A stretch of DNA of 64,000 bases from NCBI GenBank assembly GCA_902362775.1, contig CABIXV010000001.1:388654-452653 (forward strand). The letters are read 5' to 3'. Below, piece by piece: positions 1 to 64,000 of the stretch (positions are counted from its first letter, which is position 1; every line of letters begins with the position of its first letter). The notes beneath the pieces are model-generated. The model ran no database searches and had not been told where the DNA came from. It saw only the letters and a program-made list of their open reading frames with translations. The stretch is from Clostridiales bacterium. GTDB taxonomy: Bacteria > Bacillota > Clostridia > Oscillospirales > Oscillospiraceae. The translations under genes and the position numbers were made by a program.

Positions 1-2672
1 GCACGGGTCAGGGTGCTGCCGGGGGCGAACTCCCGGTCGGACACACCGGACATCAGGCCGTTGTCCAGAGCGTAGTCCACCGCCTCATGGTACCAGGCGT
101 CCTCGTCCACATCCCGGAAGCCGGCGGCGGGGCAGGTATCCTGGTGGTCGATCTCCACGAAGGAGGCCTCAATGGTCACCTTGGACCGGGGCATCTTGAA
201 GGTATACTTGCCGTCGCCCTTGTCGGTCAGCTTGATCTCGTCCCCGTTCTTGTCGGTGACGGTCAGCTCGTCCAGCTCATAGCCCTCGTCGGGCTTGACG
301 GTGATGGTCACCGTCCGGCCGCTGGAGGCGCTCTTGGGGGACACGGTCACACTGCCGTTGTCAATGTTCTTGTCCACGCTGATGGAGTAGCTGCTGGAGC
401 CGCCTCCGCCGCCGCTGCCACCGCCAGTATAGGTCCACTGGGCTACCAAGGTCACATCTTTGGTCACCTGATATTCCTTCTGCTCGATCTTTGTGCCATC
501 CTCATACCAGCCCTGGAATGTATAGCTCCCACTGCGTGTTGGGGTGGGCAGGGTGATGGTTTGATTCGCCTCCACCATCTGGGTAGGCACAGCGTTGCCG
601 CCGTTGCTGTCAAAGGTAACCGTAAACACCGCATCCGTTTTCAGATTATCCGTGTAAGTTACATCAGGCTGTATGGACACATTGACCGGGGTCTTGTTAT
701 CCTTACCAGGCTCGCCCAAAACAACGGGCCCGTATGGAGTTTCTTCTGCAGCCCCGCTGTCAACAGCGTTATTTTCGCTAAAGACACAGCCCTCTATTGT
801 CACGCCGTCCAGAGAGGCGCCATTCGTGGCATAACTACCGTCGTCACGGGCTTTGATGTGGAGCGCGGTGCCGCGATTGGCACCGTTTCCGGTAAAGGTA
901 CAGCCTGTAAAGGCGATGTCCTCATATGTGCCGTACTTCAGGTTCAGGTCCACGCCGCACATCCAGGTGGAGAAGGTTTCACTTACCTGCTCCGCGTCAT
1001 CGCCATTGTTCAAGAACTTACAATCAGTAAACGAAGAATCGGTCAGCTTTTCAAGGTAGACGCCCTTGATATAGCAGTCCTGGATGGTCAAATCATTCGC
1101 GGTGATGGAGAGAGGCTTGTCATTGGTTGTACTGCTGCTGAAATACAGGCCATAGTCAAATCCCTGGATGGTCACGTTGTTCAGCTTCAAGTCGCCAACA
1201 CCGTAGGCCATGTTATAGGTGCCCAACCCCATATAGGGCGCAGCCATGATCTCACTGGCCACATAGTCTTCGTTGGTAGTTTTGCCAGCCACAATCAGAT
1301 TCTGGATGGTGAGGGAATCCAGATCCGCTGTGATCTGCAGCGCCGCGCAGTCCTTCGCCGTCAGGGTGTTGTCCTTCCCGTCGATGACGACCGCCTTATT
1401 GATTTTAAGAGACTCAGTAATCTCCACTGGTTTCAGCAGAGTGATGATATCACCGTCCTTGGCGGCCTCCACGGCGGCCGCTAAAGTGGTGTAACCTACA
1501 TTGCCGATGGAAGCTTCGGCTTTTTCCTCATCAACAATGACCTTGCCGCTTTCGTCCTGAGTGGTGCCCTCAGGAAGATAGCCGCTCACATCTGCCTTAC
1601 CGCCGTCGGCATTCTGGAAAGTGCCGCCGGTGACGGTAATATTGTCTGCGGAGCCGTCCAGGTTCTTCTTACCTACGATGGTACCACCGGAAATAGCAGC
1701 TTGACTCTGTGCTCCCACCTTAACAGCCGCCGAACTATAGCTGGTAGTTTCGATGGTGCCGCCAGTGATGTTGACAGTATTATTATAGTCGGCGCTTATG
1801 CCATAGGCTCCAGATTTGATGCTGCCTCCTTCCACATTCAGTATGGTGGTACCTTTTACAGCGATACCAGTGCCTTTGGTCTCGATCTCGGCCTCGCCGC
1901 CAATGTTCACAGTCAGCGCATAGTCGGTGAGGATACCAGTCCCAGTCGAAGTCATCTTGCCGCCGGTCATATTAAACACGATGCTCTCCGGGTCAGTGGA
2001 ACCGCTACTGCTGACAAAGGCAGTATTAGAACCATCGTTTTCGATTAGGCCTCCGGTGATCTTGACTACGGTACCCTTGCCGCGGATGGCAAGGGTAGAA
2101 TAGCTCTGACTTTTCATCGTACCGCCGTTGATGGTAACAGTCGTATTTTGGGCAGAAGTATAAATGTCCAGAGCATCCTCTATCGCAGTGATCGTACCGC
2201 CATTCATGGTAAAGCTGCTTCCCTTCCCCTTCAGCTGTAGGGGGTAGCTGCTGGAAGCGTCCTTGATCTCAATTTTGCCGGTGCCAGCCTCAGAGCTATC
2301 TTCCAGCGTCAGAGATCCGCCATTGACCGTGATAAGGAAATAATTAGAGGCATTATAGGTGCTGGTGATACTATAGCCGTTCAGGTCCAGCACGACGGTC
2401 GTACCGCTGGCGACAGTCCAGTCCTGTTCCCCACTCACTTCAATGCTTTCGGTCAGTTTGATATTGCCGCCGCTGGTCAGAGCGGCGCCCAGGGCCTCCG
2501 CGCCGCTGACCTCAGTCCATCCATCTTCCGTGGTGTCCGGCTCCTGGCCGGACGCCTCTGTGGCCGTGGTCCCGCTGGACTGCGGGTCAACGCTTTCCTC
2601 CAGTGCCGCCGCTGGGAACATTGACAGCACCATAATCATCGCCATCAATGTGGACAACAGCTTTTTCTTCAT
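1..2672 (-). CDS. SLH-anchored beta-helix surface protein (C-terminus cut by window edge)
   Basis: The minus strand is open from an ATG at 2672 to the window edge, about 890 codons, with AGGAGG ten bases upstream. The protein starts with a lysine-rich signal peptide (residues 1-23, ending near FPAAA). From about 60 to 560 it has many short NGG/TGG turns such as TINGGTMKS and VNITGGTIE, typical of right-handed parallel beta-helix surface proteins. Around 684-744 is an InlB/Flg_new-type repeat (TFDSNGG ... GWYEDG ... LVAQW), then a Gly/Ser linker, then a repeat rich in VTVSPKSASSG-like strands. From about 838 an S-layer homology domain begins (FRDVDEDAWYHEAVDYA). It is therefore exported and probably bound non-covalently to cell-wall polymer. 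The ligand is unknown; adhesion is only a guess. Transcription appears to depend on the invertible promoter segment upstream. Confidence 0.9.
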   Translation of the reverse strand, partial: MKKKLLSTLMAMIMVLSMFPAAALEESVDPQSSGTTATEASGQEPDTTEDGWTEVSGAEALGAALTSGGNIKLTESIEVSGEQDWTVASGTTVVLDLNGYSITSTYNASNYFLITVNGGSLTLEDSSEAGTGKIEIKDASSSYPLQLKGKGSSFTMNGGTITAIEDALDIYTSAQNTTVTINGGTMKSQSYSTLAIRGKGTVVKITGGLIENDGSNTAFVSSSGSTDPESIVFNMTGGKMTSTGTGILTDYALTVNIGGEAEIETKGTGIAVKGTTILNVEGGSIKSGAYGISADYNNTVNITGGTIETTSYSSAAVKVGAQSQAAISGGTIVGKKNLDGSADNITVTGGTFQNADGGKADVSGYLPEGTTQDESGKVIVDEEKAEASIGNVGYTTLAAAVEAAKDGDIITLLKPVEITESLKINKAVVIDGKDNTLTAKDCAALQITADLDSLTIQNLIVAGKTTNEDYVASEIMAAPYMGLGTYNMAYGVGDLKLNNVTIQGFDYGLYFSSSTTNDKPLSITANDLTIQDCYIKGVYLEKLTDSSFTDCKFLNNGDDAEQVSETFSTWMCGVDLNLKYGTYEDIAFTGCTFTGNGANRGTALHIKARDDGSYATNGASLDGVTIEGCVFSENNAVDSGAAEETPYGPVVLGEPGKDNKTPVNVSIQPDVTYTDNLKTDAVFTVTFDSNGGNAVPTQMVEANQTITLPTPTRSGSYTFQGWYEDGTKIEQKEYQVTKDVTLVAQWTYTGGGSGGGGGSSSYSISVDKNIDNGSVTVSPKSASSGRTVTITVKPDEGYELDELTVTDKNGDEIKLTDKGDGKYTFKMPRSKVTIEASFVEIDHQDTCPAAGFRDVDEDAWYHEAVDYALDNGLMSGVSDREFAPGSTLTR

Positions 2673-2703
2673 GTTTTTTCTCCTCCTCTTCTGTCCAAAT
2701 TGG

Positions 2704-2723
2704 ACTAAATGATTATTTTGCGG
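2704..2723 (+). repeat. Third copy of the recombinase-site-like repeat
   Basis: This is a degenerate copy of the 20-bp repeats at 2757-2776 and 2996-3015, with core AAATGATTATTTTG. It lies in the leader of the surface-protein gene in the same orientation as the left repeat. It could be a second recombination site or an accessory binding site for the recombinase. Confidence 0.6.
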
Positions 2724-2756
2724 TGACTCTTGCTGTTGACATATGCCTATTGTGTA

Positions 2757-2776
2757 ACAAAATGATTATTTGGTCA
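2757..2776 (+). repeat. Left inverted repeat of putative invertible promoter segment
   Basis: The sequence is ACAAAATGATTATTTGGTCA. It matches the reverse complement of 2996-3015 at 19 of 20 positions. The repeat is itself a dyad (arms around a GATT centre), as expected for a site bound by two recombinase monomers. Confidence 0.8.
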
Positions 2777-2811
2777 CACATCCGCTAACAGAGCCGACCA
2801 TCCATGGCATT

Positions 2812-2840
2812 ATTGTAGCGCACTCCAAAAGAGAATGCAA
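2812..2840 (-). promoter_or_regulatory. Promoter inside invertible segment, facing the SLH gene
   Basis: On the minus strand, TTGCAT (2840-2835) and TACAAT (2817-2812) are separated by exactly 17 bases. Transcription would start near 2805 and give a leader of about 130 bases crossing two repeat copies before the SLH gene start codon. Confidence 0.7.
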
Positions 2841-2995
2841 GTTTAACAGTATAAAAACCGGACCGTATGAGAATTTTTTCTCCGACGGCTTAACTTTCAT
2901 ACACATTTTTCCAATTTTTTCCTTGATTTTCCTTTTCCTCTTTAAGTACGGGAGAAAAATGTCTGACCTAAATCGCTTTCCGGTGGCTTTCCTAT

Positions 2996-3015
2996 TGACA
3001 AAATAATCATTTTGT
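2996..3015 (-). repeat. Right inverted repeat of putative invertible promoter segment
   Basis: Read on the minus strand this is ACAAAATGATTATTTTGTCA. With one flanking base it forms a perfect 8+8 dyad, GACAAAAT-AATC-ATTTTGTC. It ends at the base next to the recombinase stop codon (3016-3018), so the site is physically fused to the recombinase gene. Confidence 0.8.
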
Positions 3016-3861
3016 CTAGCAGACCAGACGGAGCCGGTCCAGGGTTCGGATGTGTTCCGCCCCGGAGGTCAGCAGATAGATGCGCGTCGTTTCGATGCTG
3101 GAGTGGCCCAGCACATCAGCCAGTTTGACGATATCCCCACAGGCCCGGTAAAAGACGGTGGCAAATAGGTGCCGCAGGTTGTGGGGAAAGACCTTGGACG
3201 GCTCCACCCCGGCATGATGGCACAGGTTCTTCATCTCTGACCATATCTGTTTTCTGGACAGGCTTTTGCCGCCGCCGGTGCGAAACACCTCGCCGGAGGC
3301 GATTTTTTCTTTTCGGGCATATTTTAGAAGCTTGCGGCACAGCTTGCCCGGAAGCAGAATGGTGCGGATCTTCCCCTTTAGGGATATCTCGGCCCGGCCG
3401 CTCCGGGCGGCCTCCACGGTGAGATAGCGGACCTCAGACACCCGGACCCCGGTGGCCCCTATGGTTTCCAGTACCAGGGCAAGGCGCTCCCGTCCCAGCA
3501 GGCGGGCCGTTTCGATCAGGTGTTCATACTCCTCCCGCGTCAGCTCCCGGGAAGGGTCACGGAATGCCCGCCGCTGGACACGCAGCGCCTTCACCCGGCA
3601 CTCCTGCCAACCAAAGTAGGAAAAGAAGCTGTTGAGCGCGGACAACATTCCATTTATAGTGGCCGGAGCGTAGCGGCAGGACACCAGATGCTCCTTCCAT
3701 TCGACTGCCTTCTCTCTGGTCACGGCACGTCCGGCCAGCCATAATACAAAGCGGTCTACATTTCGCAGATAGTTTTCGACGGTACCGGGGGCGCGCTCCT
3801 CCTCCCTCAGATGCTCGCCATACCTGGCAATCTGTTCGGCTGTGATTGTGTGAGCATTCAT
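3016..3861 (-). CDS. Tyrosine site-specific recombinase (phase-variation invertase candidate)
   Basis: This 281-residue protein is of the XerC/XerD/phage-integrase family, which cuts and rejoins DNA through a catalytic tyrosine. It has an N-terminal SAM-like core-binding domain (about 5-90) and a catalytic domain. All catalytic residues are visible: Arg140 (TGVRVSE), Lys164 (LKGKIRT), His227-x-x-Arg230 (PHNLRH), His253 (LGHSS) and Tyr262 (TTRIYL). I chose the ATG at 3861 over the upstream one at 3879 because GGGAGGG sits seven bases before it. The gene ends at the right inverted repeat, in the same direction as the surface-protein gene, so its most likely job is inverting the 2757-3015 promoter segment. 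An unrelated integrase role is possible but no other site is seen nearby. Confidence 0.9.
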   Translation of the reverse strand: MNAHTITAEQIARYGEHLREEERAPGTVENYLRNVDRFVLWLAGRAVTREKAVEWKEHLVSCRYAPATINGMLSALNSFFSYFGWQECRVKALRVQRRAFRDPSRELTREEYEHLIETARLLGRERLALVLETIGATGVRVSEVRYLTVEAARSGRAEISLKGKIRTILLPGKLCRKLLKYARKEKIASGEVFRTGGGKSLSRKQIWSEMKNLCHHAGVEPSKVFPHNLRHLFATVFYRACGDIVKLADVLGHSSIETTRIYLLTSGAEHIRTLDRLRLVC

Positions 3862-3912
3862 ACTAAGCCCTCCCATCAAAGTAATATTCCTATTTTAACT
3901 TGATGAGGCGCT

Positions 3913-3942
3913 GTTATACGCTCTTATGTTCCCTTTTGTGAA
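3913..3942 (-). promoter_or_regulatory. Possible promoter for the tyrosine recombinase
   Basis: On the minus strand TTCACA is followed 18 bases later by TATAAC, about 50 bases before the recombinase start. Both hexamers are imperfect, so this is tentative. Confidence 0.35.
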
Positions 3943-3994
3943 GGCTAAAAAGTGATCAGACAGCAGGCTGCCGGCCCTTGCCCGCTCTCAAAAA

Positions 3995-4027
3995 CGCCCC
4001 GCCTTGGCTTTTTGCCAAGGCGGGGCG
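3995..4027. terminator. Strong intrinsic hairpin between recombinase and pyr operon
   Basis: A perfect 14-bp GC-rich stem (CGCCCCGCCTTGGC and its complement) closes a five-base loop. The T-run follows it on the minus strand. It could insulate the recombinase from antisense transcription. No minus-strand gene lies immediately upstream of it. Confidence 0.75.
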
Positions 4028-4087
4028 CTTCTACAAAGCTCTGCGTGCCTGGCGACCTCCCCGCTCCAAATTTAATTGTAAAATCCG

Positions 4088-4116
4088 TTGCGAAATTTTG
4101 CGCCTTCCGCTATAAT
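4088..4116 (+). promoter_or_regulatory. Promoter of the pyr operon
   Basis: TTGCGA (4088-4093) and a perfect TATAAT (4111-4116) are 17 bases apart, 80 bases upstream of pyrC. Confidence 0.75.
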
Positions 4117-4136
4117 TTACAGTTAGATAGATATGC

Positions 4137-4154
4137 GTTTCGGCGCGCCGAAAC
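4137..4154. promoter_or_regulatory. Perfect 18-bp palindrome in pyr leader
   Basis: GTTTCGGCGCGCCGAAAC is a perfect palindrome about 15 bases after the predicted transcription start. It could be a repressor operator or a small RNA hairpin. No PyrR-type binding loop or T-run terminator is evident in the leader. Confidence 0.5.
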
Positions 4155-4195
4155 AACACGGCTGAAAAATAGCTTTTCATTTCCGGAGGGACCTC

Positions 4196-5473
4196 ATGAA
4201 ACTTTTAATCAAAAACGGGCGGGTGGTCCACCCTGTGACCTCCGCCGTCATACTTCAGGATATCCTGATTGAGGACGGAAAGATCGTCCTGATTGAGCGC
4301 GGCCTGGAGGCAGAGGCTGACCAGGTCATCGACGCCTCCGGTCTGGCCGTCTCCCCTGGCCTGGTGGATATGCATGTCCACCTCCGGGACCCCGGCCTCA
4401 CCTATAAGGAGGATATCATCACCGGCTCCAACGCGGCCGCCCGTGGCGGCATCACCGCCATGGCCTGCATGGCCAACACCAGCCCCACAGTGGACTGCCC
4501 CGAACAAGTCCAGTATGTGCTGGACAGGGCCAACCAGGGCTCCGGGGTCCAGATCTTCCCCATCGCCGCCCTGTCCAAAGGGCTCCGCGGGGAGGAGCCC
4601 ACCGATGCCGACGCGCTGAAAAAGGCGGGAGCCATAGCTCTGTCGGATGACGGGAACAATGTGGACAACGCAAATCTCATGCGAGATGTATTGATCCAAG
4701 CCGGCCAGTTGGACATTCCGGTCCTGTGCCACTGCGAGGATACCTCCATGGTGGAGGGGCGGGCAGTGAATGAGGGCAGCGTATCCCGACAGCTTTGGCT
4801 GGAGGGACGGCCCGCCATCGCCGAGGAACTGGTGGTCATGCGGGACGCCATGCTGGCCGAGGAGACCGGGGCCCACGTCCATATCTGCCATGTGTCCACC
4901 GCCCGCAGCGTGGAGATCATCCGAAAGATGAAAAAGAAGGGCATCCACATCACCTGTGAGACCTGCCCCCAATACTTCACCCTCACCGAGGACGAGGTGC
5001 TGGTCCAGGGTTCCCTGGCACGGGTCAACCCGCCCCTGCGCACCGCCCAGGATGTCAAAGGCATCATCGCCGGCCTGAAGGACGGCACCATAGACGCCAT
5101 CGCCACTGACCACGCCCCCCACTCCGCCGAGGAGAAGGCCCGCCCCCTTGTCCGGGCACCCAGCGGCATGATCGGGCTGGAGACCAGTCTGGCCATCACG
5201 CTGACCCAGTTGTACCACACGGGCAAAATGGAGCTGCCTGAGATCATCCGCCGGATGAGTACCAACCCCTCTGACATCCTCCACCTGCCAAAAGGTCGGA
5301 TGTCCCTTGGGGTAGACGGGGACCTAACCATCTTCGACCCCAATGAGGAGTGGACCGTTGATCCGGAGCGGTTCGCTTCCAAGGCCCGGAATACCCCCTT
5401 CGGCGGCTGGAAGGTCAAGGGCCGGGTGAAATATACCATTGTCAAGGGCCGGGTCATCTACCGCCAGGCCTGA
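4196..5473 (+). CDS. pyrC: Dihydroorotase
   Basis: Cytosolic zinc amidohydrolase of 425 residues that interconverts N-carbamoyl-aspartate and dihydroorotate in de novo UMP synthesis. The metal-binding signature DMHVHLRDPG (His60, His62) is present, as is the catalytic-aspartate motif ATDHAPHS near residue 304, and the length is normal for class I dihydroorotase. The start ATG at 4196 follows GGAGGG by five bases. It is the first gene of a run pyrC-pyrF-(zinc ribbon)-pyrK-pyrD in which all genes point the same way with short gaps. The adjacent step enzymes (pyrB, pyrE) are not in the window. Confidence 0.96.
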   Translation: MKLLIKNGRVVHPVTSAVILQDILIEDGKIVLIERGLEAEADQVIDASGLAVSPGLVDMHVHLRDPGLTYKEDIITGSNAAARGGITAMACMANTSPTVDCPEQVQYVLDRANQGSGVQIFPIAALSKGLRGEEPTDADALKKAGAIALSDDGNNVDNANLMRDVLIQAGQLDIPVLCHCEDTSMVEGRAVNEGSVSRQLWLEGRPAIAEELVVMRDAMLAEETGAHVHICHVSTARSVEIIRKMKKKGIHITCETCPQYFTLTEDEVLVQGSLARVNPPLRTAQDVKGIIAGLKDGTIDAIATDHAPHSAEEKARPLVRAPSGMIGLETSLAITLTQLYHTGKMELPEIIRRMSTNPSDILHLPKGRMSLGVDGDLTIFDPNEEWTVDPERFASKARNTPFGGWKVKGRVKYTIVKGRVIYRQA

Positions 5474-5504
5474 GACATCACATAAACAGAGGAGGAAGGA
5501 CGCT

Positions 5505-6428
5505 ATGTCTTTTGACGTATTACAGGATAAGATACGCGCCATGAAAAACCCCACCGTAGCCGGGCTGGACGCCCGGATTGAGTATGTTCCCGAACACATC
5601 CGCCGGGCCGCTTTTGAGGAGCACGGCGTGGGGCTGAAGGGGGCCGCCGAGGCCATCTACCAGTTCAACGCGGGCCTGATCGACGCCCTGTGCGACGTCG
5701 TCCCGGCGGTGAAGCCCCAGTCTGCCTACTACGAGAATCTGGGCTGGCAGGGCATGGAGATGCTGGAGCGGACCATCCGCTACGCCAAGAGCAAGGGGCT
5801 GTTCGTCATCGCTGACATCAAGCGGGGGGACATCGGCTCCACCGCCGCCGCCTACGCCGAGGGCTGGCTGTCCGGGGCCAGCATCGAGGGCCAGCAGTTC
5901 AAGTCCTTTGACGCCGACTGCGTCACCCTGAACGGATATATGGGCTCTGACTCCATCAATCCCTTCCTGAAGGCCGCCAAGGAGGAGGGCAAGTGTGTTT
6001 TTGTCCTGGTCAAGACCTCCAACCCCGGCTCCGGCGAGCTTCAGGACATCGTGGCCGGGGACCGGCTGGTCTACCAGGTAATGGGCGACCTCAACGAGCG
6101 CATCGCCGCCGGCACCGAGGGCAAATACGGCTATACGATGGCTGGGGCCGTCACCGGAGCCACCTACCCCTCTGACATCCGGGCCCTGCGGAAGCGGCTG
6201 GAGCATACCTTCTTCCTGGTCCCCGGTTACGGCGCTCAAGGGGGCACCGCTGACGACGTGCGGTACGCCTTTGACAAATATGGCCACGGGGCCATTGTCA
6301 ACTCCTCCCGTGGCATTATGTGTGCCTGGCAAAAGACTGGTGGGGATGGCCATGATTTCCAGGAGGCCGCCAGAAACGCCGCCATCGCCATGCGGGATGA
6401 TATCAAGCAGTTTGTGACCATCGTTTAA
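5505..6428 (+). CDS. pyrF: Orotidine 5'-phosphate decarboxylase (type 2)
   Basis: A 307-residue enzyme for the last step of UMP synthesis, decarboxylating OMP. The active-site stretch ADIKRGDIGSTAAAYAEGW (Asp-x-Lys-x-x-Asp) is intact. The length of about 300 residues and the DIGST-containing motif mark the longer type 2 subfamily rather than the 230-residue type. The start at 5505 was chosen because GGAGGA lies ten bases before it and the protein start MSFDVLQDKI fits the family; the in-frame upstream codons overlap pyrC. It lies 31 bases after the pyrC stop, in the same operon. Confidence 0.96.
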   Translation: MSFDVLQDKIRAMKNPTVAGLDARIEYVPEHIRRAAFEEHGVGLKGAAEAIYQFNAGLIDALCDVVPAVKPQSAYYENLGWQGMEMLERTIRYAKSKGLFVIADIKRGDIGSTAAAYAEGWLSGASIEGQQFKSFDADCVTLNGYMGSDSINPFLKAAKEEGKCVFVLVKTSNPGSGELQDIVAGDRLVYQVMGDLNERIAAGTEGKYGYTMAGAVTGATYPSDIRALRKRLEHTFFLVPGYGAQGGTADDVRYAFDKYGHGAIVNSSRGIMCAWQKTGGDGHDFQEAARNAAIAMRDDIKQFVTIV

Positions 6429-6478
6429 CGGGAGAGACGGAGGACCCCGCCCCGGTGCGGGAACAAGGAGGCGGTATC

Positions 6479-7045
6479 ATGGCAAATTGTGTCCTATGCG
6501 GCCAGAAGCTGGGTATGTTCGACAAGGTAAAGATAGACTTTCATAACACCAAGCAGTCTGTGTGCTCGGACTGTGCCAATCGGCTGGACAATACCGTAGG
6601 GCCGGACCGGGCGGAGCTGTTCCGCCAAATTTTGGATTCCCCCTATTTGGAAAACGGGGAGGACATCCGCGCCGACATCAACACTGGCAAGCCCTGCCCT
6701 GCCTGCGGTGCCATCCTCCACCGGAAACTGCGGAATTTCTCCATCGGCTCCGACGGGTACGGCGGGCTCTCCTCTTTGGGTCTGCCCAGCTATGAGGTGG
6801 ACCTGTACGCCTGCCCCCAGTGCGGCAAGGTGGAGCTGTACACCGCCGCCCCTGGCGCCTGGGCCGCGCTGACCGACCAGCCGGAAGCGGAGCAGGTCAC
6901 CTGCCCCGACTGCGGGACCCGCCACAGCCCCCTGATCGGCTGTCCCAGCTGCGCTGTGCGTCAGGCTGGATTGGGCCGGACTTTCCCCCAGGAGGAGAAG
7001 CAGTCTACCAGCAAGAGGTCCAAAAAGGTCCCCTGGGAGAAGTGA
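6479..7045 (+). CDS. Multi-zinc-ribbon protein of unknown function
   Basis: A 188-residue cytosolic protein that I do not recognise as a named family. It contains several CxxC pairs: CVLCG and CSDC in the first 40 residues, CPACG near 73, CPQCG near 115, and CPDCG and CPSC near the C-terminus, consistent with up to three zinc ribbons. The C-terminus is lysine-rich. The start ATG at 6479 follows an AAGGAGG-like site. It lies within the pyr operon between pyrF and pyrK with no internal terminator, so it is probably co-transcribed with them. Whether it acts in pyrimidine metabolism cannot be told from sequence. Confidence 0.75.
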   Translation: MANCVLCGQKLGMFDKVKIDFHNTKQSVCSDCANRLDNTVGPDRAELFRQILDSPYLENGEDIRADINTGKPCPACGAILHRKLRNFSIGSDGYGGLSSLGLPSYEVDLYACPQCGKVELYTAAPGAWAALTDQPEAEQVTCPDCGTRHSPLIGCPSCAVRQAGLGRTFPQEEKQSTSKRSKKVPWEK

Positions 7046-7085
7046 CTATCCCTTTTCCCGGTTCAACACAGTATAGAAAGCAGAG

Positions 7086-7868
7086 ATGTCTATGAAAGTA
7101 GAACGAGAATGTAAGATTGTGTCCAAGGAGCAGGTGGGTGATGCCGTCTATATGACACTGGAGGTGGGAGACATGATCCGCGCCTCCTTCCGGGCCCCCG
7201 GTCAGTTCGTCCATATCCGGTGTGGGGAGGGGCTGCTGCTGCGGCGGCCCATCTCGGTGTGCTCCTGTATGGAGGACGAGCCCGACGACCTGTTGTCCAT
7301 CGTCTTTGAGGTCCGGGGAGAGGGGACCCGGTGGCTGGCCGGCCGGGAGCTGGGGGACAGTCTGGATGTGCTGGGTCTGGCGGGCAACGGCTTTGATCTG
7401 AAGCCGGAGGGCCGCTACCTCCTGGTGGGTGGCGGCATCGGCATCCCGCCTATGTTGGGCTGCGCCCAGTACACCGGGGGAAGGGCCACCGCCATCCTGG
7501 GAGGCCGCTCCCGGGACAAGATTATTTTAGAGGATTTCTTCCGGGAGGACTGCGCCAAGGTTCTGTGCGCCACTGATGACGGCTCTCTGGGACATCACGG
7601 CTTTGTGGACGCCCTGGTCCGCCGGGAGCTGTCTGAGGACAGGGGCTATGACGGAGTGCTGGCCTGCGGCCCCAAGCCCATGCTGCGGAACGTGGCGAAG
7701 GTAGCGGAGGAGTTTGGCATCCCCTGCCAGGTGTCTATGGAGGAGCGGATGGGCTGCGGCGTGGGGGCCTGTCTGGTGTGCGCCTGCGACATGGCCGACG
7801 GCAGCCGGAAGCATGTATGCAAGGACGGCCCGGTATTTGATTCCAGGGAGGTAGACTGGGATGCCTGA
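7086..7868 (+). CDS. pyrK: Dihydroorotate dehydrogenase B, electron-transfer subunit
   Basis: A 260-residue FAD and 2Fe-2S protein that passes electrons from PyrD to NAD+. The N-terminal half is an FAD-binding barrel with RPISVCS. The middle holds the NAD-binding GGGIGIPPM segment. The C-terminal cluster ligands are visible as C-x4-C-x2-C-x11-C in GCGVGACLVC ... KHVC. It overlaps pyrD by eight bases, suggesting coupled translation of the two subunits. The ribosome site before 7086 is weak, and an ATG two codons later is a possible alternative start. Confidence 0.95.
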   Translation: MSMKVERECKIVSKEQVGDAVYMTLEVGDMIRASFRAPGQFVHIRCGEGLLLRRPISVCSCMEDEPDDLLSIVFEVRGEGTRWLAGRELGDSLDVLGLAGNGFDLKPEGRYLLVGGGIGIPPMLGCAQYTGGRATAILGGRSRDKIILEDFFREDCAKVLCATDDGSLGHHGFVDALVRRELSEDRGYDGVLACGPKPMLRNVAKVAEEFGIPCQVSMEERMGCGVGACLVCACDMADGSRKHVCKDGPVFDSREVDWDA

Positions 7869-8781
7869 TGTGAATTTGTCCGTCACGCTGGCGGGGATGA
7901 CCATGAAAAATCCGGTGGTGGTGGCCTCTGGTACCTTTGGATTCGGCCGGGAGTACAGCCAGTTTTTTGACCTGTCGGAGCTGGGAGGCATCTGTGCCAA
8001 GGGCCTGACTCTGCTCCCACGGGAGGGCAATCCCGCTCCTCGCATCGCGGAAACCCCTATGGGTATCCTCAACTCCGTGGGCCTGCAAAATCCCGGCGTT
8101 GACGCCTTTATCACTGAGGAGCTGCCCTTCCTGCGGCAGTACGACACAAAGGTGATCGCCAACATCTCGGGCAACACCCCGGAGGAATACGGCATTATGT
8201 GCGAAAAGCTGGCTGGGGCCGGAGTGGACATGATAGAGGTGAACATCTCCTGCCCCAACGTGAAGGCTGGAGGGCTGGCCTACGGCACCCGGCCGGAGCT
8301 GGCCGCTGAGGTCACCCATGTGGCCAAGGCCCACGCGGGGCAGGTCCCTGTGATGGTCAAGCTGTCCCCCAATGTCACTGACATCACCGAGATCGCCAGG
8401 GCAGTGGAGGGCGCCGGGGCGGACGCCATTTCCCTCATCAACACCATCCGGGGGATGCGGATCGACATGAACACCCGCCGCCCCATTTTAAAGATGAATA
8501 CCGGCGGCCTGTCCGGCCCCGCTGTGCTGCCCGTGGCGGTACGGATGGTGTGGGAGGTGGCCCAGGCTGTCAAGGTGCCCATCTTGGGCATGGGCGGCGT
8601 GTCCAAGGGGGAGGACGCGGCCCAGCTGATGCTGGCGGGGGCCAGTGCTGTGGCGGTGGGCACCGCCCTGTTTGCCGATCCCTATACCCCCTTAAAGGTC
8701 CGGGACGGGCTGGCCGTCCTCGCCGCCCGGCAGGGCCTTGCGGCGGTCCGGGAGCTGACGGGAAAGGTCCTCCCCTGGTAA
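7861..8781 (+). CDS. pyrD: Dihydroorotate dehydrogenase B, catalytic subunit
   Basis: A 306-residue FMN enzyme of class 1B that oxidises dihydroorotate to orotate, with PyrK as partner. The catalytic-cysteine motif NISCPNVKAGG is present (1B enzymes use cysteine as base), followed by the FMN phosphate-binding GMGGV and ASAVAVGTALF near the C-terminus. It starts within the last codons of pyrK. It is the last recognisable pyr gene here. Confidence 0.96.
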   Translation: MPDVNLSVTLAGMTMKNPVVVASGTFGFGREYSQFFDLSELGGICAKGLTLLPREGNPAPRIAETPMGILNSVGLQNPGVDAFITEELPFLRQYDTKVIANISGNTPEEYGIMCEKLAGAGVDMIEVNISCPNVKAGGLAYGTRPELAAEVTHVAKAHAGQVPVMVKLSPNVTDITEIARAVEGAGADAISLINTIRGMRIDMNTRRPILKMNTGGLSGPAVLPVAVRMVWEVAQAVKVPILGMGGVSKGEDAAQLMLAGASAVAVGTALFADPYTPLKVRDGLAVLAARQGLAAVRELTGKVLPW

Positions 8782-8791
8782 GTCGGTCGGG

Positions 8792-8820
8792 TTGATCTCC
8801 TGGAAACCTGCATATACTAT
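8792..8820 (+). promoter_or_regulatory. Promoter for DUF1622 gene
   Basis: TTGATC and TACTAT are 17 bases apart, just after the pyrD stop. This suggests the following gene can be expressed independently of the pyr operon. Confidence 0.5.
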
Positions 8821-8841
8821 CCCATCTCTGTGAAGATGGGA
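8820..8841 (+). promoter_or_regulatory. Hairpin touching the DUF1622 ribosome site
   Basis: TCCCATCT and AGATGGGA can pair across a six-base loop. The right arm contains the first half of the GGGAGGA ribosome site of the next gene, so on read-through transcripts from pyrD the hairpin could mask translation start. A transcript from the 8792-8820 promoter would start within the left arm and might avoid it. Confidence 0.4.
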
Positions 8842-8851
8842 GGATGAGCCT

Positions 8852-9169
8852 GTGCTCCATCTGGTCATTGAGCGCACCCTGCCCACAGTCATCTCCCTGT
8901 GTGAGTTGATGGGCATTTTCGTGGTGGCCGTGTCCGCCCTGGGGGGCTTTTTCCGGTACTGCCGGGGACTGATCACCCACCGGGCGGTCAACATCAAGGC
9001 CGACCTGGCCAATGGGTTGGCTACCAGCTTGGAGTTCAAGATGGCCGCCGAGATCCTCAAAACCGTGCTGGTCCGGGACCTGAACGAGCTTCTGGTGCTG
9101 GGGGCGGTCATCCTGCTCCGGGCCCTGCTGTCCCTGCTCATCCATTTTGAAATGAGAGGCGGGGGGTGA
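8852..9169 (+). CDS. DUF1622 family membrane protein
   Basis: A 105-residue protein with hydrophobic segments near 10-32 and 77-98 and a conserved-looking central stretch (NIKADLANGLATSLEFKMAAEILKT), which I recognise as the DUF1622 type. It is predicted to lie in the cytoplasmic membrane and its function is unknown. It starts at GTG (8852), seven bases after AGGA. The C-terminus is glycine-rich (MRGGG). Confidence 0.8.
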   Translation: MLHLVIERTLPTVISLCELMGIFVVAVSALGGFFRYCRGLITHRAVNIKADLANGLATSLEFKMAAEILKTVLVRDLNELLVLGAVILLRALLSLLIHFEMRGGG

Positions 9170-9205
9170 ATGCACCCCCCCGCCGTACATAAAGGAATGT
9201 AGCCT

Positions 9206-10360
9206 ATGACCACCATCTATCTCATCCGCCACGCCGAGGCCGAGGGCAACCTCCACCGGCGCATCCACGGCTGGTATGACGCCTTGATTACAGAAAATGG
9301 CTTTGCCCAGATCAAGGCTCTGGAGGATCGCTTTCGGGATATCCACATCGACGCGGTCTGGTCCAGCGACCTGTACCGCACATGTACCACCGCCCGGGCC
9401 ATCTATGTGCCCAAGGGTCTGCCCCTCCACACCGACCCCCAGCTCCGGGAGATCAATCTGGGGGACTGGGAGGACCAGACTTGGGGGCAGGTGCGGCACT
9501 TTGATCCGGCGGGGATGGCGGCCTTCAACCGTAGCGACCCTGCCTGGCGGGCCCCTGGCGGCGAGAGTCTGGCCGAGGCGGGGGATCGGCTGGAGCGGGC
9601 CTTGACCTCCCTGGCACGGCAGCACCCCGGCCAGACCGTCGCCGTATTCAGCCATGGCACGGCTATCCGCCAATTTCTCGCCAATGTGAAAGGCATCTCC
9701 CCAGAGGACTGGCACACCCTCAGCCACAGCGAGAACACCGCCGTCAACTGCCTTACCTTTGACGGAGAGCGGTTCCAGGTAGTCTTTGACAGCGACGCCT
9801 CCCATCTGCCGCCGGAGCTGGCCACCCTGGGTAAGCAAGCCTGGTGGCGGAAGGACAAGCAGAAGGCGGAGGACGTGAACCTGTGGTTCCGCCCCATCCG
9901 GTGGGATACCGAGCGGGAGCTGTATCTGGGCGCTCGGCGGGATGCCTGGGAGTCCACCCACGGTCTGGAGATCCCCTTTGATGGCGCGGGCTTCCTCCGG
10001 GACGCCCAAAAGCACCTGGACCAGTCCCCCTGGGGGGTGACGGTGGCCATGGCCGGGGAGGAGCCGGTCGGCCTGCTCCAGTTGGACCAGGAGCGGTACA
10101 GTACCGACAACGCCGGGTACATCCCCTTCTGCTACATGAACCCTCAGCGGAGGGAGCAAAACTTAGGCGTCCAGTTGGTGGGGCAGGCCGTTTCCTACTT
10201 CCGCCCCCTGGGACGGGACAGGCTCCGGCTGCGCTGTGCCCCCTACAACGACCGGGCCCAGCATTTTTACCGCAAGCACGGCTTTGTCAAGATTGGGGAG
10301 GAAACGGGGAGCCGGGTCCCCCTGGACATCATGGAGAAGTACATCGGCTACCAGCGGTAG
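9206..10360 (+). CDS. Histidine phosphatase fused to GNAT acetyltransferase
   Basis: A 384-residue two-domain protein. Residues 1 to about 200 are a histidine-phosphatase (phosphoglycerate-mutase-like) domain with the catalytic LIRHAEAEGN and the second histidine in FSHGTAIR. Residues from about 225 form a GNAT N-acetyltransferase domain. Its acetyl-CoA region is NPQRREQNLGVQLVGQAV, and it ends with the typical NDRAQHFYRKHGF. The two domains would give a cytosolic protein with phosphatase and acetyltransferase activities; substrates are unknown. The start ATG follows AAAGGA. It is monocistronic, between a DUF1622 gene and a convergent small gene. Confidence 0.88.
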   Translation: MTTIYLIRHAEAEGNLHRRIHGWYDALITENGFAQIKALEDRFRDIHIDAVWSSDLYRTCTTARAIYVPKGLPLHTDPQLREINLGDWEDQTWGQVRHFDPAGMAAFNRSDPAWRAPGGESLAEAGDRLERALTSLARQHPGQTVAVFSHGTAIRQFLANVKGISPEDWHTLSHSENTAVNCLTFDGERFQVVFDSDASHLPPELATLGKQAWWRKDKQKAEDVNLWFRPIRWDTERELYLGARRDAWESTHGLEIPFDGAGFLRDAQKHLDQSPWGVTVAMAGEEPVGLLQLDQERYSTDNAGYIPFCYMNPQRREQNLGVQLVGQAVSYFRPLGRDRLRLRCAPYNDRAQHFYRKHGFVKIGEETGSRVPLDIMEKYIGYQR

Positions 10361-10368
10361 GGCCCCCC

Positions 10369-10632
10369 TCACCCCAGCATCTGGCGGATCAGCTCCTGCC
10401 GGAGGCCCAGTCCGAAGGCGTAGTAGCCCCCCTGGAGGTAGCTGCCAAAGTCGGCCAGCTTGGCGAAATAGTCCTCGTACGCCGGGAGCCCCACCGCCGC
10501 CTCGATCTGCCGGGCCGCCTGCTCATACTCCCGTTTGGCGGCCTGATAGGAGGGCACCGTGTCCAGAAAGCGCTCCACCGCCTCGGGCACTTCCCCGTTG
10601 AGCCAAAAGAGCTGGGCTAAAAGTTGTTGCAT
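10369..10632 (-). CDS. Small protein, DUF6809-like, divergent from XRE regulator
   Basis: An 87-residue acidic, helix-rich protein without signal peptide. The C-terminal GGYYAFGLGLRQELIRQML recalls the tail of proteins annotated as DUF6809 (from memory, not searched). I chose the ATG at 10632 rather than 10650 because GGGGTGA lies about seven bases before it. It is divergent from the XRE gene at 10726 and shares a palindromic control region with it, so it may be that regulator's target. Confidence 0.6.
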   Translation of the reverse strand: MQQLLAQLFWLNGEVPEAVERFLDTVPSYQAAKREYEQAARQIEAAVGLPAYEDYFAKLADFGSYLQGGYYAFGLGLRQELIRQMLG

Positions 10633-10668
10633 TTCTAATTCACCCCACATATAATATATTCGCTTTCA

Positions 10669-10702
10669 GCGCATATTCATTATATATGCGCAATAAGCGC
10701 AT
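10669..10702. promoter_or_regulatory. Operator-like dyad between divergent genes
   Basis: GCGCATAT and ATATGCGC form an 8-bp inverted repeat with a 7-base spacer (10669-10691). A further GCGCAT half-site lies at 10697-10702. The position between divergent starts fits autoregulation by the adjacent XRE protein. Confidence 0.55.
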
Positions 10703-10725
10703 GTCAAGAGGATTAGAGAACAGTT

Positions 10726-10941
10726 ATGGAATTTTTTGAACGAATCCGACTGCTCAGAAAAGAAAAGAAAATGACCCAGAAAGAGGTGGCCGCTGCTCTG
10801 CATATTGGGTATCGGGCCTATCAATGCTATGAACTGAATCAGCGCTTTCCTGACTTCCACGGCCTGATCGCCATCGCTGACTTCTTCGATGTCAGTCTGG
10901 ACTATCTGGTGGGCCGCTCGGATGTCCGGGAGCGCCGGTGA
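10726..10941 (+). CDS. XRE-family helix-turn-helix regulator
   Basis: A 71-residue protein that is almost entirely one HTH_3 domain: IRLLRKEKKMTQKEVAAALHI then YELNQRFPDFHGLIAIADFF. The C-terminal SLDYLVGRSD is typical of small XRE repressors. It is a cytosolic DNA-binding dimer by family knowledge. It likely binds the GCGCAT repeats just upstream. A strong bidirectional terminator follows. Confidence 0.85.
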   Translation: MEFFERIRLLRKEKKMTQKEVAAALHIGYRAYQCYELNQRFPDFHGLIAIADFFDVSLDYLVGRSDVRERR

Positions 10942-10966
10942 CCCCCTCCCCCGCACCATAAAATAA

Positions 10967-10996
10967 CGCCGGGACCGTCTGTGGATGGTCCCGGCG
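10967..10996. terminator. Bidirectional terminator
   Basis: The stem CGCCGGGACC / GGTCCCGGCG has a ten-base loop and is flanked by A/T-rich tracts on both sides. It sits between the convergent XRE and methyltransferase genes. Confidence 0.85.
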
Positions 10997-11001
10997 CTGT
11001 T

Positions 11002-11619
11002 TTATCCTTCGATGGTCAGCCCCGGCTTCCCCTGCCGCACCCCCTCCACCAACAGGAGGGCGGGCGGATGGCCCGGCCCGTGGGACACCAGCTTGAGCCG
11101 CTTAGGCTCCAGCCCGCTGGCCCGGAGGGCGCACACCACATCCGTCAGCCGTTCAGGCCGGTGGCACAGGGCAAACCGCCCCCCATTCCGCACCAGTCGG
11201 GCGGCGGCGGCGCACACTTCCTCCAGGGCACAGTGTTCCTCGCTCCGAGCGGGACCGCCGCTCCCTCCACTGCCCAGGGAAAAATAGGGTGGGTTGGACA
11301 CCACCAGGTCAAAGACCCCGGCAGGCAGAGGGACGGACCGCAGGTCAGCGGGCAGGATCTTCCCCGCCAGACCGTTGCGCTCCAGATTGCTCCGGGCAGT
11401 TCGGGCGGACAGGGGGTCCAGCTCCACCCCGGTAAGGGACAGGCCCTCCGCCCTCCGGGCCAGCAGCAAAAGCAGGACGCCGCTCCCCGTTCCCAGGTCA
11501 CACACCCGCCACCGGGGCCGCACAGTAGCGAACTCCCCCAGGGCAAGGGCGTCGCCCCCCAGTGGAAATACCCCTTCCGGCCAGGAAAGGGTGTAAGGGC
11601 CAAGCTGTTCCGTCTTCAT
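11002..11619 (-). CDS. TrmN6-like tRNA/N6-adenine methyltransferase
   Basis: A 205-residue SAM-dependent methyltransferase. Motif I is VCDLGTGSGVLLLLLA and the N6-adenine catalytic motif NPPY is present (VVSNPPYFSLG). It resembles the YfiC/TrmN6 group that methylates A37 of tRNA-Val, often annotated COG4123. The start at 11619 was chosen because GGGAG precedes it closely, so the first 15 residues of the longest frame are dropped. It is divergent from rsmI, a common neighbour in Firmicutes. The RNA target is inferred from the family. Confidence 0.85.
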   Translation of the reverse strand: MKTEQLGPYTLSWPEGVFPLGGDALALGEFATVRPRWRVCDLGTGSGVLLLLLARRAEGLSLTGVELDPLSARTARSNLERNGLAGKILPADLRSVPLPAGVFDLVVSNPPYFSLGSGGSGGPARSEEHCALEEVCAAAARLVRNGGRFALCHRPERLTDVVCALRASGLEPKRLKLVSHGPGHPPALLLVEGVRQGKPGLTIEG

Positions 11620-11729
11620 GAGCTTTCTCCCGCCTCTCTCAAACAGATAAGAAAAGAATACCACAAAAGAGAGAACTATGGTATAATACGGAGGAATCTT
11701 TTGACGCTGACAGAGGAGGCGAAGGGCAT

Positions 11730-12560
11730 ATGGCCGGAACCTTATATCTGGTCCCCACCCCCATTGGCAATCTAGGGGATATCTCCCAGCGGATGGCGGA
11801 CACCCTGGCTCAAGCGGACTTCATCGCCGCCGAAGACACACGGGTATCCATCAAACTGCTCAATCACCTGGGGCTGAAAAAGCCCATGGTGTCCTATCAC
11901 CGCCACAATACCGACAGCGGCGGCCGGGCGGTGCTGGACCGGCTGCTGTCTGGAGAGAATTGCGCCCTGGTGACCGACGCAGGGATGCCCGCCATCTCCG
12001 ACCCCGGCGAGGAGCTGGTGGCCCAGTGCGCCGCCCTGGGGATCCCGGTGTGTCCCATCCCTGGTCCCTGTGCCCTGGTAGCCGCTCTGGCGGCCTCCGG
12101 CCAGCCCACAGGCCGCTTCACCTTTGAGGGCTTTTTGCCCATGAACAAGAAAAACCGCCGCTCCCACCTGGACTCCCTTCGGGGGGAGGAACGGACCATG
12201 GTGTTCTATGAGGCCCCCCACAAGCTGGCTGCCACCCTCCGGGACCTGGCGGACACCTTTGGAGCGGACCGCCCCATCTCCCTATGCCGGGAGCTCACCA
12301 AGCTCCATGAGGAGATCCGCCGCGCCACCCTGGGGGAAGCGGCCGACTACTATCGGGACAACACCCCCAAGGGGGAGTTCGTGCTGGTGGTCCGGGGCTC
12401 AGAGCCGACGGAGGAGGGCGAGGTCACCCTGGAGGACGGGCTGCTGCTGGTGGACCGCCTGCGGGGAGAGGGACTATCCCTCCGGGACGCTGTGCGCCAG
12501 GCGGCTAAAGAGCTGGGCCTGCCCCGGAAGCAGCTCTATGACCGGGCCGTGGACCGATGA
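11730..12560 (+). CDS. rsmI: 16S rRNA (cytidine1402-2'-O)-methyltransferase
   Basis: A 276-residue tetrapyrrole-methylase-fold enzyme that 2'-O-methylates C1402 in 16S rRNA. The N-terminal signature LYLVPTPIGNLGDIS and AAEDTR are diagnostic. VTDAGMPAISDPG and the FYEAPHKL motif follow. The gene has GAGGAGG upstream and a TATAAT at 11682-11687 as a likely -10 with a weak -35. It ends in a perfect terminator shared with the convergent abrB remnant. Confidence 0.95.
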   Translation: MAGTLYLVPTPIGNLGDISQRMADTLAQADFIAAEDTRVSIKLLNHLGLKKPMVSYHRHNTDSGGRAVLDRLLSGENCALVTDAGMPAISDPGEELVAQCAALGIPVCPIPGPCALVAALAASGQPTGRFTFEGFLPMNKKNRRSHLDSLRGEERTMVFYEAPHKLAATLRDLADTFGADRPISLCRELTKLHEEIRRATLGEAADYYRDNTPKGEFVLVVRGSEPTEEGEVTLEDGLLLVDRLRGEGLSLRDAVRQAAKELGLPRKQLYDRAVDR

Positions 12561-12565
12561 AAAAC

Positions 12566-12601
12566 AAACAGGCAGTCATCCGTTTGGATGACTGCCTGTT
12601 T
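12566..12601. terminator. Bidirectional terminator rsmI / abrB remnant
   Basis: The 16-bp perfect stem AAACAGGCAGTCATCC with GTTT loop and flanking A and T tracts starts a few bases after the rsmI stop. Confidence 0.9.
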
Positions 12602-12607
12602 TTGTCT

Positions 12608-12838
12608 TCACTCCAGGTCGGACTGGCTCAACAGCTGAAGGCCCGCGGCACATTTGCGGCAGACATTTTTCCCCCGGAACGAAAAAATGTCCTTCTCACT
12701 ATCACAAAAGACGCAGGAAACCTGATACTTTCTCAAAACGATGCTGGGCCCGTCCATATAGATCTCCAGCGGATCTTTCTCCTCGATCCCCAAAGTACGG
12801 CGCAGCTCGATGGGCAGTACGACCCGGCCCAGTTCGTC
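12608..12838 (-). pseudogene. abrB-type transition-state regulator, 5' end lost at element junction
   Basis: The minus strand encodes DELGRVVLPIELRRTLGIEE, the hallmark of the AbrB/SpoVT swapped-hairpin DNA-binding domain. A C-terminal zinc-binding part follows (VSCVFCDSEKDIF ... NVCRKCAAG). The expected first dozen residues (of the MKSTGIVRKV type) are absent: the codon before Asp is a TAG stop at 12841-12839 and upstream sequence belongs to the recombinase element. Initiation at an internal ATG (12793) would lack most of the DNA-binding domain. The missing start should sit at the other end of the element, beyond the window, and precise excision would restore the gene. Confidence 0.85.
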
Positions 12839-12911
12839 CTAATGTGTCAAGTAAAACATAAAATTTTTGGTGCGCTGCACCGCTGCTTCCTGCTTGATTT
12901 TTGCGCTACCT

Positions 12912-13298
12912 TCATGCGCGTTCCCAGGTTGCCTTTAGCGCATTCAAAATATGGAAACCCGTCTCACACTCCGCAAAGGCATCGTCGGTATCATAGGGGA
13001 CGATGATTTTAACTCCGGCTTTCTGAAACTTATCAGCAAGCTGTGGGAAATCGTAATAGCTCCTCGCCAGCCTATTCAATCCACGAACGACAACGCCATC
13101 AAAGGTGTGAGCATCCAGCTGGGCGAGCAGCCTTTGAAGTTCAAAACATTCCGCAAGAACTCCTGGGGCATTATCCTTGAAAACCTCTACAACCTCATGC
13201 CCGTGCTCGTTTGACCAGCGCCTCAATTCCTGCTCTTGATACGAAATCGCATCCCCGGTGTTGTCGTTTGCAATTCGTATATATAATGCGACCCTCAT
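12912..13298 (-). CDS. Small serine-recombinase-like protein lacking the catalytic serine
   Basis: A 128-residue protein covering only the resolvase-type N-terminal domain. The start VALYIRIAND aligns with the usual YxRVSxD motif of serine recombinases, but alanine (Ala10) stands where the nucleophilic serine should be. GLNRLARSYYDFPQL corresponds to the conserved LSRxxRN helix. It overlaps the preceding recombinase gene by four bases (ATGA), so it is co-translated. It is probably not an active recombinase. A role as partner or directionality factor for the three large enzymes is inference. Confidence 0.7.
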   Translation of the reverse strand: MRVALYIRIANDNTGDAISYQEQELRRWSNEHGHEVVEVFKDNAPGVLAECFELQRLLAQLDAHTFDGVVVRGLNRLARSYYDFPQLADKFQKAGVKIIVPYDTDDAFAECETGFHILNALKATWERA

Positions 13299-14887
13299 AC
13301 AGCTTTCCTTTCTCGGTAACCTTGTCCCGCAAACAGGTCTTCAAACTTCCATCGGATTTCAATACGCTCATTGCTAAAAACTTTTACGCGGTCAATCGCT
13401 TGGTACATACTCTCCGTCAGGAGCGCCCCATCCAGATGTGTGGCATAAAGGTATTGGGACAGCTCCCGCTTGGCAGACTCTCGCGCCTCAATCTGTGTCC
13501 GTTGTGCCTGGCGCTTCAGTTCAATTTCCGTGCGCTCGCCTTGGAGGTGTTCAATTCTTATGGCCAGGGCGGCCTTTTGTTCTACAAAAGCCCCCCGATC
13601 TAAGTCGCCGTTGCGGTATGCTTCGTAGTATTGGACTTTTTGCGCTTGGCAAGCGGCAATCTCACGATCAATTTTTCCTACCATCTCTGGCCAGTTTTCA
13701 TTTGGGTGGCCGTCGCCTTGAAGCGCCAGCTCTTTTGCCCGCTCTCCGAGCAAATACAACTGGGCCTTATAGACCGGCAGCATGACGGCCTCTAAATCTG
13801 TTTTGCTCCATCGGATATTTGAGCAGGTGGCGTTTTCCTGGTATAACTGGGTGTCACACGCGAAATAGGTATCAAGGCCATGAGACTTCCTCAATTTCCT
13901 GCCACAATGCCCGCAATAGAACACTGTATCACAGGCGGGGGGAGATTTTCGCTCGGGTCTTTTTACCTCCCTTATCATGGCGTGGGCGGCGTCAAATTCT
14001 TCTTTCGTTACAAGGGCTTCGTGCGTATTTTCGGTGATGATCCATTCTTCGCGGGGGACCCGGCGCTGGTTTTTGTCGCGCATATACCGGCTCTCTCGTG
14101 TGTGATTGGTCATCACCCCGGTATATTTATCGTTTTTTAAGATGTTCAGCACAGTGATATGCGACCACATCAACTCCCGATTTTGGCACGCTGGCTTCAA
14201 ACGGTGCTGTTTATAGGCCAGTGGCGTAAGCACACCGCGGGTGTTCAATTCCTTTGCGATTTGAGAGGTGCTTTTGCCCCTGATGATTGATTGGAAAATC
14301 TCGCGGACAATGGGGGCTGTGTTTGGATCAGGCACCATTAAATGCTTGTCACCCGGGGCTTTTTGATAACCGTAGGGAACATGATTGACAAACCGCCCCT
14401 TTTTCATGCGGGAGTGCATTGCGGAACGGACCTTGATGGAAAGATCTCGGCTGTAATTTTCGTACATGAAATTGCGAAAGGCAATATCCATCCCGCCGGT
14501 TTTGCCCTCATACTGTTTGCTGTCATAGCCATCGTTGACCGCGATGACCCTGACCCCCAAAAAGGGGAAGATGTGCTCCAGATAGTCGCCCACATCCAGA
14601 TAGTTTCTGCCAAATCGAGAAAGGTCTTTGACGATGATACACTTGACCTCACCGCGCCGTGCAGCTTCGATCATCGCCTGAAACTGCGGCCGGTCCGTGT
14701 TGGTACCTGTCAGCCCATCGTCGATGAACTCTCTGATTTGAACTTCAGAAAACTCTGGATTATGCTGAACATATTCTAAAATTACCTTCCGCTGGTTGCT
14801 AATAGACTGGCTTTGGTCGGCAAGGCCATGAGCACGGTTAAAGTCCTCCAGGGAAGTCCGCAGGTAAGCGGCAGGCGTATCCGTCAT
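13295..14887 (-). CDS. Large serine recombinase 3 of 3
   Basis: A 530-residue large serine recombinase. The resolvase domain has the catalytic serine in AAYLRTSLED (Ser12) and the conserved IVKDLSRFGRNYLDVG. A recombinase domain follows (VPYGYQKAP ... GVLTPLAYK), then a zinc-ribbon region (FYCGHCGRKLRKS ... YFACDT) and a coiled-coil C-terminus. The ATG at 14887 was chosen because it lies one base after the previous stop; the longer frame overlaps that gene. It is third in a tandem operon of three. Confidence 0.92.
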   Translation of the reverse strand: MTDTPAAYLRTSLEDFNRAHGLADQSQSISNQRKVILEYVQHNPEFSEVQIREFIDDGLTGTNTDRPQFQAMIEAARRGEVKCIIVKDLSRFGRNYLDVGDYLEHIFPFLGVRVIAVNDGYDSKQYEGKTGGMDIAFRNFMYENYSRDLSIKVRSAMHSRMKKGRFVNHVPYGYQKAPGDKHLMVPDPNTAPIVREIFQSIIRGKSTSQIAKELNTRGVLTPLAYKQHRLKPACQNRELMWSHITVLNILKNDKYTGVMTNHTRESRYMRDKNQRRVPREEWIITENTHEALVTKEEFDAAHAMIREVKRPERKSPPACDTVFYCGHCGRKLRKSHGLDTYFACDTQLYQENATCSNIRWSKTDLEAVMLPVYKAQLYLLGERAKELALQGDGHPNENWPEMVGKIDREIAACQAQKVQYYEAYRNGDLDRGAFVEQKAALAIRIEHLQGERTEIELKRQAQRTQIEARESAKRELSQYLYATHLDGALLTESMYQAIDRVKVFSNERIEIRWKFEDLFAGQGYRERKAV

Positions 14888-14888
14888 G

Positions 14889-16583
14889 CTATGCCACCTC
14901 GCTTTCCACAGCCTTGCAGTGCGCCCGGATGCGAGATAATTCATCCTGGAACAAGAACGAGACTTTGATGGAGCCGTCAGCGGACAGCCGGATCTCACTG
15001 ATAAATGCTGTGACCAATTCTCTGGACACGATTTCAGCACTTTTGTATTGTTCAATCAGAGCCATCCAGCTTTTAGCACAATCCGACACTTGGCTTGTAA
15101 GGGTAAGCCGCTCTTGGAGCTGGCTGATCCGCCCCTGTAAGGCAGCTACTTCTTCCTGGTATTTGCCACGGGCAAATGTGTATTCCTCCCGCGTCAGAAG
15201 CCCCGTCCGATAATCGGCATAAAGCGATGTCGCATACCCTTGTTTCCGCTTAACTTGCTGTTCGAGCTGCTGCAATTCATTTTCTTCGGTATGGGCAGGG
15301 AACTTCGGTTGTTTCTTTGATAGCCGCTCCAGCACTTGTTGCGCATCGCAAAAGAGCTCCATCTGTATTTTCAGTGTCTTTAACACCATGGCATCTAAAG
15401 CGTTACTGCGTATCGTCTTTTTGGTGCATCGCAGTTCCTGATGTTCCTCGTAGGTGGGGCAGATATAAGTGAAGTAGGCCTTTTTATGGTTTTTGCTTAG
15501 ATTGCGATATAGCTTCATTTGTGTCCCGCAGTCCGCACAGACCAGTCTTTCCCGATAGGGGTTATCACCCTTGGGGAGGTGGCTGCAGGCTCCATAATTG
15601 GCATTATAGGCATCTGCCCGCGAACGGTTGATTTCTTGTACCTGATTGAAAAGCTCCTCGGTAATAATCGGATCATGCGTATGGTAGGCAATATCCCATT
15701 CAGACTCCGGTGTGCGATGGACGGGTATGCCGCGGGCCAGACTTGCCGTACATTTTCCTTGAGCCAAGTGTCCGATATAGACAATGTTGCGGAGAATATC
15801 GGTGAGTGCATGGCGATTCCACAGAAGAGAGCTGCCTTTTTTGTTGTTATTGGTAACAATCCCGTGTTCAAACCGATAGCGGCCCGGCGATGGAATACCA
15901 CGCTCATTGAGCATTCGTGTGATTGTCCCGTATCCGAGCCCTTCGGCGCGCCATTGATAAATCTGCTGGATGACCGGCGCGGTTTCAGGGTTGATAATCA
16001 GGTGGTTTTTGTTTGAGGGGTCTTTCAGATAGCCGTGAGGGGCATAGCTACCGATATATTCTCCTCTTTGCCGTTTGGCTTTTAAGGCGCTGCCAGATTT
16101 CAGGGAAATATCTTTTGCATAGTAGTCATTTACGATATTTTTCAGAGACGCGGCAAATTCGTCCTGTGATTTGATCTCCGCCGTATCATAGTTATCGTTC
16201 ACCGAGATGAAGCGGATACCCAGCTTTGGACAAATCCGTTCCAAAAAACGGCCCGTCTCAATATAGTTGCGGCCCAAGCGGGAAAGGTCCTTGACGATAA
16301 TGCAGTTAATCCGCCCGGACTTAACATCCGCCATCATTCGCTCCCAGTTCGGACGATCAAAATTTGTCCCAGTATAACCGTTGTCGATATACCGCTCTAC
16401 GATCTTCAATTCCGGATGACCGGCGACATACTGCTCTATGATGGCGATCTGGCTTTCAATCGGCTCCCCATCCACTTTGCCGTTGTCCAGCACGGATAGG
16501 CGGCCATAAAGCCCGGCGACCCATAAAGCCCCTTGGATCTCCGGGCGCATGGGGGATGCGTGGACTCTTTTCTTCCTGGCCAT
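14889..16583 (-). CDS. Large serine recombinase 2 of 3
   Basis: A 564-residue large serine recombinase with catalytic serine in GLYGRLSVLD (Ser30), the motif IVKDLSRLGRNYIETG and the recombinase-domain PHGYLKDPSNKN. A zinc ribbon (LVCADCGTQMKL ... YICPTYEEH) and a C-terminal coiled coil follow. The ATG at 16583 has AAAGGAGG about ten bases upstream. A TTG at 16589, overlapping the previous stop as TTGA, is an equally possible start. Enzymes of this group integrate and excise elements at short att sites. Confidence 0.92.
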   Translation of the reverse strand: MARKKRVHASPMRPEIQGALWVAGLYGRLSVLDNGKVDGEPIESQIAIIEQYVAGHPELKIVERYIDNGYTGTNFDRPNWERMMADVKSGRINCIIVKDLSRLGRNYIETGRFLERICPKLGIRFISVNDNYDTAEIKSQDEFAASLKNIVNDYYAKDISLKSGSALKAKRQRGEYIGSYAPHGYLKDPSNKNHLIINPETAPVIQQIYQWRAEGLGYGTITRMLNERGIPSPGRYRFEHGIVTNNNKKGSSLLWNRHALTDILRNIVYIGHLAQGKCTASLARGIPVHRTPESEWDIAYHTHDPIITEELFNQVQEINRSRADAYNANYGACSHLPKGDNPYRERLVCADCGTQMKLYRNLSKNHKKAYFTYICPTYEEHQELRCTKKTIRSNALDAMVLKTLKIQMELFCDAQQVLERLSKKQPKFPAHTEENELQQLEQQVKRKQGYATSLYADYRTGLLTREEYTFARGKYQEEVAALQGRISQLQERLTLTSQVSDCAKSWMALIEQYKSAEIVSRELVTAFISEIRLSADGSIKVSFLFQDELSRIRAHCKAVESEVA

Positions 16584-16585
16584 GC

Positions 16586-18250
16586 TCAACCCGCCTCCTT
16601 TTCAGCGGCGTGCTGTGTCTGCACCTGTTCCCGCAGGAACGCAATCACATCGGTCAGTTGGTCCTTGCAAAGCAAGGTGACGGTAATCTTTTTATCGGGA
16701 TAAATGTGGATTTTGTCAATCAGATTGACGACCACCGTGCGAGTGAGCTTGGCAAGATTTCGATATTGACGGAATTGAGCCAGCCACCCCGTCTGGTTGA
16801 CAAGACCAGCTCGGACGGCATCCAGCTCTGTTTTCAAACCCGAAATATCATCTTCGATGAAAGAAATCCTTTCAGAAAAGTCCTGCTTCATGTGTAGAAA
16901 CTCATCTTGGGTGATCAGCCCGTCTCGAAGATCCTCGTAAACGCTGGTTTTCAGCGTTCTATATTTGGCAATTTCAGCTTCCTGTGCAGAAATAGCCGCT
17001 TCCAGACGCATAATCTCCCGACGCTCCCAGGCCAATGCTTCAACCTGCCCCAGAGCCCGGTCTACATCCAAAATCAGTTTGATCTCAGATTGAAGTGTAG
17101 TAAGGACAGCCGTTTCCAGCTCTCGCTCCGAAATGTTCCGCCCCTCACATCCTCCCGTTTTTTTCGCTGTGGGACAGGCGTAGTAGGCATATTTTTTCCC
17201 GTTATAAGAGACGGATTTCCGCTTTGCCAGTGCGCCGCAAGTCCCGCAGAAGACACGCCCGGACAGAGGATATACCGTATCGGAGCCTGGTGCCCGACGG
17301 CCATCCTCCTGCATCAGCCGCTGCACTAATTGGAACTCCCGGGCTGGGATAATCGCCTCATGAGCGTTCTCGATACGGCTCCACTCACTCTTGTCCTTGA
17401 TGATAACTTTTTTTACTTTATAGTTTGGAGTTGTGCGGCGGCCTTGGATCAGAACACCCGTGTAGAGCTCGTTGGTCAGAATACGGATCACCGCTTTCGG
17501 ACTCCATTTGCTCCGGCTACTGGTCTGAAAGGCGGTTTTGTATTTGATCCCAATGGAGCGTTTATACTCTGACGGTGGCAGGACCCCGCGGCCGTTCAGC
17601 TTCTCAGCAATGGTGACAGGGCTCATGCCCTCAATCTTCCACTGAAAGATCTCGCGCACATATTCACCGGCCACCTCGTCTATAACCAGCTTATTTTTAT
17701 TTTCCGGGTCGCGCAGATAACCGTAAGCTGTATAATTGGCAATGAACTCGCCGTCTTGGCGACGGCTTTCAAAACTACTCCGCACCTTGATGGAGATGTC
17801 TCTGCTGTATGAGTCATTCAGGAAATTTTTTACGGGCAGAACAAGGCTGTCCCCGGTGGAATGATTTAAGCTGTCGTAGTTGTCGTTGACTGCGATAAAG
17901 CGTACACCGAGCTGAGGAAAAATCTTCTCAATGTATTTTCCTGCGTCAATGTAGTCACGACCAAACCGAGAAAGGTCTTTCACGATAACACAGTTGATTT
18001 TACCGGCCTTAACAGCTTCCATCATTCTCTGGAAGTCCGGACGATCAAAATTTGTTCCGGTATAACCGTCATCACAAAACTCCGCTACCAGCTTGATATT
18101 CGGATTTTGAGCGACAAATCGTTCGATTATAGCCCGTTGGCTGGAAATACTGTCGCTCTCCAGCTTATCATTGGATAAAGAAAAGTCGCCATCTTCCTTA
18201 GAAAGTCTAAGGTAGTCGGCGGCTTCATAAATCATATCTGCATTTAGCAT
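16586..18250 (-). CDS. Large serine recombinase 1 of 3
   Basis: A 554-residue large serine recombinase with catalytic serine in ADYLRLSKED (Ser17), the motif IVKDLSRFGRDYIDAG, a recombinase domain (YGYLRDPENKNK), a zinc ribbon (FCGTCGALAKR ... YYACPT) and a long coiled coil (about 390-480). It is the first gene of the minus-strand integrase operon. AGGAGCGG lies just before its ATG. The three recombinases share architecture but are clearly diverged, so this is an old tandem set rather than a recent duplication. Confidence 0.92.
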   Translation of the reverse strand: MLNADMIYEAADYLRLSKEDGDFSLSNDKLESDSISSQRAIIERFVAQNPNIKLVAEFCDDGYTGTNFDRPDFQRMMEAVKAGKINCVIVKDLSRFGRDYIDAGKYIEKIFPQLGVRFIAVNDNYDSLNHSTGDSLVLPVKNFLNDSYSRDISIKVRSSFESRRQDGEFIANYTAYGYLRDPENKNKLVIDEVAGEYVREIFQWKIEGMSPVTIAEKLNGRGVLPPSEYKRSIGIKYKTAFQTSSRSKWSPKAVIRILTNELYTGVLIQGRRTTPNYKVKKVIIKDKSEWSRIENAHEAIIPAREFQLVQRLMQEDGRRAPGSDTVYPLSGRVFCGTCGALAKRKSVSYNGKKYAYYACPTAKKTGGCEGRNISERELETAVLTTLQSEIKLILDVDRALGQVEALAWERREIMRLEAAISAQEAEIAKYRTLKTSVYEDLRDGLITQDEFLHMKQDFSERISFIEDDISGLKTELDAVRAGLVNQTGWLAQFRQYRNLAKLTRTVVVNLIDKIHIYPDKKITVTLLCKDQLTDVIAFLREQVQTQHAAEKEAG

Positions 18251-18325
18251 AGCTACCGCTCCTGTCGAGATATTGACGGCCAGGCCATCATGACGACTGG
18301 AGTTTCACTGATTTTGTCCATGCTC

Positions 18326-18354
18326 AGTTTACCACAGCGGGTCAAAAAAGTCCA
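18326..18354 (-). promoter_or_regulatory. Possible promoter of integrase operon
   Basis: On the minus strand TGGACT and TAAACT are 17 bases apart, about 75 bases before the first recombinase gene. Confidence 0.35.
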
Positions 18355-18375
18355 GCCGCATTTTCAGGTAAATCC

Positions 18376-18600
18376 TCACAGGAGCGACAGCATATCAGCA
18401 AAGCAGTCGTTTAGGGTTGGACCACCCTCTGTATAGGCCACATTGACAACAACATCTCCCACTCTGAAGCAGTAGGGATTTTTGATTTGCTGAAGAAATG
18501 ACTGGATGCGTTCCGCTTGTCCCAAGCTGCTATCCAGCTTTACATCACGAATATCAACCAGTTCGTCGATGCTTTTATCAACCTGATGTTTTTCTGCCAT
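18376..18600 (-). CDS. Small DUF6870-like protein
   Basis: A 74-residue protein beginning MAEKHQVDKSIDELVDIRDV. It resembles small proteins annotated DUF6870 that are frequent in Clostridia mobile elements (recalled, not searched). GGTGAGG lies just before the ATG at 18600, which is preferred over the upstream in-frame start. It lies between the integrase operon and cassette 1. Its function is unknown. Confidence 0.6.
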   Translation of the reverse strand: MAEKHQVDKSIDELVDIRDVKLDSSLGQAERIQSFLQQIKNPYCFRVGDVVVNVAYTEGGPTLNDCFADMLSLL

Positions 18601-18676
18601 GACCTCACCGCCTTGCAATCATTATTTCCAAGTTTTGGGCAATTATTCTAACGAAACGATAGCCCGTGGACATAGG

Positions 18677-18710
18677 AATAGGGACCGCCGGAATTACGGC
18701 GATCCCTATT
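18677..18710. terminator. Hairpin downstream of cassette 1
   Basis: AATAGGGA and TCCCTATT pair around an inner CGCCG/CGGCG stem with one mismatch. There is no T-run on either strand, so Rho-independent termination is uncertain. It marks the end of the minus-strand cassette 1 operon. Confidence 0.45.
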
Positions 18711-18833
18711 TGTTCACACTGACATGATAACAGAAATAAATGATACTTACAAGCCCGTACCCTCTGCTCATTTTCTTTCAGGTAAATGGCAATCAATCTG
18801 CATAGATTGTTGAACTTACTCTTTCCCGCGCAC

Positions 18834-19250
18834 CTAATCCGCAGAAGGCAGCTCGAACTTGTAGCCGCTGTGGGGGACGGTACGGATCGGGTTTCCCGGT
18901 CCCATCTTCCGGCGGAGCTGGCTGATGATGTTGACCACGGCCGCGCCGCAGTCCTCCGGGAACTCGTGCCATACGGCCTCGTAAATCTGCTCCTGTGTAA
19001 AAATCCAGCCGGGGTGCCGGGCCAGATAAGCCAGCGTGAAGAACTCCAGGTGCGTAAGGTGGAGAGGCTGGCCCTGCCACTTTACCGTCTGCTTGCGCAG
19101 GTGCAGCTCCAGGCCGGGAATGGTGAGGGTGTGCTTTGCGGCGGGCGGCTCCACGACCTCGATTCCAGGCTCTTCCGCCAGGAAGTCCTTGATCCTATCC
19201 AGAATTTGTTCCTCGCCATTGGTGACGGATAAAATCAGCAATTTCCCCAC
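18834..19250 (-). CDS. OmpR-type winged-helix regulator without receiver (cassette 1)
   Basis: A 138-residue protein. Residues from about 45 form an OmpR/PhoB-type winged helix (LHLTHLEFFTLAYLARHPG ... IRTVPHSGYKFELP). The first 40 residues (MGKLLILSVTNGEEQILD) look like a remnant of a receiver and lack the phospho-acceptor region. It is over 85% identical by eye to the protein at 50348-50758, which is in the opposite orientation. It is the last gene of cassette 1, just after the DtxR-like gene, so it may help control metal-uptake genes. Confidence 0.8.
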   Translation of the reverse strand: MGKLLILSVTNGEEQILDRIKDFLAEEPGIEVVEPPAAKHTLTIPGLELHLRKQTVKWQGQPLHLTHLEFFTLAYLARHPGWIFTQEQIYEAVWHEFPEDCGAAVVNIISQLRRKMGPGNPIRTVPHSGYKFELPSAD

Positions 19251-19284
19251 GCGGGGTCCTCCCTTTCTTCTGACTGCTTACCGG

Positions 19285-19662
19285 TCATTCCGGCTCCACC
19301 GCCCCTTTTAACAATTCAAAGGACCGCTGGCTGATGGTGTGCTCCATCCGGCAAGCCTCCCGTTCCGCAGTCTGGGGATCGACACCAGCCGCGATAAGCC
19401 GGCGGGTGAAAAAACAGTGCTTCTCATAGGTCTGCTCAGCCACCTCTCGGCCTATATCGGTCAAGCGCAGGGAAAAGTCCTCGTCCATGGTGAGGAAGCC
19501 ACCGTCCTTTAGTGTTGCCACCGCATGGCACACGCTGGGCTTGGACACCTCCATATACCGGGCCACACCCACGGAGCGTACCATTCCTTTTTCCTTTTGG
19601 AGCACCAGCACGGCCTCCAAATAATCCTCGCCGGAAGCGTGCAGTTTTTTATCAGGAGGCAT
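19285..19662 (-). CDS. DtxR/MntR-like metal-dependent repressor (cassette 1)
   Basis: A 125-residue protein with the N-terminal DtxR winged helix (SGEDYLEAVLVLQKEKG, then VSKPSVCHAVATLKDGGFL) and the helical dimerisation/metal domain (CRMEHTISQRSFELL). It has no SH3-like third domain, like MntR and other short members. Family members bind Fe2+ or Mn2+ and repress metal uptake. The ATG at 19662 overlaps the end of the ecfA gene; a GTG at 19671 is an alternative. Its last 90 bases are almost identical to those of the cassette 2 copy. Confidence 0.88.
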   Translation of the reverse strand: MPPDKKLHASGEDYLEAVLVLQKEKGMVRSVGVARYMEVSKPSVCHAVATLKDGGFLTMDEDFSLRLTDIGREVAEQTYEKHCFFTRRLIAAGVDPQTAEREACRMEHTISQRSFELLKGAVEPE

Positions 19663-21154
19663 TGACCGCACCTGTTTCTTGCTCGTGGGAGAAGAAAGCC
19701 CGCAAGAGCTTCACAGCTTCCCCATCCATTGGCCGATGCCACAGCACCTTGCTCCCCTGAATGAACAACAGGTAGGTGCAGCATTTATAAATGAGTTCCG
19801 GGTCATGCGTGATCAGAAACAGGCTCTTTCCCATCTCTTTCAAGCGGTTTAAGTTGTCCGACACCTCCAGCATATGCCGGTAATCCAATCCACTGGTAGG
19901 CTCGTCAAATATCAGGATCTTTTTGTCCGAGGCTATTGCACTGCCAATCGCCACCCTCTGTTTTTCACCGCCGGACAGGGACATGGGGTGCAGCTTTACT
20001 TTGTCCAACAGGTCCAGGCTGTTCAGTATCTCCTTGGCGCGGGCCGTGTCAGCTTTCTCGTCCTCACCGCCCATACTGAGCAGCAATTCGTCCAGCACAT
20101 CTTCCGTAAATAGCTGGTGGTTTACATCCTGCATTACCATATAGGAGATATGCCTGCGTTGCTTCGCGTCATAGGGGGTCCCATCCATTTCAAGCACACC
20201 TTTTGCTTTTTTATCCAGACCGCACAGACACCGGGCAAAGGTAGATTTTCCCGCGCCGTTGTTTCCGATGATGCCAATGATCTCGCCTTGAGGCAGGGTC
20301 AGGTCTGGAATATCCACATTGAGGGGGCCGTGCTTTTCATAGGAGAACTGGAACCCCTTGATATGTAATTTCGGAGCGGCCGGTTTGGGGGCGGCCTCTG
20401 GGGGCAGGTGGAATGGGTCCAGTGCCCGCAGCCCCATCCCCTGCAATTCATCGGGCGATAATTTTTGAAACTCCGTCCCGGTAAATTCCCGTACAATACT
20501 TCCGTGCTTCATATAAAGAATTCGATCTGCGTAGGGAACGAGATAATAAAGCCGGTGTTCCGCGACAATCACAGTCTTTTTCTCGGACTGCCAGTGCCGA
20601 ATCACACCAATCAAATCTTCGATAGTGGCAATATCCAGGTTGGAGGATGGCTCGTCCAGTACAAAGATGTCCGGGTGGATTGCGTCGGCAGAGGCACAGG
20701 CGATTTTCTGTTTTTCTCCGCCGGACAGAGCAAACAAGCTCCGATTCAGCAGCTTTTCCAGCTTGAGGCTGTGGGCAGTCTCTTCCAGGCGCTCCCGCAT
20801 CTCCGGGACTGGCAGGGCCATGTTTTCACAACCAAAAACGATCTGGCTGGTCGTATCTACATTGTAGAATTGAGTCCTTGGGTTTTGGAATACAGACCCC
20901 ACCCGTTGCCCGATTTGATAAAGAGGATAGTCTTTTAACTCTTTCCCGTCTAAAAGGACTTGCCCGGTCAGCTTCCCGCCGTAATAATGCGGGATCAGAC
21001 CGTTGACCAGCCGGGTCAGCGTCGTCTTGCCGCAGCCGGACTCTCCGCAGAGCAGGATGGTTTCGCCATCCTGGATTGTCAGATTGATATGGTTCAGGTT
21101 ATTTTGGGTTTCTCCGCTCTCATAAGTAAAGGAAACATCTTTCAATTCGATCAC
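19652..21154 (-). CDS. Two-domain ECF/CbiO-type ATPase EcfA (cassette 1)
   Basis: A 500-residue protein with two complete ABC nucleotide-binding domains in one chain. Domain 1 has Walker A GESGCGKTT, signature LSGGEKQ and Walker B IFVLDEPSS. Domain 2 (from about 265) has GNNGAGKST, LSGGEKQ and LIFDEPTSG. It would power the EcfT/S-component importer encoded next to it. It starts at GTG (21154) after a perfect AAGGAGGTGAT ribosome site. Substrate is inferred from context as a metal or metallophore. Confidence 0.92.
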   Translation of the reverse strand: MIELKDVSFTYESGETQNNLNHINLTIQDGETILLCGESGCGKTTLTRLVNGLIPHYYGGKLTGQVLLDGKELKDYPLYQIGQRVGSVFQNPRTQFYNVDTTSQIVFGCENMALPVPEMRERLEETAHSLKLEKLLNRSLFALSGGEKQKIACASADAIHPDIFVLDEPSSNLDIATIEDLIGVIRHWQSEKKTVIVAEHRLYYLVPYADRILYMKHGSIVREFTGTEFQKLSPDELQGMGLRALDPFHLPPEAAPKPAAPKLHIKGFQFSYEKHGPLNVDIPDLTLPQGEIIGIIGNNGAGKSTFARCLCGLDKKAKGVLEMDGTPYDAKQRRHISYMVMQDVNHQLFTEDVLDELLLSMGGEDEKADTARAKEILNSLDLLDKVKLHPMSLSGGEKQRVAIGSAIASDKKILIFDEPTSGLDYRHMLEVSDNLNRLKEMGKSLFLITHDPELIYKCCTYLLFIQGSKVLWHRPMDGEAVKLLRAFFSHEQETGAVNAS

Positions 21155-21166
21155 GGTATCACCTCC

Positions 21167-21898
21167 TTACCACGGACTGAAAAAGTATGTGGAGAGCAGT
21201 GCGGCTCCGGCAATCAGCACCGCCAGCAGATCCCAGCCAGTAAAACCGACCTTTGTGATATTGGTGCGCCGGACCGGGTTATCCAAGCCGCGGGTCAGGG
21301 CCGCCGCGGAGAGATCATCCCCGATTTTGACCACCGAGATCATCAGGGGAATAAAACGGTATTCAATCAGGGCGGCGGGGTTTTGCCAGAATTTCTTTGT
21401 CCCGAACTGGACCTCCCGCATCCGCATGGCGTCCTTGATGGCGGCCGACTCCTCCTGCATGGTAGGGATAAAGCGAAACAGGACGGAGAGCGGAATGGTG
21501 ATCTGCCGCCCAATGTGCATCCGGCCCAGCGCGGTAATGCACTCGCTGGCCGTGGTGGATTTGATGATGTAGGCCCCCATCACAAAGGCCGGAAAGAGCC
21601 GCAGGACCAGTCCCACCAACAGGACTACCAGCATATTGACGATCATGGGAAACTGGACGGAGTTCTGGATGGCCTGTACAAACAGCCCCGCCGCGAACAG
21701 GCAGAAGAACACCGTTGCCGTCTTATACTGCCGGTTAGTCAACAACAGGACGAAGGGAATCATCGCCACCGCGATCATAAAGGCGGTGTGGCTGTATAGA
21801 AATTCCGCGGTAGCGACAACGGCCATCAGCAGCAGCTTGGTTCGTGGGTCCAAGCAAAAGCCTGTTCTGTTTTCAACAACCGCTTGAAACTGCTCCAT
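21167..21898 (-). CDS. ECF transporter transmembrane component EcfT (cassette 1)
   Basis: A 243-residue CbiQ/EcfT-family membrane protein with about five hydrophobic segments. Two coupling motifs typical of EcfT that contact the ATPases are visible: DAMRMREVQ and ALTRGLDNP (Ala-Arg-Gly type). Its ATG overlaps the stop of the S-component gene by one base. It links the S component to the two-domain ATPase. Confidence 0.9.
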   Translation of the reverse strand: MEQFQAVVENRTGFCLDPRTKLLLMAVVATAEFLYSHTAFMIAVAMIPFVLLLTNRQYKTATVFFCLFAAGLFVQAIQNSVQFPMIVNMLVVLLVGLVLRLFPAFVMGAYIIKSTTASECITALGRMHIGRQITIPLSVLFRFIPTMQEESAAIKDAMRMREVQFGTKKFWQNPAALIEYRFIPLMISVVKIGDDLSAAALTRGLDNPVRRTNITKVGFTGWDLLAVLIAGAALLSTYFFSPW

Positions 21899-22485
21899 TA
21901 CACAATTCCAGCTCTCTCAAAGTGTTTTTTCAGCATTTTATGACCCAGCAGCGCACCCAAAATACCGCCCACAAACAGCAGCGCAAAGCCCACATACAGC
22001 ATCCAGGAGGGCATCAGGGATTGTAAAGTGTTTGCGTACTGATCGCCCATGGAGGTGTGGATGTTTTCCCAATACGCTTCGCCGGCAAACCAGAGATTGG
22101 CGGGGCAGCCCATGATGCCAAGGCAAAAGCAGGCATAGCTCAGAACAGTGGCCTTGAATTTCTGATAGCCGCCGATTTTGAGCACGACATCGCTTAGAAT
22201 GCCACCGAGTACCCAGCCGAGCAGGCCGATCCAGCCATAGCCGATCAGATAGAAAAAGATGCCGCCGATGATACCTGTGATGGTCAGCATACCAAACTTC
22301 TGAATCTTGGTATAGTAGAGCATCATAGGAATGCCGCAGACGATAGGCCAAATTATGAACAGGAACGGGTAAACCACCGGCAGCGCAGTAAGCAGGCCGA
22401 CAACAAAGAAAATAACGAGGGTCATGGCTGTGTAAATGCCGACATTGATTAGGTCTTTACCTGTGAGCTTCTTTGTGTTTTCCAT
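21898..22485 (-). CDS. MptD-family ECF substrate-binding (S) component (cassette 1)
   Basis: A 195-residue membrane protein with about five to six hydrophobic helices. The ending GHKMLKKHFERAGIV is characteristic of the MptD/Trep_Strep-type S components and is shared with the cassette 2 and 3 homologues. The ATG at 22485 follows AAAGGACAT; the longer frame start is discarded. The name comes from the mptABCDEF locus of Mycobacterium avium subsp. paratuberculosis, associated with metal/siderophore uptake. The actual ligand here is unknown. Confidence 0.85.
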   Translation of the reverse strand: MENTKKLTGKDLINVGIYTAMTLVIFFVVGLLTALPVVYPFLFIIWPIVCGIPMMLYYTKIQKFGMLTITGIIGGIFFYLIGYGWIGLLGWVLGGILSDVVLKIGGYQKFKATVLSYACFCLGIMGCPANLWFAGEAYWENIHTSMGDQYANTLQSLMPSWMLYVGFALLFVGGILGALLGHKMLKKHFERAGIV

Positions 22486-22569
22486 TTTTAATATGTCCTT
22501 TCTGAAAAGAATTAAGTGTTGCAAAACCCCGTGCAAAGGGGACGCTGCGGTTTCACCTCCACATCATTT

Positions 22570-22587
22570 GGTTAGTAGATGCTAACT
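22570..22587. promoter_or_regulatory. Operator-like dyad GGTTAG-N6-CTAACt (cassette 1)
   Basis: This 18-bp inverted repeat is 85 bases upstream of the S-component gene. Matching dyads with the same six-base spacing lie at 42367, 43483, 50966 and, degenerate, 54707. Confidence 0.65.
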
Positions 22588-22599
22588 ATTGCGCAAAAA

Positions 22600-22622
22600 T
22601 TTTGGGGATCAGATCCCCAAAA
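22600..22622 (-). terminator. Terminator at the 3' end of the tetR gene
   Basis: TTTTGGGGATC and its complement form an 11-bp stem around one base, followed on the minus strand by ATTTTTG. It overlaps the last codons of tetR. Confidence 0.7.
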
Positions 22623-23226
22623 CTGTCTGCCATCCGGAGTTGAAAAAAGAGACAAGCGTATGAACATATTTCAGCGCGGCCTCCTTGGGGAAGTTGTGCA
22701 TGACCACTTCAGCCAGAGATGCAAAATACGCATGGAGCAGAATATGCCACTCCTCTTCCGCCAATTCGCGGACCTGGAAGCCCCGAGATTTCAATTCCGC
22801 AAAGAACTTCAGCGTGACCCGGGTTTCCAGACAGACAACATCATCCAAAAAGGAGGAATACCGCGTGCCCTCCGCCCGCATGAGAAGCAGCCGGAATACA
22901 TCAAAATGCTCATAGATGTATTCGATAATGACCGACAGCGTTTCCTCCGACAGTTTCCAGAGGGATTTCAAGTCATCCGTCTTTGCCAGTTCCATGTGCT
23001 CATTTACTGACGCCTCATAGATGGCCTTGACCTCCTGGACAACAGACTCCACCAGCGCGCCGAACAGGGCTTCCTTATCGTCAAAGTGGTTATAAAAAGC
23101 TCCATTGGTCACATGGGCGTCCTTGCAGATCTCCCGGATGCTGGCCCGCTCAAAACCGTATTCCAGAAAGTGTTTTTGGGCGCAGAACAAAAGATTTTCG
23201 TGTGTCTGCTGAAAGTCTCTTGACAT
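22609..23226 (-). CDS. TetR-family regulator (cassette 1)
   Basis: A 205-residue protein with an N-terminal TetR helix-turn-helix (LEYGFERASIREICKDAHVTNGAFYNHFDDKEALF) and a diverged ligand-binding C-terminal part. It is divergent from the ABC pair at 23353 and lies upstream of the ECF genes on its own strand. It is thus placed to control both halves of cassette 1. It takes the position held by AraC-type activators in cassettes 2 and 3. A palindrome between it and the ABC genes is its likely operator. Confidence 0.9.
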   Translation of the reverse strand: MSRDFQQTHENLLFCAQKHFLEYGFERASIREICKDAHVTNGAFYNHFDDKEALFGALVESVVQEVKAIYEASVNEHMELAKTDDLKSLWKLSEETLSVIIEYIYEHFDVFRLLLMRAEGTRYSSFLDDVVCLETRVTLKFFAELKSRGFQVRELAEEEWHILLHAYFASLAEVVMHNFPKEAALKYVHTLVSFFNSGWQTVLGI

Positions 23227-23252
23227 TCGCTGTCCCTCCGTCCTATACTAAA

Positions 23253-23278
23253 ATTACACTGTAATATTACATCGTAAT
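23253..23278. promoter_or_regulatory. Palindromic operator between tetR and ABC genes
   Basis: A 26-bp near-palindrome centred on the perfect TGTAATATTACA, with ATTAC and GTAAT ends. It lies 27 bases upstream of the tetR start, a usual place for an autoregulatory TetR operator. Confidence 0.7.
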
Positions 23279-23352
23279 TCAAATTTTAGCACAGGACCCT
23301 TGAAATTGCAATACCCTCCTTGCATTTTTTGTGGCCTGAAAGGAGGCTGGTT

Positions 23353-25104
23353 ATGAAGTCGAAAGAACCGGGAACGATTCGGCAGCTCTTTGCTTTCGTG
23401 GGAGAAAACAACGGTAAAATGCTCCTCTCCATCTTCCTGGCTGTCTTGGGAGAACTGTTTGGCATAGGCCCGTTTTTAATGGTGGCTGTCCTCGCGGACG
23501 CCTTGTACCGGGGGACTGCAACGCCCAAGCTGGTATTGTTTCTCTGCGGAGGCGCCGCAGTTTGCCAGATCATAAAAATGCTGCTTACCTGGCGGTCCTC
23601 CCTGATGTCCCACAAAATTTCCTTTACCATACTGAAAAATATCCGGGAGGCCATTACAGGTCGGATGGCGAAGATCCCCATGGGCGTCATGCTGGAAACG
23701 CCCACAGGAGCTTTCAAAAATCTGATTGTGGACAATGTGGCGAAGCTGGAGGACTCCATGGCCCATTTCATGCCGGAACTGCCCTCTAACATCGCCGCGC
23801 CCCTATGCAGTATTCTTCTGATTTTTCTGCTGGACTGGCGGATGGGGCTGGCCGCACTGGTGACAATTCCGCTGGGCACCCTCTTTTTTGCCGCCATGAT
23901 GCGGGGATATGGGCCCCGCATGGAGAACTATATGCGCTCTGCCAACGAGATGAACAGTGCTCTGGTGGAGTATGTCAACGGCATTCAGGTCATTAAGGCG
24001 TTCAACCGGTCCGCAGCTTCCTATGGAAAGTATGCTGATTCTGTCCGCTATTTCCACGATTCCACCATGGCATGGTGGAGCCAGTGCTGGCTTTGGAACG
24101 CGGCGGCCCGGGCGGTCCTCCCTTCTACGCTTCTGGGGACCCTTCCAGTGGGAGCGTGGCTCTACATGGAGGGAAGTCTTTCCCTCCATGTCTTTCTGGT
24201 GGCCTTGGTGGTGCCTCTGGGGTTCATTGCGCCTCTGATGAAGGTATCCGAAGCCATGGAGCAGGTCAGCATGATTAAGGGCAATCTGGAACAGGTCACC
24301 GCCTTTTTGAAAACACCGGAACTTGTCCGCCCCACAGAGCCCGCAGAGCTTGGGGAGCGGTGTTATCAATTTGAGGATGTCCATTTTGCTTATAACGAAG
24401 CCGAAATTCTCCACGGTATCTCATTCCAGACACAGCCCGGTACCATGACCGCCATAGTTGGTCCATCCGGCTCCGGGAAGTCTACGATTGCCAAGCTGAT
24501 GGCCGGTTTTTGGGATGTAACCTCCGGTACGGTCCACTTTGGCGGGCAGGATATTCGTAGCATCCCATTTGGACAGCTCATGGGTGAAATCAGCTATGTA
24601 GCCCAGGACAATTTTCTCTTTGACAAATCCATTCGGGAAAACATCCGCATGGGAAATCCAGATGCCAGCGACGAGGAAGTAGAGGCTGCGGCCAAGGCCG
24701 CCAACTGCCACGACTTTATCATGCAGTTAGAGCAGGGTTATGATACCATGGCCGGCGATGCCGGGGCCCGCCTCTCCGGCGGAGAGCGGCAGCGCATCAC
24801 CATTGCGCGGGCCATGCTCAAGCAGGCGTCCGTCATTATTTTGGACGAGGCGACCGCTTATGCAGACCCTGAGAACGAGGCGCTGATCCAGCAGGCTATC
24901 AGCAAGCTGGTGGTGGGAAAGTCTCTGATTGTCGTGGCCCACCGGCTGAATACAATCCGCAATGCCGACCAGATATTGGTTGTTGCCAACGGTGAGATTG
25001 TGGGCCGGGGCATCCAGGAGGAGCTTCTGCAGAGCTGCCCCCTTTACCGAAAGATGTGGCAGGACTACACAGGCTCTACGGAAGGAGGCGCAGAAGATGT
25101 TTGA
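23353..25104 (+). CDS. Exporter-fold ABC half-transporter A (cassette 1)
   Basis: A 583-residue protein with six transmembrane helices (about 15-300) and a C-terminal nucleotide-binding domain: Walker A GPSGSGKST, signature RLSGGERQR, Walker B VIILDEATA, switch AHRLN. It overlaps the next ABC gene by eight bases, so the two probably form a heterodimer like IrtAB or YbtPQ, which have exporter folds but import iron-siderophores. The ATG at 23353 follows AGGAGG. Direction of transport is inferred from the cassette, not from sequence. Confidence 0.9.
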   Translation: MKSKEPGTIRQLFAFVGENNGKMLLSIFLAVLGELFGIGPFLMVAVLADALYRGTATPKLVLFLCGGAAVCQIIKMLLTWRSSLMSHKISFTILKNIREAITGRMAKIPMGVMLETPTGAFKNLIVDNVAKLEDSMAHFMPELPSNIAAPLCSILLIFLLDWRMGLAALVTIPLGTLFFAAMMRGYGPRMENYMRSANEMNSALVEYVNGIQVIKAFNRSAASYGKYADSVRYFHDSTMAWWSQCWLWNAAARAVLPSTLLGTLPVGAWLYMEGSLSLHVFLVALVVPLGFIAPLMKVSEAMEQVSMIKGNLEQVTAFLKTPELVRPTEPAELGERCYQFEDVHFAYNEAEILHGISFQTQPGTMTAIVGPSGSGKSTIAKLMAGFWDVTSGTVHFGGQDIRSIPFGQLMGEISYVAQDNFLFDKSIRENIRMGNPDASDEEVEAAAKAANCHDFIMQLEQGYDTMAGDAGARLSGGERQRITIARAMLKQASVIILDEATAYADPENEALIQQAISKLVVGKSLIVVAHRLNTIRNADQILVVANGEIVGRGIQEELLQSCPLYRKMWQDYTGSTEGGAEDV

Positions 25105-26821
25105 AATGATTTGCCGTGTCTTTAAGATTGCGGGAAACAGCCGGAGAAAAATTGTGGCAGGCATCGTCTGCAACATTCTGAAATCCTTCTTCAACGGTTT
25201 TATGATGTTCGGTGTATTCTGGATTCTGCTCCATCTGGATGGACTCTCCCCGGCCATCATCGGGCAGGCTTTTGGCGTAATTCTGGGCAGTGTGCTGGGC
25301 CGCTTCTTTTTCCAGTGGATGTATGACCGTACCATGAGCGGGTCCGGCTATGACATTTTCCGGGATTACCGTCTGGAGATTGGGGAACGGCTGAAGCAGG
25401 CGCCCATGGGATATTTCTCAGAACAAAATCTGGGCACCATTCAGGCCATGCTCACCACCACGATTGCTGATCTGGAGGGGTACTCCATGCTGGCGATTGA
25501 GCAGATGACCAGCGGTGTGGCTATGGCTGTACTGATGTCCGTGATGATGTTCTTTTTCAGCCCGGTGATTGCGGGATTGAGCCTTGTGGGGCTGGCACTT
25601 GGGATGCTGGTCCTGCGTTGGGTGCGGCTTCGCGCCGCCCAATATGCCCCCATTTACCAGGAGGCCCAGGAGCATCTGGTCGGTAAGGTGATGGAATACA
25701 TACGGGGCATTTCGGTGCTGCGTTCTTTTTCCAAAGGCGAGGAGGGACAGGTGGAAGTCCGCGCTGCGTTCCAGAAAAAATGGGATGCGGACTACGGCCA
25801 GGAAAAGGCTACAGCTGGCGTCCTCCGTTTCTATGGGCTGACCTTTAAGCTCATGAGCTGTGTGCTGATTGCGGCGGCGGCTCTGCTGTATCTGGCGGGG
25901 CAGATCAGCCGGCCTTATTGCCTGACTTTCCTGTTCTGCGCTTTCACAGTCTATTCCGATTTGGAGACGATGGGCAACAGCGCCTTTCTGAGTAAAAAGA
26001 TCAATACGGAACTGGACCGGCTGGAGGAGGTCACCGACATTCCAAAGATGGATACCAGCTCGGAGAAACTGGTTGTGTCCCACTATGATATTTCTCTGGA
26101 GCATATCTCATTTGGCTATGGGGGCCGCCAGGTGATCCATGATATTTCACTGGAAATCCCGGAGCACACCACCTGCGCGATTGTAGGGCCCTCCGGCAGC
26201 GGCAAGACTACACTCTGCAATCTGATTGCCCGCTTTTGGGATGTGCAGGAAGGGACCGTTCGGATTGGCGGGAAAAATGTGAGGGATTATACTGCGGACA
26301 GTGTGCTGGAATACATCAGCATGGTCTTTCAGAATGTGTACCTTTTTCACGACTCTGTGGAAAACAACATCCGGTTTGGCCGGCCGGAAGCCACCCGTGA
26401 GCAGGTGATAGCGGCCGCAAAACGGGCCTGCTGCCATGACTTCATTCTATCTCTCCCTGATGGGTACGACACAATCATCGGAGAGGGCGGCTCCACCCTC
26501 TCCGGCGGAGAAAAGCAGCGTATTTCCATCGCCAGGGCCATTTTGAAAGATGCTCCCATCATCATTCTGGACGAAGCGACCTCCAGCGTGGACCCGGAGA
26601 ATGAACAGGCGCTTTTATCTGCCATCCAGGAGTTGACAAAGGATAAGACCTTGATCTCGATTGCCCACCGCCTGAGCACCGTCCGAAACGCCGACCAGAT
26701 TATTGTAATAGACCAGGGACGGATTGTTCAGAGGGGAACACATCATGAGTTGCTGCAAAAGGAGGGAATTTACCAAAGGTTTTTAACCCTGCGAACCGCC
26801 GCCACGGGATGGCAATTATAG
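25097..26821 (+). CDS. Exporter-fold ABC half-transporter B (cassette 1)
   Basis: A 574-residue partner of the preceding gene, with six predicted membrane helices followed by a nucleotide-binding domain: GPSGSGKTT, TLSGGEKQR, IIILDEATS, AHRLS. The start at 25097 sits inside the end of the upstream gene, with GGAGG before it, suggesting translational coupling. It closes the plus-strand half of cassette 1. The closest relative in this window is 56527-58275 by motif wording (QMTSG/VENN regions, EGGSTLSGGEKQ). Confidence 0.9.
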   Translation: MFEMICRVFKIAGNSRRKIVAGIVCNILKSFFNGFMMFGVFWILLHLDGLSPAIIGQAFGVILGSVLGRFFFQWMYDRTMSGSGYDIFRDYRLEIGERLKQAPMGYFSEQNLGTIQAMLTTTIADLEGYSMLAIEQMTSGVAMAVLMSVMMFFFSPVIAGLSLVGLALGMLVLRWVRLRAAQYAPIYQEAQEHLVGKVMEYIRGISVLRSFSKGEEGQVEVRAAFQKKWDADYGQEKATAGVLRFYGLTFKLMSCVLIAAAALLYLAGQISRPYCLTFLFCAFTVYSDLETMGNSAFLSKKINTELDRLEEVTDIPKMDTSSEKLVVSHYDISLEHISFGYGGRQVIHDISLEIPEHTTCAIVGPSGSGKTTLCNLIARFWDVQEGTVRIGGKNVRDYTADSVLEYISMVFQNVYLFHDSVENNIRFGRPEATREQVIAAAKRACCHDFILSLPDGYDTIIGEGGSTLSGGEKQRISIARAILKDAPIIILDEATSSVDPENEQALLSAIQELTKDKTLISIAHRLSTVRNADQIIVIDQGRIVQRGTHHELLQKEGIYQRFLTLRTAATGWQL

Positions 26822-26900
26822 CTCCGTTGGTTTATTTGTGGCACATCCTGGCAAAAAGCGCAACTGTTCAAGAGATGAAAAAGGTGGTATGCTCTACTTG

Positions 26901-26983
26901 TATTTAGGTCAGATTTTGTAGGTCAGATTTTTACCCGTGAGGGGCCAATGCGCCCCAAGCGGAGACTTGCCAGAACCTAAATA
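26901..26983 (+). other. Structured non-coding region before PRTRC operon
   Basis: The 250-base gap before the PRTRC operon holds an outer inverted repeat TATTTAGGT (26901-26909) / ACCTAAATA (26975-26983). Inside it are two direct copies of TAGGTCAGATTTT with 14-base period (26905 and 26919) and an inner hairpin GGGGC/GCCCC (26941-26956). It might be a structured leader RNA, a replication-initiation site or a cassette boundary. I recognise no named riboswitch. Confidence 0.4.
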
Positions 26984-27005
26984 CCGGACCGACCACGCAC
27001 AAAAA

Positions 27006-27044
27006 CCGCAGTTACCCCATTCAAGGGGCGGCTGCGGCTTTTTT
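27006..27044 (+). terminator. Terminator/attenuator-like hairpin upstream of the JAB gene
   Basis: CCGCAG...CCCC pairs with GGGG...CTGCGG with a three-base internal mismatch, followed by six T. It lies 32 bases before the JAB gene and just after the structured region, so it could end cassette 1 transcription or attenuate the PRTRC operon. Confidence 0.7.
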
Positions 27045-27075
27045 GTGCACTAAACACAGAAAGGAGCAAACGACC

Positions 27076-28491
27076 ATGAATGAAAACCTGTTTACTTTCC
27101 CCGGAGGGACAGCCGACGCAAGCGGTGACAACCCATTCGACCTGAGTGGCTTCACTGAATTGACCGGCAGCAACACCCAAAACCCATTTGCTGATCTGCT
27201 CGCGGGCGGAGAAGCGACAGAACAGCCTCCGGCAGAAGGCGCCGGCGCTGTGCAGGCAGATGACTCAATCCCGGAAGAGAAAGACGAAACCGACCAGAAT
27301 CACGAGACCGTGGAAGAGGATGAGTCCCATGAGATTTCCAAATCTCCGGCCCCTCAAGATCCACAGCCAAAATCACCTCCCGCGCCGAAAAGTGAGGAGG
27401 ACCATGCCTCTGATAAGCCGGAGGAAGCGGAGGACAATCCCCTTCTTGCCGCTATGGAGCGTCAAGAAGAAAAGACCGCCCCAAAAGTGGCCGAACCCAT
27501 CTTCGCCCAGCTTCCGGTGTTCTCCTACAATGGATCGGAAGCGCCCATCGAAGACACCGAGCAGACATTCGATGAACTCCGCCTCTCCAAGCTGACGGAC
27601 TTTCCGGAGTTTGACGAAGCGCAGAGCCTGAGCTGGAAAGTCGTTTACGGCAAGATCGTCAAGGAGATCGTTCTCCCCAAGAAAACCAAAATCGGCCAAA
27701 TCAAGCGCGAGATCGAAACCTCCAAGGAATTTATCAACGCTTTGAAGAAGGCAACCGACAAGCACCCCAAGTGCCTGGTCAAACCCTCAATCAGTATGCA
27801 GAAAAAGGGAGATGCCAGTGCATATAAGGGCGCTTTTTTGTATCTGTCGGAGGCCCAGGCCTCGCCTAAAACCATCACCTTTATCCCCGGGCGGGATGGA
27901 AAGGTCTATGAGCGCCGTATTACAGGCGCGGGGGAGTTTGTCACCCCCGCTGAAAACATCACCGTGCTGGATGAGATCCGGCCGGGTTTCCACCCGTCCC
28001 TGCCCCGCATTCCCTATTCGCTGATGGAGCAGGCCATAGGCCTGTTCCGCACGATGATGCGCAAGGGAAAGGGGCGGCAACCGGCGGAGGCCCTGGTGCA
28101 TTTCTACTGGGATAAGCAGGAGCAGCGGTACTTTATCCGCGTCCCGAAGCAGATCGTGAGCGGAGTTTCTGTTGACGCCCTTCTGGACGATGAAGAGCTG
28201 ATGACCAGCGACCGCTATATCCACTACGCTGACCTGCACTCCCACAACCGGATGCCCGCGGTATTTTCCAAGACGGATGACCATGACGAAAGGGCAACCC
28301 GGGTCTATATGGTAGTCGGCCGGCTGGACCGTTACTTCCCGGAGATCACGGTGCGCATCAGCAACGGCGGGCGCTTCCTGGAGATTGCCCCCGAGCAGGT
28401 CCTGGAGATGCCCCCGGTAGGGCACTTTCCCCCGGAATGGCTGACACAGATCTGCACGGATGCAGAGGGCGCTTTTGGGGTGGCCGCATGA
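27076..28491 (+). CDS. JAB/JAMM-domain protein (PRTRC system, deubiquitinase-like)
   Basis: A 471-residue protein. Residues 1-140 are acidic, low-complexity and probably disordered. Residues about 180-300 are a beta-rich domain (SWKVVYGKIVKEIVLP ...) that could be ubiquitin-like; this is a guess. The C-terminal third is a JAB metalloprotease domain with H-x-H-x7-S-x2-D (His388, His390, Ser398, Asp401 in LHSHNRMPAVFSKTDD) and a possible catalytic glutamate at 338. In PRTRC systems a JAB protein accompanies E1- and E2-like proteins. The start at 27076 follows AAAGGAGC. The next gene overlaps by four bases. Confidence 0.85.
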   Translation: MNENLFTFPGGTADASGDNPFDLSGFTELTGSNTQNPFADLLAGGEATEQPPAEGAGAVQADDSIPEEKDETDQNHETVEEDESHEISKSPAPQDPQPKSPPAPKSEEDHASDKPEEAEDNPLLAAMERQEEKTAPKVAEPIFAQLPVFSYNGSEAPIEDTEQTFDELRLSKLTDFPEFDEAQSLSWKVVYGKIVKEIVLPKKTKIGQIKREIETSKEFINALKKATDKHPKCLVKPSISMQKKGDASAYKGAFLYLSEAQASPKTITFIPGRDGKVYERRITGAGEFVTPAENITVLDEIRPGFHPSLPRIPYSLMEQAIGLFRTMMRKGKGRQPAEALVHFYWDKQEQRYFIRVPKQIVSGVSVDALLDDEELMTSDRYIHYADLHSHNRMPAVFSKTDDHDERATRVYMVVGRLDRYFPEITVRISNGGRFLEIAPEQVLEMPPVGHFPPEWLTQICTDAEGAFGVAA

Positions 28492-29273
28492 ACTTCTCAA
28501 AAAAACGGCCTGTAAAGATCGTCATGCTGGGCGCCGGCGGGACCGGAGCCCACATTGCGCCGCACCTTTACCGGCTCTTATATGCGTTGGAGCGTCCGGT
28601 GAAATTTATCATCTGCGACGGTGATAAAGTGGAGCCTAAAAATCTGGTGCGCCAGAATTTCACAGAGGCTGACCTTGGCGAAAACAAGGCCAGGGTAATC
28701 GCAGAGCGATATTCCGATGTGTTCGGCCTTGAAACCTCGTATATTCCCCGTTTTATCGAGGATGCCGGACAACTGGAAGAACTGCTTAGGCCCGAAGTAT
28801 TTCGCCACTATGTGTATGGGTCTGAGCCAAACACGGGCAGATGGGTCACCAACTCGGAACTGGTCATTTTGATCGGAGCCGTGGATAACAACAAGTCTCG
28901 TAAACTTTGTCACGAGGTATTCCTCAGAGCGCGGGACCTGGTCTACATTGACTCCGGGAATGGAGAATACACCGGCCAAATTGTCTGCGGCATCCGCAGA
29001 GCCGGTAAAACCGTCTACAAGCCTGTGGGGATGCTTTACCCGGAGGTAAGCACCCCGGAAGATCTGTTCCCCACGGAGGTCTCCTGTGCGGAGGCGTCGG
29101 TCTCCGCCCCGCAGACCATCGTGGCAAACCTGATGGCCGCCACTGCCGTGGTCACTATGATCTACAACATTCTGGTCATCGGCTGCAACACCGTACAGCA
29201 GACCACCTTCTCTACCAAATCGGTGAACATCCGATCTTTTCAAAAACAGCCAACGAGGAGGAAAGCCGCATGA
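28488..29273 (+). CDS. PRTRC ThiF/E1-like adenylating enzyme
   Basis: A 261-residue E1/ThiF-fold protein. The nucleotide-binding loop is VMLGAGGTGAH (about 12-22). CDGDKVEPKNLVRQNF has the Asp and Arg residues that bind ATP in E1 enzymes. A candidate catalytic cysteine is Cys200 in EVSCAEASV. E1 enzymes adenylate the C-terminus of a ubiquitin-like protein and take it over as thioester. ATGA overlaps on both sides show tight coupling to the JAB gene and the beta-clamp gene. No separate ubiquitin-like PRTRC-C protein is recognised nearby. Confidence 0.9.
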   Translation: MNFSKKRPVKIVMLGAGGTGAHIAPHLYRLLYALERPVKFIICDGDKVEPKNLVRQNFTEADLGENKARVIAERYSDVFGLETSYIPRFIEDAGQLEELLRPEVFRHYVYGSEPNTGRWVTNSELVILIGAVDNNKSRKLCHEVFLRARDLVYIDSGNGEYTGQIVCGIRRAGKTVYKPVGMLYPEVSTPEDLFPTEVSCAEASVSAPQTIVANLMAATAVVTMIYNILVIGCNTVQQTTFSTKSVNIRSFQKQPTRRKAA

Positions 29274-30367
29274 GTACCTTCCATGCCTATGTTGACGCCG
29301 CACACTTCCACGAAGCATTGGGTAATGTGCTGCGCTTTGCCGCCAAGCGTTCCCGCCTTCCTATTTTGGAGGAAGCACAGGTCCGCTTTGAGGATGGGCA
29401 CTGTGTCCTGACCTGCACCAATTTAGACCAGTGGTGTATGAGTACAATTCCCGCAGTCGGGGACTCTTTCTCCTTTGTGTTTGTGGGGACCCGGAAAATC
29501 CTCTCCGCCTGCAAATACTTTTCCGGAGAACTGGAGCTCACTTACACGATTGAACCCACAGAGACAAACCCTGATCCGAGGGGCCAAATTTCTATCAGCG
29601 ACGGGAAACGGAGCCTGAAACGCAGTACGGAGCGCACTTCCGATTTCCCCGAGCTCAAGGAGAAGCCTTTGGACCGCCATTACCCTGTCAATCCGAAAAG
29701 ACTGCTGGAGCGGTTCAAGCGGGTGAAATACGCCGTTTCCTCGAATGACGCCAGACCAAATCAGTGCTGTATTGAATTTCTGAAGGACAAGATCATCGCT
29801 GTGGACGGCTACCGCCTGGCAATGAGCACCGATCCCGCCGTCAATGTGGAAAAACCTTTTTACATTCCGCCGGAGGTCATGGCAGAGCTTACGATGTTCA
29901 AGGATCAGGACTGCACGATCTCCGTTGGAGAGGAGTGGGCGGCGGTTGAAAGCGAAACGCTGCGTGTGCTCACCCGGATACCCGGCTATGACGGCTTCGA
30001 TGTCGAAAGGGCGATTCCCACATCGTTCAGTACGGAATATCCCGTTGATGTGGATCAGCTTTTGGATGAAGTCAGGTATCTCAACGGCTTTATCACCGCA
30101 AAAACCCGAAAGCCGATCCGGTTTGACGGGGGCACACTCTCTCTTGAAACACCAGGAGGCACCTATCTCTCCAAGGTCGGCCTGCCTCCCGTTGAGGCGC
30201 GGGGCCTCAATCCGAAATACCTGCTGGAGGGGCTGGAGCAGTTCAAGGCAAAGAAAGTGCATACGGTCACCATGAAAATGGGGCACCCGCACTCTCCCAT
30301 GATCCTGACGGATGGCAAAGACGACCTGGCCATGGTCCTACCGGTCCGGCTGAAAGAAGTCGCATAA
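29270..30367 (+). CDS. DNA polymerase III beta-clamp-like protein
   Basis: A 365-residue protein of the same length as DnaN. The domain layout fits three clamp repeats, with DGYRLAMSTD near 180-190 and the C-terminal strand MILTDGKDDLAMVLPVRL, which matches the usual end of beta-clamps. It would encircle DNA and tether polymerase or repair factors. A second clamp on a mobile element is unusual, since the host must have its own. It is translationally coupled to the E1-like gene (ATGA). Confidence 0.85.
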   Translation: MSTFHAYVDAAHFHEALGNVLRFAAKRSRLPILEEAQVRFEDGHCVLTCTNLDQWCMSTIPAVGDSFSFVFVGTRKILSACKYFSGELELTYTIEPTETNPDPRGQISISDGKRSLKRSTERTSDFPELKEKPLDRHYPVNPKRLLERFKRVKYAVSSNDARPNQCCIEFLKDKIIAVDGYRLAMSTDPAVNVEKPFYIPPEVMAELTMFKDQDCTISVGEEWAAVESETLRVLTRIPGYDGFDVERAIPTSFSTEYPVDVDQLLDEVRYLNGFITAKTRKPIRFDGGTLSLETPGGTYLSKVGLPPVEARGLNPKYLLEGLEQFKAKKVHTVTMKMGHPHSPMILTDGKDDLAMVLPVRLKEVA

Positions 30368-30386
30368 TAAAAAAGGAGCGATCACA

Positions 30387-31106
30387 ATGAAAAACCTGTA
30401 TATTCCCAAAGGGAAAACCCTGCATTACGAGACCCTGTACTGCCAGAACATCGTCAATGACGGCACGCTGATCGTGGACGGAACGCTGCACGCCCGGAGC
30501 ATTTCCGGCAAGGGCATTTTGAAAGCCGGCACAGTTTCCGTCCGCCATGTGGCGGAGATGGATATTGAGTGCGCCACGATGAATGGAGAAACCATGGCCG
30601 CTGAGCGTGTGTGCGCCGCTGAGATCGTCCTGTCCGGCTCCGCAACTGTGTCCTGCTATCTGGAGGCGGAGTATGTGGAGGTCCCCAAGCTGACCATGGC
30701 AAAGCACAACATCGGTACCCTCAAGGCCGATGATGTTATCACGCTTCCGGAGAAAAAGCGCGGGATCGTCGGCACCCTGGTGGCGGGCTTTTTTCGCCGC
30801 TTGTGGTTGTCCGTGATCCACCGTATTCCGGTAGACGCCCCGTATGTCCAGGTTGCGGCCCCGGCACCGGAAAGCACCGATACGGAGCAGGAACAGCCGA
30901 AGCCGGAGCGGGCCGGCGATTTTCAGTCTCAGCCCGTTACCCAGCCAATGGATCTGGACCTGGAAGAGGATTTCGAGTTCAAGCGGCTCAAGGCCATGTA
31001 CCGTCTCCTGAAAGACTGCGGATACACCCTGCGTATCACAAAGCAGGAGGAGACTGTGCTGACTCCGCGGGAGGATAGCGCGTCTACCCTCCCCAAGGCT
31101 GCGTGA
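30387..31106 (+). CDS. Bactofilin-like protein of unknown role
   Basis: A 239-residue protein. Residues 1-115 show short, regular beta repeats with alternating hydrophobic positions (NIVNDGTLIVDGTLHARSIS, GKGILKAG), as in bactofilins and other polymer-forming beta-helices. A proline- and glutamate-rich linker follows, then a short helical end. It was not recognised as a named family. AAGGAG precedes the start. It lies between the clamp gene and a methyltransferase in the PRTRC operon. Confidence 0.65.
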   Translation: MKNLYIPKGKTLHYETLYCQNIVNDGTLIVDGTLHARSISGKGILKAGTVSVRHVAEMDIECATMNGETMAAERVCAAEIVLSGSATVSCYLEAEYVEVPKLTMAKHNIGTLKADDVITLPEKKRGIVGTLVAGFFRRLWLSVIHRIPVDAPYVQVAAPAPESTDTEQEQPKPERAGDFQSQPVTQPMDLDLEEDFEFKRLKAMYRLLKDCGYTLRITKQEETVLTPREDSASTLPKAA

Positions 31107-31109
31107 CCT

Positions 31110-31298
31110 ATGGAGAACATCATCATCCGGCAGCGCCGGGAGGTGACCGCCATGGGGATAACCCGGGTCCGGGAGCTGTGCGCCCAAGGCTACATAGACC
31201 AGTCAGGCGTTTTTCGCCTGAAACGCTGTGTCGGCCGATATGGGCCGAAAGAGCCGTGCAAAACGGCAAACCCTGTTATTACAAACCGTGCCGCGTAG
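31110..31298 (+). CDS. Small basic protein, unknown
   Basis: A 62-residue, arginine-rich protein (IIIRQRREVTAMGITRVREL). It starts three bases after the bactofilin-like gene but has no clear ribosome site; a second ATG at residue 15 is possible. The helix MGITRVRELCAQGYID might be DNA-binding. It could be a real gene read by re-initiation or a chance frame. Confidence 0.4.
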   Translation: MENIIIRQRREVTAMGITRVRELCAQGYIDQSGVFRLKRCVGRYGPKEPCKTANPVITNRAA

Positions 31299-31367
31299 GC
31301 ACTGAAAGCAGAGGGGGACTGTGCGGAGCGCGGTCCCCCTCTGGCTAAATCACGGAGGTGATCAAAC

Positions 31368-32795
31368 ATGGAGCAGGTAAACGAGGCACAGCCTCAAAGC
31401 CAGCCCCCTTCCCAGCGGTTTTATGCCCTGGAACAGCTTGGCGAGCTTGCCGGTACCATTACTTTGATTTCGGAGGGCCTGCAAGCCTATCGGGCTCAGG
31501 TTGCCGGGCTTTTGGCCGGCCAGAAAAAGGCGGAGGCATTTGAACTGTACCGCCTGCTGGAGCGGCAGCGCACTTATCTGGTCGAACAGATCCGTGCGAC
31601 CCGGCCTTTCCTGATGGAGCTGGAGAATCCGCTGGCCCCTGCCGCGCAAAAGCTGGCGGAGCAACTGGCAGCCTTTCCGCTGATGACCGCGGACTACTCC
31701 AAACTGACCGAAGTGCTGAAGCGGTTTGCGGACGCGCTTCCAGACCATCAGACCACAGACGCCTCAATCATCGGGCGCCTGATGAACAATGTCCGGCTGG
31801 GGCATTACCCCACGGACCTCACTCATGTGGGGTATATCGCCAACAGCATTGTCTTTCCCGCAGAGAACACGGCCAACCTGATTGACCCATGCTGTGGAAC
31901 AGGGGACGCCCTGCTCCGGCTCGCCCTGGGGACGGACAGCCAATGCTACGGCATTGAACTGGATGACCACCGGGCGGAACAGGCACAGCAGCAGTTGTAC
32001 CGTGTCGGCTTCGGCAGCTTCTTCGGCTCCAATATCAGCCCAGGAGCTTTTCATGCCGTTTTCCTGAATCCGCCCTATCTGTCTGTCCTGTCTGAGAATG
32101 GAGGACGGAGCAGAGACGAAAAGCGGTTTCTGATTGAGAGCATCCCCCTTCTTATGATGGGCGGGCTTCTGATCTACATTGTCCCCTATTACCGCCTGAC
32201 GGCAGATCTGTGCGGCATCATCTGTGACAACTTTGAACAGGTGCGTATTCACCGCTTCCTGGACAGGGAGTTCAAGCAGTTTAAGCAGGTGGTCGTCACA
32301 GGCGTGCGCCGCAGACGGACGGAGGCGGAACAGGATGCGGAGGCGCTGTGCTCCGCCGCGGAGCACCCGGAGACCTTACCTACCGCCGACCTTCTGCCCA
32401 AGGCCTGCTATGAGCTCCCGGCAGTCTCCAAAAAGGTGGAGACATTCCGGGGGGCTGTGTTCAATGAAGACGAGCTGGCCCGCCAGCTGGCAAACTCCAC
32501 CGGCTTTGACCGGCTGTTTGCCAAAAGCCGGCTGGACAGCGAGATCAAGCGTCCGCCCCTGCCCCTGTCTATCGGACAGGTGGGGCTGATCGGCGGCTCC
32601 GGCCTGATCAACGGACTGATGGAGTGCGACTATCCGCATATCGTCAAGGGCCGGATCATCAAAGAGAAGCACACCGTCACGGATGAAAACAGGGGGCCCC
32701 ATGGGCGCCTGATTTCCACCGAGATACGGGAGACGATTTCCAACCGGATGATCTTCAATATCCTGACGCCGAGCGGTTTCCGCTCGCTGACTTAA
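31368..32795 (+). CDS. DUF6094-type DNA methyltransferase
   Basis: A 475-residue SAM-dependent methyltransferase. The helical N-terminus (1-130) is followed by GHYPTDLTHVGYIAN, SAM motif I DPCCGTGDALLRLA and the N6-adenine catalytic motif FLNPPYLSV. A C-terminal region of about 200 residues has no known domain by eye. I recognise the DUF6094 group found on plasmids and ICEs. Likely roles are protecting the element from restriction or marking its DNA. No restriction enzyme adjoins it. Confidence 0.82.
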   Translation: MEQVNEAQPQSQPPSQRFYALEQLGELAGTITLISEGLQAYRAQVAGLLAGQKKAEAFELYRLLERQRTYLVEQIRATRPFLMELENPLAPAAQKLAEQLAAFPLMTADYSKLTEVLKRFADALPDHQTTDASIIGRLMNNVRLGHYPTDLTHVGYIANSIVFPAENTANLIDPCCGTGDALLRLALGTDSQCYGIELDDHRAEQAQQQLYRVGFGSFFGSNISPGAFHAVFLNPPYLSVLSENGGRSRDEKRFLIESIPLLMMGGLLIYIVPYYRLTADLCGIICDNFEQVRIHRFLDREFKQFKQVVVTGVRRRRTEAEQDAEALCSAAEHPETLPTADLLPKACYELPAVSKKVETFRGAVFNEDELARQLANSTGFDRLFAKSRLDSEIKRPPLPLSIGQVGLIGGSGLINGLMECDYPHIVKGRIIKEKHTVTDENRGPHGRLISTEIRETISNRMIFNILTPSGFRSLT

Positions 32796-32808
32796 AGGAG
32801 AAAGTGAT

Positions 32809-33390
32809 ATGAACGAAAAAAACTATTTTACCATTGTTGTGCCTCTTTCCCCTGATGCACAGAAAATCGTGCAAGGCAACCCATCAGCCGTCCCGCTGCG
32901 GGCGGCGGTTTGGTCGCAGGCGGCGGAACGCATGAAGCCGCTTCTGGGAGGTGTCTGCTCCCGTTTCTCTCCCGCGGTAGCCCCCTATGGAGAGCCGCTT
33001 CACCTGCCCTTCGGCGTCGCTTTGGGCGGTGCAGAAGCCGAACAGTTTCTGCTCTGCTATTTCCATGCCAGGGAAAATCAAGAGGAGGAGATCAGGAGCC
33101 GCACTCAGGCCATTCGAGCTCTGGGCAGAAAAGTTGGTCAGTTCCATCCTGATGAAGAAACGACTTTGACCGTCATGGCGTTTCGTTCTTCTGATCCTGA
33201 ACTGCATAAGCAGATGGATGTTGCCCAGCGTTTCTTTTCCGACGATATTACCGCCGCTGCGGGTCTGTACTATTTAGGCTTTGGCTCCAACTACATCAAT
33301 GAGCAGCAGGAGCGGCAGATCCTCTCCAATCCGGAGGCTTATGCTCTCTGTGTGGCTGAGCTTCAGCCAGTGGAGGAAGCAGCGCGATGA
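32809..33390 (+). CDS. Hypothetical protein of PRTRC operon
   Basis: A 193-residue soluble protein not recognised as any family. The pattern of mixed strands and helices continues to the end, with no signal peptide or membrane segment. AAAGGAG precedes the start. Its stop overlaps the next start (ATGA), so it belongs firmly to the operon. Confidence 0.7.
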   Translation: MNEKNYFTIVVPLSPDAQKIVQGNPSAVPLRAAVWSQAAERMKPLLGGVCSRFSPAVAPYGEPLHLPFGVALGGAEAEQFLLCYFHARENQEEEIRSRTQAIRALGRKVGQFHPDEETTLTVMAFRSSDPELHKQMDVAQRFFSDDITAAAGLYYLGFGSNYINEQQERQILSNPEAYALCVAELQPVEEAAR

Positions 33391-33686
33391 GGAAAGTGTT
33401 AGACCTTGGCGAACTCCATAAACAGCTCAGACAGACGGAGGAACATGAGCCGCACTTCGACGAGGAGCTAAACCCCTACCTGCTGGACACAGTTCTTCCG
33501 CAACTGGAGGGTGAGGAGCCCATCCGGCTGGAGCAAATCGACTTTGATCAGTTCGACGAAGAGGACCCGTTCACAATCCTCGACTATTATTACTGGCGGG
33601 AAAATCTTTGTAATACGATGCGCCACATCAACAGGCGGATTTCCGACATTTTGCCGTCTTGTGTGAAAACCAGAGCGTTTTTATAG
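33387..33686 (+). CDS. Small acidic hypothetical protein
   Basis: A 99-residue, strongly acidic protein (EEHEPHFDEELN, DFDQFDEEDPF) ending in a short basic tail. Acidity suggests a DNA mimic or a protein-binding adaptor, but this is speculation. It is coupled to the previous gene by ATGA and followed by an 11-base gap. Confidence 0.65.
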   Translation: MRKVLDLGELHKQLRQTEEHEPHFDEELNPYLLDTVLPQLEGEEPIRLEQIDFDQFDEEDPFTILDYYYWRENLCNTMRHINRRISDILPSCVKTRAFL

Positions 33687-33696
33687 GAGGCCGGAC

Positions 33697-34308
33697 ATGG
33701 ACGAAGATACTTTGAACGCAGCCATGAGGATCTTAAACATGGCAAAAGTGCTGGAGAGCCACGGGAAATTGAACAGGCTCATGGATATGCTTGGAGATTG
33801 CACGGAGATCACCTGGGATAATCAGTGCATGGTGGAACGGTTTGCCTGTGAGAGCGTATTTCAGAATACCAAGTGCTATGAGCAGTGCGGAAAGCAGGTC
33901 TCCCATCATGCGTATGAACCGGATCGTGAGGTCTATGTTCTGCGCGACCCGCTGCTGGACAGGTTTCATGCTTTGTGCCGGGAATATGAATCCCGAAGAG
34001 GGATAACCCGAATTGAAAACCCCTATGCGCGGGAGCTGGAGGACGCGGTCCACAGTGCTATGCGCCTCAGCAACTATAACTTTGATTACCTTTGGGTAGA
34101 CGGCTCGGAGGCGCGGAAAAGCCCCAAACTCCTGCTCTTTCTGTTCGAGGAGTTCTACTCCTTTGATGAGATTCCGAAGGCTCTGTGCGACATCCTGGAC
34201 GCCTGCCAGAGCGGAATCAGGGAATTAGAACAGGAGCTGAAGAAGCCGGCGGGCAAAGTAATTGCCCTGCCTTCTCAGCCTGCGCTGAAGCAAAAGGAGG
34301 CGGCATAA
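33697..34308 (+). CDS. Hypothetical protein upstream of PRTRC-B
   Basis: A 203-residue soluble protein with several cysteines (MVERFACESVFQNTKCYEQC) and a helical C-terminus. It is not recognised. AGGAGG precedes the ATG and its stop directly abuts the PRTRC-B start, so the two are probably expressed together. Confidence 0.7.
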   Translation: MDEDTLNAAMRILNMAKVLESHGKLNRLMDMLGDCTEITWDNQCMVERFACESVFQNTKCYEQCGKQVSHHAYEPDREVYVLRDPLLDRFHALCREYESRRGITRIENPYARELEDAVHSAMRLSNYNFDYLWVDGSEARKSPKLLLFLFEEFYSFDEIPKALCDILDACQSGIRELEQELKKPAGKVIALPSQPALKQKEAA

Positions 34309-34983
34309 ATGGAGGCCAGCAACGACATTATGATCCGCATTTCGCCCAATGAGGGCAAAATCACCGTGGAAGAGGACGCGCAAGGTGTCTTCTCCCGGAA
34401 AAGCATCACCGAGGAAGATCTGCTTCGGTGCTTCAAAGACAGCCTGCGGACAGCAGACGAGGGCTATCACAGCGGTTTCCTGCCGCTGAATACTATCTCG
34501 CTCTATCAAAGCGAGACGGTAAAACGCTTCGTTCTCTGGCACCCCAGGCTGTACGCCGATGTTTCGGTCTACGATACGCCCTATCCCCACTTCCCGATCC
34601 CTCGTCTGGTATTTGGCTTTTCGCTCAATCAAGAGGGGAAAGCATCCCATTGCCGGATTGGGGTGGTGGCGGATGAAATCCCGACCCCGGAGACACCCAT
34701 GTACTACTATCCATTTTCCAATGTGAGCCGCGAAAGCGGGAGCCTTTGCGTGGGAGCCAACACGCTGCCAATCTATAAAAAGCCGCACAAGGCACACAAC
34801 CTTCCAGCGTTTCTCCTGAGTATTCCGAACAACATGCACTATTACAGCAGCTCCAACAACAAGTTAGGACTGGAATATCGGGAACTCATGGAGCATCTGA
34901 AGGACAAAGACCCCGAATACTACTATTCGGACATTCTCATCCCCAAAAAGGAAACGCTCGGCGAGTTTATTCAACGGGCCTAA
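34309..34983 (+). CDS. PRTRC system protein B (E2-like)
   Basis: A 224-residue protein of the PRTRC-B family, described as having an E2 ubiquitin-conjugating fold. The stretch PFSNVSRESGSLCVGANTL (about 135-154) resembles the E2 active-site pattern HPNV...G-x-(V/I)-C-L, making Cys147 the likely catalytic cysteine. AAAAGGAGGCGG lies before the start. With the ThiF and JAB genes 5 kb upstream it completes E1, E2 and peptidase components on one operon. Confidence 0.85.
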   Translation: MEASNDIMIRISPNEGKITVEEDAQGVFSRKSITEEDLLRCFKDSLRTADEGYHSGFLPLNTISLYQSETVKRFVLWHPRLYADVSVYDTPYPHFPIPRLVFGFSLNQEGKASHCRIGVVADEIPTPETPMYYYPFSNVSRESGSLCVGANTLPIYKKPHKAHNLPAFLLSIPNNMHYYSSSNNKLGLEYRELMEHLKDKDPEYYYSDILIPKKETLGEFIQRA

Positions 34984-34996
34984 AGGAGCGAATATC

Positions 34997-35962
34997 ATGT
35001 GGAACAAATCAGCGGAAGAACTTCGGGCGGCCCTTTCCGCCCCCTTTCAGAGCGCCGACATTGAGTGGCGGATCTCCGCGACCAATTCAGCAAAGACCAG
35101 CGGCCTGGCAGTGCCCTATGTGACCAACCGAGCCATCCAAACCCGGCTGGACAGCACAGTGGGCATCGACGGCTGGCACAATGATTTTGTGCCGTGGAAA
35201 GGCGAGAGCGCCCAGCTGTGCGGCATTTCCATCTATTTTCCGTCCCAGGAGGCGTGGATCACCAAATGGGACGGGGCCGATGACAGCGATATTGAATCGG
35301 TCAAGGGCGGCCTCAGCGACAGTATGAAGCGGGCCGCGGTTGAGTGGGGCATCGGCCGGTATCTCTACGGCATGACGCAAAAATGGGTCTCCATTGAGCA
35401 GAGGGGAAAAGGGTATGTGATCTGCAACGACGAACGCCCCACCTTGGACGCCGTCCATGATCAGTGGGTGCAGTCACTCCAGCAGAAAAAGGACCACCCC
35501 GGCGAACAGGACAAACAGGGCCATCACACCCGGAGCCAATCTGCCGATCCCAATGGCCGTCCCCGCCAGCAGGGCGGACAGCCTGCCCCTCAGAGGCAGG
35601 GCGCAACCCCTCCGCCGCAGCCGCCGCAGGCACAGCCCGGGCGCCCGCCCCAGCAAGCCCCTCAGATGCAGGGACAGCCTTCCCAAGGCCAGACCTCCGC
35701 TTCCGGCATCCCGGCCGGGTGCTATCTGGTGACCGGCGCTGTCCTCAAGCCGACGATGAGCGGAAACAGCCGCACCAGCGTCCAGGTCAGGGACAGCGCG
35801 GGACAGGTCTTTCAGGCATATACCCGGGGCGCCGACAGCCGGCTTGCGCCGGGACTGATCCTGACAAACGCGAATTTTTCCACGCAGCACAGCAACGGCG
35901 TCACCTTCTATATTTTGGAGGCATACCAGATCCTCGACCTGGGCTCAGAACAGGCCGCATAA
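34997..35962 (+). CDS. Rad52/Rad22-like single-strand annealing protein
   Basis: A 321-residue protein. Residues 1-150 form a Rad52-type domain: GWHNDFVPWKGES and the diagnostic GGLSDSMKRAAVEWGIGRYLYG. A Gln/Pro/Gly-rich linker (about 170-240) follows. The last 80 residues (GCYLVTGAVLKPTMSG ...) look like a separate beta domain. Such proteins anneal complementary single strands in phage and plasmid recombination. It is directly upstream of an SMC-like ATPase, a usual partner. Confidence 0.85.
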   Translation: MWNKSAEELRAALSAPFQSADIEWRISATNSAKTSGLAVPYVTNRAIQTRLDSTVGIDGWHNDFVPWKGESAQLCGISIYFPSQEAWITKWDGADDSDIESVKGGLSDSMKRAAVEWGIGRYLYGMTQKWVSIEQRGKGYVICNDERPTLDAVHDQWVQSLQQKKDHPGEQDKQGHHTRSQSADPNGRPRQQGGQPAPQRQGATPPPQPPQAQPGRPPQQAPQMQGQPSQGQTSASGIPAGCYLVTGAVLKPTMSGNSRTSVQVRDSAGQVFQAYTRGADSRLAPGLILTNANFSTQHSNGVTFYILEAYQILDLGSEQAA

Positions 35963-35978
35963 GTAAGGAGGCAATCAA

Positions 35979-37847
35979 ATGATCCAACCGATCAAGCAAT
36001 TCCGCGTGACCCGGCTTACAATCAGCGGGTTTAAGGGATATGCGGACCAGAAGACCTTTCAGTTTGGCGGCATGAATGTGATCTCCGGCCATATGGGCGT
36101 GGGGAAAAGCAGCATTGCCGACGCCATCGCCTTTGCCATCACCGGCGTAGGCTTCTATGCCGGCGCGAAGATTGACTACCTCTATCATCAGGATACCCGT
36201 GATTTGCTGGTAGAGCTGGAGTTTGAGGATGAGTCCGGCAAACTTCGGACCCTCGCCCGCCATCGCAAGGATGACAAAATGGACATCACGCTGGATGGTG
36301 TCCGCATCGGCCAGGGGGATCTCACCACCATGTTTGGAGAGCGCGATCTTTTCCTGTCGATGTTCAACCCGCAATACTTTATCAATGTTTTGGGCAGTAA
36401 GGGCCGCAACCTTTTGGAGCGGTATCTGCCGGAGGTGCCCAAGGCGGAAGTTCTCGCTCAGCTCAGCGACCAGACGCGGGCACTGCTGGAAAAGCAGGAG
36501 TTTCTATCCGCGGAGGCTTACTCCAAGCAGCTGCGCGAACAAGTGACCGACATAGAAAAGGATATGGTCTATATCCAGGGGCAGATTGACCTGCACGCCT
36601 CTCAACAGAAGGAGCAGGCACAGGAGCTCATGGAAGCTCAGGTAAGGCATACACAGCTTCAGGAGCGAATCGGTGAACTGGAGCGTAAGCGCACCACAGG
36701 TTTTGACGGAAACAGTATGATCGACCGTCTGGCCGACTTATACGCCCGTTATGAAGAATTACAGCGGGAGAATCCAGTGATTGCCGATACGGCAAACCTG
36801 GATCTTCAAATTCACGCCGCAGCTGAGAAGCTGGCCCGCCGCAAGGCGGACGCCTACCAGAGCAAGTATGCCGCCGCACTGGCCCAGGCGCAGGAGCGTA
36901 TCCACAGGCTCAGTATGGAGTTCAAGCGAACCAAGCATATCCACGACGGCCTGACGGCGGGGGTGCAGTGCCCCATGTGCCGCCAGACCATCACGGAGCA
37001 GACATTGCCGCAGGTGAAGGGGGAATTTGCCGCCTCCCTGCGCCGCATCCAGGCCGAAGGCTGCCAGCTCACCGCCCAGTGCAAAGAAGTCCAGGAGTTG
37101 GACGCCAAGGCGCGGACCGTTTTTGAGCAGTTTCGGGAGGACGATATTGCCGCCGGAGAAGCCGAGCTTGAGGAACTCAGCGGCCAACGTAAACAGGCGC
37201 TTGAACAGGCGGAGGAACGGCGAAATTTCCACCAGCAAGAGCTTGAGCGCCTGCACAGCGAGATCCAGAGCACCGAGCTGGACCGGGAATGCGGTATGCT
37301 CAGCCAGGAGGAAATCGAGGAACTGAACAGGGCCCGCACGGAGTTTGCCGGGCTCAATGCCAAAATTGAGGTGCTGTCGAAGCTGGTCCAGGCCTCTCCG
37401 GAGGCTGCGGGGAAGCAGGAGCAGGACATCAAGCAGATGCAGGCCTCCATCCAGCAAAAGAAGGAGCTTCTTTCCGCCCTGGCCTTCTATATCTCAAAGC
37501 GGGTGGAGATCAACTTCTCTAAGCTCAGGATGAACCGGGTGTCGATCACCCTCTATGATGTGGTGAAGAGCACCGGCGAAGTCAAGGATGTATTCCGCTT
37601 CACCTATGAGGGCCGCGACTACATTTGTCTGTCTCACTCCGAGCGAATTCGGGCTGGACTGGAAGTTGCGGAGCTGATCAAGCGTCTGCTGGGCGTCGAG
37701 TACCCGACTTTTATCGACGATGTGGAGTCCGTTCCCGTCATCGACAATGTTCGCCCCACGGGGCAGGTGTTTATCGCCAAAGTGATCAAGGGCACCGCGC
37801 TGCAGGTCCAGGTGGCCGACAATACGGGTGTCCCGAAAGCCGCATAA
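35979..37847 (+). CDS. SMC/Rad50-like ATPase
   Basis: A 622-residue ATPase with Walker A GHMGVGKSS at 37-45, two long coiled coils, a zinc-hook-like CPMC near residue 330, and a C-terminal lobe with LSHSERIRAGLE (signature) and YPTFIDDVESV (Walker B). This is the RecN/SbcC/Rad50-type layout in a shortened form. No SbcD nuclease is adjacent. It probably handles DNA ends with the Rad52-like protein. Confidence 0.85.
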   Translation: MIQPIKQFRVTRLTISGFKGYADQKTFQFGGMNVISGHMGVGKSSIADAIAFAITGVGFYAGAKIDYLYHQDTRDLLVELEFEDESGKLRTLARHRKDDKMDITLDGVRIGQGDLTTMFGERDLFLSMFNPQYFINVLGSKGRNLLERYLPEVPKAEVLAQLSDQTRALLEKQEFLSAEAYSKQLREQVTDIEKDMVYIQGQIDLHASQQKEQAQELMEAQVRHTQLQERIGELERKRTTGFDGNSMIDRLADLYARYEELQRENPVIADTANLDLQIHAAAEKLARRKADAYQSKYAAALAQAQERIHRLSMEFKRTKHIHDGLTAGVQCPMCRQTITEQTLPQVKGEFAASLRRIQAEGCQLTAQCKEVQELDAKARTVFEQFREDDIAAGEAELEELSGQRKQALEQAEERRNFHQQELERLHSEIQSTELDRECGMLSQEEIEELNRARTEFAGLNAKIEVLSKLVQASPEAAGKQEQDIKQMQASIQQKKELLSALAFYISKRVEINFSKLRMNRVSITLYDVVKSTGEVKDVFRFTYEGRDYICLSHSERIRAGLEVAELIKRLLGVEYPTFIDDVESVPVIDNVRPTGQVFIAKVIKGTALQVQVADNTGVPKAA

Positions 37848-37861
37848 AACGGTGAGCGCCT

Positions 37862-39292
37862 ATGGGCAAGCACCGTTCCGGCCATTCTTATCAGGAATTT
37901 CCGATCCTGAATGTGGCGAGAAGATGTGGGCTTGTCCTGAATGACCGCACGCTGGAATGGGAGGAGGTGGAAGCCTCCTGCCCATTCTGCGGCGACCACG
38001 GGCCAGGGAAACACCATCTCTTTCTCAACACCACCAGAAATATTTTCCGCTGTGTGCTCTGCGGAGAAAAGGGCAACAGCGTGTCCCTCTATGCCAAGAT
38101 GGAGGGGGTTTCAAACCGGCAGGCGTTTCGGGCGTTATCGGAGGACAGCGTTCTTTACCGGTTTCCCCAGCAGCCCCTGTCACAAAAACCGGCGGAACGG
38201 GAGCCCAGCTCCCTGGCCGTCCGGCACAATGTCTACTATGATATGCTCATGCACCTGGAGCTCTCCCCCAAGCACAAAGCCGATCTTTTGGCTCGGGGAT
38301 TGAGTGAGGAGCGTATTGAGCAAAACATGTACCGCACTCTGCCCATGTCCAGCTCCGCCCGGCGTTTTCTGGCGGGCATCCTTTCCGACTTTCACAATCT
38401 GGAGGGCGTCCCGGGCTTCTATGTTGACCGGGGATACTGGAACATCCTCGGCCATTCGGGGCTTCTGGTGCCGTGCCGCGACAGGAACGGCTATATCCAG
38501 GGTCTCCAGATCCGGCTGGATGATGAGACCAAGCCGGATCGAAAATACCGGTGGCTCTCCAGCCGCGGCAAGGCTCATGGGACCCGCAGCTACTCCTATA
38601 TCCATGTCACCGGGAATATCCATGCCAGGACCGCCTATCTCACAGAGGGAGGCTTAAAAGGCGATGTGGCCAGCTTCCTGGATCACGACGCGCTCTTTCT
38701 CTGCTTTGCTGGCGTGACGGCCATCGCCGGCCTCAAGGATGCGCTCCAGTCCATGGAGAATCTGGAAGAGGTCGTGGTTGCCCTGGACATGGATAAGCTG
38801 GTCAACTGGCGGGTGCGAAACGCCCTGGGAAAAATCCTGGAAACGGTACAGAGCATACCCAATCTCCGGGTACGCCTGATGAACTGGAACATGACCTTCA
38901 AGGGCGTGGACGACTTCTACAAGGCCCGCAATGAAGCGGCCTCAAAGGGTGTGAACATTTTGGATATGACTTCAAACTTTATCACCATGCGCCTGGAAAG
39001 CCTGTGGAAACAGGAATATCCCGAGCAGGACCGCGGCTTTATCCACACCTGCGAGTGGGAGGAATTAACAGTTCCGATAGACCAGCTGACTGCCGGGAAA
39101 CCTGCGGACATGAAGAAAGCGCAATACTATCTGAAGCTCCTGTGGGCAGGCAAAGTGGACTTTCCGCCCCTTGTCAGCGTCAACGGCGTGGTGATCGACG
39201 GCCTGCACCGATTCTGGGCCTATCAGCAGATGGGGTATCAGACGGTGACGGTCTATCAGAACAAGCCGTGGGCCATGCCCACAGCGGCATAG
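37862..39292 (+). CDS. DNA primase with ParB-like C-terminal domain
   Basis: A 476-residue protein. The N-terminus is a CHC2-type zinc-binding primase domain (CPFCGDHG ... FRCVLCGEKGNSVSLY; Cys40, Cys43, Cys64, Cys67). The middle is a Toprim-like region with TEGGLKGDV and VVALDMDKL carrying the metal-binding acidic residues. The last 90 residues contain VVIDGLHRFWAYQQMGYQTVTVY, which matches the ParB/sulfiredoxin-like motif DGxHRxxA. Primase activity for element replication is likely. The ParB-like tail is unusual and may bind DNA or nucleotides. Confidence 0.82.
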   Translation: MGKHRSGHSYQEFPILNVARRCGLVLNDRTLEWEEVEASCPFCGDHGPGKHHLFLNTTRNIFRCVLCGEKGNSVSLYAKMEGVSNRQAFRALSEDSVLYRFPQQPLSQKPAEREPSSLAVRHNVYYDMLMHLELSPKHKADLLARGLSEERIEQNMYRTLPMSSSARRFLAGILSDFHNLEGVPGFYVDRGYWNILGHSGLLVPCRDRNGYIQGLQIRLDDETKPDRKYRWLSSRGKAHGTRSYSYIHVTGNIHARTAYLTEGGLKGDVASFLDHDALFLCFAGVTAIAGLKDALQSMENLEEVVVALDMDKLVNWRVRNALGKILETVQSIPNLRVRLMNWNMTFKGVDDFYKARNEAASKGVNILDMTSNFITMRLESLWKQEYPEQDRGFIHTCEWEELTVPIDQLTAGKPADMKKAQYYLKLLWAGKVDFPPLVSVNGVVIDGLHRFWAYQQMGYQTVTVYQNKPWAMPTAA

Positions 39293-39317
39293 GGCCCGCC
39301 AGCGAAAGGAGAACGCT

Positions 39318-39494
39318 TTGCCAACCAACCGTTTATGCTGCTGGTGTGGAGCTCCGGCAGAGTTTTCCACATACCGGACGATTTATGTGGACACGGAATA
39401 CGAACAGGCAAGCCGGTACTTTGAGTGTGCGGCCTGCCATCAAAAGGCAACCAAAGATTTGATTTCGGAGGTAAAAAACAATGTTGAACAATGA
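39318..39494 (+). CDS. Small zinc-ribbon protein with TTG start
   Basis: A 58-residue protein that starts at TTG (39318), six bases after AAAGGAG. It has two CxxC pairs (LCCWCGAPAEF and FECAACHQ) for one zinc. Its last 14 bases overlap the next gene. Position, ribosome site and zinc pattern support it as real. Confidence 0.65.
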   Translation: MPTNRLCCWCGAPAEFSTYRTIYVDTEYEQASRYFECAACHQKATKDLISEVKNNVEQ

Positions 39495-40476
39495 GAAAAC
39501 CATCCGCTTTGAAGACTTTGCCGCCGTTTCTCAGGACGGCGGAGATGTTTTGGGAAAGGTGCTGTACTATTCACTTTCCAGCATCCTGATCGACCGGGAC
39601 GAGTTGGAAAGCCTGTGTGACGCCGTAGGATTTCCCAAGGGCAGGAGCAATCGGACTGCCATGGGGGACGCTTTTCGTTCCGCCACCGGCGATATTTACG
39701 AGCGCCGGGTAGTGAAAACCGACAGCGGCCCACAGATCTTCAAGGTGTACTGCCGGGATAACAAAGGTGGAAACGCCTCTGTGATCTCCCGTGAGCTGGT
39801 CAAGGAGACCGTGCATGAGGACACCAATGAATACCGCAAGCTGGCCAACATCACCTTCAATAAGACCAGCAAGCTGTTTTCCTATGATAATCTTGTCTCC
39901 GATCCGTTCATCGACCCGCTTCCGTACTGTATGGAGGCGCAGAGGCTTTTTGAACTCTACCAGAACTGCGCCGGCCGGCGGCAGATTGAAACCCTACTGG
40001 AGAACTATGTGGACTCTATGCAGGCCGTCAAAATAGGCCGGGGGCATTTCTTTTTCGTTCCCCGGGACTTTGCCGCCAGATTGCAGGTGTTTGAGGACTT
40101 TGTGGAGATGCTGGAGGAGCATAACCAGCTCAAGCGTCCCGACCGTGATCCGCTGGAGGTCAACAGCATTTATGTTGTAGACGACGCCAAACAGCGCAAG
40201 AAGATGACTGCCGCCTTCTATCGGTCTGTCCGCAGGGAGATTGCCGAGTATGAGGAGCGCGTCACCCACCTGATCCAGAGCGGAAGCCAGAGCCCCAAGA
40301 TCATGGATCGCTGGGTCATGCGCATCCAGGGCCTGGAGGAGAAGAAGCGGAATTATGAGAATATTCTAAAGCGCGAGCTTACCGACCTGGACGAGGAGTT
40401 TACCTCTCTCCGCTACCTGTCGGACGAGCTTCGGATCAGAGCGGCAGGGCTCCGCGTCCATCAAAAGGCCGCTTAA
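39481..40476 (+). CDS. DUF6744-like hypothetical protein
   Basis: A 331-residue soluble protein. The segment SILIDRDELESLCDAVGFPKG ... DAFRSATG recalls proteins annotated DUF6744 (recalled, not searched). The C-terminal 110 residues are coiled-coil-like (EEKKRNYENILKRELTDLDEE). GGAGG precedes the start. Its place in the PRTRC/replication operon suggests a DNA-linked role, but none can be read from sequence. Confidence 0.65.
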   Translation: MLNNEKTIRFEDFAAVSQDGGDVLGKVLYYSLSSILIDRDELESLCDAVGFPKGRSNRTAMGDAFRSATGDIYERRVVKTDSGPQIFKVYCRDNKGGNASVISRELVKETVHEDTNEYRKLANITFNKTSKLFSYDNLVSDPFIDPLPYCMEAQRLFELYQNCAGRRQIETLLENYVDSMQAVKIGRGHFFFVPRDFAARLQVFEDFVEMLEEHNQLKRPDRDPLEVNSIYVVDDAKQRKKMTAAFYRSVRREIAEYEERVTHLIQSGSQSPKIMDRWVMRIQGLEEKKRNYENILKRELTDLDEEFTSLRYLSDELRIRAAGLRVHQKAA

Positions 40477-40499
40477 AATACCTGGAATGGAGGAGCAAG

Positions 40500-40916
40500 A
40501 TGAACAAGGAAAAGAAGGATAGGCCGAGCATCGAAGCCCCCCAAGCAGTCAAGCATCCAGATAAGCACCCGCCGTGTTACCGTTCGGAAACACGCAATCC
40601 CTATCCGCTCTGCCTGGGATGGGGAATGAAAGCCTGTGCCCATTGCTGCCTTTGGACAGACTATGATTCCGATGAGGACGAAAGCCGTGTAAACCTTCCG
40701 CTCTCCCTGGCGCAGCTTCAGGAGATGGACGGCACTCCCGCCTGGTGGGAGTGCGGACCAGAATACAGCTGCTGGGGTATTATTGCCGTGGACAGTAGCG
40801 GGCGTTGGGAGGGCATCCCCTTCTTTCAGGGACGATGGCGTGAAGTCAATTTTGTGTATAACATCGAAGCACGCAACATGGAGATCTACCGCCATCCGCC
40901 CTATGAGGAAACCTGA
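40500..40916 (+). CDS. Hypothetical protein, cysteine/tryptophan-rich
   Basis: A 138-residue protein with a cysteine group (LCLGWGMKACAHCCLW) and several tryptophans, possibly metal-binding. It is not recognised. TGGAGGAG lies before the ATG, 23 bases after the previous gene. Confidence 0.6.
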   Translation: MNKEKKDRPSIEAPQAVKHPDKHPPCYRSETRNPYPLCLGWGMKACAHCCLWTDYDSDEDESRVNLPLSLAQLQEMDGTPAWWECGPEYSCWGIIAVDSSGRWEGIPFFQGRWREVNFVYNIEARNMEIYRHPPYEET

Positions 40917-40994
40917 TAAACCGCGTCCCCGCTTTTCTGGCGGAACAAGTTCGGGACGCCGCATAAAAAACAAACCGGAGAGGAGCACCTTGAT

Positions 40995-41303
40995 ATGACC
41001 TACCAAGGGAAAGAAGTTTTTACCTCGGACGATTTCGACTATGCCGCCGCAAAGCCTGGAGACTATGTAGAGGAGGCCGTGGTGGATGCGGCGATGAACT
41101 GCCTGCCGCCCATCTGCATGAGCAGCGCCTGCGCGCAAATGGGGGACCCCTATGGTATGCGCCAGGACCCTACAACTGGGGCATGGAGATCCACCTACGC
41201 CACATTCAAGCGTTGTCTGGATGTCTCCGGTATCTGGGAGTATTGTGGACATTGTTTTTCGGGCGAGACCGTAGAGCGCGGGACGCCGCCACCCAATATG
41301 TAA
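40995..41303 (+). CDS. Hypothetical protein at the end of the PRTRC operon
   Basis: A 102-residue protein with five cysteines, including CMSSAC and YCGHC. It is not recognised. AGAGGAG precedes its start. A strong terminator follows 60 bases later, so it is the last gene of the 14-kb operon. Confidence 0.6.
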   Translation: MTYQGKEVFTSDDFDYAAAKPGDYVEEAVVDAAMNCLPPICMSSACAQMGDPYGMRQDPTTGAWRSTYATFKRCLDVSGIWEYCGHCFSGETVERGTPPPNM

Positions 41304-41364
41304 CACACCAAATTAAGTAAAGAGCCAATCAACGCTCCGGCCGCAGGCGCGGCCAATGAAAAAA

Positions 41365-41401
41365 GCCCGAGGGGATACGCCGCATAGCGTACCCCTCGGG
41401 C
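41365..41401. terminator. Bidirectional terminator after the PRTRC operon
   Basis: GCCCGAGGGG and CCCCTCGGGC pair, extended by TACGC/GCGTA with a bulged A. It is preceded by six A and followed by TTTTATT, so it can stop both the operon and the convergent XRE gene. Confidence 0.85.
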
Positions 41402-41420
41402 ACTTTTATTGAGAGACGGC

Positions 41421-41756
41421 TTACTGCTCCGCTCCACCCTCCCGCAGAGGAAGGGAAAGGCGCTGGATCATGGCCAGTGCCAGGGCCGCATCCTGTTCGC
41501 TCAACTTCCGGATGGCGTCAATGGCTTTTTGCACGGTGGGAGACTCAACATTCTCCTCGTCAAAGAACTCAGACAGGCTCATATTGAAATAATCCGCGAT
41601 ATTAAATAGCTCCTGTGTTGATGGCTTGGACTTTCCGGAGGTAATGCTCTGGATATAGCTTTTGCTGTGGCCCAGCTCCAGCGACATCTGATATTCTGAG
41701 ATATTCCGAGCCATCCGGAGTTGAGTAATACGCTTTGCGATATAGCTTTCCTCCAA
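41421..41756 (-). CDS. XRE-family regulator
   Basis: A 111-residue protein with an N-terminal HTH_3 domain (ARNISEYQMSLELGHSKSYIQSI, then ELFNIADYFNMSLSEFF) and a short helical tail. It starts at TTG (41756) after GAGGTGATACCTG. It is divergent from the Spo0A-like gene and shares a compact control region with it. Confidence 0.85.
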   Translation of the reverse strand: MEESYIAKRITQLRMARNISEYQMSLELGHSKSYIQSITSGKSKPSTQELFNIADYFNMSLSEFFDEENVESPTVQKAIDAIRKLSEQDAALALAMIQRLSLPLREGGAEQ

Positions 41757-41820
41757 CAGGTATCACCTCTTTATGTTGATGATACCCGATTATTCAAAAA
41801 CAATGTTCGCTGGCAGCGTG

Positions 41821-41849
41821 ATTATATTTTGGTATTAGGCCGCTGTCAC
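41821..41849 (-). promoter_or_regulatory. Promoter of the XRE gene
   Basis: On the minus strand GTGACA and TATAAT are separated by 17 bases. It abuts the divergent plus-strand promoter. Confidence 0.65.
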
Positions 41850-41878
41850 TTGTTATTTACCGCTTATACTTGTATAAT
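41850..41878 (+). promoter_or_regulatory. Promoter of the Spo0A-C-like gene
   Basis: TTGTTA and TATAAT are separated by 17 bases, with TG directly before the -10. The two divergent -35 elements are adjacent, so one bound regulator could affect both. Confidence 0.7.
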
Positions 41879-41943
41879 TTTATTTATATCATTCCGCTGT
41901 AATCGGTAGAGTTGATACTGCCGAGCGAAATAGGAAAGGGAGC

Positions 41944-42291
41944 ATGACCATGAAGCAGCGTTCTGAGGTTGCGGCTGACCGGGCCGCTTCGTACTTGAGG
42001 GAAATGGGAATACGCCCCTCCAGCAAGGCCTATCAATACTTGCTCTTTGCTTTGACTCAGTTACAATGCGGGACCCCGTTTCAAAACTCGATCTGGGAGC
42101 TAACGGCGATCCACTTCGGACAAAAGCGGGAAAATGTGCTGGCGTGCGTGCGGCGTGAGATTGCCCATGCTTTCCGTATGGCACCGGATCGTTTCTCGAA
42201 TGAGCGCGTCGGCGATGTCCCAGCACGGCCGCCTCAGAGTATGGCCTTCCTGCGGCTAGGGCTCTATATGATAAACAGAGTTGTATATTAA
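41944..42291 (+). CDS. Orphan Spo0A C-terminal-domain-like DNA-binding protein
   Basis: A 115-residue protein resembling the effector domain of Spo0A: ASYLREMGIRPSSKAYQYLLFAL matches the first helices, and LACVRREIAHAFRM resembles the recognition-helix region VERAIRHAIEVAW. There is no receiver domain. It could bind 0A-box-like sites or act as an element regulator that senses host sporulation state. AAAGGGAG precedes the ATG. Confidence 0.7.
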   Translation: MTMKQRSEVAADRAASYLREMGIRPSSKAYQYLLFALTQLQCGTPFQNSIWELTAIHFGQKRENVLACVRREIAHAFRMAPDRFSNERVGDVPARPPQSMAFLRLGLYMINRVVY

Positions 42292-42334
42292 GTTTGCGGT
42301 CATTTTGCGGCCCAAGTTTTAATCTGAATGTATC

Positions 42335-42363
42335 TTGACGGAACTTGTGAAATAGCGTACATT
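42335..42363 (+). promoter_or_regulatory. Promoter of araC-like gene (cassette 2)
   Basis: TTGACG and TACATT are 17 bases apart, 50 bases upstream of the AraC-type gene. Confidence 0.7.
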
Positions 42364-42366
42364 GAT

Positions 42367-42384
42367 GATTAGCGAAAGCTAACC
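42367..42384. promoter_or_regulatory. Operator-like dyad GATTAG-N6-CTAACC
   Basis: This dyad starts three bases after the -10 of the AraC-type gene, overlapping its expected transcription start. That fits repression. The N6 spacer CGAAAG is identical to that of the site at 54707. Confidence 0.65.
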
Positions 42385-42412
42385 CTTCTGCTTATAGAGG
42401 TGAAACAGAGTT

Positions 42413-43405
42413 ATGACGCAAAGAAGTATTTATCAGAATTTGGACCCGACTCTAAATGGCTACCATCCTGACTGGTATGATAAAAACGCAAAATTGATAA
42501 GCCGTAAGCCGGGTTGTTCCGTCATTTCCTATCAGTGTAATGGTACTGGGATTTTATATGATTACTCCATATTTCCGGGTATCGACCTGATTTTCATGGA
42601 TTTCAACTGTTCAGATATTTTTGATGAGCCGAATGAAATGCGAAATGTGTTGGAAATTCGGCATTATCAAGAAGGCCGGGTTGAATTTGAGTTTGAGGGT
42701 GACAAAGTGTTTCACCTGCAGCAGGATGAATTTTGTGTAAACGGTATGCTGAATATGCCGGCTCGGTACTCATTCCCATTTGACTATTGTAGTGGACTGA
42801 GCTTGGTGCTCGATAAAAATTCAATGACGGAAGTGACCAGATCTCAGCTCGCCCTCTTCCAGATTGATATTTCTGTTTTGGAGGAGGACTTAGACACAGC
42901 CCATCAATGGTATATTTGTAAAACACCTCCCTCCATGTGTCATGTGTTTGAGGAGTTGTATGCGGCCAAAGAGCATGAAACTTCCCAATACTTTCGCATC
43001 AAAGTATTGGAACTGCTCTACCACGCCACAAAACTGCGCAAGGAAGATCGTGTAGCCGCCACTTATTATGCCCGAGAACATATTGAAATTGTGAAGCGAG
43101 TTCGTAAAGCTATGCTTAAGGATTTAAGCCGCAGTACTCCGCTGGAGCAATTCCTACGAGGTGAGGCAATCAGTACCGTTACATTCCAGACCATTTTCAA
43201 GCAAATATATGGGCGTAGCCCATATGCTTATTTGAAACATTACCGGATGAATAGTGCCGCAGTTCAACTTCGAGAGAGTAATGAGTCCATCAATCAAATC
43301 GCACTCTCACTGGGATACAGCAACGCCAGCAAGTTTGCCCGCGCTTTCCGGGATGTGTTCGGGGTGCTTCCCAAGGATTACCGGACTGCGCAAAAAGCCA
43401 TTTAG
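42413..43405 (+). CDS. AraC-family transcriptional activator (cassette 2)
   Basis: A 330-residue protein with a cupin-like N-terminal sensing part and a C-terminal AraC domain with two helix-turn-helices (TVTFQTIFKQIYGRSPYAYLKHYRM, then INQIALSLGYSNASKFARAFRDVFGVLPKDYR). It belongs to the group with YbtA-like siderophore-responsive members, judged by context. It lies upstream of the cassette 2 ECF genes. It resembles the regulator at 53682 in layout and length. Confidence 0.9.
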   Translation: MTQRSIYQNLDPTLNGYHPDWYDKNAKLISRKPGCSVISYQCNGTGILYDYSIFPGIDLIFMDFNCSDIFDEPNEMRNVLEIRHYQEGRVEFEFEGDKVFHLQQDEFCVNGMLNMPARYSFPFDYCSGLSLVLDKNSMTEVTRSQLALFQIDISVLEEDLDTAHQWYICKTPPSMCHVFEELYAAKEHETSQYFRIKVLELLYHATKLRKEDRVAATYYAREHIEIVKRVRKAMLKDLSRSTPLEQFLRGEAISTVTFQTIFKQIYGRSPYAYLKHYRMNSAAVQLRESNESINQIALSLGYSNASKFARAFRDVFGVLPKDYRTAQKAI

Positions 43406-43440
43406 TTTTCGGGCTATTTTCGACCCTGCATTTATGAAAT

Positions 43441-43473
43441 GGAGTAGAGAACAAAAATCGGTTCTTGTATAAT
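43441..43473 (+). promoter_or_regulatory. AraC-type box and -10 of cassette 2 ECF operon
   Basis: GGAGTAGA starts 27 bases upstream of TATAAT (43468-43473) and no good -35 is present, which fits an activator-dependent promoter. The same box and distance occur at 50888 and 54668. Confidence 0.6.
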
Positions 43474-43510
43474 AAATCCGTTGGTTAGACGCAGCTAACC
43501 AACGGATTTA
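43473..43510. promoter_or_regulatory. Extended GGTTAG-N6-CTAACC dyad in cassette 2 leader
   Basis: A perfect 16-bp inverted repeat (TAAATCCGTTGGTTAG and its complement) around ACGCAG contains the shared operator motif at its centre. It starts at the -10. The TATTTTTA tract after it means the RNA could also form a terminator, so it may work as operator, terminator or both. Confidence 0.65.
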
Positions 43511-43535
43511 TATTTTTACAGGAGGGTCGTTCAAT

Positions 43536-44156
43536 ATGGAGAAATCAGTTCCAAGCGCAAAGAAAAAGTTTAGCATACGCGATATCATGACAATAGCCGC
43601 TATGATGGTGATTTGTTTTATCATCATGATGGTAATGAGTTCGCTTACACTCCCTTTCCCACTCGTATATCTGTATGGCTCAGCCGGAATTGACGGTTTC
43701 ATCTGCGCAGTCTTTTTCCTGGTGGCTGCTAACCGCGTCAATAAGCATGGTCTTCTTTTTGCCTGGGCGGGTATCTACGGCCTGATCCAAGGCGTCATGG
43801 GCTACATGTTCCTCTTCCCGTATTTCCTGGCGGTAGGACTTATTGCAGAACTCTCCATGCTTGGTAAAGACACCTACCGCAACCCGCTCCGAACTCGTAT
43901 CGGCTGGACGATTAACTGCGTGGGTAACTTTGTCGGCTGTGCTGTTCCCCTCTGGTGGGCATGGGACAGCTATACGGCAATGGCTCTGGAGAGTGGATTT
44001 ACCTCTGAAACCTTAGAAATGCAGATGGCTATGGTAACTTCCCCGGCCCTGATGCTGCTGGGAGCGGCAATTACCGCTGTACTTACTTTCCTCGGGACAT
44101 TGTTTGGTCAGCGCCTATTGCGGAAGCACTTCCAAAAAGCCGGTATTGTGGGATGA
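43536..44156 (+). CDS. MptD-family ECF S component (cassette 2)
   Basis: A 206-residue membrane protein with about six hydrophobic helices and the family ending GQRLLRKHFQKAGIVG. It is homologous to 21898-22485 and 51001-51606. AGGAGGG precedes the ATG and its stop overlaps the next start (ATGA). Base composition from here to about 49.9 kb is more A/T-rich than in cassette 3. Confidence 0.85.
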   Translation: MEKSVPSAKKKFSIRDIMTIAAMMVICFIIMMVMSSLTLPFPLVYLYGSAGIDGFICAVFFLVAANRVNKHGLLFAWAGIYGLIQGVMGYMFLFPYFLAVGLIAELSMLGKDTYRNPLRTRIGWTINCVGNFVGCAVPLWWAWDSYTAMALESGFTSETLEMQMAMVTSPALMLLGAAITAVLTFLGTLFGQRLLRKHFQKAGIVG

Positions 44157-44857
44157 ACAGAACAGGTACGACACAAAAGCGAATCGAGCAGGTAGATGGG
44201 CGGACGGTCTTATTTTTGACCGTCTGCTCCTGCCTGGTCAGTTTTCTAACCACAGACCTGATTGGCCATGCGGTGTTCACTTTCTGGCTACTCTTGATTC
44301 TCTGTTATTTTGGGCTATATAAGCAGGGGATCGGCTGTTATACAGTCTATTTGGTAACCGTTGTTGGCCTATATTTGGAGACAAAATACAGCATATCATT
44401 TCCATCTCCGCTTTTGCTGAGCATGATCTACAAGCTGCTCCTTCCCGCTATGCCAGCATATCTGCTTTTCCGTATTCCCTCCGGCAAGCTCACGGCCAGT
44501 CTGCGGAAACTGCCTATCCCAGCCAAGGCTATGCTGGTCCTGGTCGTCATGCTACGCTTTGCTCCGACGATCATCCTGGAGTTCGGAGAAGTTCGGGAGG
44601 CTATGAAAATCCGAGGCTTTCTTCGGTCGGTACCTACGGTCCTGCGGCACCCATTGAATACGCTGGAATATGCAATCGTGCCTATGGTATTCCGCTCTCT
44701 AAAAATTGCGGATGAGCTCTCCGCCTCGGCTATTGTCCGCGGCATTGAGAGTCCTTACAAAAAGCAAAGTTACTATGTCAGCCGCATCTCACCGCTGGAC
44801 GCGTTCCTCATGTTGGTCAGCACTGCAGCTGGAATCGTATGCTGCGTTCTGCTGTAA
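44153..44857 (+). CDS. EcfT transmembrane component (cassette 2)
   Basis: A 234-residue CbiQ-type protein with about five membrane helices and the coupling motifs EAMKIRGFL and AIVRGIESP. It is translationally coupled to the S component. Its first 20 residues are soluble (NRTGTTQKRIEQVDGR). Confidence 0.9.
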   Translation: MNRTGTTQKRIEQVDGRTVLFLTVCSCLVSFLTTDLIGHAVFTFWLLLILCYFGLYKQGIGCYTVYLVTVVGLYLETKYSISFPSPLLLSMIYKLLLPAMPAYLLFRIPSGKLTASLRKLPIPAKAMLVLVVMLRFAPTIILEFGEVREAMKIRGFLRSVPTVLRHPLNTLEYAIVPMVFRSLKIADELSASAIVRGIESPYKKQSYYVSRISPLDAFLMLVSTAAGIVCCVLL

Positions 44858-44869
44858 AGGGGTATCACA

Positions 44870-46372
44870 ATGGGAAAAGAAATCGCAATTCGGGATCTTA
44901 CATTTTCTTATAGTGGTCGGGGCGATCAGATCAGTCATGTTACACTGGACATTCGCGCTGGGGAAGTAATCGTACTGACTGGCCCATCCGGAAGCGGAAA
45001 AAGCTCTTTGACCCGTGTAATCAATGGGTTGATCCCCTATTTCTATGAGGGGGAGCTGAGCGGGCAAATCCGTGTAGGGGATAAACCTTTGGAGGAAATC
45101 CACTCCTGGGAACGCGGGAAGCTGGTAGGTAATGTGTTCCAAGACCCCCGGAGTCAATTTTTTGCCAATGAGGTAGCCGGAGAAATCGCTTTCGGCTGTG
45201 AAAATTACGGATATACCCATGAGGAAATCCAGTCCCATGTACTCCAGGCAGCCCAGTACAATAAAATTGAGGACCTTTTGGATCACAGCCTGCACACACT
45301 GTCCTATGGAATGCGGCAAAAGGTAGCCATCGCCTCCGCTCAGGCCATTGAGCCGGAGATCTATGTCATGGACGAGCCTTCCGCAAATCTGGACATCGAA
45401 TCCACCTACCGCTTCGGGGATATTATCCGCAATCTGAAGGCACAGGGAAAAACCATTGTAATCGCAGAGCACCGCTTGTACTATCTCATGGATGTTGCGG
45501 ACCGATTTTTCTGTATTCAGCACGGTGCGATTGTGCGAGAGTTCTCAAGGGAAGAAATGAAGAGCCTCCCATCGGCAGAAGTGCATACGCTTGGCTTGCG
45601 GACGCCGGACCTCTATCAAATGGCGTTTCAGCAGATGCCATCGGCCGCCACAGACGAAGTAGTGCTGGAGACGCAGGGGCTCCATAAAGCCTTTGATGGC
45701 ACGGTGGTGGCTGAACACTTGGATTTTGTCTGCCACAGAGGAGAAATCGTCGGTATCATCGGGCCGAACGGCACAGGGAAAAGTACATTTGGGCGCATCT
45801 TTGCCGGCCTTTTGAAGGAAAACTCCGGTGAGGTATTCCTGTTTGGTCATAAGACCCGGCCAAGAGAGCGGATGGGCAAAGTATGGTACATTCCACAGGA
45901 TTTAGACAGTCAGTTATTTGGAGAAGACCTTGTTGATGAATTGACCACTGGGGCACCTACGGATGAGAAGCGCAACGCACGAGCCCGGACAATTCTCAAA
46001 GCCCTGGAACTGGAGGAGTATGCCGAGCAGCACCCGGCCACCCTATCCGGTGGGCAGAAACAACGACTGGCTTTGGGGGTAGCCTTGATGCACGACGCGC
46101 CTATTATTATTCTTGATGAGCCTACCAGCGGACTGGATGGCGCCAATATGCGCAATGTGAGCCAAATCATCCGCAAGCTGGCCGGAATGGGGCGTACCAT
46201 TCTGGTAATCACCCACGACGCAGAATGTGCGCTCTCTTGTTGTGACCGGGCTATCCGCCTGGAAAACGGCGCAATCACGGACGACTTTCCTATCCACTCC
46301 GTAGATATTCTTTTGGACAAAATTGGGTATCAGAGCTGTGGCCAAAGAGGCGTTTGTTATTCTGGCACATAA
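44870..46372 (+). CDS. Two-domain EcfA ATPase with altered first signature (cassette 2)
   Basis: A 500-residue tandem ABC ATPase. Domain 1 has Walker A GPSGSGKSS and Walker B YVMDEPSAN, but the signature is LSYGMRQK instead of LSGGQ/E. Domain 2 has GPNGTGKST, the normal LSGGQKQR and IIILDEPTSG. In ABC proteins a changed signature often makes one ATP site weak or structural. Cassettes 1 and 3 keep LSGG in both domains. AAAGGGG precedes the ATG. Confidence 0.9.
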   Translation: MGKEIAIRDLTFSYSGRGDQISHVTLDIRAGEVIVLTGPSGSGKSSLTRVINGLIPYFYEGELSGQIRVGDKPLEEIHSWERGKLVGNVFQDPRSQFFANEVAGEIAFGCENYGYTHEEIQSHVLQAAQYNKIEDLLDHSLHTLSYGMRQKVAIASAQAIEPEIYVMDEPSANLDIESTYRFGDIIRNLKAQGKTIVIAEHRLYYLMDVADRFFCIQHGAIVREFSREEMKSLPSAEVHTLGLRTPDLYQMAFQQMPSAATDEVVLETQGLHKAFDGTVVAEHLDFVCHRGEIVGIIGPNGTGKSTFGRIFAGLLKENSGEVFLFGHKTRPRERMGKVWYIPQDLDSQLFGEDLVDELTTGAPTDEKRNARARTILKALELEEYAEQHPATLSGGQKQRLALGVALMHDAPIIILDEPTSGLDGANMRNVSQIIRKLAGMGRTILVITHDAECALSCCDRAIRLENGAITDDFPIHSVDILLDKIGYQSCGQRGVCYSGT

Positions 46373-46384
46373 GGAGGTGCTTTT

Positions 46385-48202
46385 ATGGCACAGGAAGAAA
46401 CGCGCAAGAAAAAAACCGGTATGGCTCGGTGTCTGGAATTGGCATCACAACATAAGGGCCTTGTTTTTATCTCAGGCATTCTTGCCGCAGCAGCCGCAGT
46501 GTGCTCTTTCCTACCGTATCTTTCTATCTATTTTATAATGCGGGAACTAATCGGAGTTTTTCCCGATATGGCGAACGCAAATATGAGCGTTGTTCTCCGA
46601 TATGGCTGGATGGCTCTCGGGGGGATTGCCGGAAATGTAATCCTTTATTTCTGCGCGTTGATGTGTTCCCATCTGGCGGCTTTCGGAACGCTTTATGAGC
46701 TGAAGCTGGCCTTTGCGAACCATATTACGGAAATCCCTTTAGGGTATCATCTGACCATTGGCAGCGGTCGGATGAGGAAGATTATGGACGAGAACATTGA
46801 GAGCATTGAAAAATTTATCGCGCATCAGTTCCCGGATTTTGTTGCTTCTCTGGTGGCCCCACTCGCCCTGGTAATTCTTCTGCTGGCCATTGACTGGCGG
46901 TATGGTATCGTTTCTCTTTTTGGAATTATCTTGGCCTTTGTGGTGCAATTCCTTGGTTTTAATGGGAGTGCCAAAGAAAAAATGCACCACTATCAGACCG
47001 CGCAGGAAGATATGAACAATGCTTCGGTAGAATATGTCCGTGGTATGCCGGAAATCAAAGCATTTAATCAAACCGCAGATTCTTTTCGCCGTCTAAGCAA
47101 ATCCATCACTGATTATACTTCTTTTGTGCTGGAGTACGCTATGGGCTGGCAAAATTGTATGCCGGGGTTTACGACAATCATCCATAATATTTACCTGCTC
47201 TTGATTCCGGTAGGGATATTTATTGGCATGGGAGCCGAGGACTATCGTACTTATTCCTTGACCTTTATTTTTTATCTTGTCTTGGCTCCCGCTATTTCGG
47301 GCGTACTTAATAAGATCATGTATATTTCAGAGTCTTTCACACAAATTGACGGAAATGTGGAACGCATGGAAGAGGTATTGAGCATCCCCGTTCTGCAAAA
47401 TCAAGATGTGGGGGCCAGAGAGCAGGGGCATAGCATTGAGTTCGACCATGTTTCATTCTCTTACGATACGGGCACTTCGGTTAAAGCCCTCAACGATGTA
47501 TCTTTCATAGCCAGACAGGGCGAAGTAACGGCCATTGTTGGTCCTTCTGGTGGCGGAAAGAGCACGATTGCCAATCTGATTTCTCGCTTCTGGGATGTGA
47601 CAGAAGGATGTATTCGTATTGGCGGAGTAGACATCCGCAAAATACCACAGGCGGAGCTTATGCGGCAGGTCAGTTTCGTCTTTCAAGATACTTTCTTGTT
47701 CAAGCAGAGCATTTTGGATAATATTCGGATGGGTAATCCGACCGCCTCAGAAGCGCAGGTGATTGAGGCAGCAAAGGCAGCACAATGTCACGACTTTATA
47801 GAAAAACTGCCAGACGGTTACCATACTATGATTGGTGCGTCTGGCATTCGGCTCTCCGGTGGTGAGCGGCAACGCATCGCGATTGCCAGGGCGATTATCA
47901 AGGACGCTCCCATTATTGTGTTAGATGAGGCAACTGCTTTCAGTGACCCAGAAAACGAGTATCTGATTCAAAAAGCATTTGAAAAACTAATACAAAATAA
48001 AACGGTTATCATGATTGCCCATCGGTTATCAACGATCCGAAATGCAGATCAGATACTTGTGATGGAGCACGGACAGCTGATTGAGCAAGGGACTCACGAT
48101 ACCTTGATGGAACGGCAAGGGAAGTACACACAAATGTGGAATAGTTACATGGAGTCTATCAGCTGGAAGATCCGCGCAGGAAAAGGGGGTGCAATCGAAT
48201 GA
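46385..48202 (+). CDS. Exporter-fold ABC half-transporter A (cassette 2)
   Basis: A 605-residue protein with six membrane helices in residues 25-310, then Walker A GPSGGGKST, signature RLSGGERQR, Walker B IIVLDEATA and AHRLS. Only 12 bases separate it from ecfA, so cassette 2 appears to be one operon of S, T, A and both ABC genes, unlike cassettes 1 and 3. AAGGAGG precedes the start. Confidence 0.9.
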   Translation: MAQEETRKKKTGMARCLELASQHKGLVFISGILAAAAAVCSFLPYLSIYFIMRELIGVFPDMANANMSVVLRYGWMALGGIAGNVILYFCALMCSHLAAFGTLYELKLAFANHITEIPLGYHLTIGSGRMRKIMDENIESIEKFIAHQFPDFVASLVAPLALVILLLAIDWRYGIVSLFGIILAFVVQFLGFNGSAKEKMHHYQTAQEDMNNASVEYVRGMPEIKAFNQTADSFRRLSKSITDYTSFVLEYAMGWQNCMPGFTTIIHNIYLLLIPVGIFIGMGAEDYRTYSLTFIFYLVLAPAISGVLNKIMYISESFTQIDGNVERMEEVLSIPVLQNQDVGAREQGHSIEFDHVSFSYDTGTSVKALNDVSFIARQGEVTAIVGPSGGGKSTIANLISRFWDVTEGCIRIGGVDIRKIPQAELMRQVSFVFQDTFLFKQSILDNIRMGNPTASEAQVIEAAKAAQCHDFIEKLPDGYHTMIGASGIRLSGGERQRIAIARAIIKDAPIIVLDEATAFSDPENEYLIQKAFEKLIQNKTVIMIAHRLSTIRNADQILVMEHGQLIEQGTHDTLMERQGKYTQMWNSYMESISWKIRAGKGGAIE

Positions 48203-49932
48203 AATTTCTGAAAGAAAAATTGCTGTTGTCCGAGAAAGGCTACTCTGATTTGAAAAAAGCCATCGTCGCCTGCACCCTGACCAATATTGCACTTCTACTT
48301 CCTGCCGGCGTAACAACTTTGCTGTTTTGGCAATTACTAAATCCCTTTTATGGGAAAGACATTTCCTGGGGGAATATGTGGGGATTACTGATTGTCGGCA
48401 TCATAGCTTCACTTCTGGTCTTCCTTGCAGCAAGAAATGATTACCGAAAAACCTATTTGGCGTCCTATAAGGAGGCCAGCAATACACGACTGCGAATCGC
48501 AGAACATTTGCGTAAGCTCCCTATGAGTTTCTTTAATTCGAGGGACCTGTCTGATATAACCACCAATATGATGGCCGACTGTGCGAGCATGGAGTCCATG
48601 CTGAGCAGCACCATTCCACCATTGATTGCCAATGTGATCTCTGTTACTCTTACCTGTGTTTGTCTGGCCTTTTTCGACTGGAGAATGGCTCTGGCATTGT
48701 TTGCTACCATGCCTATTACATTCCTGATTATTTGGGCCGGGCGCAACTTGCAGATACGCATGTTTGACCGGCAGGTAGGTATTAAGCTGGAAGCGTCAAG
48801 TCAAATTCAGGAGTATTTGGAGGGTATCAAGATCATCAAGTCCTGCGGGTTGAGCGGTGAAAGGTTTTCTACTTTGAATCGCGCACTTTTAGCCATGAAA
48901 AAGGTCGCAATTCAAGCGGAACTCGTTTCTGGTGTGTTGGTACAATCCGCCGCCTTAATTTTGCAGGCCAGTTTGGGCATCGCCATTTTCGTGGGTACAG
49001 TGCTTATTACGGGCGGACAAATCGAATTACTCCCATTGCTTGTTCTTTTGATGTTCTCCACTCAACTCTATGGCCCTATCCTTGCCATTCTTTCTCAACT
49101 CACCTCCCTCTTCCATTTAGGGACAGTCACAAAACGGATGCGTATGCTTCTAACGACTCCCGCGATGGAGGGAAACGAGCAGGATGTTCACACATACGAT
49201 ATTGAATTAAAGAATGTTACCTTTGCGTATGCTAAGGAAGATGTTATCAAGGATGTCTCGCTGAAAATCCCGTCGGGGAGTATCACCGCACTGGTTGGCC
49301 CGTCCGGCAGCGGAAAAAGTACCATCTCCAAGCTGATTGCCCGCTTTTGGGATGTTCAGAAGGGCTCAATTACTATCGGTGGAGAAAATATAAAAAACAT
49401 CGAGCCTGAGCATTTGATGAAAAGCATATCTTTTGTATTCCAGGATGTTACTCTTTTCAACGATACGGTATATAACAATATTCGCGTCGGCAACATGGCC
49501 GCAACAGAGGAGCAGGTTATGGCCGCTGCAAAAGCGGCCTACTGTGACGAATTTGTAATGCGGCTTTCGGATGGATACCAAACCGTTCTCGGTGAAAATG
49601 GAAGCACCCTTTCTGGCGGAGAGCGCCAGCGTATTTCGATTGCCCGCGCTCTTCTGAAAGACGCCCCTATTATTTTGCTGGACGAGGCGACCGCATCCCT
49701 TGATCCTGAAAATGAGGTGCTGATCCAGCGGGCTATCGCCCGATTGGTCGAGGGGAAAACCGTCATTATGATTGCTCACCGTCTGCGTACCGTAGTGGAT
49801 GCCGACCAAATCTTTGTACTGGAAAACGGGAAACTTGTAGAGCGAGGAACGCACGACGAACTAATTGCCCATAAGGGACTGTACGAAAAGTTATATCATA
49901 TCCAGCAGGAAAGTCTTGACTGGGTAGTTTAA
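48199..49932 (+). CDS. Exporter-fold ABC half-transporter B (cassette 2)
   Basis: A 577-residue partner starting in an ATGA overlap with the previous gene. It has six membrane helices, then GPSGSGKST, TLSGGERQR, IILLDEATA and AHRLR. The pair is expected to form a heterodimer of IrtAB/YbtPQ type. The DtxR-like gene follows after three bases. Confidence 0.9.
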   Translation: MKFLKEKLLLSEKGYSDLKKAIVACTLTNIALLLPAGVTTLLFWQLLNPFYGKDISWGNMWGLLIVGIIASLLVFLAARNDYRKTYLASYKEASNTRLRIAEHLRKLPMSFFNSRDLSDITTNMMADCASMESMLSSTIPPLIANVISVTLTCVCLAFFDWRMALALFATMPITFLIIWAGRNLQIRMFDRQVGIKLEASSQIQEYLEGIKIIKSCGLSGERFSTLNRALLAMKKVAIQAELVSGVLVQSAALILQASLGIAIFVGTVLITGGQIELLPLLVLLMFSTQLYGPILAILSQLTSLFHLGTVTKRMRMLLTTPAMEGNEQDVHTYDIELKNVTFAYAKEDVIKDVSLKIPSGSITALVGPSGSGKSTISKLIARFWDVQKGSITIGGENIKNIEPEHLMKSISFVFQDVTLFNDTVYNNIRVGNMAATEEQVMAAAKAAYCDEFVMRLSDGYQTVLGENGSTLSGGERQRISIARALLKDAPIILLDEATASLDPENEVLIQRAIARLVEGKTVIMIAHRLRTVVDADQIFVLENGKLVERGTHDELIAHKGLYEKLYHIQQESLDWVV

Positions 49933-49935
49933 GGG

Positions 49936-50313
49936 GTGGTGGTTTCGATAAAATTACGAGCATCCGGTGAGGACTATCTGGAGGCCGTGCTGGTGCTCCA
50001 AAAGGAAAAAGGCATGGTGCGCTCCGTGGATGTGGCTCGGCACCTTGATGTATCAAAACCCAGCGTGTGTCATGCGGTCTCCACTTTGAAAGCGGGTGGT
50101 TTTCTCACCATGGACGAAAATTCTTTCTTGTTCCTGACGGATGTGGGCCGGGAGGTAGCCGAGCAGACCTATGAGAAACACTGCTTCTTTACTCGCCAGC
50201 TTGTCGCAGCCGGGGTCGATCCCCAGACCGCGGAACGGGAGGCCTGCCGGATGGAGCACACCATCAGCCAGCGGTCCTTTGAATTGTTAAAAGGGGCGGT
50301 GGAGCCGGAATGA
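49936..50313 (+). CDS. DtxR/MntR-like repressor (cassette 2)
   Basis: A 125-residue short DtxR-family protein: SGEDYLEAVLVLQKEKG, VSKPSVCHAVSTLKAGGFL and the metal/dimer helix CRMEHTISQRSFELL. It starts at GTG (49936; a second GTG follows directly). The last 90 bases are nearly identical to the cassette 1 gene, although the upstream ABC genes are much more diverged. That suggests gene conversion or modular exchange. Confidence 0.88.
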   Translation: MVVSIKLRASGEDYLEAVLVLQKEKGMVRSVDVARHLDVSKPSVCHAVSTLKAGGFLTMDENSFLFLTDVGREVAEQTYEKHCFFTRQLVAAGVDPQTAEREACRMEHTISQRSFELLKGAVEPE

Positions 50314-50347
50314 ACGGTGGAAAATCAGAAGAAGAGGTGGTCCCCGC

Positions 50348-50758
50348 ATGGGGAAGCTGCTGATTTTATCCATTACAGATGGAGAGGAACAGCTCCTGGA
50401 CAAGCTCAAGGACTTCCTGGCGGAAGCGCCTGGAATTGAAATCGTGGAGCCGCCCGCCACGAAGCACACCCTCACCTTTCCCGGCCTGGAGCTGCACCTG
50501 CGCAAGCAGACGGTAAAGTGGCGGGGCCGCTCCCTGCACCTCACGCATCTGGAGTTCTTTACGCTGGCCTACCTGGCCCGGCGCCCTGGCTGGGTCTTCA
50601 CGCAGGAACAGATCTACGAGGCCGTATGGCACGAGTTCCCGGAGCATTGCGGCGCGGCCGTGGCCAACATCATCAGCCAGCTCCGCCGGAAGATGGGGCC
50701 GGGCAACCCCATCCGCACGGTACCCCACAGCGGCTATAAGTTCGAGCTGCCTCCATAA
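50348..50758 (+). CDS. OmpR-type winged-helix regulator without receiver (cassette 2)
   Basis: A 136-residue protein, near-identical to 18834-19250: an N-terminal receiver remnant (GKLLILSITDGEEQLLD), then a winged helix (LHLTHLEFFTLAYLARRPG ... VPHSGYKFELPP). Lack of a phospho-acceptor suggests it does not need a sensor kinase. It is the last gene of cassette 2, followed by a terminator. Confidence 0.8.
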   Translation: MGKLLILSITDGEEQLLDKLKDFLAEAPGIEIVEPPATKHTLTFPGLELHLRKQTVKWRGRSLHLTHLEFFTLAYLARRPGWVFTQEQIYEAVWHEFPEHCGAAVANIISQLRRKMGPGNPIRTVPHSGYKFELPP

Positions 50759-50777
50759 CCTGAGAAGCCTTTTCCGA

Positions 50778-50814
50778 AAAAACGCAGTTATCCTCTATGG
50801 GTAACTGCGTTTTT
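50778..50814 (+). terminator. Terminator at the end of cassette 2
   Basis: AAAAACGCAGTTA pairs perfectly with TAACTGCGTTTTT around an 11-base loop, just after the winged-helix gene. Confidence 0.85.
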
Positions 50815-50887
50815 CTATCTGAGTCAAGATCACAATAGCCCGCCGCTTTCACAAAAGTCTGTCCAAACAGAGCATAATCGTCTATAT

Positions 50888-50920
50888 GGAGCGGACAGAA
50901 CGATTTCTTTTCGCTAAAAT
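50888..50920 (+). promoter_or_regulatory. AraC-type box and -10 of cassette 3 ECF operon
   Basis: GGAGCGGA starts 27 bases upstream of TAAAAT (50915-50920), the same spacing as at 43441 and 54668. A TCTGTCCAAAC element about 30 bases further upstream recurs before 54668. Confidence 0.6.
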
Positions 50921-50965
50921 AATGCAATGTTGAGGGACGCATGGCGTCCAATTCTTTATTCAAAC

Positions 50966-50983
50966 GGTTAGCATTATCTAACC
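50966..50983. promoter_or_regulatory. Operator-like dyad GGTTAG-N6-CTAACC (cassette 3)
   Basis: A perfect GGTTAG-CATTAT-CTAACC dyad, 17 bases upstream of the S-component gene and just before its ribosome site. A bound repressor would block elongation. Confidence 0.7.
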
Positions 50984-51000
50984 AAGAAGGAGTGTGTGCT

Positions 51001-51606
51001 ATGTCTGGATCAAACAGCCGCCGCGGAATGGGCGGCAGGGATGTCATCACCGTGGGAATCTTCTCCGCCATCTACTTTGCCATAAACTTTGCCTTTATGC
51101 TCCTGGGCGGGCTACACCCGCTGCTATGGATTTTGATGCCGGGCTTTATCGCCCTGTTCACCGGCATCCCACACCTGATGATGTGCGCCAAGGTGCAGAA
51201 GGTGGGTTCAGTCCTGCTGATGGGCCTTATCACCGGGCTGATCTACTTCGTCACCGGCCAGTTCACCCCGGTAATCCTGGTCTCCTTTGTCATTGCCTGC
51301 GGCCTGGGGGAACTGGTCCGTGGCTGTACCCATTATACCAGCATCCGGGGAAACCTTGTGTCCTTCGTCCTGTTCTCCCTGGGCATGGTGGGCTCTCCGC
51401 TGCCCATCTGGCTGATGCGGGAGGACTTCCTGCGGCAGATCACGGAACAGGGGATGCCCGCAGACTATGTGAACACCCTGGCGGCACTGTCGTCCAGCTC
51501 CATGCTGGTGGTGCTGTTCCTGGCCCCTGTTGTGGGCGCGATCATTGGCGGCTTTATCGCCCGGGCCATGTTCCGCAAGCACTTTGAAAAGGCAGGCCTT
51601 GTCTGA
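51001..51606 (+). CDS. MptD-family ECF S component (cassette 3)
   Basis: A 201-residue membrane protein with about six helices and the family ending ARAMFRKHFEKAGLV. The ATG at 51001 follows AAGGAG; the longer frame from 50941 would run through the operator and is rejected. Its codon use is more G/C-rich than that of cassette 2. Confidence 0.87.
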   Translation: MSGSNSRRGMGGRDVITVGIFSAIYFAINFAFMLLGGLHPLLWILMPGFIALFTGIPHLMMCAKVQKVGSVLLMGLITGLIYFVTGQFTPVILVSFVIACGLGELVRGCTHYTSIRGNLVSFVLFSLGMVGSPLPIWLMREDFLRQITEQGMPADYVNTLAALSSSSMLVVLFLAPVVGAIIGGFIARAMFRKHFEKAGLV

Positions 51607-51607
51607 G

Positions 51608-52273
51608 ATGGAGCGGCGCATCTTTGACCCACGGGCCGGCCTGTGGCTTCTGGTGGCCGCCAATATCATCGCCTTCCGCCCCCATACCCTGTGGCTGGAG
51701 CTGGCACTGGTCGGCCTGCTGCTGCTCCTGATGGCTGCCCACGGGAAGTATTCCATGGCGGTCAAATGGGCGGTGGGCTATTGTGCCCTACTGCTCTTTC
51801 AGCAGTACATCCTGCCCGCCTCTCCCAAGATTATCGCCACCAGCTTTACCATTTTTGCCACCTACGCCCGCCGGATGTTTCCGTGCCTGATGACCGGATC
51901 GCTGATGCTGAAATGTACGCCTCTGCGGTATTTCATCGTGGGACTGCGCCAGCTCCGTGTTCCCCAGCGGCTGATCGTGGCCGTCTCGGTGACTCTGCGA
52001 TACTTCCCCGCTATCCGGGAGGAGATGGGCTATATCCGGGACGCCATGAAGTTGCGGGATGTCCGGGGGCTGGCCCGACTGGAGGGCACGGTGATACCTC
52101 TGATGGTGTCCGCCACCGAGACGGCGGAGGAGCTCTCCGCAGCGGCGGTGACCCGGGGAATTGAGGACCCCGCGCCTAAGACAAGCGCCGTCTTCCTGCG
52201 GCTGTCCCCGGTGGACCTGGCCGGGATGGCGGCGGGCCTTGTGTTGCTGGCGCTGTCATTTGTGGTACAATAA
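51608..52273 (+). CDS. EcfT transmembrane component (cassette 3)
   Basis: A 221-residue CbiQ-type protein with coupling motifs DAMKLRDVR and AVTRGIEDP. The ATG at 51608 comes one base after the S-component stop and was preferred to a longer frame overlapping that gene. It has about five membrane helices. Confidence 0.9.
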   Translation: MERRIFDPRAGLWLLVAANIIAFRPHTLWLELALVGLLLLLMAAHGKYSMAVKWAVGYCALLLFQQYILPASPKIIATSFTIFATYARRMFPCLMTGSLMLKCTPLRYFIVGLRQLRVPQRLIVAVSVTLRYFPAIREEMGYIRDAMKLRDVRGLARLEGTVIPLMVSATETAEELSAAAVTRGIEDPAPKTSAVFLRLSPVDLAGMAAGLVLLALSFVVQ

Positions 52274-52287
52274 GGAGGACCCTCGGA

Positions 52288-53670
52288 ATGATCTCATTTG
52301 AGTATGTTTCCTTTGGTTATGACGGCTCCCGGGAGACCCTGGCCGGCCTGAACGCCGCCATCCGGCCGGGCGAATGTGTCCTGCTGTGCGGTGCCTCCGG
52401 CTGTGGAAAGACTACGGTGACCAAGCTCATCAACGGCCTGATCCCGGCCTTTACCCCCGGCTGCCGCCTGGAGGGACGGGTGGAGGTGGACGGCCTGGAC
52501 CCCGCCAAGACGCCCATGCACCAGCTGGCCCGAAAGGTGGGATCGGTATTCCAGAATCCCAAGTCCCAGTTTTTCAATCTGGACACGGACAGCGAGCTGG
52601 CCTTTGGGCTGGAGAACGCAGGATGCCCGCCGGAAGAGATCCATGCCCGGGTGGCGGAGACCGTGGAGGCCCTTGGGCTGGAGAGCCTCTGCGGGCAGAG
52701 CATCTTCTCGCTCTCTGGTGGACAAAAGCAGCTGCTGGCCTTTGGCTCGGTCTACGCCATGGGCCCGGACATCTTTGTGCTGGACGAGCCAACCGCCAAT
52801 CTGGATCAGGAGGCCATCGCCCGCCTTCACGACGAGATCGCCGGTCTGAAGCGGCAGGGGCGCACGGTGGTCATTGCCGAACACCGACTCTACTTTCTTA
52901 CCGACCTGATCGACCAGGCATGGTATATCAGGCAGGGGAGCCTGTCCCGGCGCTTCACCCGTGAGGAGTTTCAGCGGCTGACTGATGAGGAACGGGAGAG
53001 GCTGGGCCTGCGCACGCTGTCATCGGCCCCCTGTACCCTGCCACCGGCGAAGCCGGCCGGGTCCGGGGAAGGCCTCTCTGTGGAGGGGCTGACCTGCGCC
53101 TTTCAGAAAAGAGAGGCGGTGTTCCGTGAGCTGTCCTTTTCCGTCCGGCCGGGTGAGGTAGTGGCTGTCACCGGGCCCAACGGCGTGGGTAAGACCACGC
53201 TCTCCCGCTGTCTGTGCGGGCTGCTGCGGGAGCAGGCAGGGACTGTCCGGCTTCACGGCCGCCCCCTGGGACGCAAGGAGCGGCAGCGGGCAGCCTTCTG
53301 CGTGATGCAGGATGTAAACCACCAGCTCTTTTCGGACAGCGTGTGGGGTGAGTGTCGAATATCCGCCCCGGATGCACCGGACGAAAAAATCGCCGAGGTG
53401 CTGGATCGCCTTCAACTGCTGTCCTTTCGGGAGCGGCACCCCATGGCGCTCTCTGGCGGACAGAAACAGCGGCTGGCGGTGGCCACCGCGCTGCTGTCGG
53501 AAAAGCCGGTGCTGATTTTTGACGAGCCCACCAGCGGCCTGGATTATGCCCGGATGGTGGAGGTGTCCGGCGTGATCCGGGATCTGGCCCGACAGGGCCG
53601 CATCGTGCTGGTGGTAACACATGACCAGGAGTTTTTGCAGCAGGCTTGTGACCGGGTCCTGCATCTGTAA
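52288..53670 (+). CDS. Two-domain EcfA ATPase (cassette 3)
   Basis: A 460-residue tandem ABC ATPase, about 40 residues shorter than the other two. Domain 1 has GASGCGKTT, LSGGQKQ and FVLDEPTAN. Domain 2 has GPNGVGKTT, LSGGQKQR and LIFDEPTSG. AAGGAGG precedes the start. An AraC-type gene follows by 11 bases, so regulator and ATPase are co-transcribed. Confidence 0.92.
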   Translation: MISFEYVSFGYDGSRETLAGLNAAIRPGECVLLCGASGCGKTTVTKLINGLIPAFTPGCRLEGRVEVDGLDPAKTPMHQLARKVGSVFQNPKSQFFNLDTDSELAFGLENAGCPPEEIHARVAETVEALGLESLCGQSIFSLSGGQKQLLAFGSVYAMGPDIFVLDEPTANLDQEAIARLHDEIAGLKRQGRTVVIAEHRLYFLTDLIDQAWYIRQGSLSRRFTREEFQRLTDEERERLGLRTLSSAPCTLPPAKPAGSGEGLSVEGLTCAFQKREAVFRELSFSVRPGEVVAVTGPNGVGKTTLSRCLCGLLREQAGTVRLHGRPLGRKERQRAAFCVMQDVNHQLFSDSVWGECRISAPDAPDEKIAEVLDRLQLLSFRERHPMALSGGQKQRLAVATALLSEKPVLIFDEPTSGLDYARMVEVSGVIRDLARQGRIVLVVTHDQEFLQQACDRVLHL

Positions 53671-53681
53671 GGAGGGGAACT

Positions 53682-54632
53682 ATGCTGGAGCAGATGATAG
53701 CGGGAAATGGCTTTCCAAAAGTGGTGGTGGAAAATGATCATTGCCGGGTCTTTCAGATGATGGGCGGCACCGGGGATGGGAGCATGACCCAGTACGACCT
53801 GTACCCCGGGATCACTTTGATGTATAACGACTTCCACATGGAGGATTACGACTCCGACCTGACCATTACCGGAGATCTGCTGTGCATCGACTATTGCCGC
53901 CAGGGACGGATGGAGTACCCGGCGGGACCGGATGCTTATTCCTATGTGGAAGCGGGGGACCTGAAGCTGGACCGGCGGCTGGAGCACCGGGGGCACTTTG
54001 TCTTTCCACTTTCCCACTATCACGGGATCACGGTGGGGCTGGAGCTGCCTCGGGCAGCCCAGGCCCTGGCCGAATGGGTGCGGGACTTTCCGGTGGACCT
54101 GTACCGCCTCCGAGACAAATACTGCTCCGGCCCCCACCCCAAGGTACTCCACGGGGCCCCTTCGCTGGATCATATCTTCCAGGAGCTCTATGCCGTACCG
54201 GAACAGATCAAGCTCCCCTATTTCCGCATCAAGACGCTGGAACTGCTCCTCTATCTGGATGCCCTGGAACTGCCCGCGGAGTCGGAGAAGCCCTACTTCT
54301 ACAAGACGCAGGTGGAGAAAATGAAAGCGATTCACCGCCTGCTGACCGGGGATCTGGAGCGTCACTACACCATCACTGAGCTGTCCCGGCGCTTTTCCAT
54401 CCCGACCACGGCCTTGAAAGAGTGCTTCAAATCGGTCTACGGCCAGCCCATCAACACCTATATGCGGTGCCTGCGCATGGACCGGGCGGCCCTCCTGCTC
54501 CGGCAGGAGCCCCATGCCGGCGTGGCGGAGATCGCCGGCCGGGTAGGGTATGACAGCGCCAGCAAATTTGCCGCCGCGTTCAAGGCGGTAAAGGGTAAAA
54601 CGCCCCTGGAATACCGCCGGGAGGGACAATAA
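53682..54632 (+). CDS. AraC-family activator (cassette 3)
   Basis: A 316-residue protein with a sensing N-terminus and a C-terminal AraC domain (YTITELSRRFSIPTTALKECFKSVYGQPINTYM, then VAEIAGRVGYDSASKFAAAFKAVKGKTPLEYR). It is the last gene of the ECF operon. It lies just upstream of the ABC pair promoter, so it probably activates both its own operon and the pair through the GGAGYRGA boxes. Confidence 0.9.
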   Translation: MLEQMIAGNGFPKVVVENDHCRVFQMMGGTGDGSMTQYDLYPGITLMYNDFHMEDYDSDLTITGDLLCIDYCRQGRMEYPAGPDAYSYVEAGDLKLDRRLEHRGHFVFPLSHYHGITVGLELPRAAQALAEWVRDFPVDLYRLRDKYCSGPHPKVLHGAPSLDHIFQELYAVPEQIKLPYFRIKTLELLLYLDALELPAESEKPYFYKTQVEKMKAIHRLLTGDLERHYTITELSRRFSIPTTALKECFKSVYGQPINTYMRCLRMDRAALLLRQEPHAGVAEIAGRVGYDSASKFAAAFKAVKGKTPLEYRREGQ

Positions 54633-54667
54633 ATTCTTCTGTCCAAACGGGACAGGATCGGCGGAGC

Positions 54668-54700
54668 GGAGCGGAAAAGAGCTTTTTTATCAGTTACAAT
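54668..54700 (+). promoter_or_regulatory. AraC-type box and -10 of cassette 3 ABC operon
   Basis: GGAGCGGA starts 27 bases before TACAAT (54695-54700) with no recognisable -35, repeating the spacing seen at two other cassette promoters. Confidence 0.6.
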
Positions 54701-54706
54701 GGCTGC

Positions 54707-54724
54707 GGTTAGCGAAAGCAAATC
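54707..54724. promoter_or_regulatory. Degenerate GGTTAG-N6 dyad before cassette 3 ABC genes
   Basis: GGTTAG-CGAAAG-CAAATC keeps the left half and the same spacer as the 42367 site, but the right half is altered. It overlaps the expected transcription start. Confidence 0.5.
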
Positions 54725-54755
54725 GCAGTCATTTCTTTTGAGAGGAGTCTTGCCG

Positions 54756-56525
54756 ATGAAAGAACGGACCTGGCTGAGCATCCTGCTCTCCTATGCCGGA
54801 CCCTGCCGGGGCAAAATGGCCGCCTCGGTGGCCCTGGCGGTGGTCAGCGTGGCAGGAGGCTTTGTGCCGTATCTGGGAGTCTATCAAATCCTGCGGCTGT
54901 TTGTGGAGCGTCGGGCGGGCCTGGAGGGCATCCTGCTGTGGTGTGGGGTGTGCCTGGCAGGCTACGCCGTCAAGGTGGCGGGCTATGCCCTGTCCACCAT
55001 GCTGGCCCATGTATCCGCCTATACCATTCTGGAGGGCCTTCGCCTCCAGGTGGCAGATCAGCTCATGAGGGCGCCCCTGGGCGAGGTGGAATCCCGGCCC
55101 ATCGGGGCCATGAAGAGCACCATCGTGGACCGCATCGAGGATGTGGAGCCGCCCCTGGCCCACATGATCCCAGAGCTGAGCTCTAACCTGCTTCTGCCCC
55201 TGGCGGTCGTCATCGCCATGTTCGCCATCGACTGGCGGATGGGCCTGGCCTTGCTGGTGACCATCCCAGTGGCCCTGGTCCCCATGGCGGCGGGGATGCG
55301 GTCCTACAACAAGAACTATGCCGCCTATATGGCGGCCAACAACCATGTCAACAGCGTCATCGTGGAATATGTGGAGGGCATCCAGGTGGTCAAGGCCTTC
55401 AGCCAGGGGGAGCGATCCTACGCCAAGTTCGCCCAGGCTGTGAGCTCTTTCCGGGACTTTACCCTGAACTGGTTCCGCTGCACCTGGGCCTCCATGAATC
55501 TGTGCCTGTCCATCCTGCCCACCACCCTGCTGGGGACCCTCCCGGTGGGCATCTATCTTTACCAGACCGGGGTGCTGGACCCAGCTCAGGTGACGCTCTG
55601 CCTGATGATGGCCCTGGGCATCGTCTCCCCGCTCATGAGAGCTACCGCATTCATCAACTCCATGAAGAGTATGCAGTTTGCGGTGAAGGACACCCGGGAG
55701 CTGCTGGACCTGCCCCAGCTCTCTCAGGCGAAGCAGGAGGCGGATCTGGACGGCAGCGGCATCCGGTTTCGGAATGTGGCCTTTTCCTATGGCGGGACGG
55801 GGGGCGCGGAGGTGCTCCATGACCTGGAGCTGCACATCCCCCAGGGGAGCTTCACCGCCCTGGTAGGGCCCTCAGGAGGCGGCAAGTCCACCATCGCCCG
55901 GCTGGCTGCCCGCTTCTGGGATGTGACGGCCGGCTCCATCACCCTGGGTGGGCGGGACATCCGGGAAATGCCTCTGAAACAGCTCTCCCAGGCCATCAGC
56001 TTCGTCACCCAGGACAACTTCCTCTTTGACTGCTCTCTCAAGGAGAACATCCGCCTGGGAAAGCCGGACGCCTCGGACGAGGAGGTGCTGGCGGCGGCCA
56101 GGGCGGCCCAGTGTGAGGAGTTTCTGGCCCGACTGGACCGGGGCTGGGACACCCCGGCGGGAGAGGCGGGCAGACAGCTCTCCGGCGGGGAGCGCCAGCG
56201 TATCGCCATCGCCCGCGCCATTTTGAAGGACGCCCCCATTGTGATTTTGGACGAAGCCACCGCGTTTACCGATCCGGAAAATGAGGACAAAATCCAGAGC
56301 TCGATCATGGCCCTCTCCAAAGGGAAGACCCTGCTGGTCATCGCCCACCGCCTGAGCACCATCCAGAACGCGGATCAGATCGTGGTGCTGGAAAAGGGGC
56401 ATATCGTGGACCAGGGCACCCAGGCGGAGCTGCTCCGCCGCTGCCTGCTTTACCAGAAGCTGTGGCAGGCCCACATCGGAGCCCAAGGCTGGGCAGTTAC
56501 ATCGGGCGCAAAGGAGGGACAGTGA
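54756..56525 (+). CDS. Exporter-fold ABC half-transporter A (cassette 3)
   Basis: A 589-residue protein with six membrane helices, then GPSGGGKST, QLSGGERQR, VILDEATAF and AHRLS. The ATG at 54756 follows GAGGAG; the longer frame from 54699 starts in the promoter and is rejected. It pairs with the next gene. Confidence 0.9.
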   Translation: MKERTWLSILLSYAGPCRGKMAASVALAVVSVAGGFVPYLGVYQILRLFVERRAGLEGILLWCGVCLAGYAVKVAGYALSTMLAHVSAYTILEGLRLQVADQLMRAPLGEVESRPIGAMKSTIVDRIEDVEPPLAHMIPELSSNLLLPLAVVIAMFAIDWRMGLALLVTIPVALVPMAAGMRSYNKNYAAYMAANNHVNSVIVEYVEGIQVVKAFSQGERSYAKFAQAVSSFRDFTLNWFRCTWASMNLCLSILPTTLLGTLPVGIYLYQTGVLDPAQVTLCLMMALGIVSPLMRATAFINSMKSMQFAVKDTRELLDLPQLSQAKQEADLDGSGIRFRNVAFSYGGTGGAEVLHDLELHIPQGSFTALVGPSGGGKSTIARLAARFWDVTAGSITLGGRDIREMPLKQLSQAISFVTQDNFLFDCSLKENIRLGKPDASDEEVLAAARAAQCEEFLARLDRGWDTPAGEAGRQLSGGERQRIAIARAILKDAPIVILDEATAFTDPENEDKIQSSIMALSKGKTLLVIAHRLSTIQNADQIVVLEKGHIVDQGTQAELLRRCLLYQKLWQAHIGAQGWAVTSGAKEGQ

Positions 56526-56526
56526 G

Positions 56527-58275
56527 ATGTTTCACAGTGTAGGACGGATCATGCGGTGGGCCGGAGCCTACCGGAAACGAATGGTGCTGGGCTTCGTGTG
56601 CTCCTTCTTCGCCACCTGGTGCACCGCCGGGCCGGTGGTGCTGGCGGCTTGGGCGCTGGGACAGCTGATTGTGGACGCCTGGGGAGAGGAGCGCCTGTCT
56701 CCGCACCTTCCCTGGCTGTGCCTGGGCGGGATCGTGGTGCTGATTCTTCTGCGGTTTTTCTTCACCTACTGGAAAAACCGGCTTCAGGAGAGTATCGGCA
56801 CGGAACGGGCGGCAGAGCAGCGGATGGAGCTGGGGAATGTGCTCAAGCGGGTGTCCCTGGGGTACTTCGCCAAAAACGACCTGGGAGACATTTTGGCAGC
56901 CCTCACCACCGAACTGAGCACCCTGGAGCTCCAGAGCATGAAAATGGTGGATGCGGTGGTGAACGGCTATATCCAAGTGGCCGTGATCCTGCTGTGTGTG
57001 GCGTTTTTCTGCCCGCCTGCCGCGCTGGCGGCGCTGATCGGTGTGCTGGTGTCCGCCTTTGCTCTGCGGGGGATCGGCCGCCAGAGCGCCCGCACCGCCC
57101 CGGTGAGCCACCGGGCTCAGGAGGCGCTGTCCGGGGCGGCCATTGAGTACATTCACGGTCTGCCGGTGGTCAAGTCCTTCGGCCAGGATGGCGTTTCTGT
57201 CCAGCGGTTTCGGGAGGCCTGCCGGGCAAACAAGGCCATCCGCATCAAAAATGAGTTCGGCTTTGTCCCCTGGAACTGTCTGCACCTGTTTGCTCTGCGG
57301 GCGGCTTCCGTGGGGCTGGTGCTCACCGCCGGCTGGCAGGCCCTGGCCGGCGCCCTTCCCCTCCAGTATTTCCTGATGATCGCCCTGTTCTCCTTTACCA
57401 TCTTCGGCAGTGTGGAGGCCATCAACGATGCGGCCCACATCCTGTCGGTGACGGACTCGGTGCTGGACCGTCTGGAGGAGCTGGAGCAAACCGATTTCAT
57501 TGACAAGGGAGGAAAGGAGGTCGTGCCGGAGCGCTTCGATGTGGCCCTGAGCCATGTGTCCTTCGGCTACGGCGGCCGCGAGGTGCTCCACGATGTATCC
57601 TTTACCGCCCCCCAGGGGACCACTACCGCCATCGTTGGCCCCTCCGGCTCCGGAAAGAGTACCATCTGCAATTTGGTTGCCCGGTTTTATGATGTGAATG
57701 CCGGCTCTGTCTCCGTGGGCGGACACGATGTGCGGGAGTTTACCTGCGAGAGCTTGCTGAGAAACATCTCCATGGTGTTCCAAACGGTGTATCTGTTCCA
57801 TGACACGGTGGAGAACAACATCAAGTTCGGCTGCCCGGACGCCACCCATGAACAGGTGGTGGCCGCTGCCAAGGCCGCCTGCTGCCACGATTTCATCTCT
57901 GCCCTGCCGAACGGCTATGATACCGTGATTGGAGAGGGCGGCTCCACCCTCTCCGGCGGGGAGAAACAGCGCATTTCCATCGCCCGCGCCATGCTCAAAA
58001 ACGCGCCTATCGTCATCCTTGATGAAGCGACCGCCAGCGTAGACCCGGAGAATGAGCACCTGATTCAGCAGGCTCTGTCCGCTTTGACAAAGGGGAAAAC
58101 CATCCTTACCATCGCCCATCGGCTGGCCACCATCCAGAGCGCGGACCAGATCCTGGTGGTGGAGGACGGCCGCATCGTTCAGCGGGGTACCCACGACGAG
58201 CTCATGGCCCAGGGCGGGCTTTACCGGCGATTCATTGAGATCCGGGAACAGGCCGAGGGCTGGAGACTGGCATGA
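56527..58275 (+). CDS. Exporter-fold ABC half-transporter B (cassette 3)
   Basis: A 582-residue partner that starts one base after the previous stop. Six membrane helices precede GPSGSGKST, TLSGGEKQR, VILDEATAS and AHRLA. The DtxR-like gene overlaps its stop (ATGA), coupling transporter and regulator expression. Confidence 0.9.
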   Translation: MFHSVGRIMRWAGAYRKRMVLGFVCSFFATWCTAGPVVLAAWALGQLIVDAWGEERLSPHLPWLCLGGIVVLILLRFFFTYWKNRLQESIGTERAAEQRMELGNVLKRVSLGYFAKNDLGDILAALTTELSTLELQSMKMVDAVVNGYIQVAVILLCVAFFCPPAALAALIGVLVSAFALRGIGRQSARTAPVSHRAQEALSGAAIEYIHGLPVVKSFGQDGVSVQRFREACRANKAIRIKNEFGFVPWNCLHLFALRAASVGLVLTAGWQALAGALPLQYFLMIALFSFTIFGSVEAINDAAHILSVTDSVLDRLEELEQTDFIDKGGKEVVPERFDVALSHVSFGYGGREVLHDVSFTAPQGTTTAIVGPSGSGKSTICNLVARFYDVNAGSVSVGGHDVREFTCESLLRNISMVFQTVYLFHDTVENNIKFGCPDATHEQVVAAAKAACCHDFISALPNGYDTVIGEGGSTLSGGEKQRISIARAMLKNAPIVILDEATASVDPENEHLIQQALSALTKGKTILTIAHRLATIQSADQILVVEDGRIVQRGTHDELMAQGGLYRRFIEIREQAEGWRLA

Positions 58276-58676
58276 GGGAGAACAGCAAGCGACAGCATCC
58301 CGCATCCTTACACGCTTCAGGCGAGGACTATCTGGAAGCCATCCTGATCCTTCATATGAAAAAGGGCACGGTGCGCTCCGTGGATGTGGCCCGACACCTG
58401 GGAGTTTCCAAGCCCAGCGTGTGCCATGCGGTGGCGTTGCTAAAGGACGGCGGTTTTCTCACCATGGATGAGGATTTCTCCCTATGCCTGACGGATGTGG
58501 GCCGGGAGGTCGCGGAGAGCATCTACGAGCGCCATTGTTTTTTTACAGAGAAGCTGATTGCCGCAGGGGTTGACCCCAAGGTGGCGGAAGCCGACGCCTG
58601 CAGGATTGAGCACATCATCAGCGCGGAGTCTTTTGAGCGGCTGAAAGAGGCGGCTAAAGGTATGAGGCAGGCGTAA
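58272..58676 (+). CDS. DtxR/MntR-like repressor (cassette 3)
   Basis: A 134-residue short DtxR-family protein: ASGEDYLEAILILHMKKG, VSKPSVCHAVALLKDGGFL and CRIEHIISAESFERL. It is the most diverged of the three copies, with a different C-terminus. By family it would need Fe2+ or Mn2+ to bind DNA. It is the likely repressor of its own operon. Confidence 0.87.
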   Translation: MRENSKRQHPASLHASGEDYLEAILILHMKKGTVRSVDVARHLGVSKPSVCHAVALLKDGGFLTMDEDFSLCLTDVGREVAESIYERHCFFTEKLIAAGVDPKVAEADACRIEHIISAESFERLKEAAKGMRQA

Positions 58677-58724
58677 CGCCTCATTCTTTCGGCTCCTGAA
58701 TAAGCACACTTAAAAGAAGCTGGA

Positions 58725-58760
58725 AAGGAACACCCCCTGCTTTGGCAGGGGGTGTTCCTT
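58725..58760 (+). terminator. Hairpin at the end of cassette 3
   Basis: AAGGAACACCCCCTGC forms a perfect 16-bp stem with its complement around TTTG. The T tract after it is short. Confidence 0.75.
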
Positions 58761-58893
58761 AATTGAAGCTGTTCAACCGTGCTCCGGCATTATTCCCGGC
58801 ATTTTGCTCGTGACGCAAGTACAGAAATTTATCAGAAATTAAACATAATTCAGGAGAGTATAATACATCCATTTTCCATAAAAAGGAGATGAA

Positions 58894-59604
58894 ATTACGA
58901 GCAGCGTCATTTCAGGAAAGCGTATTCTACTAATTGAGGAAAGCCAAGCACAGGCGGAGAGCATCCGAGCCTTATTGAGGAAAAACGGGGTTGATCCTTG
59001 CATCGCCTTGACAATCCAAAACGCGGTCAGCCAAATGATGATCCGCACCTTTGATGTAGTGGCTCTGGACGCGGATACCGAGGATGCTGCCCGTCTGATT
59101 GGTTTGCTGCTGGATCTTCGGCACGCAAAGAATACGCTTCTACTTATGTTCCCAATCGGTAAATCTGATGTTCGGGCGGCTTTTATGAACCGAGGGTTTG
59201 ATATGTGCCTTGCGGAAAACAGTCCCAAGGAGTGCTCTGCCGCTGTCTGTGCCCTGCTTCGCCGTCCGTCGGCCGATGAATACCCTACGGAGGCCGCACC
59301 GCCTGGCCGTATCATTTATAAAGATCTGATGATGGACCCCTTGCGCCAAAGGGTCACAATGCGCGGAAGTCAGCTCTCCTTTACAGCTCTGGAGTTCAAG
59401 CTCCTCTATTTCCTGGCCAGCAATCCCTCTATCGTCTTTTCCAGGGAACTGATCTATGAACGGGTCTGGAGGGAGAGCAGTCTCTACGGCAGTAAGAGCG
59501 TTAACGACCTGATCTGTTCTATACGAAAGAAGATGGGCCTGTCTCCTAAAGATACCGATTATATCAAGACAGTCAAGGGAGTCGGGTACTGTTTCGCTCC
59601 ATAA
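58894..59604 (+). CDS. OmpR-like regulator with degenerate receiver and no standard start codon
   Basis: A protein of about 236 residues. The first 120 (RILLIEESQAQAESIRALL ... FDVVALDADTEDA) form a receiver-like domain that keeps an Asp at the phosphorylation position but lacks the conserved Lys near its end (CLAENSPKECS). A winged helix follows (LSFTALEFKLLYFLASNPS ... IKTVKGVGYCFAP). The frame has no ATG, GTG or TTG before codon 28; a stop lies at 58879. An ATT at 58894, five bases after AAGGAG, fits best. The nearby ATG at 58889 touches the ribosome site and is out of frame. Either ATT is used or one base is lost. Confidence 0.7.
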   Translation: MTSSVISGKRILLIEESQAQAESIRALLRKNGVDPCIALTIQNAVSQMMIRTFDVVALDADTEDAARLIGLLLDLRHAKNTLLLMFPIGKSDVRAAFMNRGFDMCLAENSPKECSAAVCALLRRPSADEYPTEAAPPGRIIYKDLMMDPLRQRVTMRGSQLSFTALEFKLLYFLASNPSIVFSRELIYERVWRESSLYGSKSVNDLICSIRKKMGLSPKDTDYIKTVKGVGYCFAP

Positions 59605-59670
59605 TGTCGAAATAACACATATTCCGCCGCAAATTCTCTTTTAAGTCCACTTTGGGAGCGTAAGGAAACC

Positions 59671-59766
59671 ATGATGCACCGCTATTCTGTGGATAACGGC
59701 ACAAGAACCCACATCGCGACGAAATTTGCTTTCAAAGCATGGAATGAGATGGGGGAATATGAATAG
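59671..59766 (+). other. Possible 31-codon ORF in the 59.6-59.9 kb gap
   Basis: Between the regulator and the sigma-like gene are 320 bases with no clear gene. The only supported frame is a 31-codon ORF (MMHRYSVDNGTRTHIATKF...) seven bases after AAGGAAA. It might be a small protein or a gene remnant. Confidence 0.3.
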
Positions 59767-59924
59767 GTCTGCGCCTCCACTTTTCCACCATGGCAGGGCA
59801 ACAGCTTGGTCTACCGCTATCCTATTCTCCGGTGCCAATTTTCTTGCCTTGGATAAGAATTCCTCGCATGATGTCTCCTTGTGCTGAAAAATTTTATTTC
59901 AGAAAGAAAGGCGGGGGGATCATC

Positions 59925-60434
59925 ATGGAGCAAACGAAAATAAGAGAACAGGTAATTGATGACTTGAAGCAATATCCGGAGCTGAAGAAGAAAGTCATCT
60001 TGCTTCGCTATGAGCAGGAACACCCCGCCAAGATTTCAGACAGCGAGGTGATCGACAGCATGGCGCTTTCACGGCCGGTGAGCGACGGCATTCGACCGGC
60101 GGGATTTATCTCAGATAAGACCATGCGTATCGCCACACAGTTCCGGGACAAGAAAGACCGACTCAACCAAGAAACCATTATGGAGATCGCCCAGGAGCTT
60201 TATACCGTTGAACAACAGATCTCCAAGCTGGAGTTCTATGTCTCACAATTAGAAGAAAAACAGGCCGAAGTGATCCGAAAATATTATTTTGAGGGGAAAA
60301 CTTGGGGAGAATTACAGCGGGAAATGCATCTGGCGCCGCGGACACTGCTCAAGCGCAGAGACGATGGCCTGGATGCGCTTGTGTCCATCTACTCTTACAT
60401 AGGGCAGGTGAAAGGAGATCGAAGGAATACATGA
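59925..60434 (+). CDS. ArpU/sigma-70-region-4-like small regulator
   Basis: A 169-residue protein. The C-terminal 60 residues (LEEKQAEVIRKYYFEGKTWGELQREMHLAPRTLLKRR) resemble sigma-70 region 4 as found in ArpU-type phage and element regulators. The N-terminal part is helical. The ATG at 59925 follows a G-rich site. It overlaps the next gene by four bases (ATGA). Confidence 0.7.
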   Translation: MEQTKIREQVIDDLKQYPELKKKVILLRYEQEHPAKISDSEVIDSMALSRPVSDGIRPAGFISDKTMRIATQFRDKKDRLNQETIMEIAQELYTVEQQISKLEFYVSQLEEKQAEVIRKYYFEGKTWGELQREMHLAPRTLLKRRDDGLDALVSIYSYIGQVKGDRRNT

Positions 60435-60853
60435 CGGTACATTTTTATGACGATGCGCACGAAGCGTTTTTCCGTGAGAAATTGGAGCGGGCCGCAGCAT
60501 CCGGGCGTACTCCAGACAACTATTTTCGTTCTTTCCTCTATCTGTGCGGGCTGTGCCCAGATACCAGGAGCCACTTCCATCGTTTATTTGACTGGCGGGA
60601 GTGGTGTATCTGCCCGGAGGCGCTGGCTGACGGCTGGCAGACTGGTACGAGCAAAAGAATCACCAGGCTGGCATTTAACCTGTGGAACGGCTATGGGCAG
60701 GAGCAACCGGAGGATGAACGGGTCTCTGCGGCATTCCTGCCGGATGAGATATTCTGCTGTGGGTTTCAGTCCTGCTTCTTTGAGGCGGTGCGGCTCCGTT
60801 TCCCAGAATATGCGGACGCTGCCTCATCACTCCCATGTATGGGACCAGGCTAA
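60431..60853 (+). CDS. DUF6075 family protein
   Basis: A 140-residue soluble protein. MTVHFYDDAHEAFF and CPEALADGWQTGTSKRITRLAFNLWNGY match what I recall of DUF6075, a family common in Clostridia mobile elements and without known function. It is coupled to the sigma-like gene and followed by a terminator. Confidence 0.75.
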   Translation: MTVHFYDDAHEAFFREKLERAAASGRTPDNYFRSFLYLCGLCPDTRSHFHRLFDWREWCICPEALADGWQTGTSKRITRLAFNLWNGYGQEQPEDERVSAAFLPDEIFCCGFQSCFFEAVRLRFPEYADAASSLPCMGPG

Positions 60854-60885
60854 ATGATTTTTGTAAATAACCCATACTGTGTTTT

Positions 60886-60916
60886 ACAGGCCGACAGCGC
60901 AAAGCTGCCGGCCTGT
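60886..60916. terminator. Terminator between DUF6075 and hipA-like genes
   Basis: ACAGGCCG-A-CAGC pairs with GCTG-C-CGGCCTGT around GCAAA, with T-rich sequence on both sides, between convergent genes. Confidence 0.8.
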
Positions 60917-60932
60917 GTTCTTTGATCCGATA

Positions 60933-62159
60933 TTATTGTTCGCTTTGGCCGCTGTAACGAATATCCTCCGTCACATCATGGCCTGTTCCCGGAACGGCAT
61001 AGACGCCGCAGCGGGAGATCTCCTTGAGCGTTTCAATGCGCCAACGCAGGGCACGGGCCACAGCAATGCGGCGGGCTTCATCCAGGAACAGGGAGCCCTT
61101 GGTCAGCTCCATCCATTCCTCCTCGATACTGTCCAGCCTGGACAGGTCCAGCCAGTCAAAGGAAGATACCAGCTTGATCTGCTCCTCATGGCGGTCCTTG
61201 AACGGCTTGCAGGTGACCCGCCCGCTTCCCACCATGCCGGTGGGCTTGTCAAACCACAGGGATGTGCCGCTGTCGTAGATCGGGGCGGCGCCCAAATACT
61301 CCAGCGTCTCAGCGTTGCGTACCACGCCGAAGTTATTTTGGTGCCGGTCCTCGTTGACGATCAGGTAGTCCAGTACGATCATCCGGTCCACGGCCTCCCG
61401 GACGCCGGGAATACCAAGGGCTTCACAGCAGTCCATATAATGCTGATAGACCGAGACATGATTGGGCCGCTTTACCGTCTGCATGATATACCACGCTGGG
61501 ATCAACTCGGTTTCCGGGGTGATAAAGTCCTCACATACGCTGTACGGGTAGTCCTCCTGGACCGTCAGCGTATAGGTCACATGGGGGATACCCAGACGCT
61601 CCATCACGGAACTGGCCAGCACCTCATTGTAGGGCTCCTGCTGGGTGGCGCCGCTTCCGCCCTTCATCAGGCACCGGCGCTCATCCAGAATGGCCCACTT
61701 TTTCTTCAGCCAACCGTCCGAGGTGTTGTCCGGGGACATCAGGCTTACCCGGCCGCTGGATGAGCCGCGGCCGAGCAGGATATTGCCCACATCATCGGAA
61801 AAGGCGTTTTGAAAGAAGTTTACCTCCTCCCAGCGCACGCCGCTGGATGTCGGGCAGATCCAATATTGGTCGGACAGGCTTAGCCCCAGGCATTTGTCCA
61901 GGAGCAGTTGTGTGGAGGCCAACTCCAACTCTCGCAGGGCATCCCGGATGCGGTCACGGCTGGCTGGAATGGCCCGGCCGGTCCACCATGTATTGAGGGC
62001 GCTCCTGTCAATGACTCCCTTTTTCACAGGGATACCTACCGGAACATGGAGCGCGTTATAAACATGGCCGACAGACCGGATCACACCGGTGTCCGTATCC
62101 AATTGGAGGTCGGCCACAGGTGTATTTTTGTGCATAAGAACATAGCGACTGTCTGCCAT
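60933..62159 (-). CDS. HipA-like serine/threonine kinase
   Basis: A 408-residue protein of the HipA/PI3-4-kinase-like fold. The catalytic loop is LIVNEDRHQNNFGVV and the metal-binding Asp lies in PIYDSGTSL. HipA kinases phosphorylate targets such as GltX and are usually toxins held by a HipB antitoxin. No HipB-type HTH gene adjoins it here. AGAGGTGA precedes the ATG. It may be a stand-alone kinase of the phage-defence or element-maintenance type. Confidence 0.8.
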   Translation of the reverse strand: MADSRYVLMHKNTPVADLQLDTDTGVIRSVGHVYNALHVPVGIPVKKGVIDRSALNTWWTGRAIPASRDRIRDALRELELASTQLLLDKCLGLSLSDQYWICPTSSGVRWEEVNFFQNAFSDDVGNILLGRGSSSGRVSLMSPDNTSDGWLKKKWAILDERRCLMKGGSGATQQEPYNEVLASSVMERLGIPHVTYTLTVQEDYPYSVCEDFITPETELIPAWYIMQTVKRPNHVSVYQHYMDCCEALGIPGVREAVDRMIVLDYLIVNEDRHQNNFGVVRNAETLEYLGAAPIYDSGTSLWFDKPTGMVGSGRVTCKPFKDRHEEQIKLVSSFDWLDLSRLDSIEEEWMELTKGSLFLDEARRIAVARALRWRIETLKEISRCGVYAVPGTGHDVTEDIRYSGQSEQ

Positions 62160-62327
62160 TTTGGTTTCACCTCTTTCTGCTTGATTATAGTAAGAAAAAA
62201 GGAACTTGCAACTTGCCGTTGAGTATGCGATGCGCCTCCAAGGGGCTTTTTATTTTTGAGAAAACAGCAGGACCGGCACCGGGCGGCAATTTGAACTCCC
62301 CGGTGCGCCGATCCTTCGCAAGATGAA

Positions 62328-62756
62328 TCAGATCGTTTCCTCTAAAAGCCGCTCTTTGATGACGACGGTATTTCCATGCTTCCTTTTCCAGGAGAGTACG
62401 GGCCTGGTTTGTATTCCATGGGTACCCGTTCTGAAAACGATACGGCGCAGGACTGCATATTCCGGAATGGAGGGGGCAATCATGGCGACGGTAGTCTCAA
62501 TCTGCTCAATGGCCTTGACCAGATCGGAGCCCTTCAATTCGATGTAGTAGGAAGTCTTTGCATCATCGTTCAAAAGGAGATAATCACAGCGCGGAGACAT
62601 ATCCCCCGCTGCGACCACCTCTCCATCCACCTTGAACTGCCGGATCATGTGCCTATTTTTGTTCTTGCCGACATGGGTACAGCGATTTTCCGCCGAAGTA
62701 AATACGGAGTGCTGTCCCGCCCGATGCGGCGTAAAATCATTGATGTTGCAGCACAT
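62328..62756 (-). CDS. PD-(D/E)xK nuclease-like protein, partner of ATPase
   Basis: A 142-residue protein. CDYLLLNDDAKTSYYIELKGS has Asp58 and Glu73-x-Lys75, the metal-binding pattern of PD-(D/E)xK nucleases. It was not recognised as a named defence gene. It starts two bases after the stop of the upstream ATPase, with GAGGAGGG inside that gene's end, so the pair is co-expressed. That pairing suggests ATP-controlled cleavage of nucleic acid. Confidence 0.7.
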   Translation of the reverse strand: MCCNINDFTPHRAGQHSVFTSAENRCTHVGKNKNRHMIRQFKVDGEVVAAGDMSPRCDYLLLNDDAKTSYYIELKGSDLVKAIEQIETTVAMIAPSIPEYAVLRRIVFRTGTHGIQTRPVLSWKRKHGNTVVIKERLLEETI

Positions 62757-62758
62757 AC

Positions 62759-64000
62759 CTATCCCTCCTCAGAAAACAAAAATCCGAGAAGGAAATCGCT
62801 TAACGCATTGATCTCAGTGGAGGCGCCGTCAATCAGTTCATTCTTGATCAGCTTCAGCCCATCATCCTCGTTCACAGCCGTTTCCAGCTTGCCGTCATGA
62901 ATATAATAGGCGTTTGATCTTTCCGCATCAAGCCAAAACCTCTTGTTGAGACGCGGCTTGACCTCTTCTTGACGCTGAACAGGAACCTGGCCGGCGAGCA
63001 TCAGATAGTTCAGTGTGCTGAGCACATAGGGGCTGTGTGTGGTCACGATGCCTGTGTTCCCGCTGGTAAGCATCAAAGCGAGCACATGGGAGATTGTCTG
63101 CTGGGAGGCCGGATAAAGGTGGGACTCCGGCTCTTCCACGATCAGGAACACCTTTCTCTGCTCAATCAGATAATAGAACAGAAGGTTAAAAAGCCACACA
63201 ACTTCCTGCTGGCCGGAGGAAGCCAGGTTGATTTTCACATATTTGCCGTCTGAAAGATATAGACGCTCCTCATTTTCCGTATATCGGTAGCTGCCGTTCA
63301 ACACCTGCTCCGCGGCTGTTCTCAAGAGGTTGACCGCGGGCCTGATCTCCTTGTACTTTTTCAGCCGAATCGGGTCAGCCTCAATTTCCCGGATAACGCC
63401 ATCCATCCCGTAGCCGAAGGTCGGCTTGAGCTTTAGGATCAATTCCGTGTATCGCTTGGTGATATAGTCGATATTACGGAGTTGGGACTCCTCCAGCGAA
63501 GTAAAAATATAGTTGAGCTGCGCGCTCAGCAGTGTAATCAAATTGCGCCCGGCCGGAATAAAGACGGTTTCATACGGATCATTAAACAACTGGCTGAGCT
63601 GTTTCTCGGCATAGTCCCTCTGGCCGGGAGAGATATTGGAAAAATTCCGCCAGCCCAGCTCTGTGAAATACTCTTTCACAGAGCCGCTAAATTCAATTTC
63701 GATATAGTTTTTCAGGGGATCATCATAATTTTCAGTCAGGGATACCCGGATAGAGACATTCTTTTTATAGGTGTATTCCATCTTCATATCCAGCGGCATG
63801 ACCCAGGAGGTCCCAAAAAGCTGCAGGAATTTGTTCTTCAGGCGCTGTTCCAAGACCATGGACCAGGAAGCGTCATCCCGGTCCGATACTGCTTGCGGGC
63901 CTCCCTGCATGATAATATTCAAAATATCCTGTTTGACCGTCCTGAAAAAATAGACGGCTTTTGCAACGGTGCTTTTTCCGCTGGACTGCGGGCCAGTCAA
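62759..64000 (-). CDS. AAA/OLD-like ATPase (N-terminus beyond window)
   Basis: At least 413 residues. Walker A GPQSSGKST lies close to the window edge. The ABC-type signature region NLASSGQQEVVWL and Walker B VFLIVEEPESHLYP follow, with a switch histidine in VTTHSPYVL. This is the AAA_15/AAA_21 (OLD, Septu PtuA-like) layout. The true start is probably a few dozen codons upstream, outside the window. No Toprim domain is seen, so the nuclease next door may supply cutting. Confidence 0.82.
   Translation of the reverse strand: MTGPQSSGKSTVAKAVYFFRTVKQDILNIIMQGGPQAVSDRDDASWSMVLEQRLKNKFLQLFGTSWVMPLDMKMEYTYKKNVSIRVSLTENYDDPLKNYIEIEFSGSVKEYFTELGWRNFSNISPGQRDYAEKQLSQLFNDPYETVFIPAGRNLITLLSAQLNYIFTSLEESQLRNIDYITKRYTELILKLKPTFGYGMDGVIREIEADPIRLKKYKEIRPAVNLLRTAAEQVLNGSYRYTENEERLYLSDGKYVKINLASSGQQEVVWLFNLLFYYLIEQRKVFLIVEEPESHLYPASQQTISHVLALMLTSGNTGIVTTHSPYVLSTLNYLMLAGQVPVQRQEEVKPRLNKRFWLDAERSNAYYIHDGKLETAVNEDDGLKLIKNELIDGASTEINALSDFLLGFLFSEEG

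What the first reader, a model, noticed from the sequence alone, without database searches (positions are those of the whole stretch)
2757..3015. Invertible promoter switch for a surface protein, seen in the ON state
Seen: 20-bp inverted repeats with 19/20 identity bound a 259-bp segment. A TTGCAT-N17-TACAAT promoter inside it faces an SLH surface-protein gene, and a complete tyrosine recombinase gene ends exactly at the right repeat. Known: tyrosine recombinases flip promoters of surface genes in Clostridia and Bacteroidetes. Inferred: this protein is phase-variable and the recombinase is its invertase.
Basis: partly seen in the sequence, partly recalled or inferred. Interest (0 to 1): 0.85.

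Follow-up and report, generated by a model that had tools for sequence, protein, structure and literature searches.

The report
Self-contained promoter-flip switch for surface protein
A 259-base stretch bounded by mirror-image repeats and flanked by its own recombinase gene holds a predicted promoter and likely flips back and forth to switch a predicted S-layer-anchored surface protein on and off; related bacteria carry the same kind of module in both orientations.

Summary
Observation confirmed: 19/20 inverted repeats (2757-2776, 2996-3015) bound 259 bp with a TTGCAT-17-TACAAT promoter facing an SLH surface gene, and a complete tyrosine recombinase ends at the right repeat. No such pair arose in 30 shuffles of the window.

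Relatives support the interpretation. An inverted repeat starting at the recombinase stop recurs in 130 of 151 loci (13 of 755 shuffles, 0 of 95 upstream flanks). The best promoter lies 40-79 bp inside one segment end in 94 of 119 segments; orientation calls are OFF 72, ON 18, unclear 29. One genome holds two copies of a locus with identical recombinases, 99% identical downstream DNA and the 252-bp segment inverted. Flipping at the window locus itself is untested.

The kind is known: read-verified Clostridia invertons near tyrosine recombinases (PMC11892184, passages). Less expected: within a genome 39 of 47 locus pairs have different 4-bp site cores, and in 27 of 127 loci the gene behind the switch is a recombinase paralogue that has lost catalytic residues. 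The window lacks that paralogue.

The parts
3..2672 (-). Surface-protein gene under the switch (890 aa seen, cut by the window start): signal-peptide-like start, Flg_new and InlB-type repeats, SLH domain
   Evidence: signal peptide judged by eye
2680..2690 (-). Shine-Dalgarno-like AAGAGGAGGAG before the ATG at 2672
   Evidence: sequence, by eye
2703..2722 (.). Site A: third copy of the recombination-site-like sequence, same orientation as site B, 54 bp from it
   Evidence: extra copies in 7 of 85 loci, 0.42 expected from shuffles
2757..2776 (+). Site B: left inverted repeat
2757..3015 (.). Segment predicted to invert (259 bp)
   Evidence: inferred from relatives
2812..2840 (-). Predicted promoter TTGCAT-17-TACAAT, -10 end 55 bp inside the segment, facing the surface gene (ON)
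2849..2902 (-). Hairpin with a U-rich 3' arm between recombinase and promoter; possible intrinsic terminator that insulates the promoter
   Evidence: -18.5 kcal/mol, z -3.85, stretch chosen after it was seen; window z -1.6; 29 of 66 segments z below -2. Not listed by the terminator scan
2996..3016 (-). Site C: right inverted repeat, abutting the recombinase stop codon
3016..3879 (-). Tyrosine recombinase gene, predicted invertase of this segment, catalytic R146, K170, H233, R236, H259, Y268

Best explanation
The 259-bp segment 2757-3015 is most likely an invertible promoter, predicted to be flipped by the adjacent tyrosine recombinase, that would switch a predicted S-layer-anchored surface protein on and off and is seen here in the ON arrangement. 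Sequence shows: two inverted near-palindromic sites with the same asymmetric GATT core, a promoter-like sequence 55 bp inside the left end pointing at the surface gene, a hairpin in the middle, and the recombinase gene ending at the right site. Relatives show that segments of this kind exist in both orientations, with an exact inversion between the repeats in one pair of otherwise nearly identical loci. Inferred: recombinase dimers bind the inverted half-sites of B and C, pair them, exchange strands in the core and invert the segment; in the OFF arrangement the promoter would fire into the 3' end of the recombinase gene; the central hairpin would stop recombinase read-through from reaching the surface gene in either state.
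For: Repeat pair unique in the window and absent from 30 shuffles. Recombinase relatives with an inverted repeat starting at or near their stop codon: 130 of 151 loci, 13 of 755 shuffles, 0 of 95 upstream flanks; median segment 269 bp. Best promoter 40-79 bp inside one segment end in 94 of 119 segments, against 89 of 595 shuffled. Orientation: OFF 72, ON 18, unclear 29 of 119; shuffled sets average 7.8, 7.2 and 104. L131/L132, two loci of one single-contig genome (G378): 960 nt of recombinase region 100% identical, 252-bp segment 99.2% identical in opposite orientation, 4347 nt downstream 99.2% identical in the same orientation. L059/L066: segment 81.6% over 174 nt inverted, flanks 79% and 77% in the same orientation. 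All 131 recombinases aligned keep K, H, R, H and Y, and 130 keep the first R. Literature passages: inverton group 139, 32 of 33 in Clostridia, is linked to a tyrosine recombinase group, and members change orientation by read counts in Clostridium sp. D5 and Intestinimonas butyriciproducens, at 257 and 255 bp by the printed coordinates (PMC11892184).
Against: No read or second strain shows the window locus flipped; its assembly is not held. 20 of the 151 loci gave no repeat pair under the rule; some have one at longer spacing (for example L063, L079). The promoter rule left 29 of 119 unclear, L131 and L132 among the unclear; L132's TTGCAA-17-TAGAAT was read by eye. Some of the 18 ON calls may be chance (about 7 expected in shuffles). 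The promoter is not listed by the 9-of-12 scan. The link between group 139 and this family is by class, size and neighbour gene only; no sequences were compared.
Confidence: 0.88

Rival explanations
1. The segment inverts, but control works through transcription termination as in C. difficile CwpV: a promoter outside the segment reads through it in one orientation and is stopped in the other.
For: A central hairpin with a U-rich arm lies in the segment, and hairpins are common there (29 of 66 with z below -2). CwpV is a surface protein controlled this way (PMC2784873, passages).
Against: A promoter-like sequence lies inside the segment here and at a fixed distance from one end in 94 of 119 segments. 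The hairpin is near the middle, so it would act in both orientations. In CwpV the segment holds no promoter and the terminator forms at the repeat junction.
Confidence: 0.05
2. A once-active switch that is now locked ON: the sites have drifted (one mismatch between arms, site A degraded) and the recombinase acts elsewhere or not at all.
For: The arms differ at one position; site A differs at 3 of 19 from the right site; the window is in the minority ON arrangement.
Against: The GATT core and its neighbours are identical in sites B and C, the recombinase frame is open and its catalytic residues are intact. Arms with one or more mismatches are common in the family.
Confidence: 0.05
3. The recombinase and repeats are remains of a mobile element (integrase next to its attachment site) and the promoter-like sequence is incidental.
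For: The recombinase is an integrase-family protein, and part of this window from 12,753 on is mobile-type DNA.
Against: The repeats are inverted and flank about 260 bp with a positioned promoter in many genomes. The sequence matched to G001 at 100% begins about 9.7 kb away, with pyrimidine-biosynthesis-type genes in between.
Confidence: 0.02

Closest known systems
Clostridia inverton group 139 with tyrosine recombinase 'invertase group 35' (PMC11892184; passages seen)
   Same: Clostridia, about 255-257 bp segments by the printed coordinates of two examples, short inverted repeats, tyrosine recombinase nearby, orientation changes measured by reads
   Different: Repeat and recombinase sequences could not be compared (supplements not available), so identity of the two families is likely, not shown
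E. coli fimS with FimB/FimE
   Same: Promoter inside an inverted segment, tyrosine recombinase, surface structure as target (described in passages of PMC2784873 and PMC8844915)
   Different: The window recombinase is far below the cut-offs of the tyrosine-type DNA invertase models (18.9 and 18.5 bits against 222 and 221); one recombinase here; its gene ends at the site
C. difficile CwpV switch and RecV
   Same: Clostridial surface protein behind an inverted segment of about 200 bp
   Different: In CwpV the promoter lies outside the segment; RecV acts on several switches in trans, whereas here each locus has its own recombinase next to it
C. difficile cmr switch
   Same: Promoter inside the segment in the ON orientation
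   Different: Inverted by RecV; further promoters outside the segment; target is a signalling operon

Membership tests
Invertible promoter (promoter inverton) | Inverted repeats flanking a short segment | tested here: met
Invertible promoter (promoter inverton) | Promoter inside the segment facing a gene | tested here: met
   By sequence only: weighted scan; not listed by the stricter scan; activity untested
Invertible promoter (promoter inverton) | Both orientations occur at the same locus | tested here: inconclusive
   Shown for relatives L131/L132 and L059/L066, not for the window, whose assembly is not held
Invertible promoter (promoter inverton) | A recombinase carries out the inversion | not testable with these tools
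   Intact catalytic residues and position at the repeat only
Inverton group 139 / invertase group 35 | Repeat and recombinase sequence in that group | not testable with these tools
   Main-text passages only; no look-ups of supplements allowed
CwpV-type terminator switch | Promoter outside the segment | tested here: not met
   Best promoter in the segment is 2812-2840; no transcript data
FimB/FimE-type DNA invertases | NCBIfam cut-off for tyrosine-type DNA invertase models | tested here: not met
   18.9 and 18.5 bits against 222 and 221
XerC/XerD/XerA | NCBIfam equivalog cut-off | tested here: not met
   XerA_Arch 139.9 of 220, XerD 114.4 of 329.6, XerC 100.3 of 335.15 bits; nearest solved structures by sequence are Xer-type

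The most novel reading that the evidence does not exclude
The window carries the simple form of a Clostridia-wide plug-in switch cassette: a recombinase whose stop codon abuts its own crossover site, a central insulating hairpin and a promoter at a fixed distance from one end. Each cassette has its own short core sequence, which would keep switches in one genome from recombining with each other. In an advanced form, the first gene made in the ON state is a catalytically dead recombinase paralogue that would feed back on flipping, giving the switch a built-in memory or directionality.
Probability: 0.4. Interest if true: 0.75.

Novelty: new member of a known kind. Interest (0 to 1): 0.5.

Why it matters
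If it flips, part of the population would display a large S-layer-anchored, repeat-rich surface protein and part would not, which bears on phage attack, immune recognition and adhesion in gut Clostridia, where few switches have been worked out beyond C. difficile (that last judgement is recalled). The family makes general questions testable: whether the short core alone keeps several switches in one genome apart (G364 has six loci with six different cores), and what a recombinase paralogue without catalytic residues does when made only in the ON state.

Tried and rejected
Same locus in the nearest genomes: G001 matches the window's pyrimidine genes at only about 71% and its best recombinase match is 32%; only 2 of 16 genus genomes had a match at E 1e-50 or better, so no flipped orthologue of the window locus was found. 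Near-identical pairs such as L008/L096 and L009/L095 gave the same orientation and are probably the same record held twice.

Contig breaks as evidence of mixed orientation: 11 of 80 contigs end within 280 nt after the recombinase match against 3 of 80 that begin within 300 nt before it (hand counts; Fisher p 0.047). But one of the 11 (L082) ends inside the gene and two (L034, L080) are near-identical copies of one genome, so I give it no weight; L006, L031 and L068 do end at a site copy. L100's 90-nt arms look like a contig-end artefact and were left out of the promoter census.

Hairpin as a conserved terminator: only 29 of 66 segments reach z below -2, median -1.8 (18 of 84 unclear segments dropped); kept as likely, not shown. 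Private cores: 39 of 47 within-genome pairs differ, yet sharing within genomes (8 of 47) exceeds that of random loci (2%), at least partly through near-copies (L131/L132, and L029/L039/L051 with segments 80-83% alike); core calls in weakly palindromic sites are unreliable, and the genomes were those I had fetched several loci from. Site A as a second crossover point (314-bp inversion, or 54-bp deletion with B): possible, untested.

Downstream-gene tally used the longest open frame within 800 nt; several of the 90 look spurious by eye.

Full report
What is there. Reading the window on the minus strand, the order is: tyrosine recombinase (3879-3016), site C (2996-3016, abutting the recombinase stop codon), hairpin (2902-2849), promoter TTGCAT-17-TACAAT (2840-2812), site B (2776-2757), site A (2722-2703), Shine-Dalgarno-like sequence (2690-2680) and the surface-protein gene (2672 to beyond the window start). 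Each is itself a near-palindrome, ACAAAAT-GATT-ATTTTGT, the shape of a tyrosine-recombinase site with two inverted half-sites around an asymmetric core. No pair of this quality appeared in 30 shuffles of the window.

The proteins. The surface protein has Flg_new, InlB-type repeat and SLH domains and a signal-peptide-like start (by eye). The recombinase has the SAM-like and Phage_integrase domains, matches Xer-type proteins best by sequence but reaches no NCBIfam cut-off, and keeps the R, K, H, R, H, Y set.

Relatives. A scan of one genome per species found 99 relatives, of which the best 80 were kept. Searches of 16 genus and 400 family genomes round G001 gave matches in 2 and 71 (E 1e-50 and 1e-90; in most rows not all first-look candidates were scored, so this is a lower bound). 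I fetched 71 further stretches. After removing records with identical recombinase and flank, 169 loci remained; 18 had under 330 nt downstream, 131 of the other 151 have an inverted repeat beginning near the recombinase stop and closing 150-420 nt later, and 20 do not. With controls the count is 130 of 151 against 13 of 755 shuffles and 0 of 95 upstream flanks. The median segment is 269 bp. Among the 131, 128 segments are unique, so a few duplicates remain.

Orientation. For 119 unique segments of 200-330 bp (9 others dropped for length), the best promoter on either strand ends 40-79 bp from a segment end in 94, against 89 of 595 shuffled segments. With a score and margin rule, 72 point away from the downstream gene, 18 towards it and 29 are unclear; shuffled sets average 7.8, 7.2 and 104. 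The promoter weights are recalled, not fitted.

Direct evidence of inversion. In G378, a genome held as one contig, L131 and L132 share 960 nt of recombinase region at 100%, then a 252-bp segment at 99.2% in opposite orientation, then 4347 nt at 99.2% in the same orientation. The switch points lie in the repeats. The census rule left both unclear; by eye L132 has TTGCAA-17-TAGAAT facing the next gene. L059 and L066, from two assemblies, show the same with 81.6% identity over 174 nt. This proves flipping over evolutionary time in the family, not in the window strain.

Hairpin. The window's hairpin folds at -18.5 kcal/mol, z -3.85, on a stretch chosen after it was seen; in the blind scan its z is -1.6, and 29 of 66 segments are below -2. 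In many loci it is a G+C-rich stem flanked by A and T runs, which suggests a bidirectional terminator that keeps recombinase transcripts out of the switched gene; this is inference.

Extra sites. Seven of 85 loci tested, the window among them, carry an additional site copy near an arm; 0.42 expected from shuffles.

Cores. The 131 sites show 65 different 4-nt cores. Among genomes with several fetched loci, 39 of 47 pairs differ and 8 agree, some of the latter being near-copies; random loci agree in 2%. G364 has six loci with six cores. Since strand exchange needs matching cores (recalled), different cores would insulate the switches.

What is switched. Of 90 downstream open frames (window included), 9 have SLH, 9 Flg_new, 13 DUF4379 and 15 an integrase SAM-like domain. 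In 27 of 127 loci with at least 900 nt downstream, the first gene is a recombinase paralogue (38-49% identical to L132's copy in the other loci, the identical L131 copy aside; 33% to the window recombinase). Its catalytic columns are mostly lost: first R kept in 9 of 27, K 3, H 0, R 18, H 1, Y 2, against 130-131 of 131 in the adjacent recombinases. Surface or polysaccharide-type genes follow in the examples read by eye. I saw no report of such a paralogue in the listings; those papers were not opened, and the library holds open-licence papers only. The window has no such paralogue between switch and surface gene.

Known or new. PMC11892184 (passages) describes inverton group 139, 32 of 33 in Clostridia, with a linked tyrosine recombinase group, and measures orientation changes in Clostridium sp. 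D5 and Intestinimonas butyriciproducens; L013 is from another strain of the latter species. The match is by class, size and neighbour, not by sequence. CwpV (PMC2784873, passages) and cmr (PMC8844915, passages) are the nearest worked-out clostridial switches. Jiang and others 2019 (PhaseFinder) is recalled; it is not held. The window locus is therefore a new member of a known kind; the dead paralogue and private cores are the less expected parts, and they come from relatives.

Noticed in passing
L131 2549-3412 region (complement), L132:2928-3791, and 25 other relative loci: The first gene behind the invertible promoter is a tyrosine-recombinase paralogue that has lost most catalytic residues; it would be made only in the ON state. 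Coordinates for L131 as used are 3590-4453 on the minus strand.
   Followed up: partly
window 12753-27900 (at least): 100% identical over 15,148 bp to G001, although the chromosomal pyrimidine genes differ by about 29%; carries three large serine recombinases and ABC transporters, so likely a recently transferred mobile element.
   Followed up: partly
window 2736-2763: A second promoter-like sequence, TTGACA-16-CAAAAT, plus strand, overlaps site B and points into the segment.
   Followed up: no
window 3992-4030: A 17-nt near-perfect hairpin with A/T flanks lies between the recombinase and the dihydroorotase-like gene; terminator-like by eye.
   Followed up: no
L063, after the recombinase: First 142 nt of segment identical to L065, but the second repeat lies about 1.75 kb away instead of 0.26 kb, as if something had inserted into the invertible segment.
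   Followed up: no
L027, L039, L051, L060, L092 downstream genes; L013, L032, L045, L049, L094 downstream genes: Other recurrent targets of the switch: short LTGQRFGKLTV proteins (AP2-domain hits in 3 of 90) and DUF4379 zinc-finger proteins (13 of 90). Why such genes should be phase-variable is unclear.
   Followed up: no
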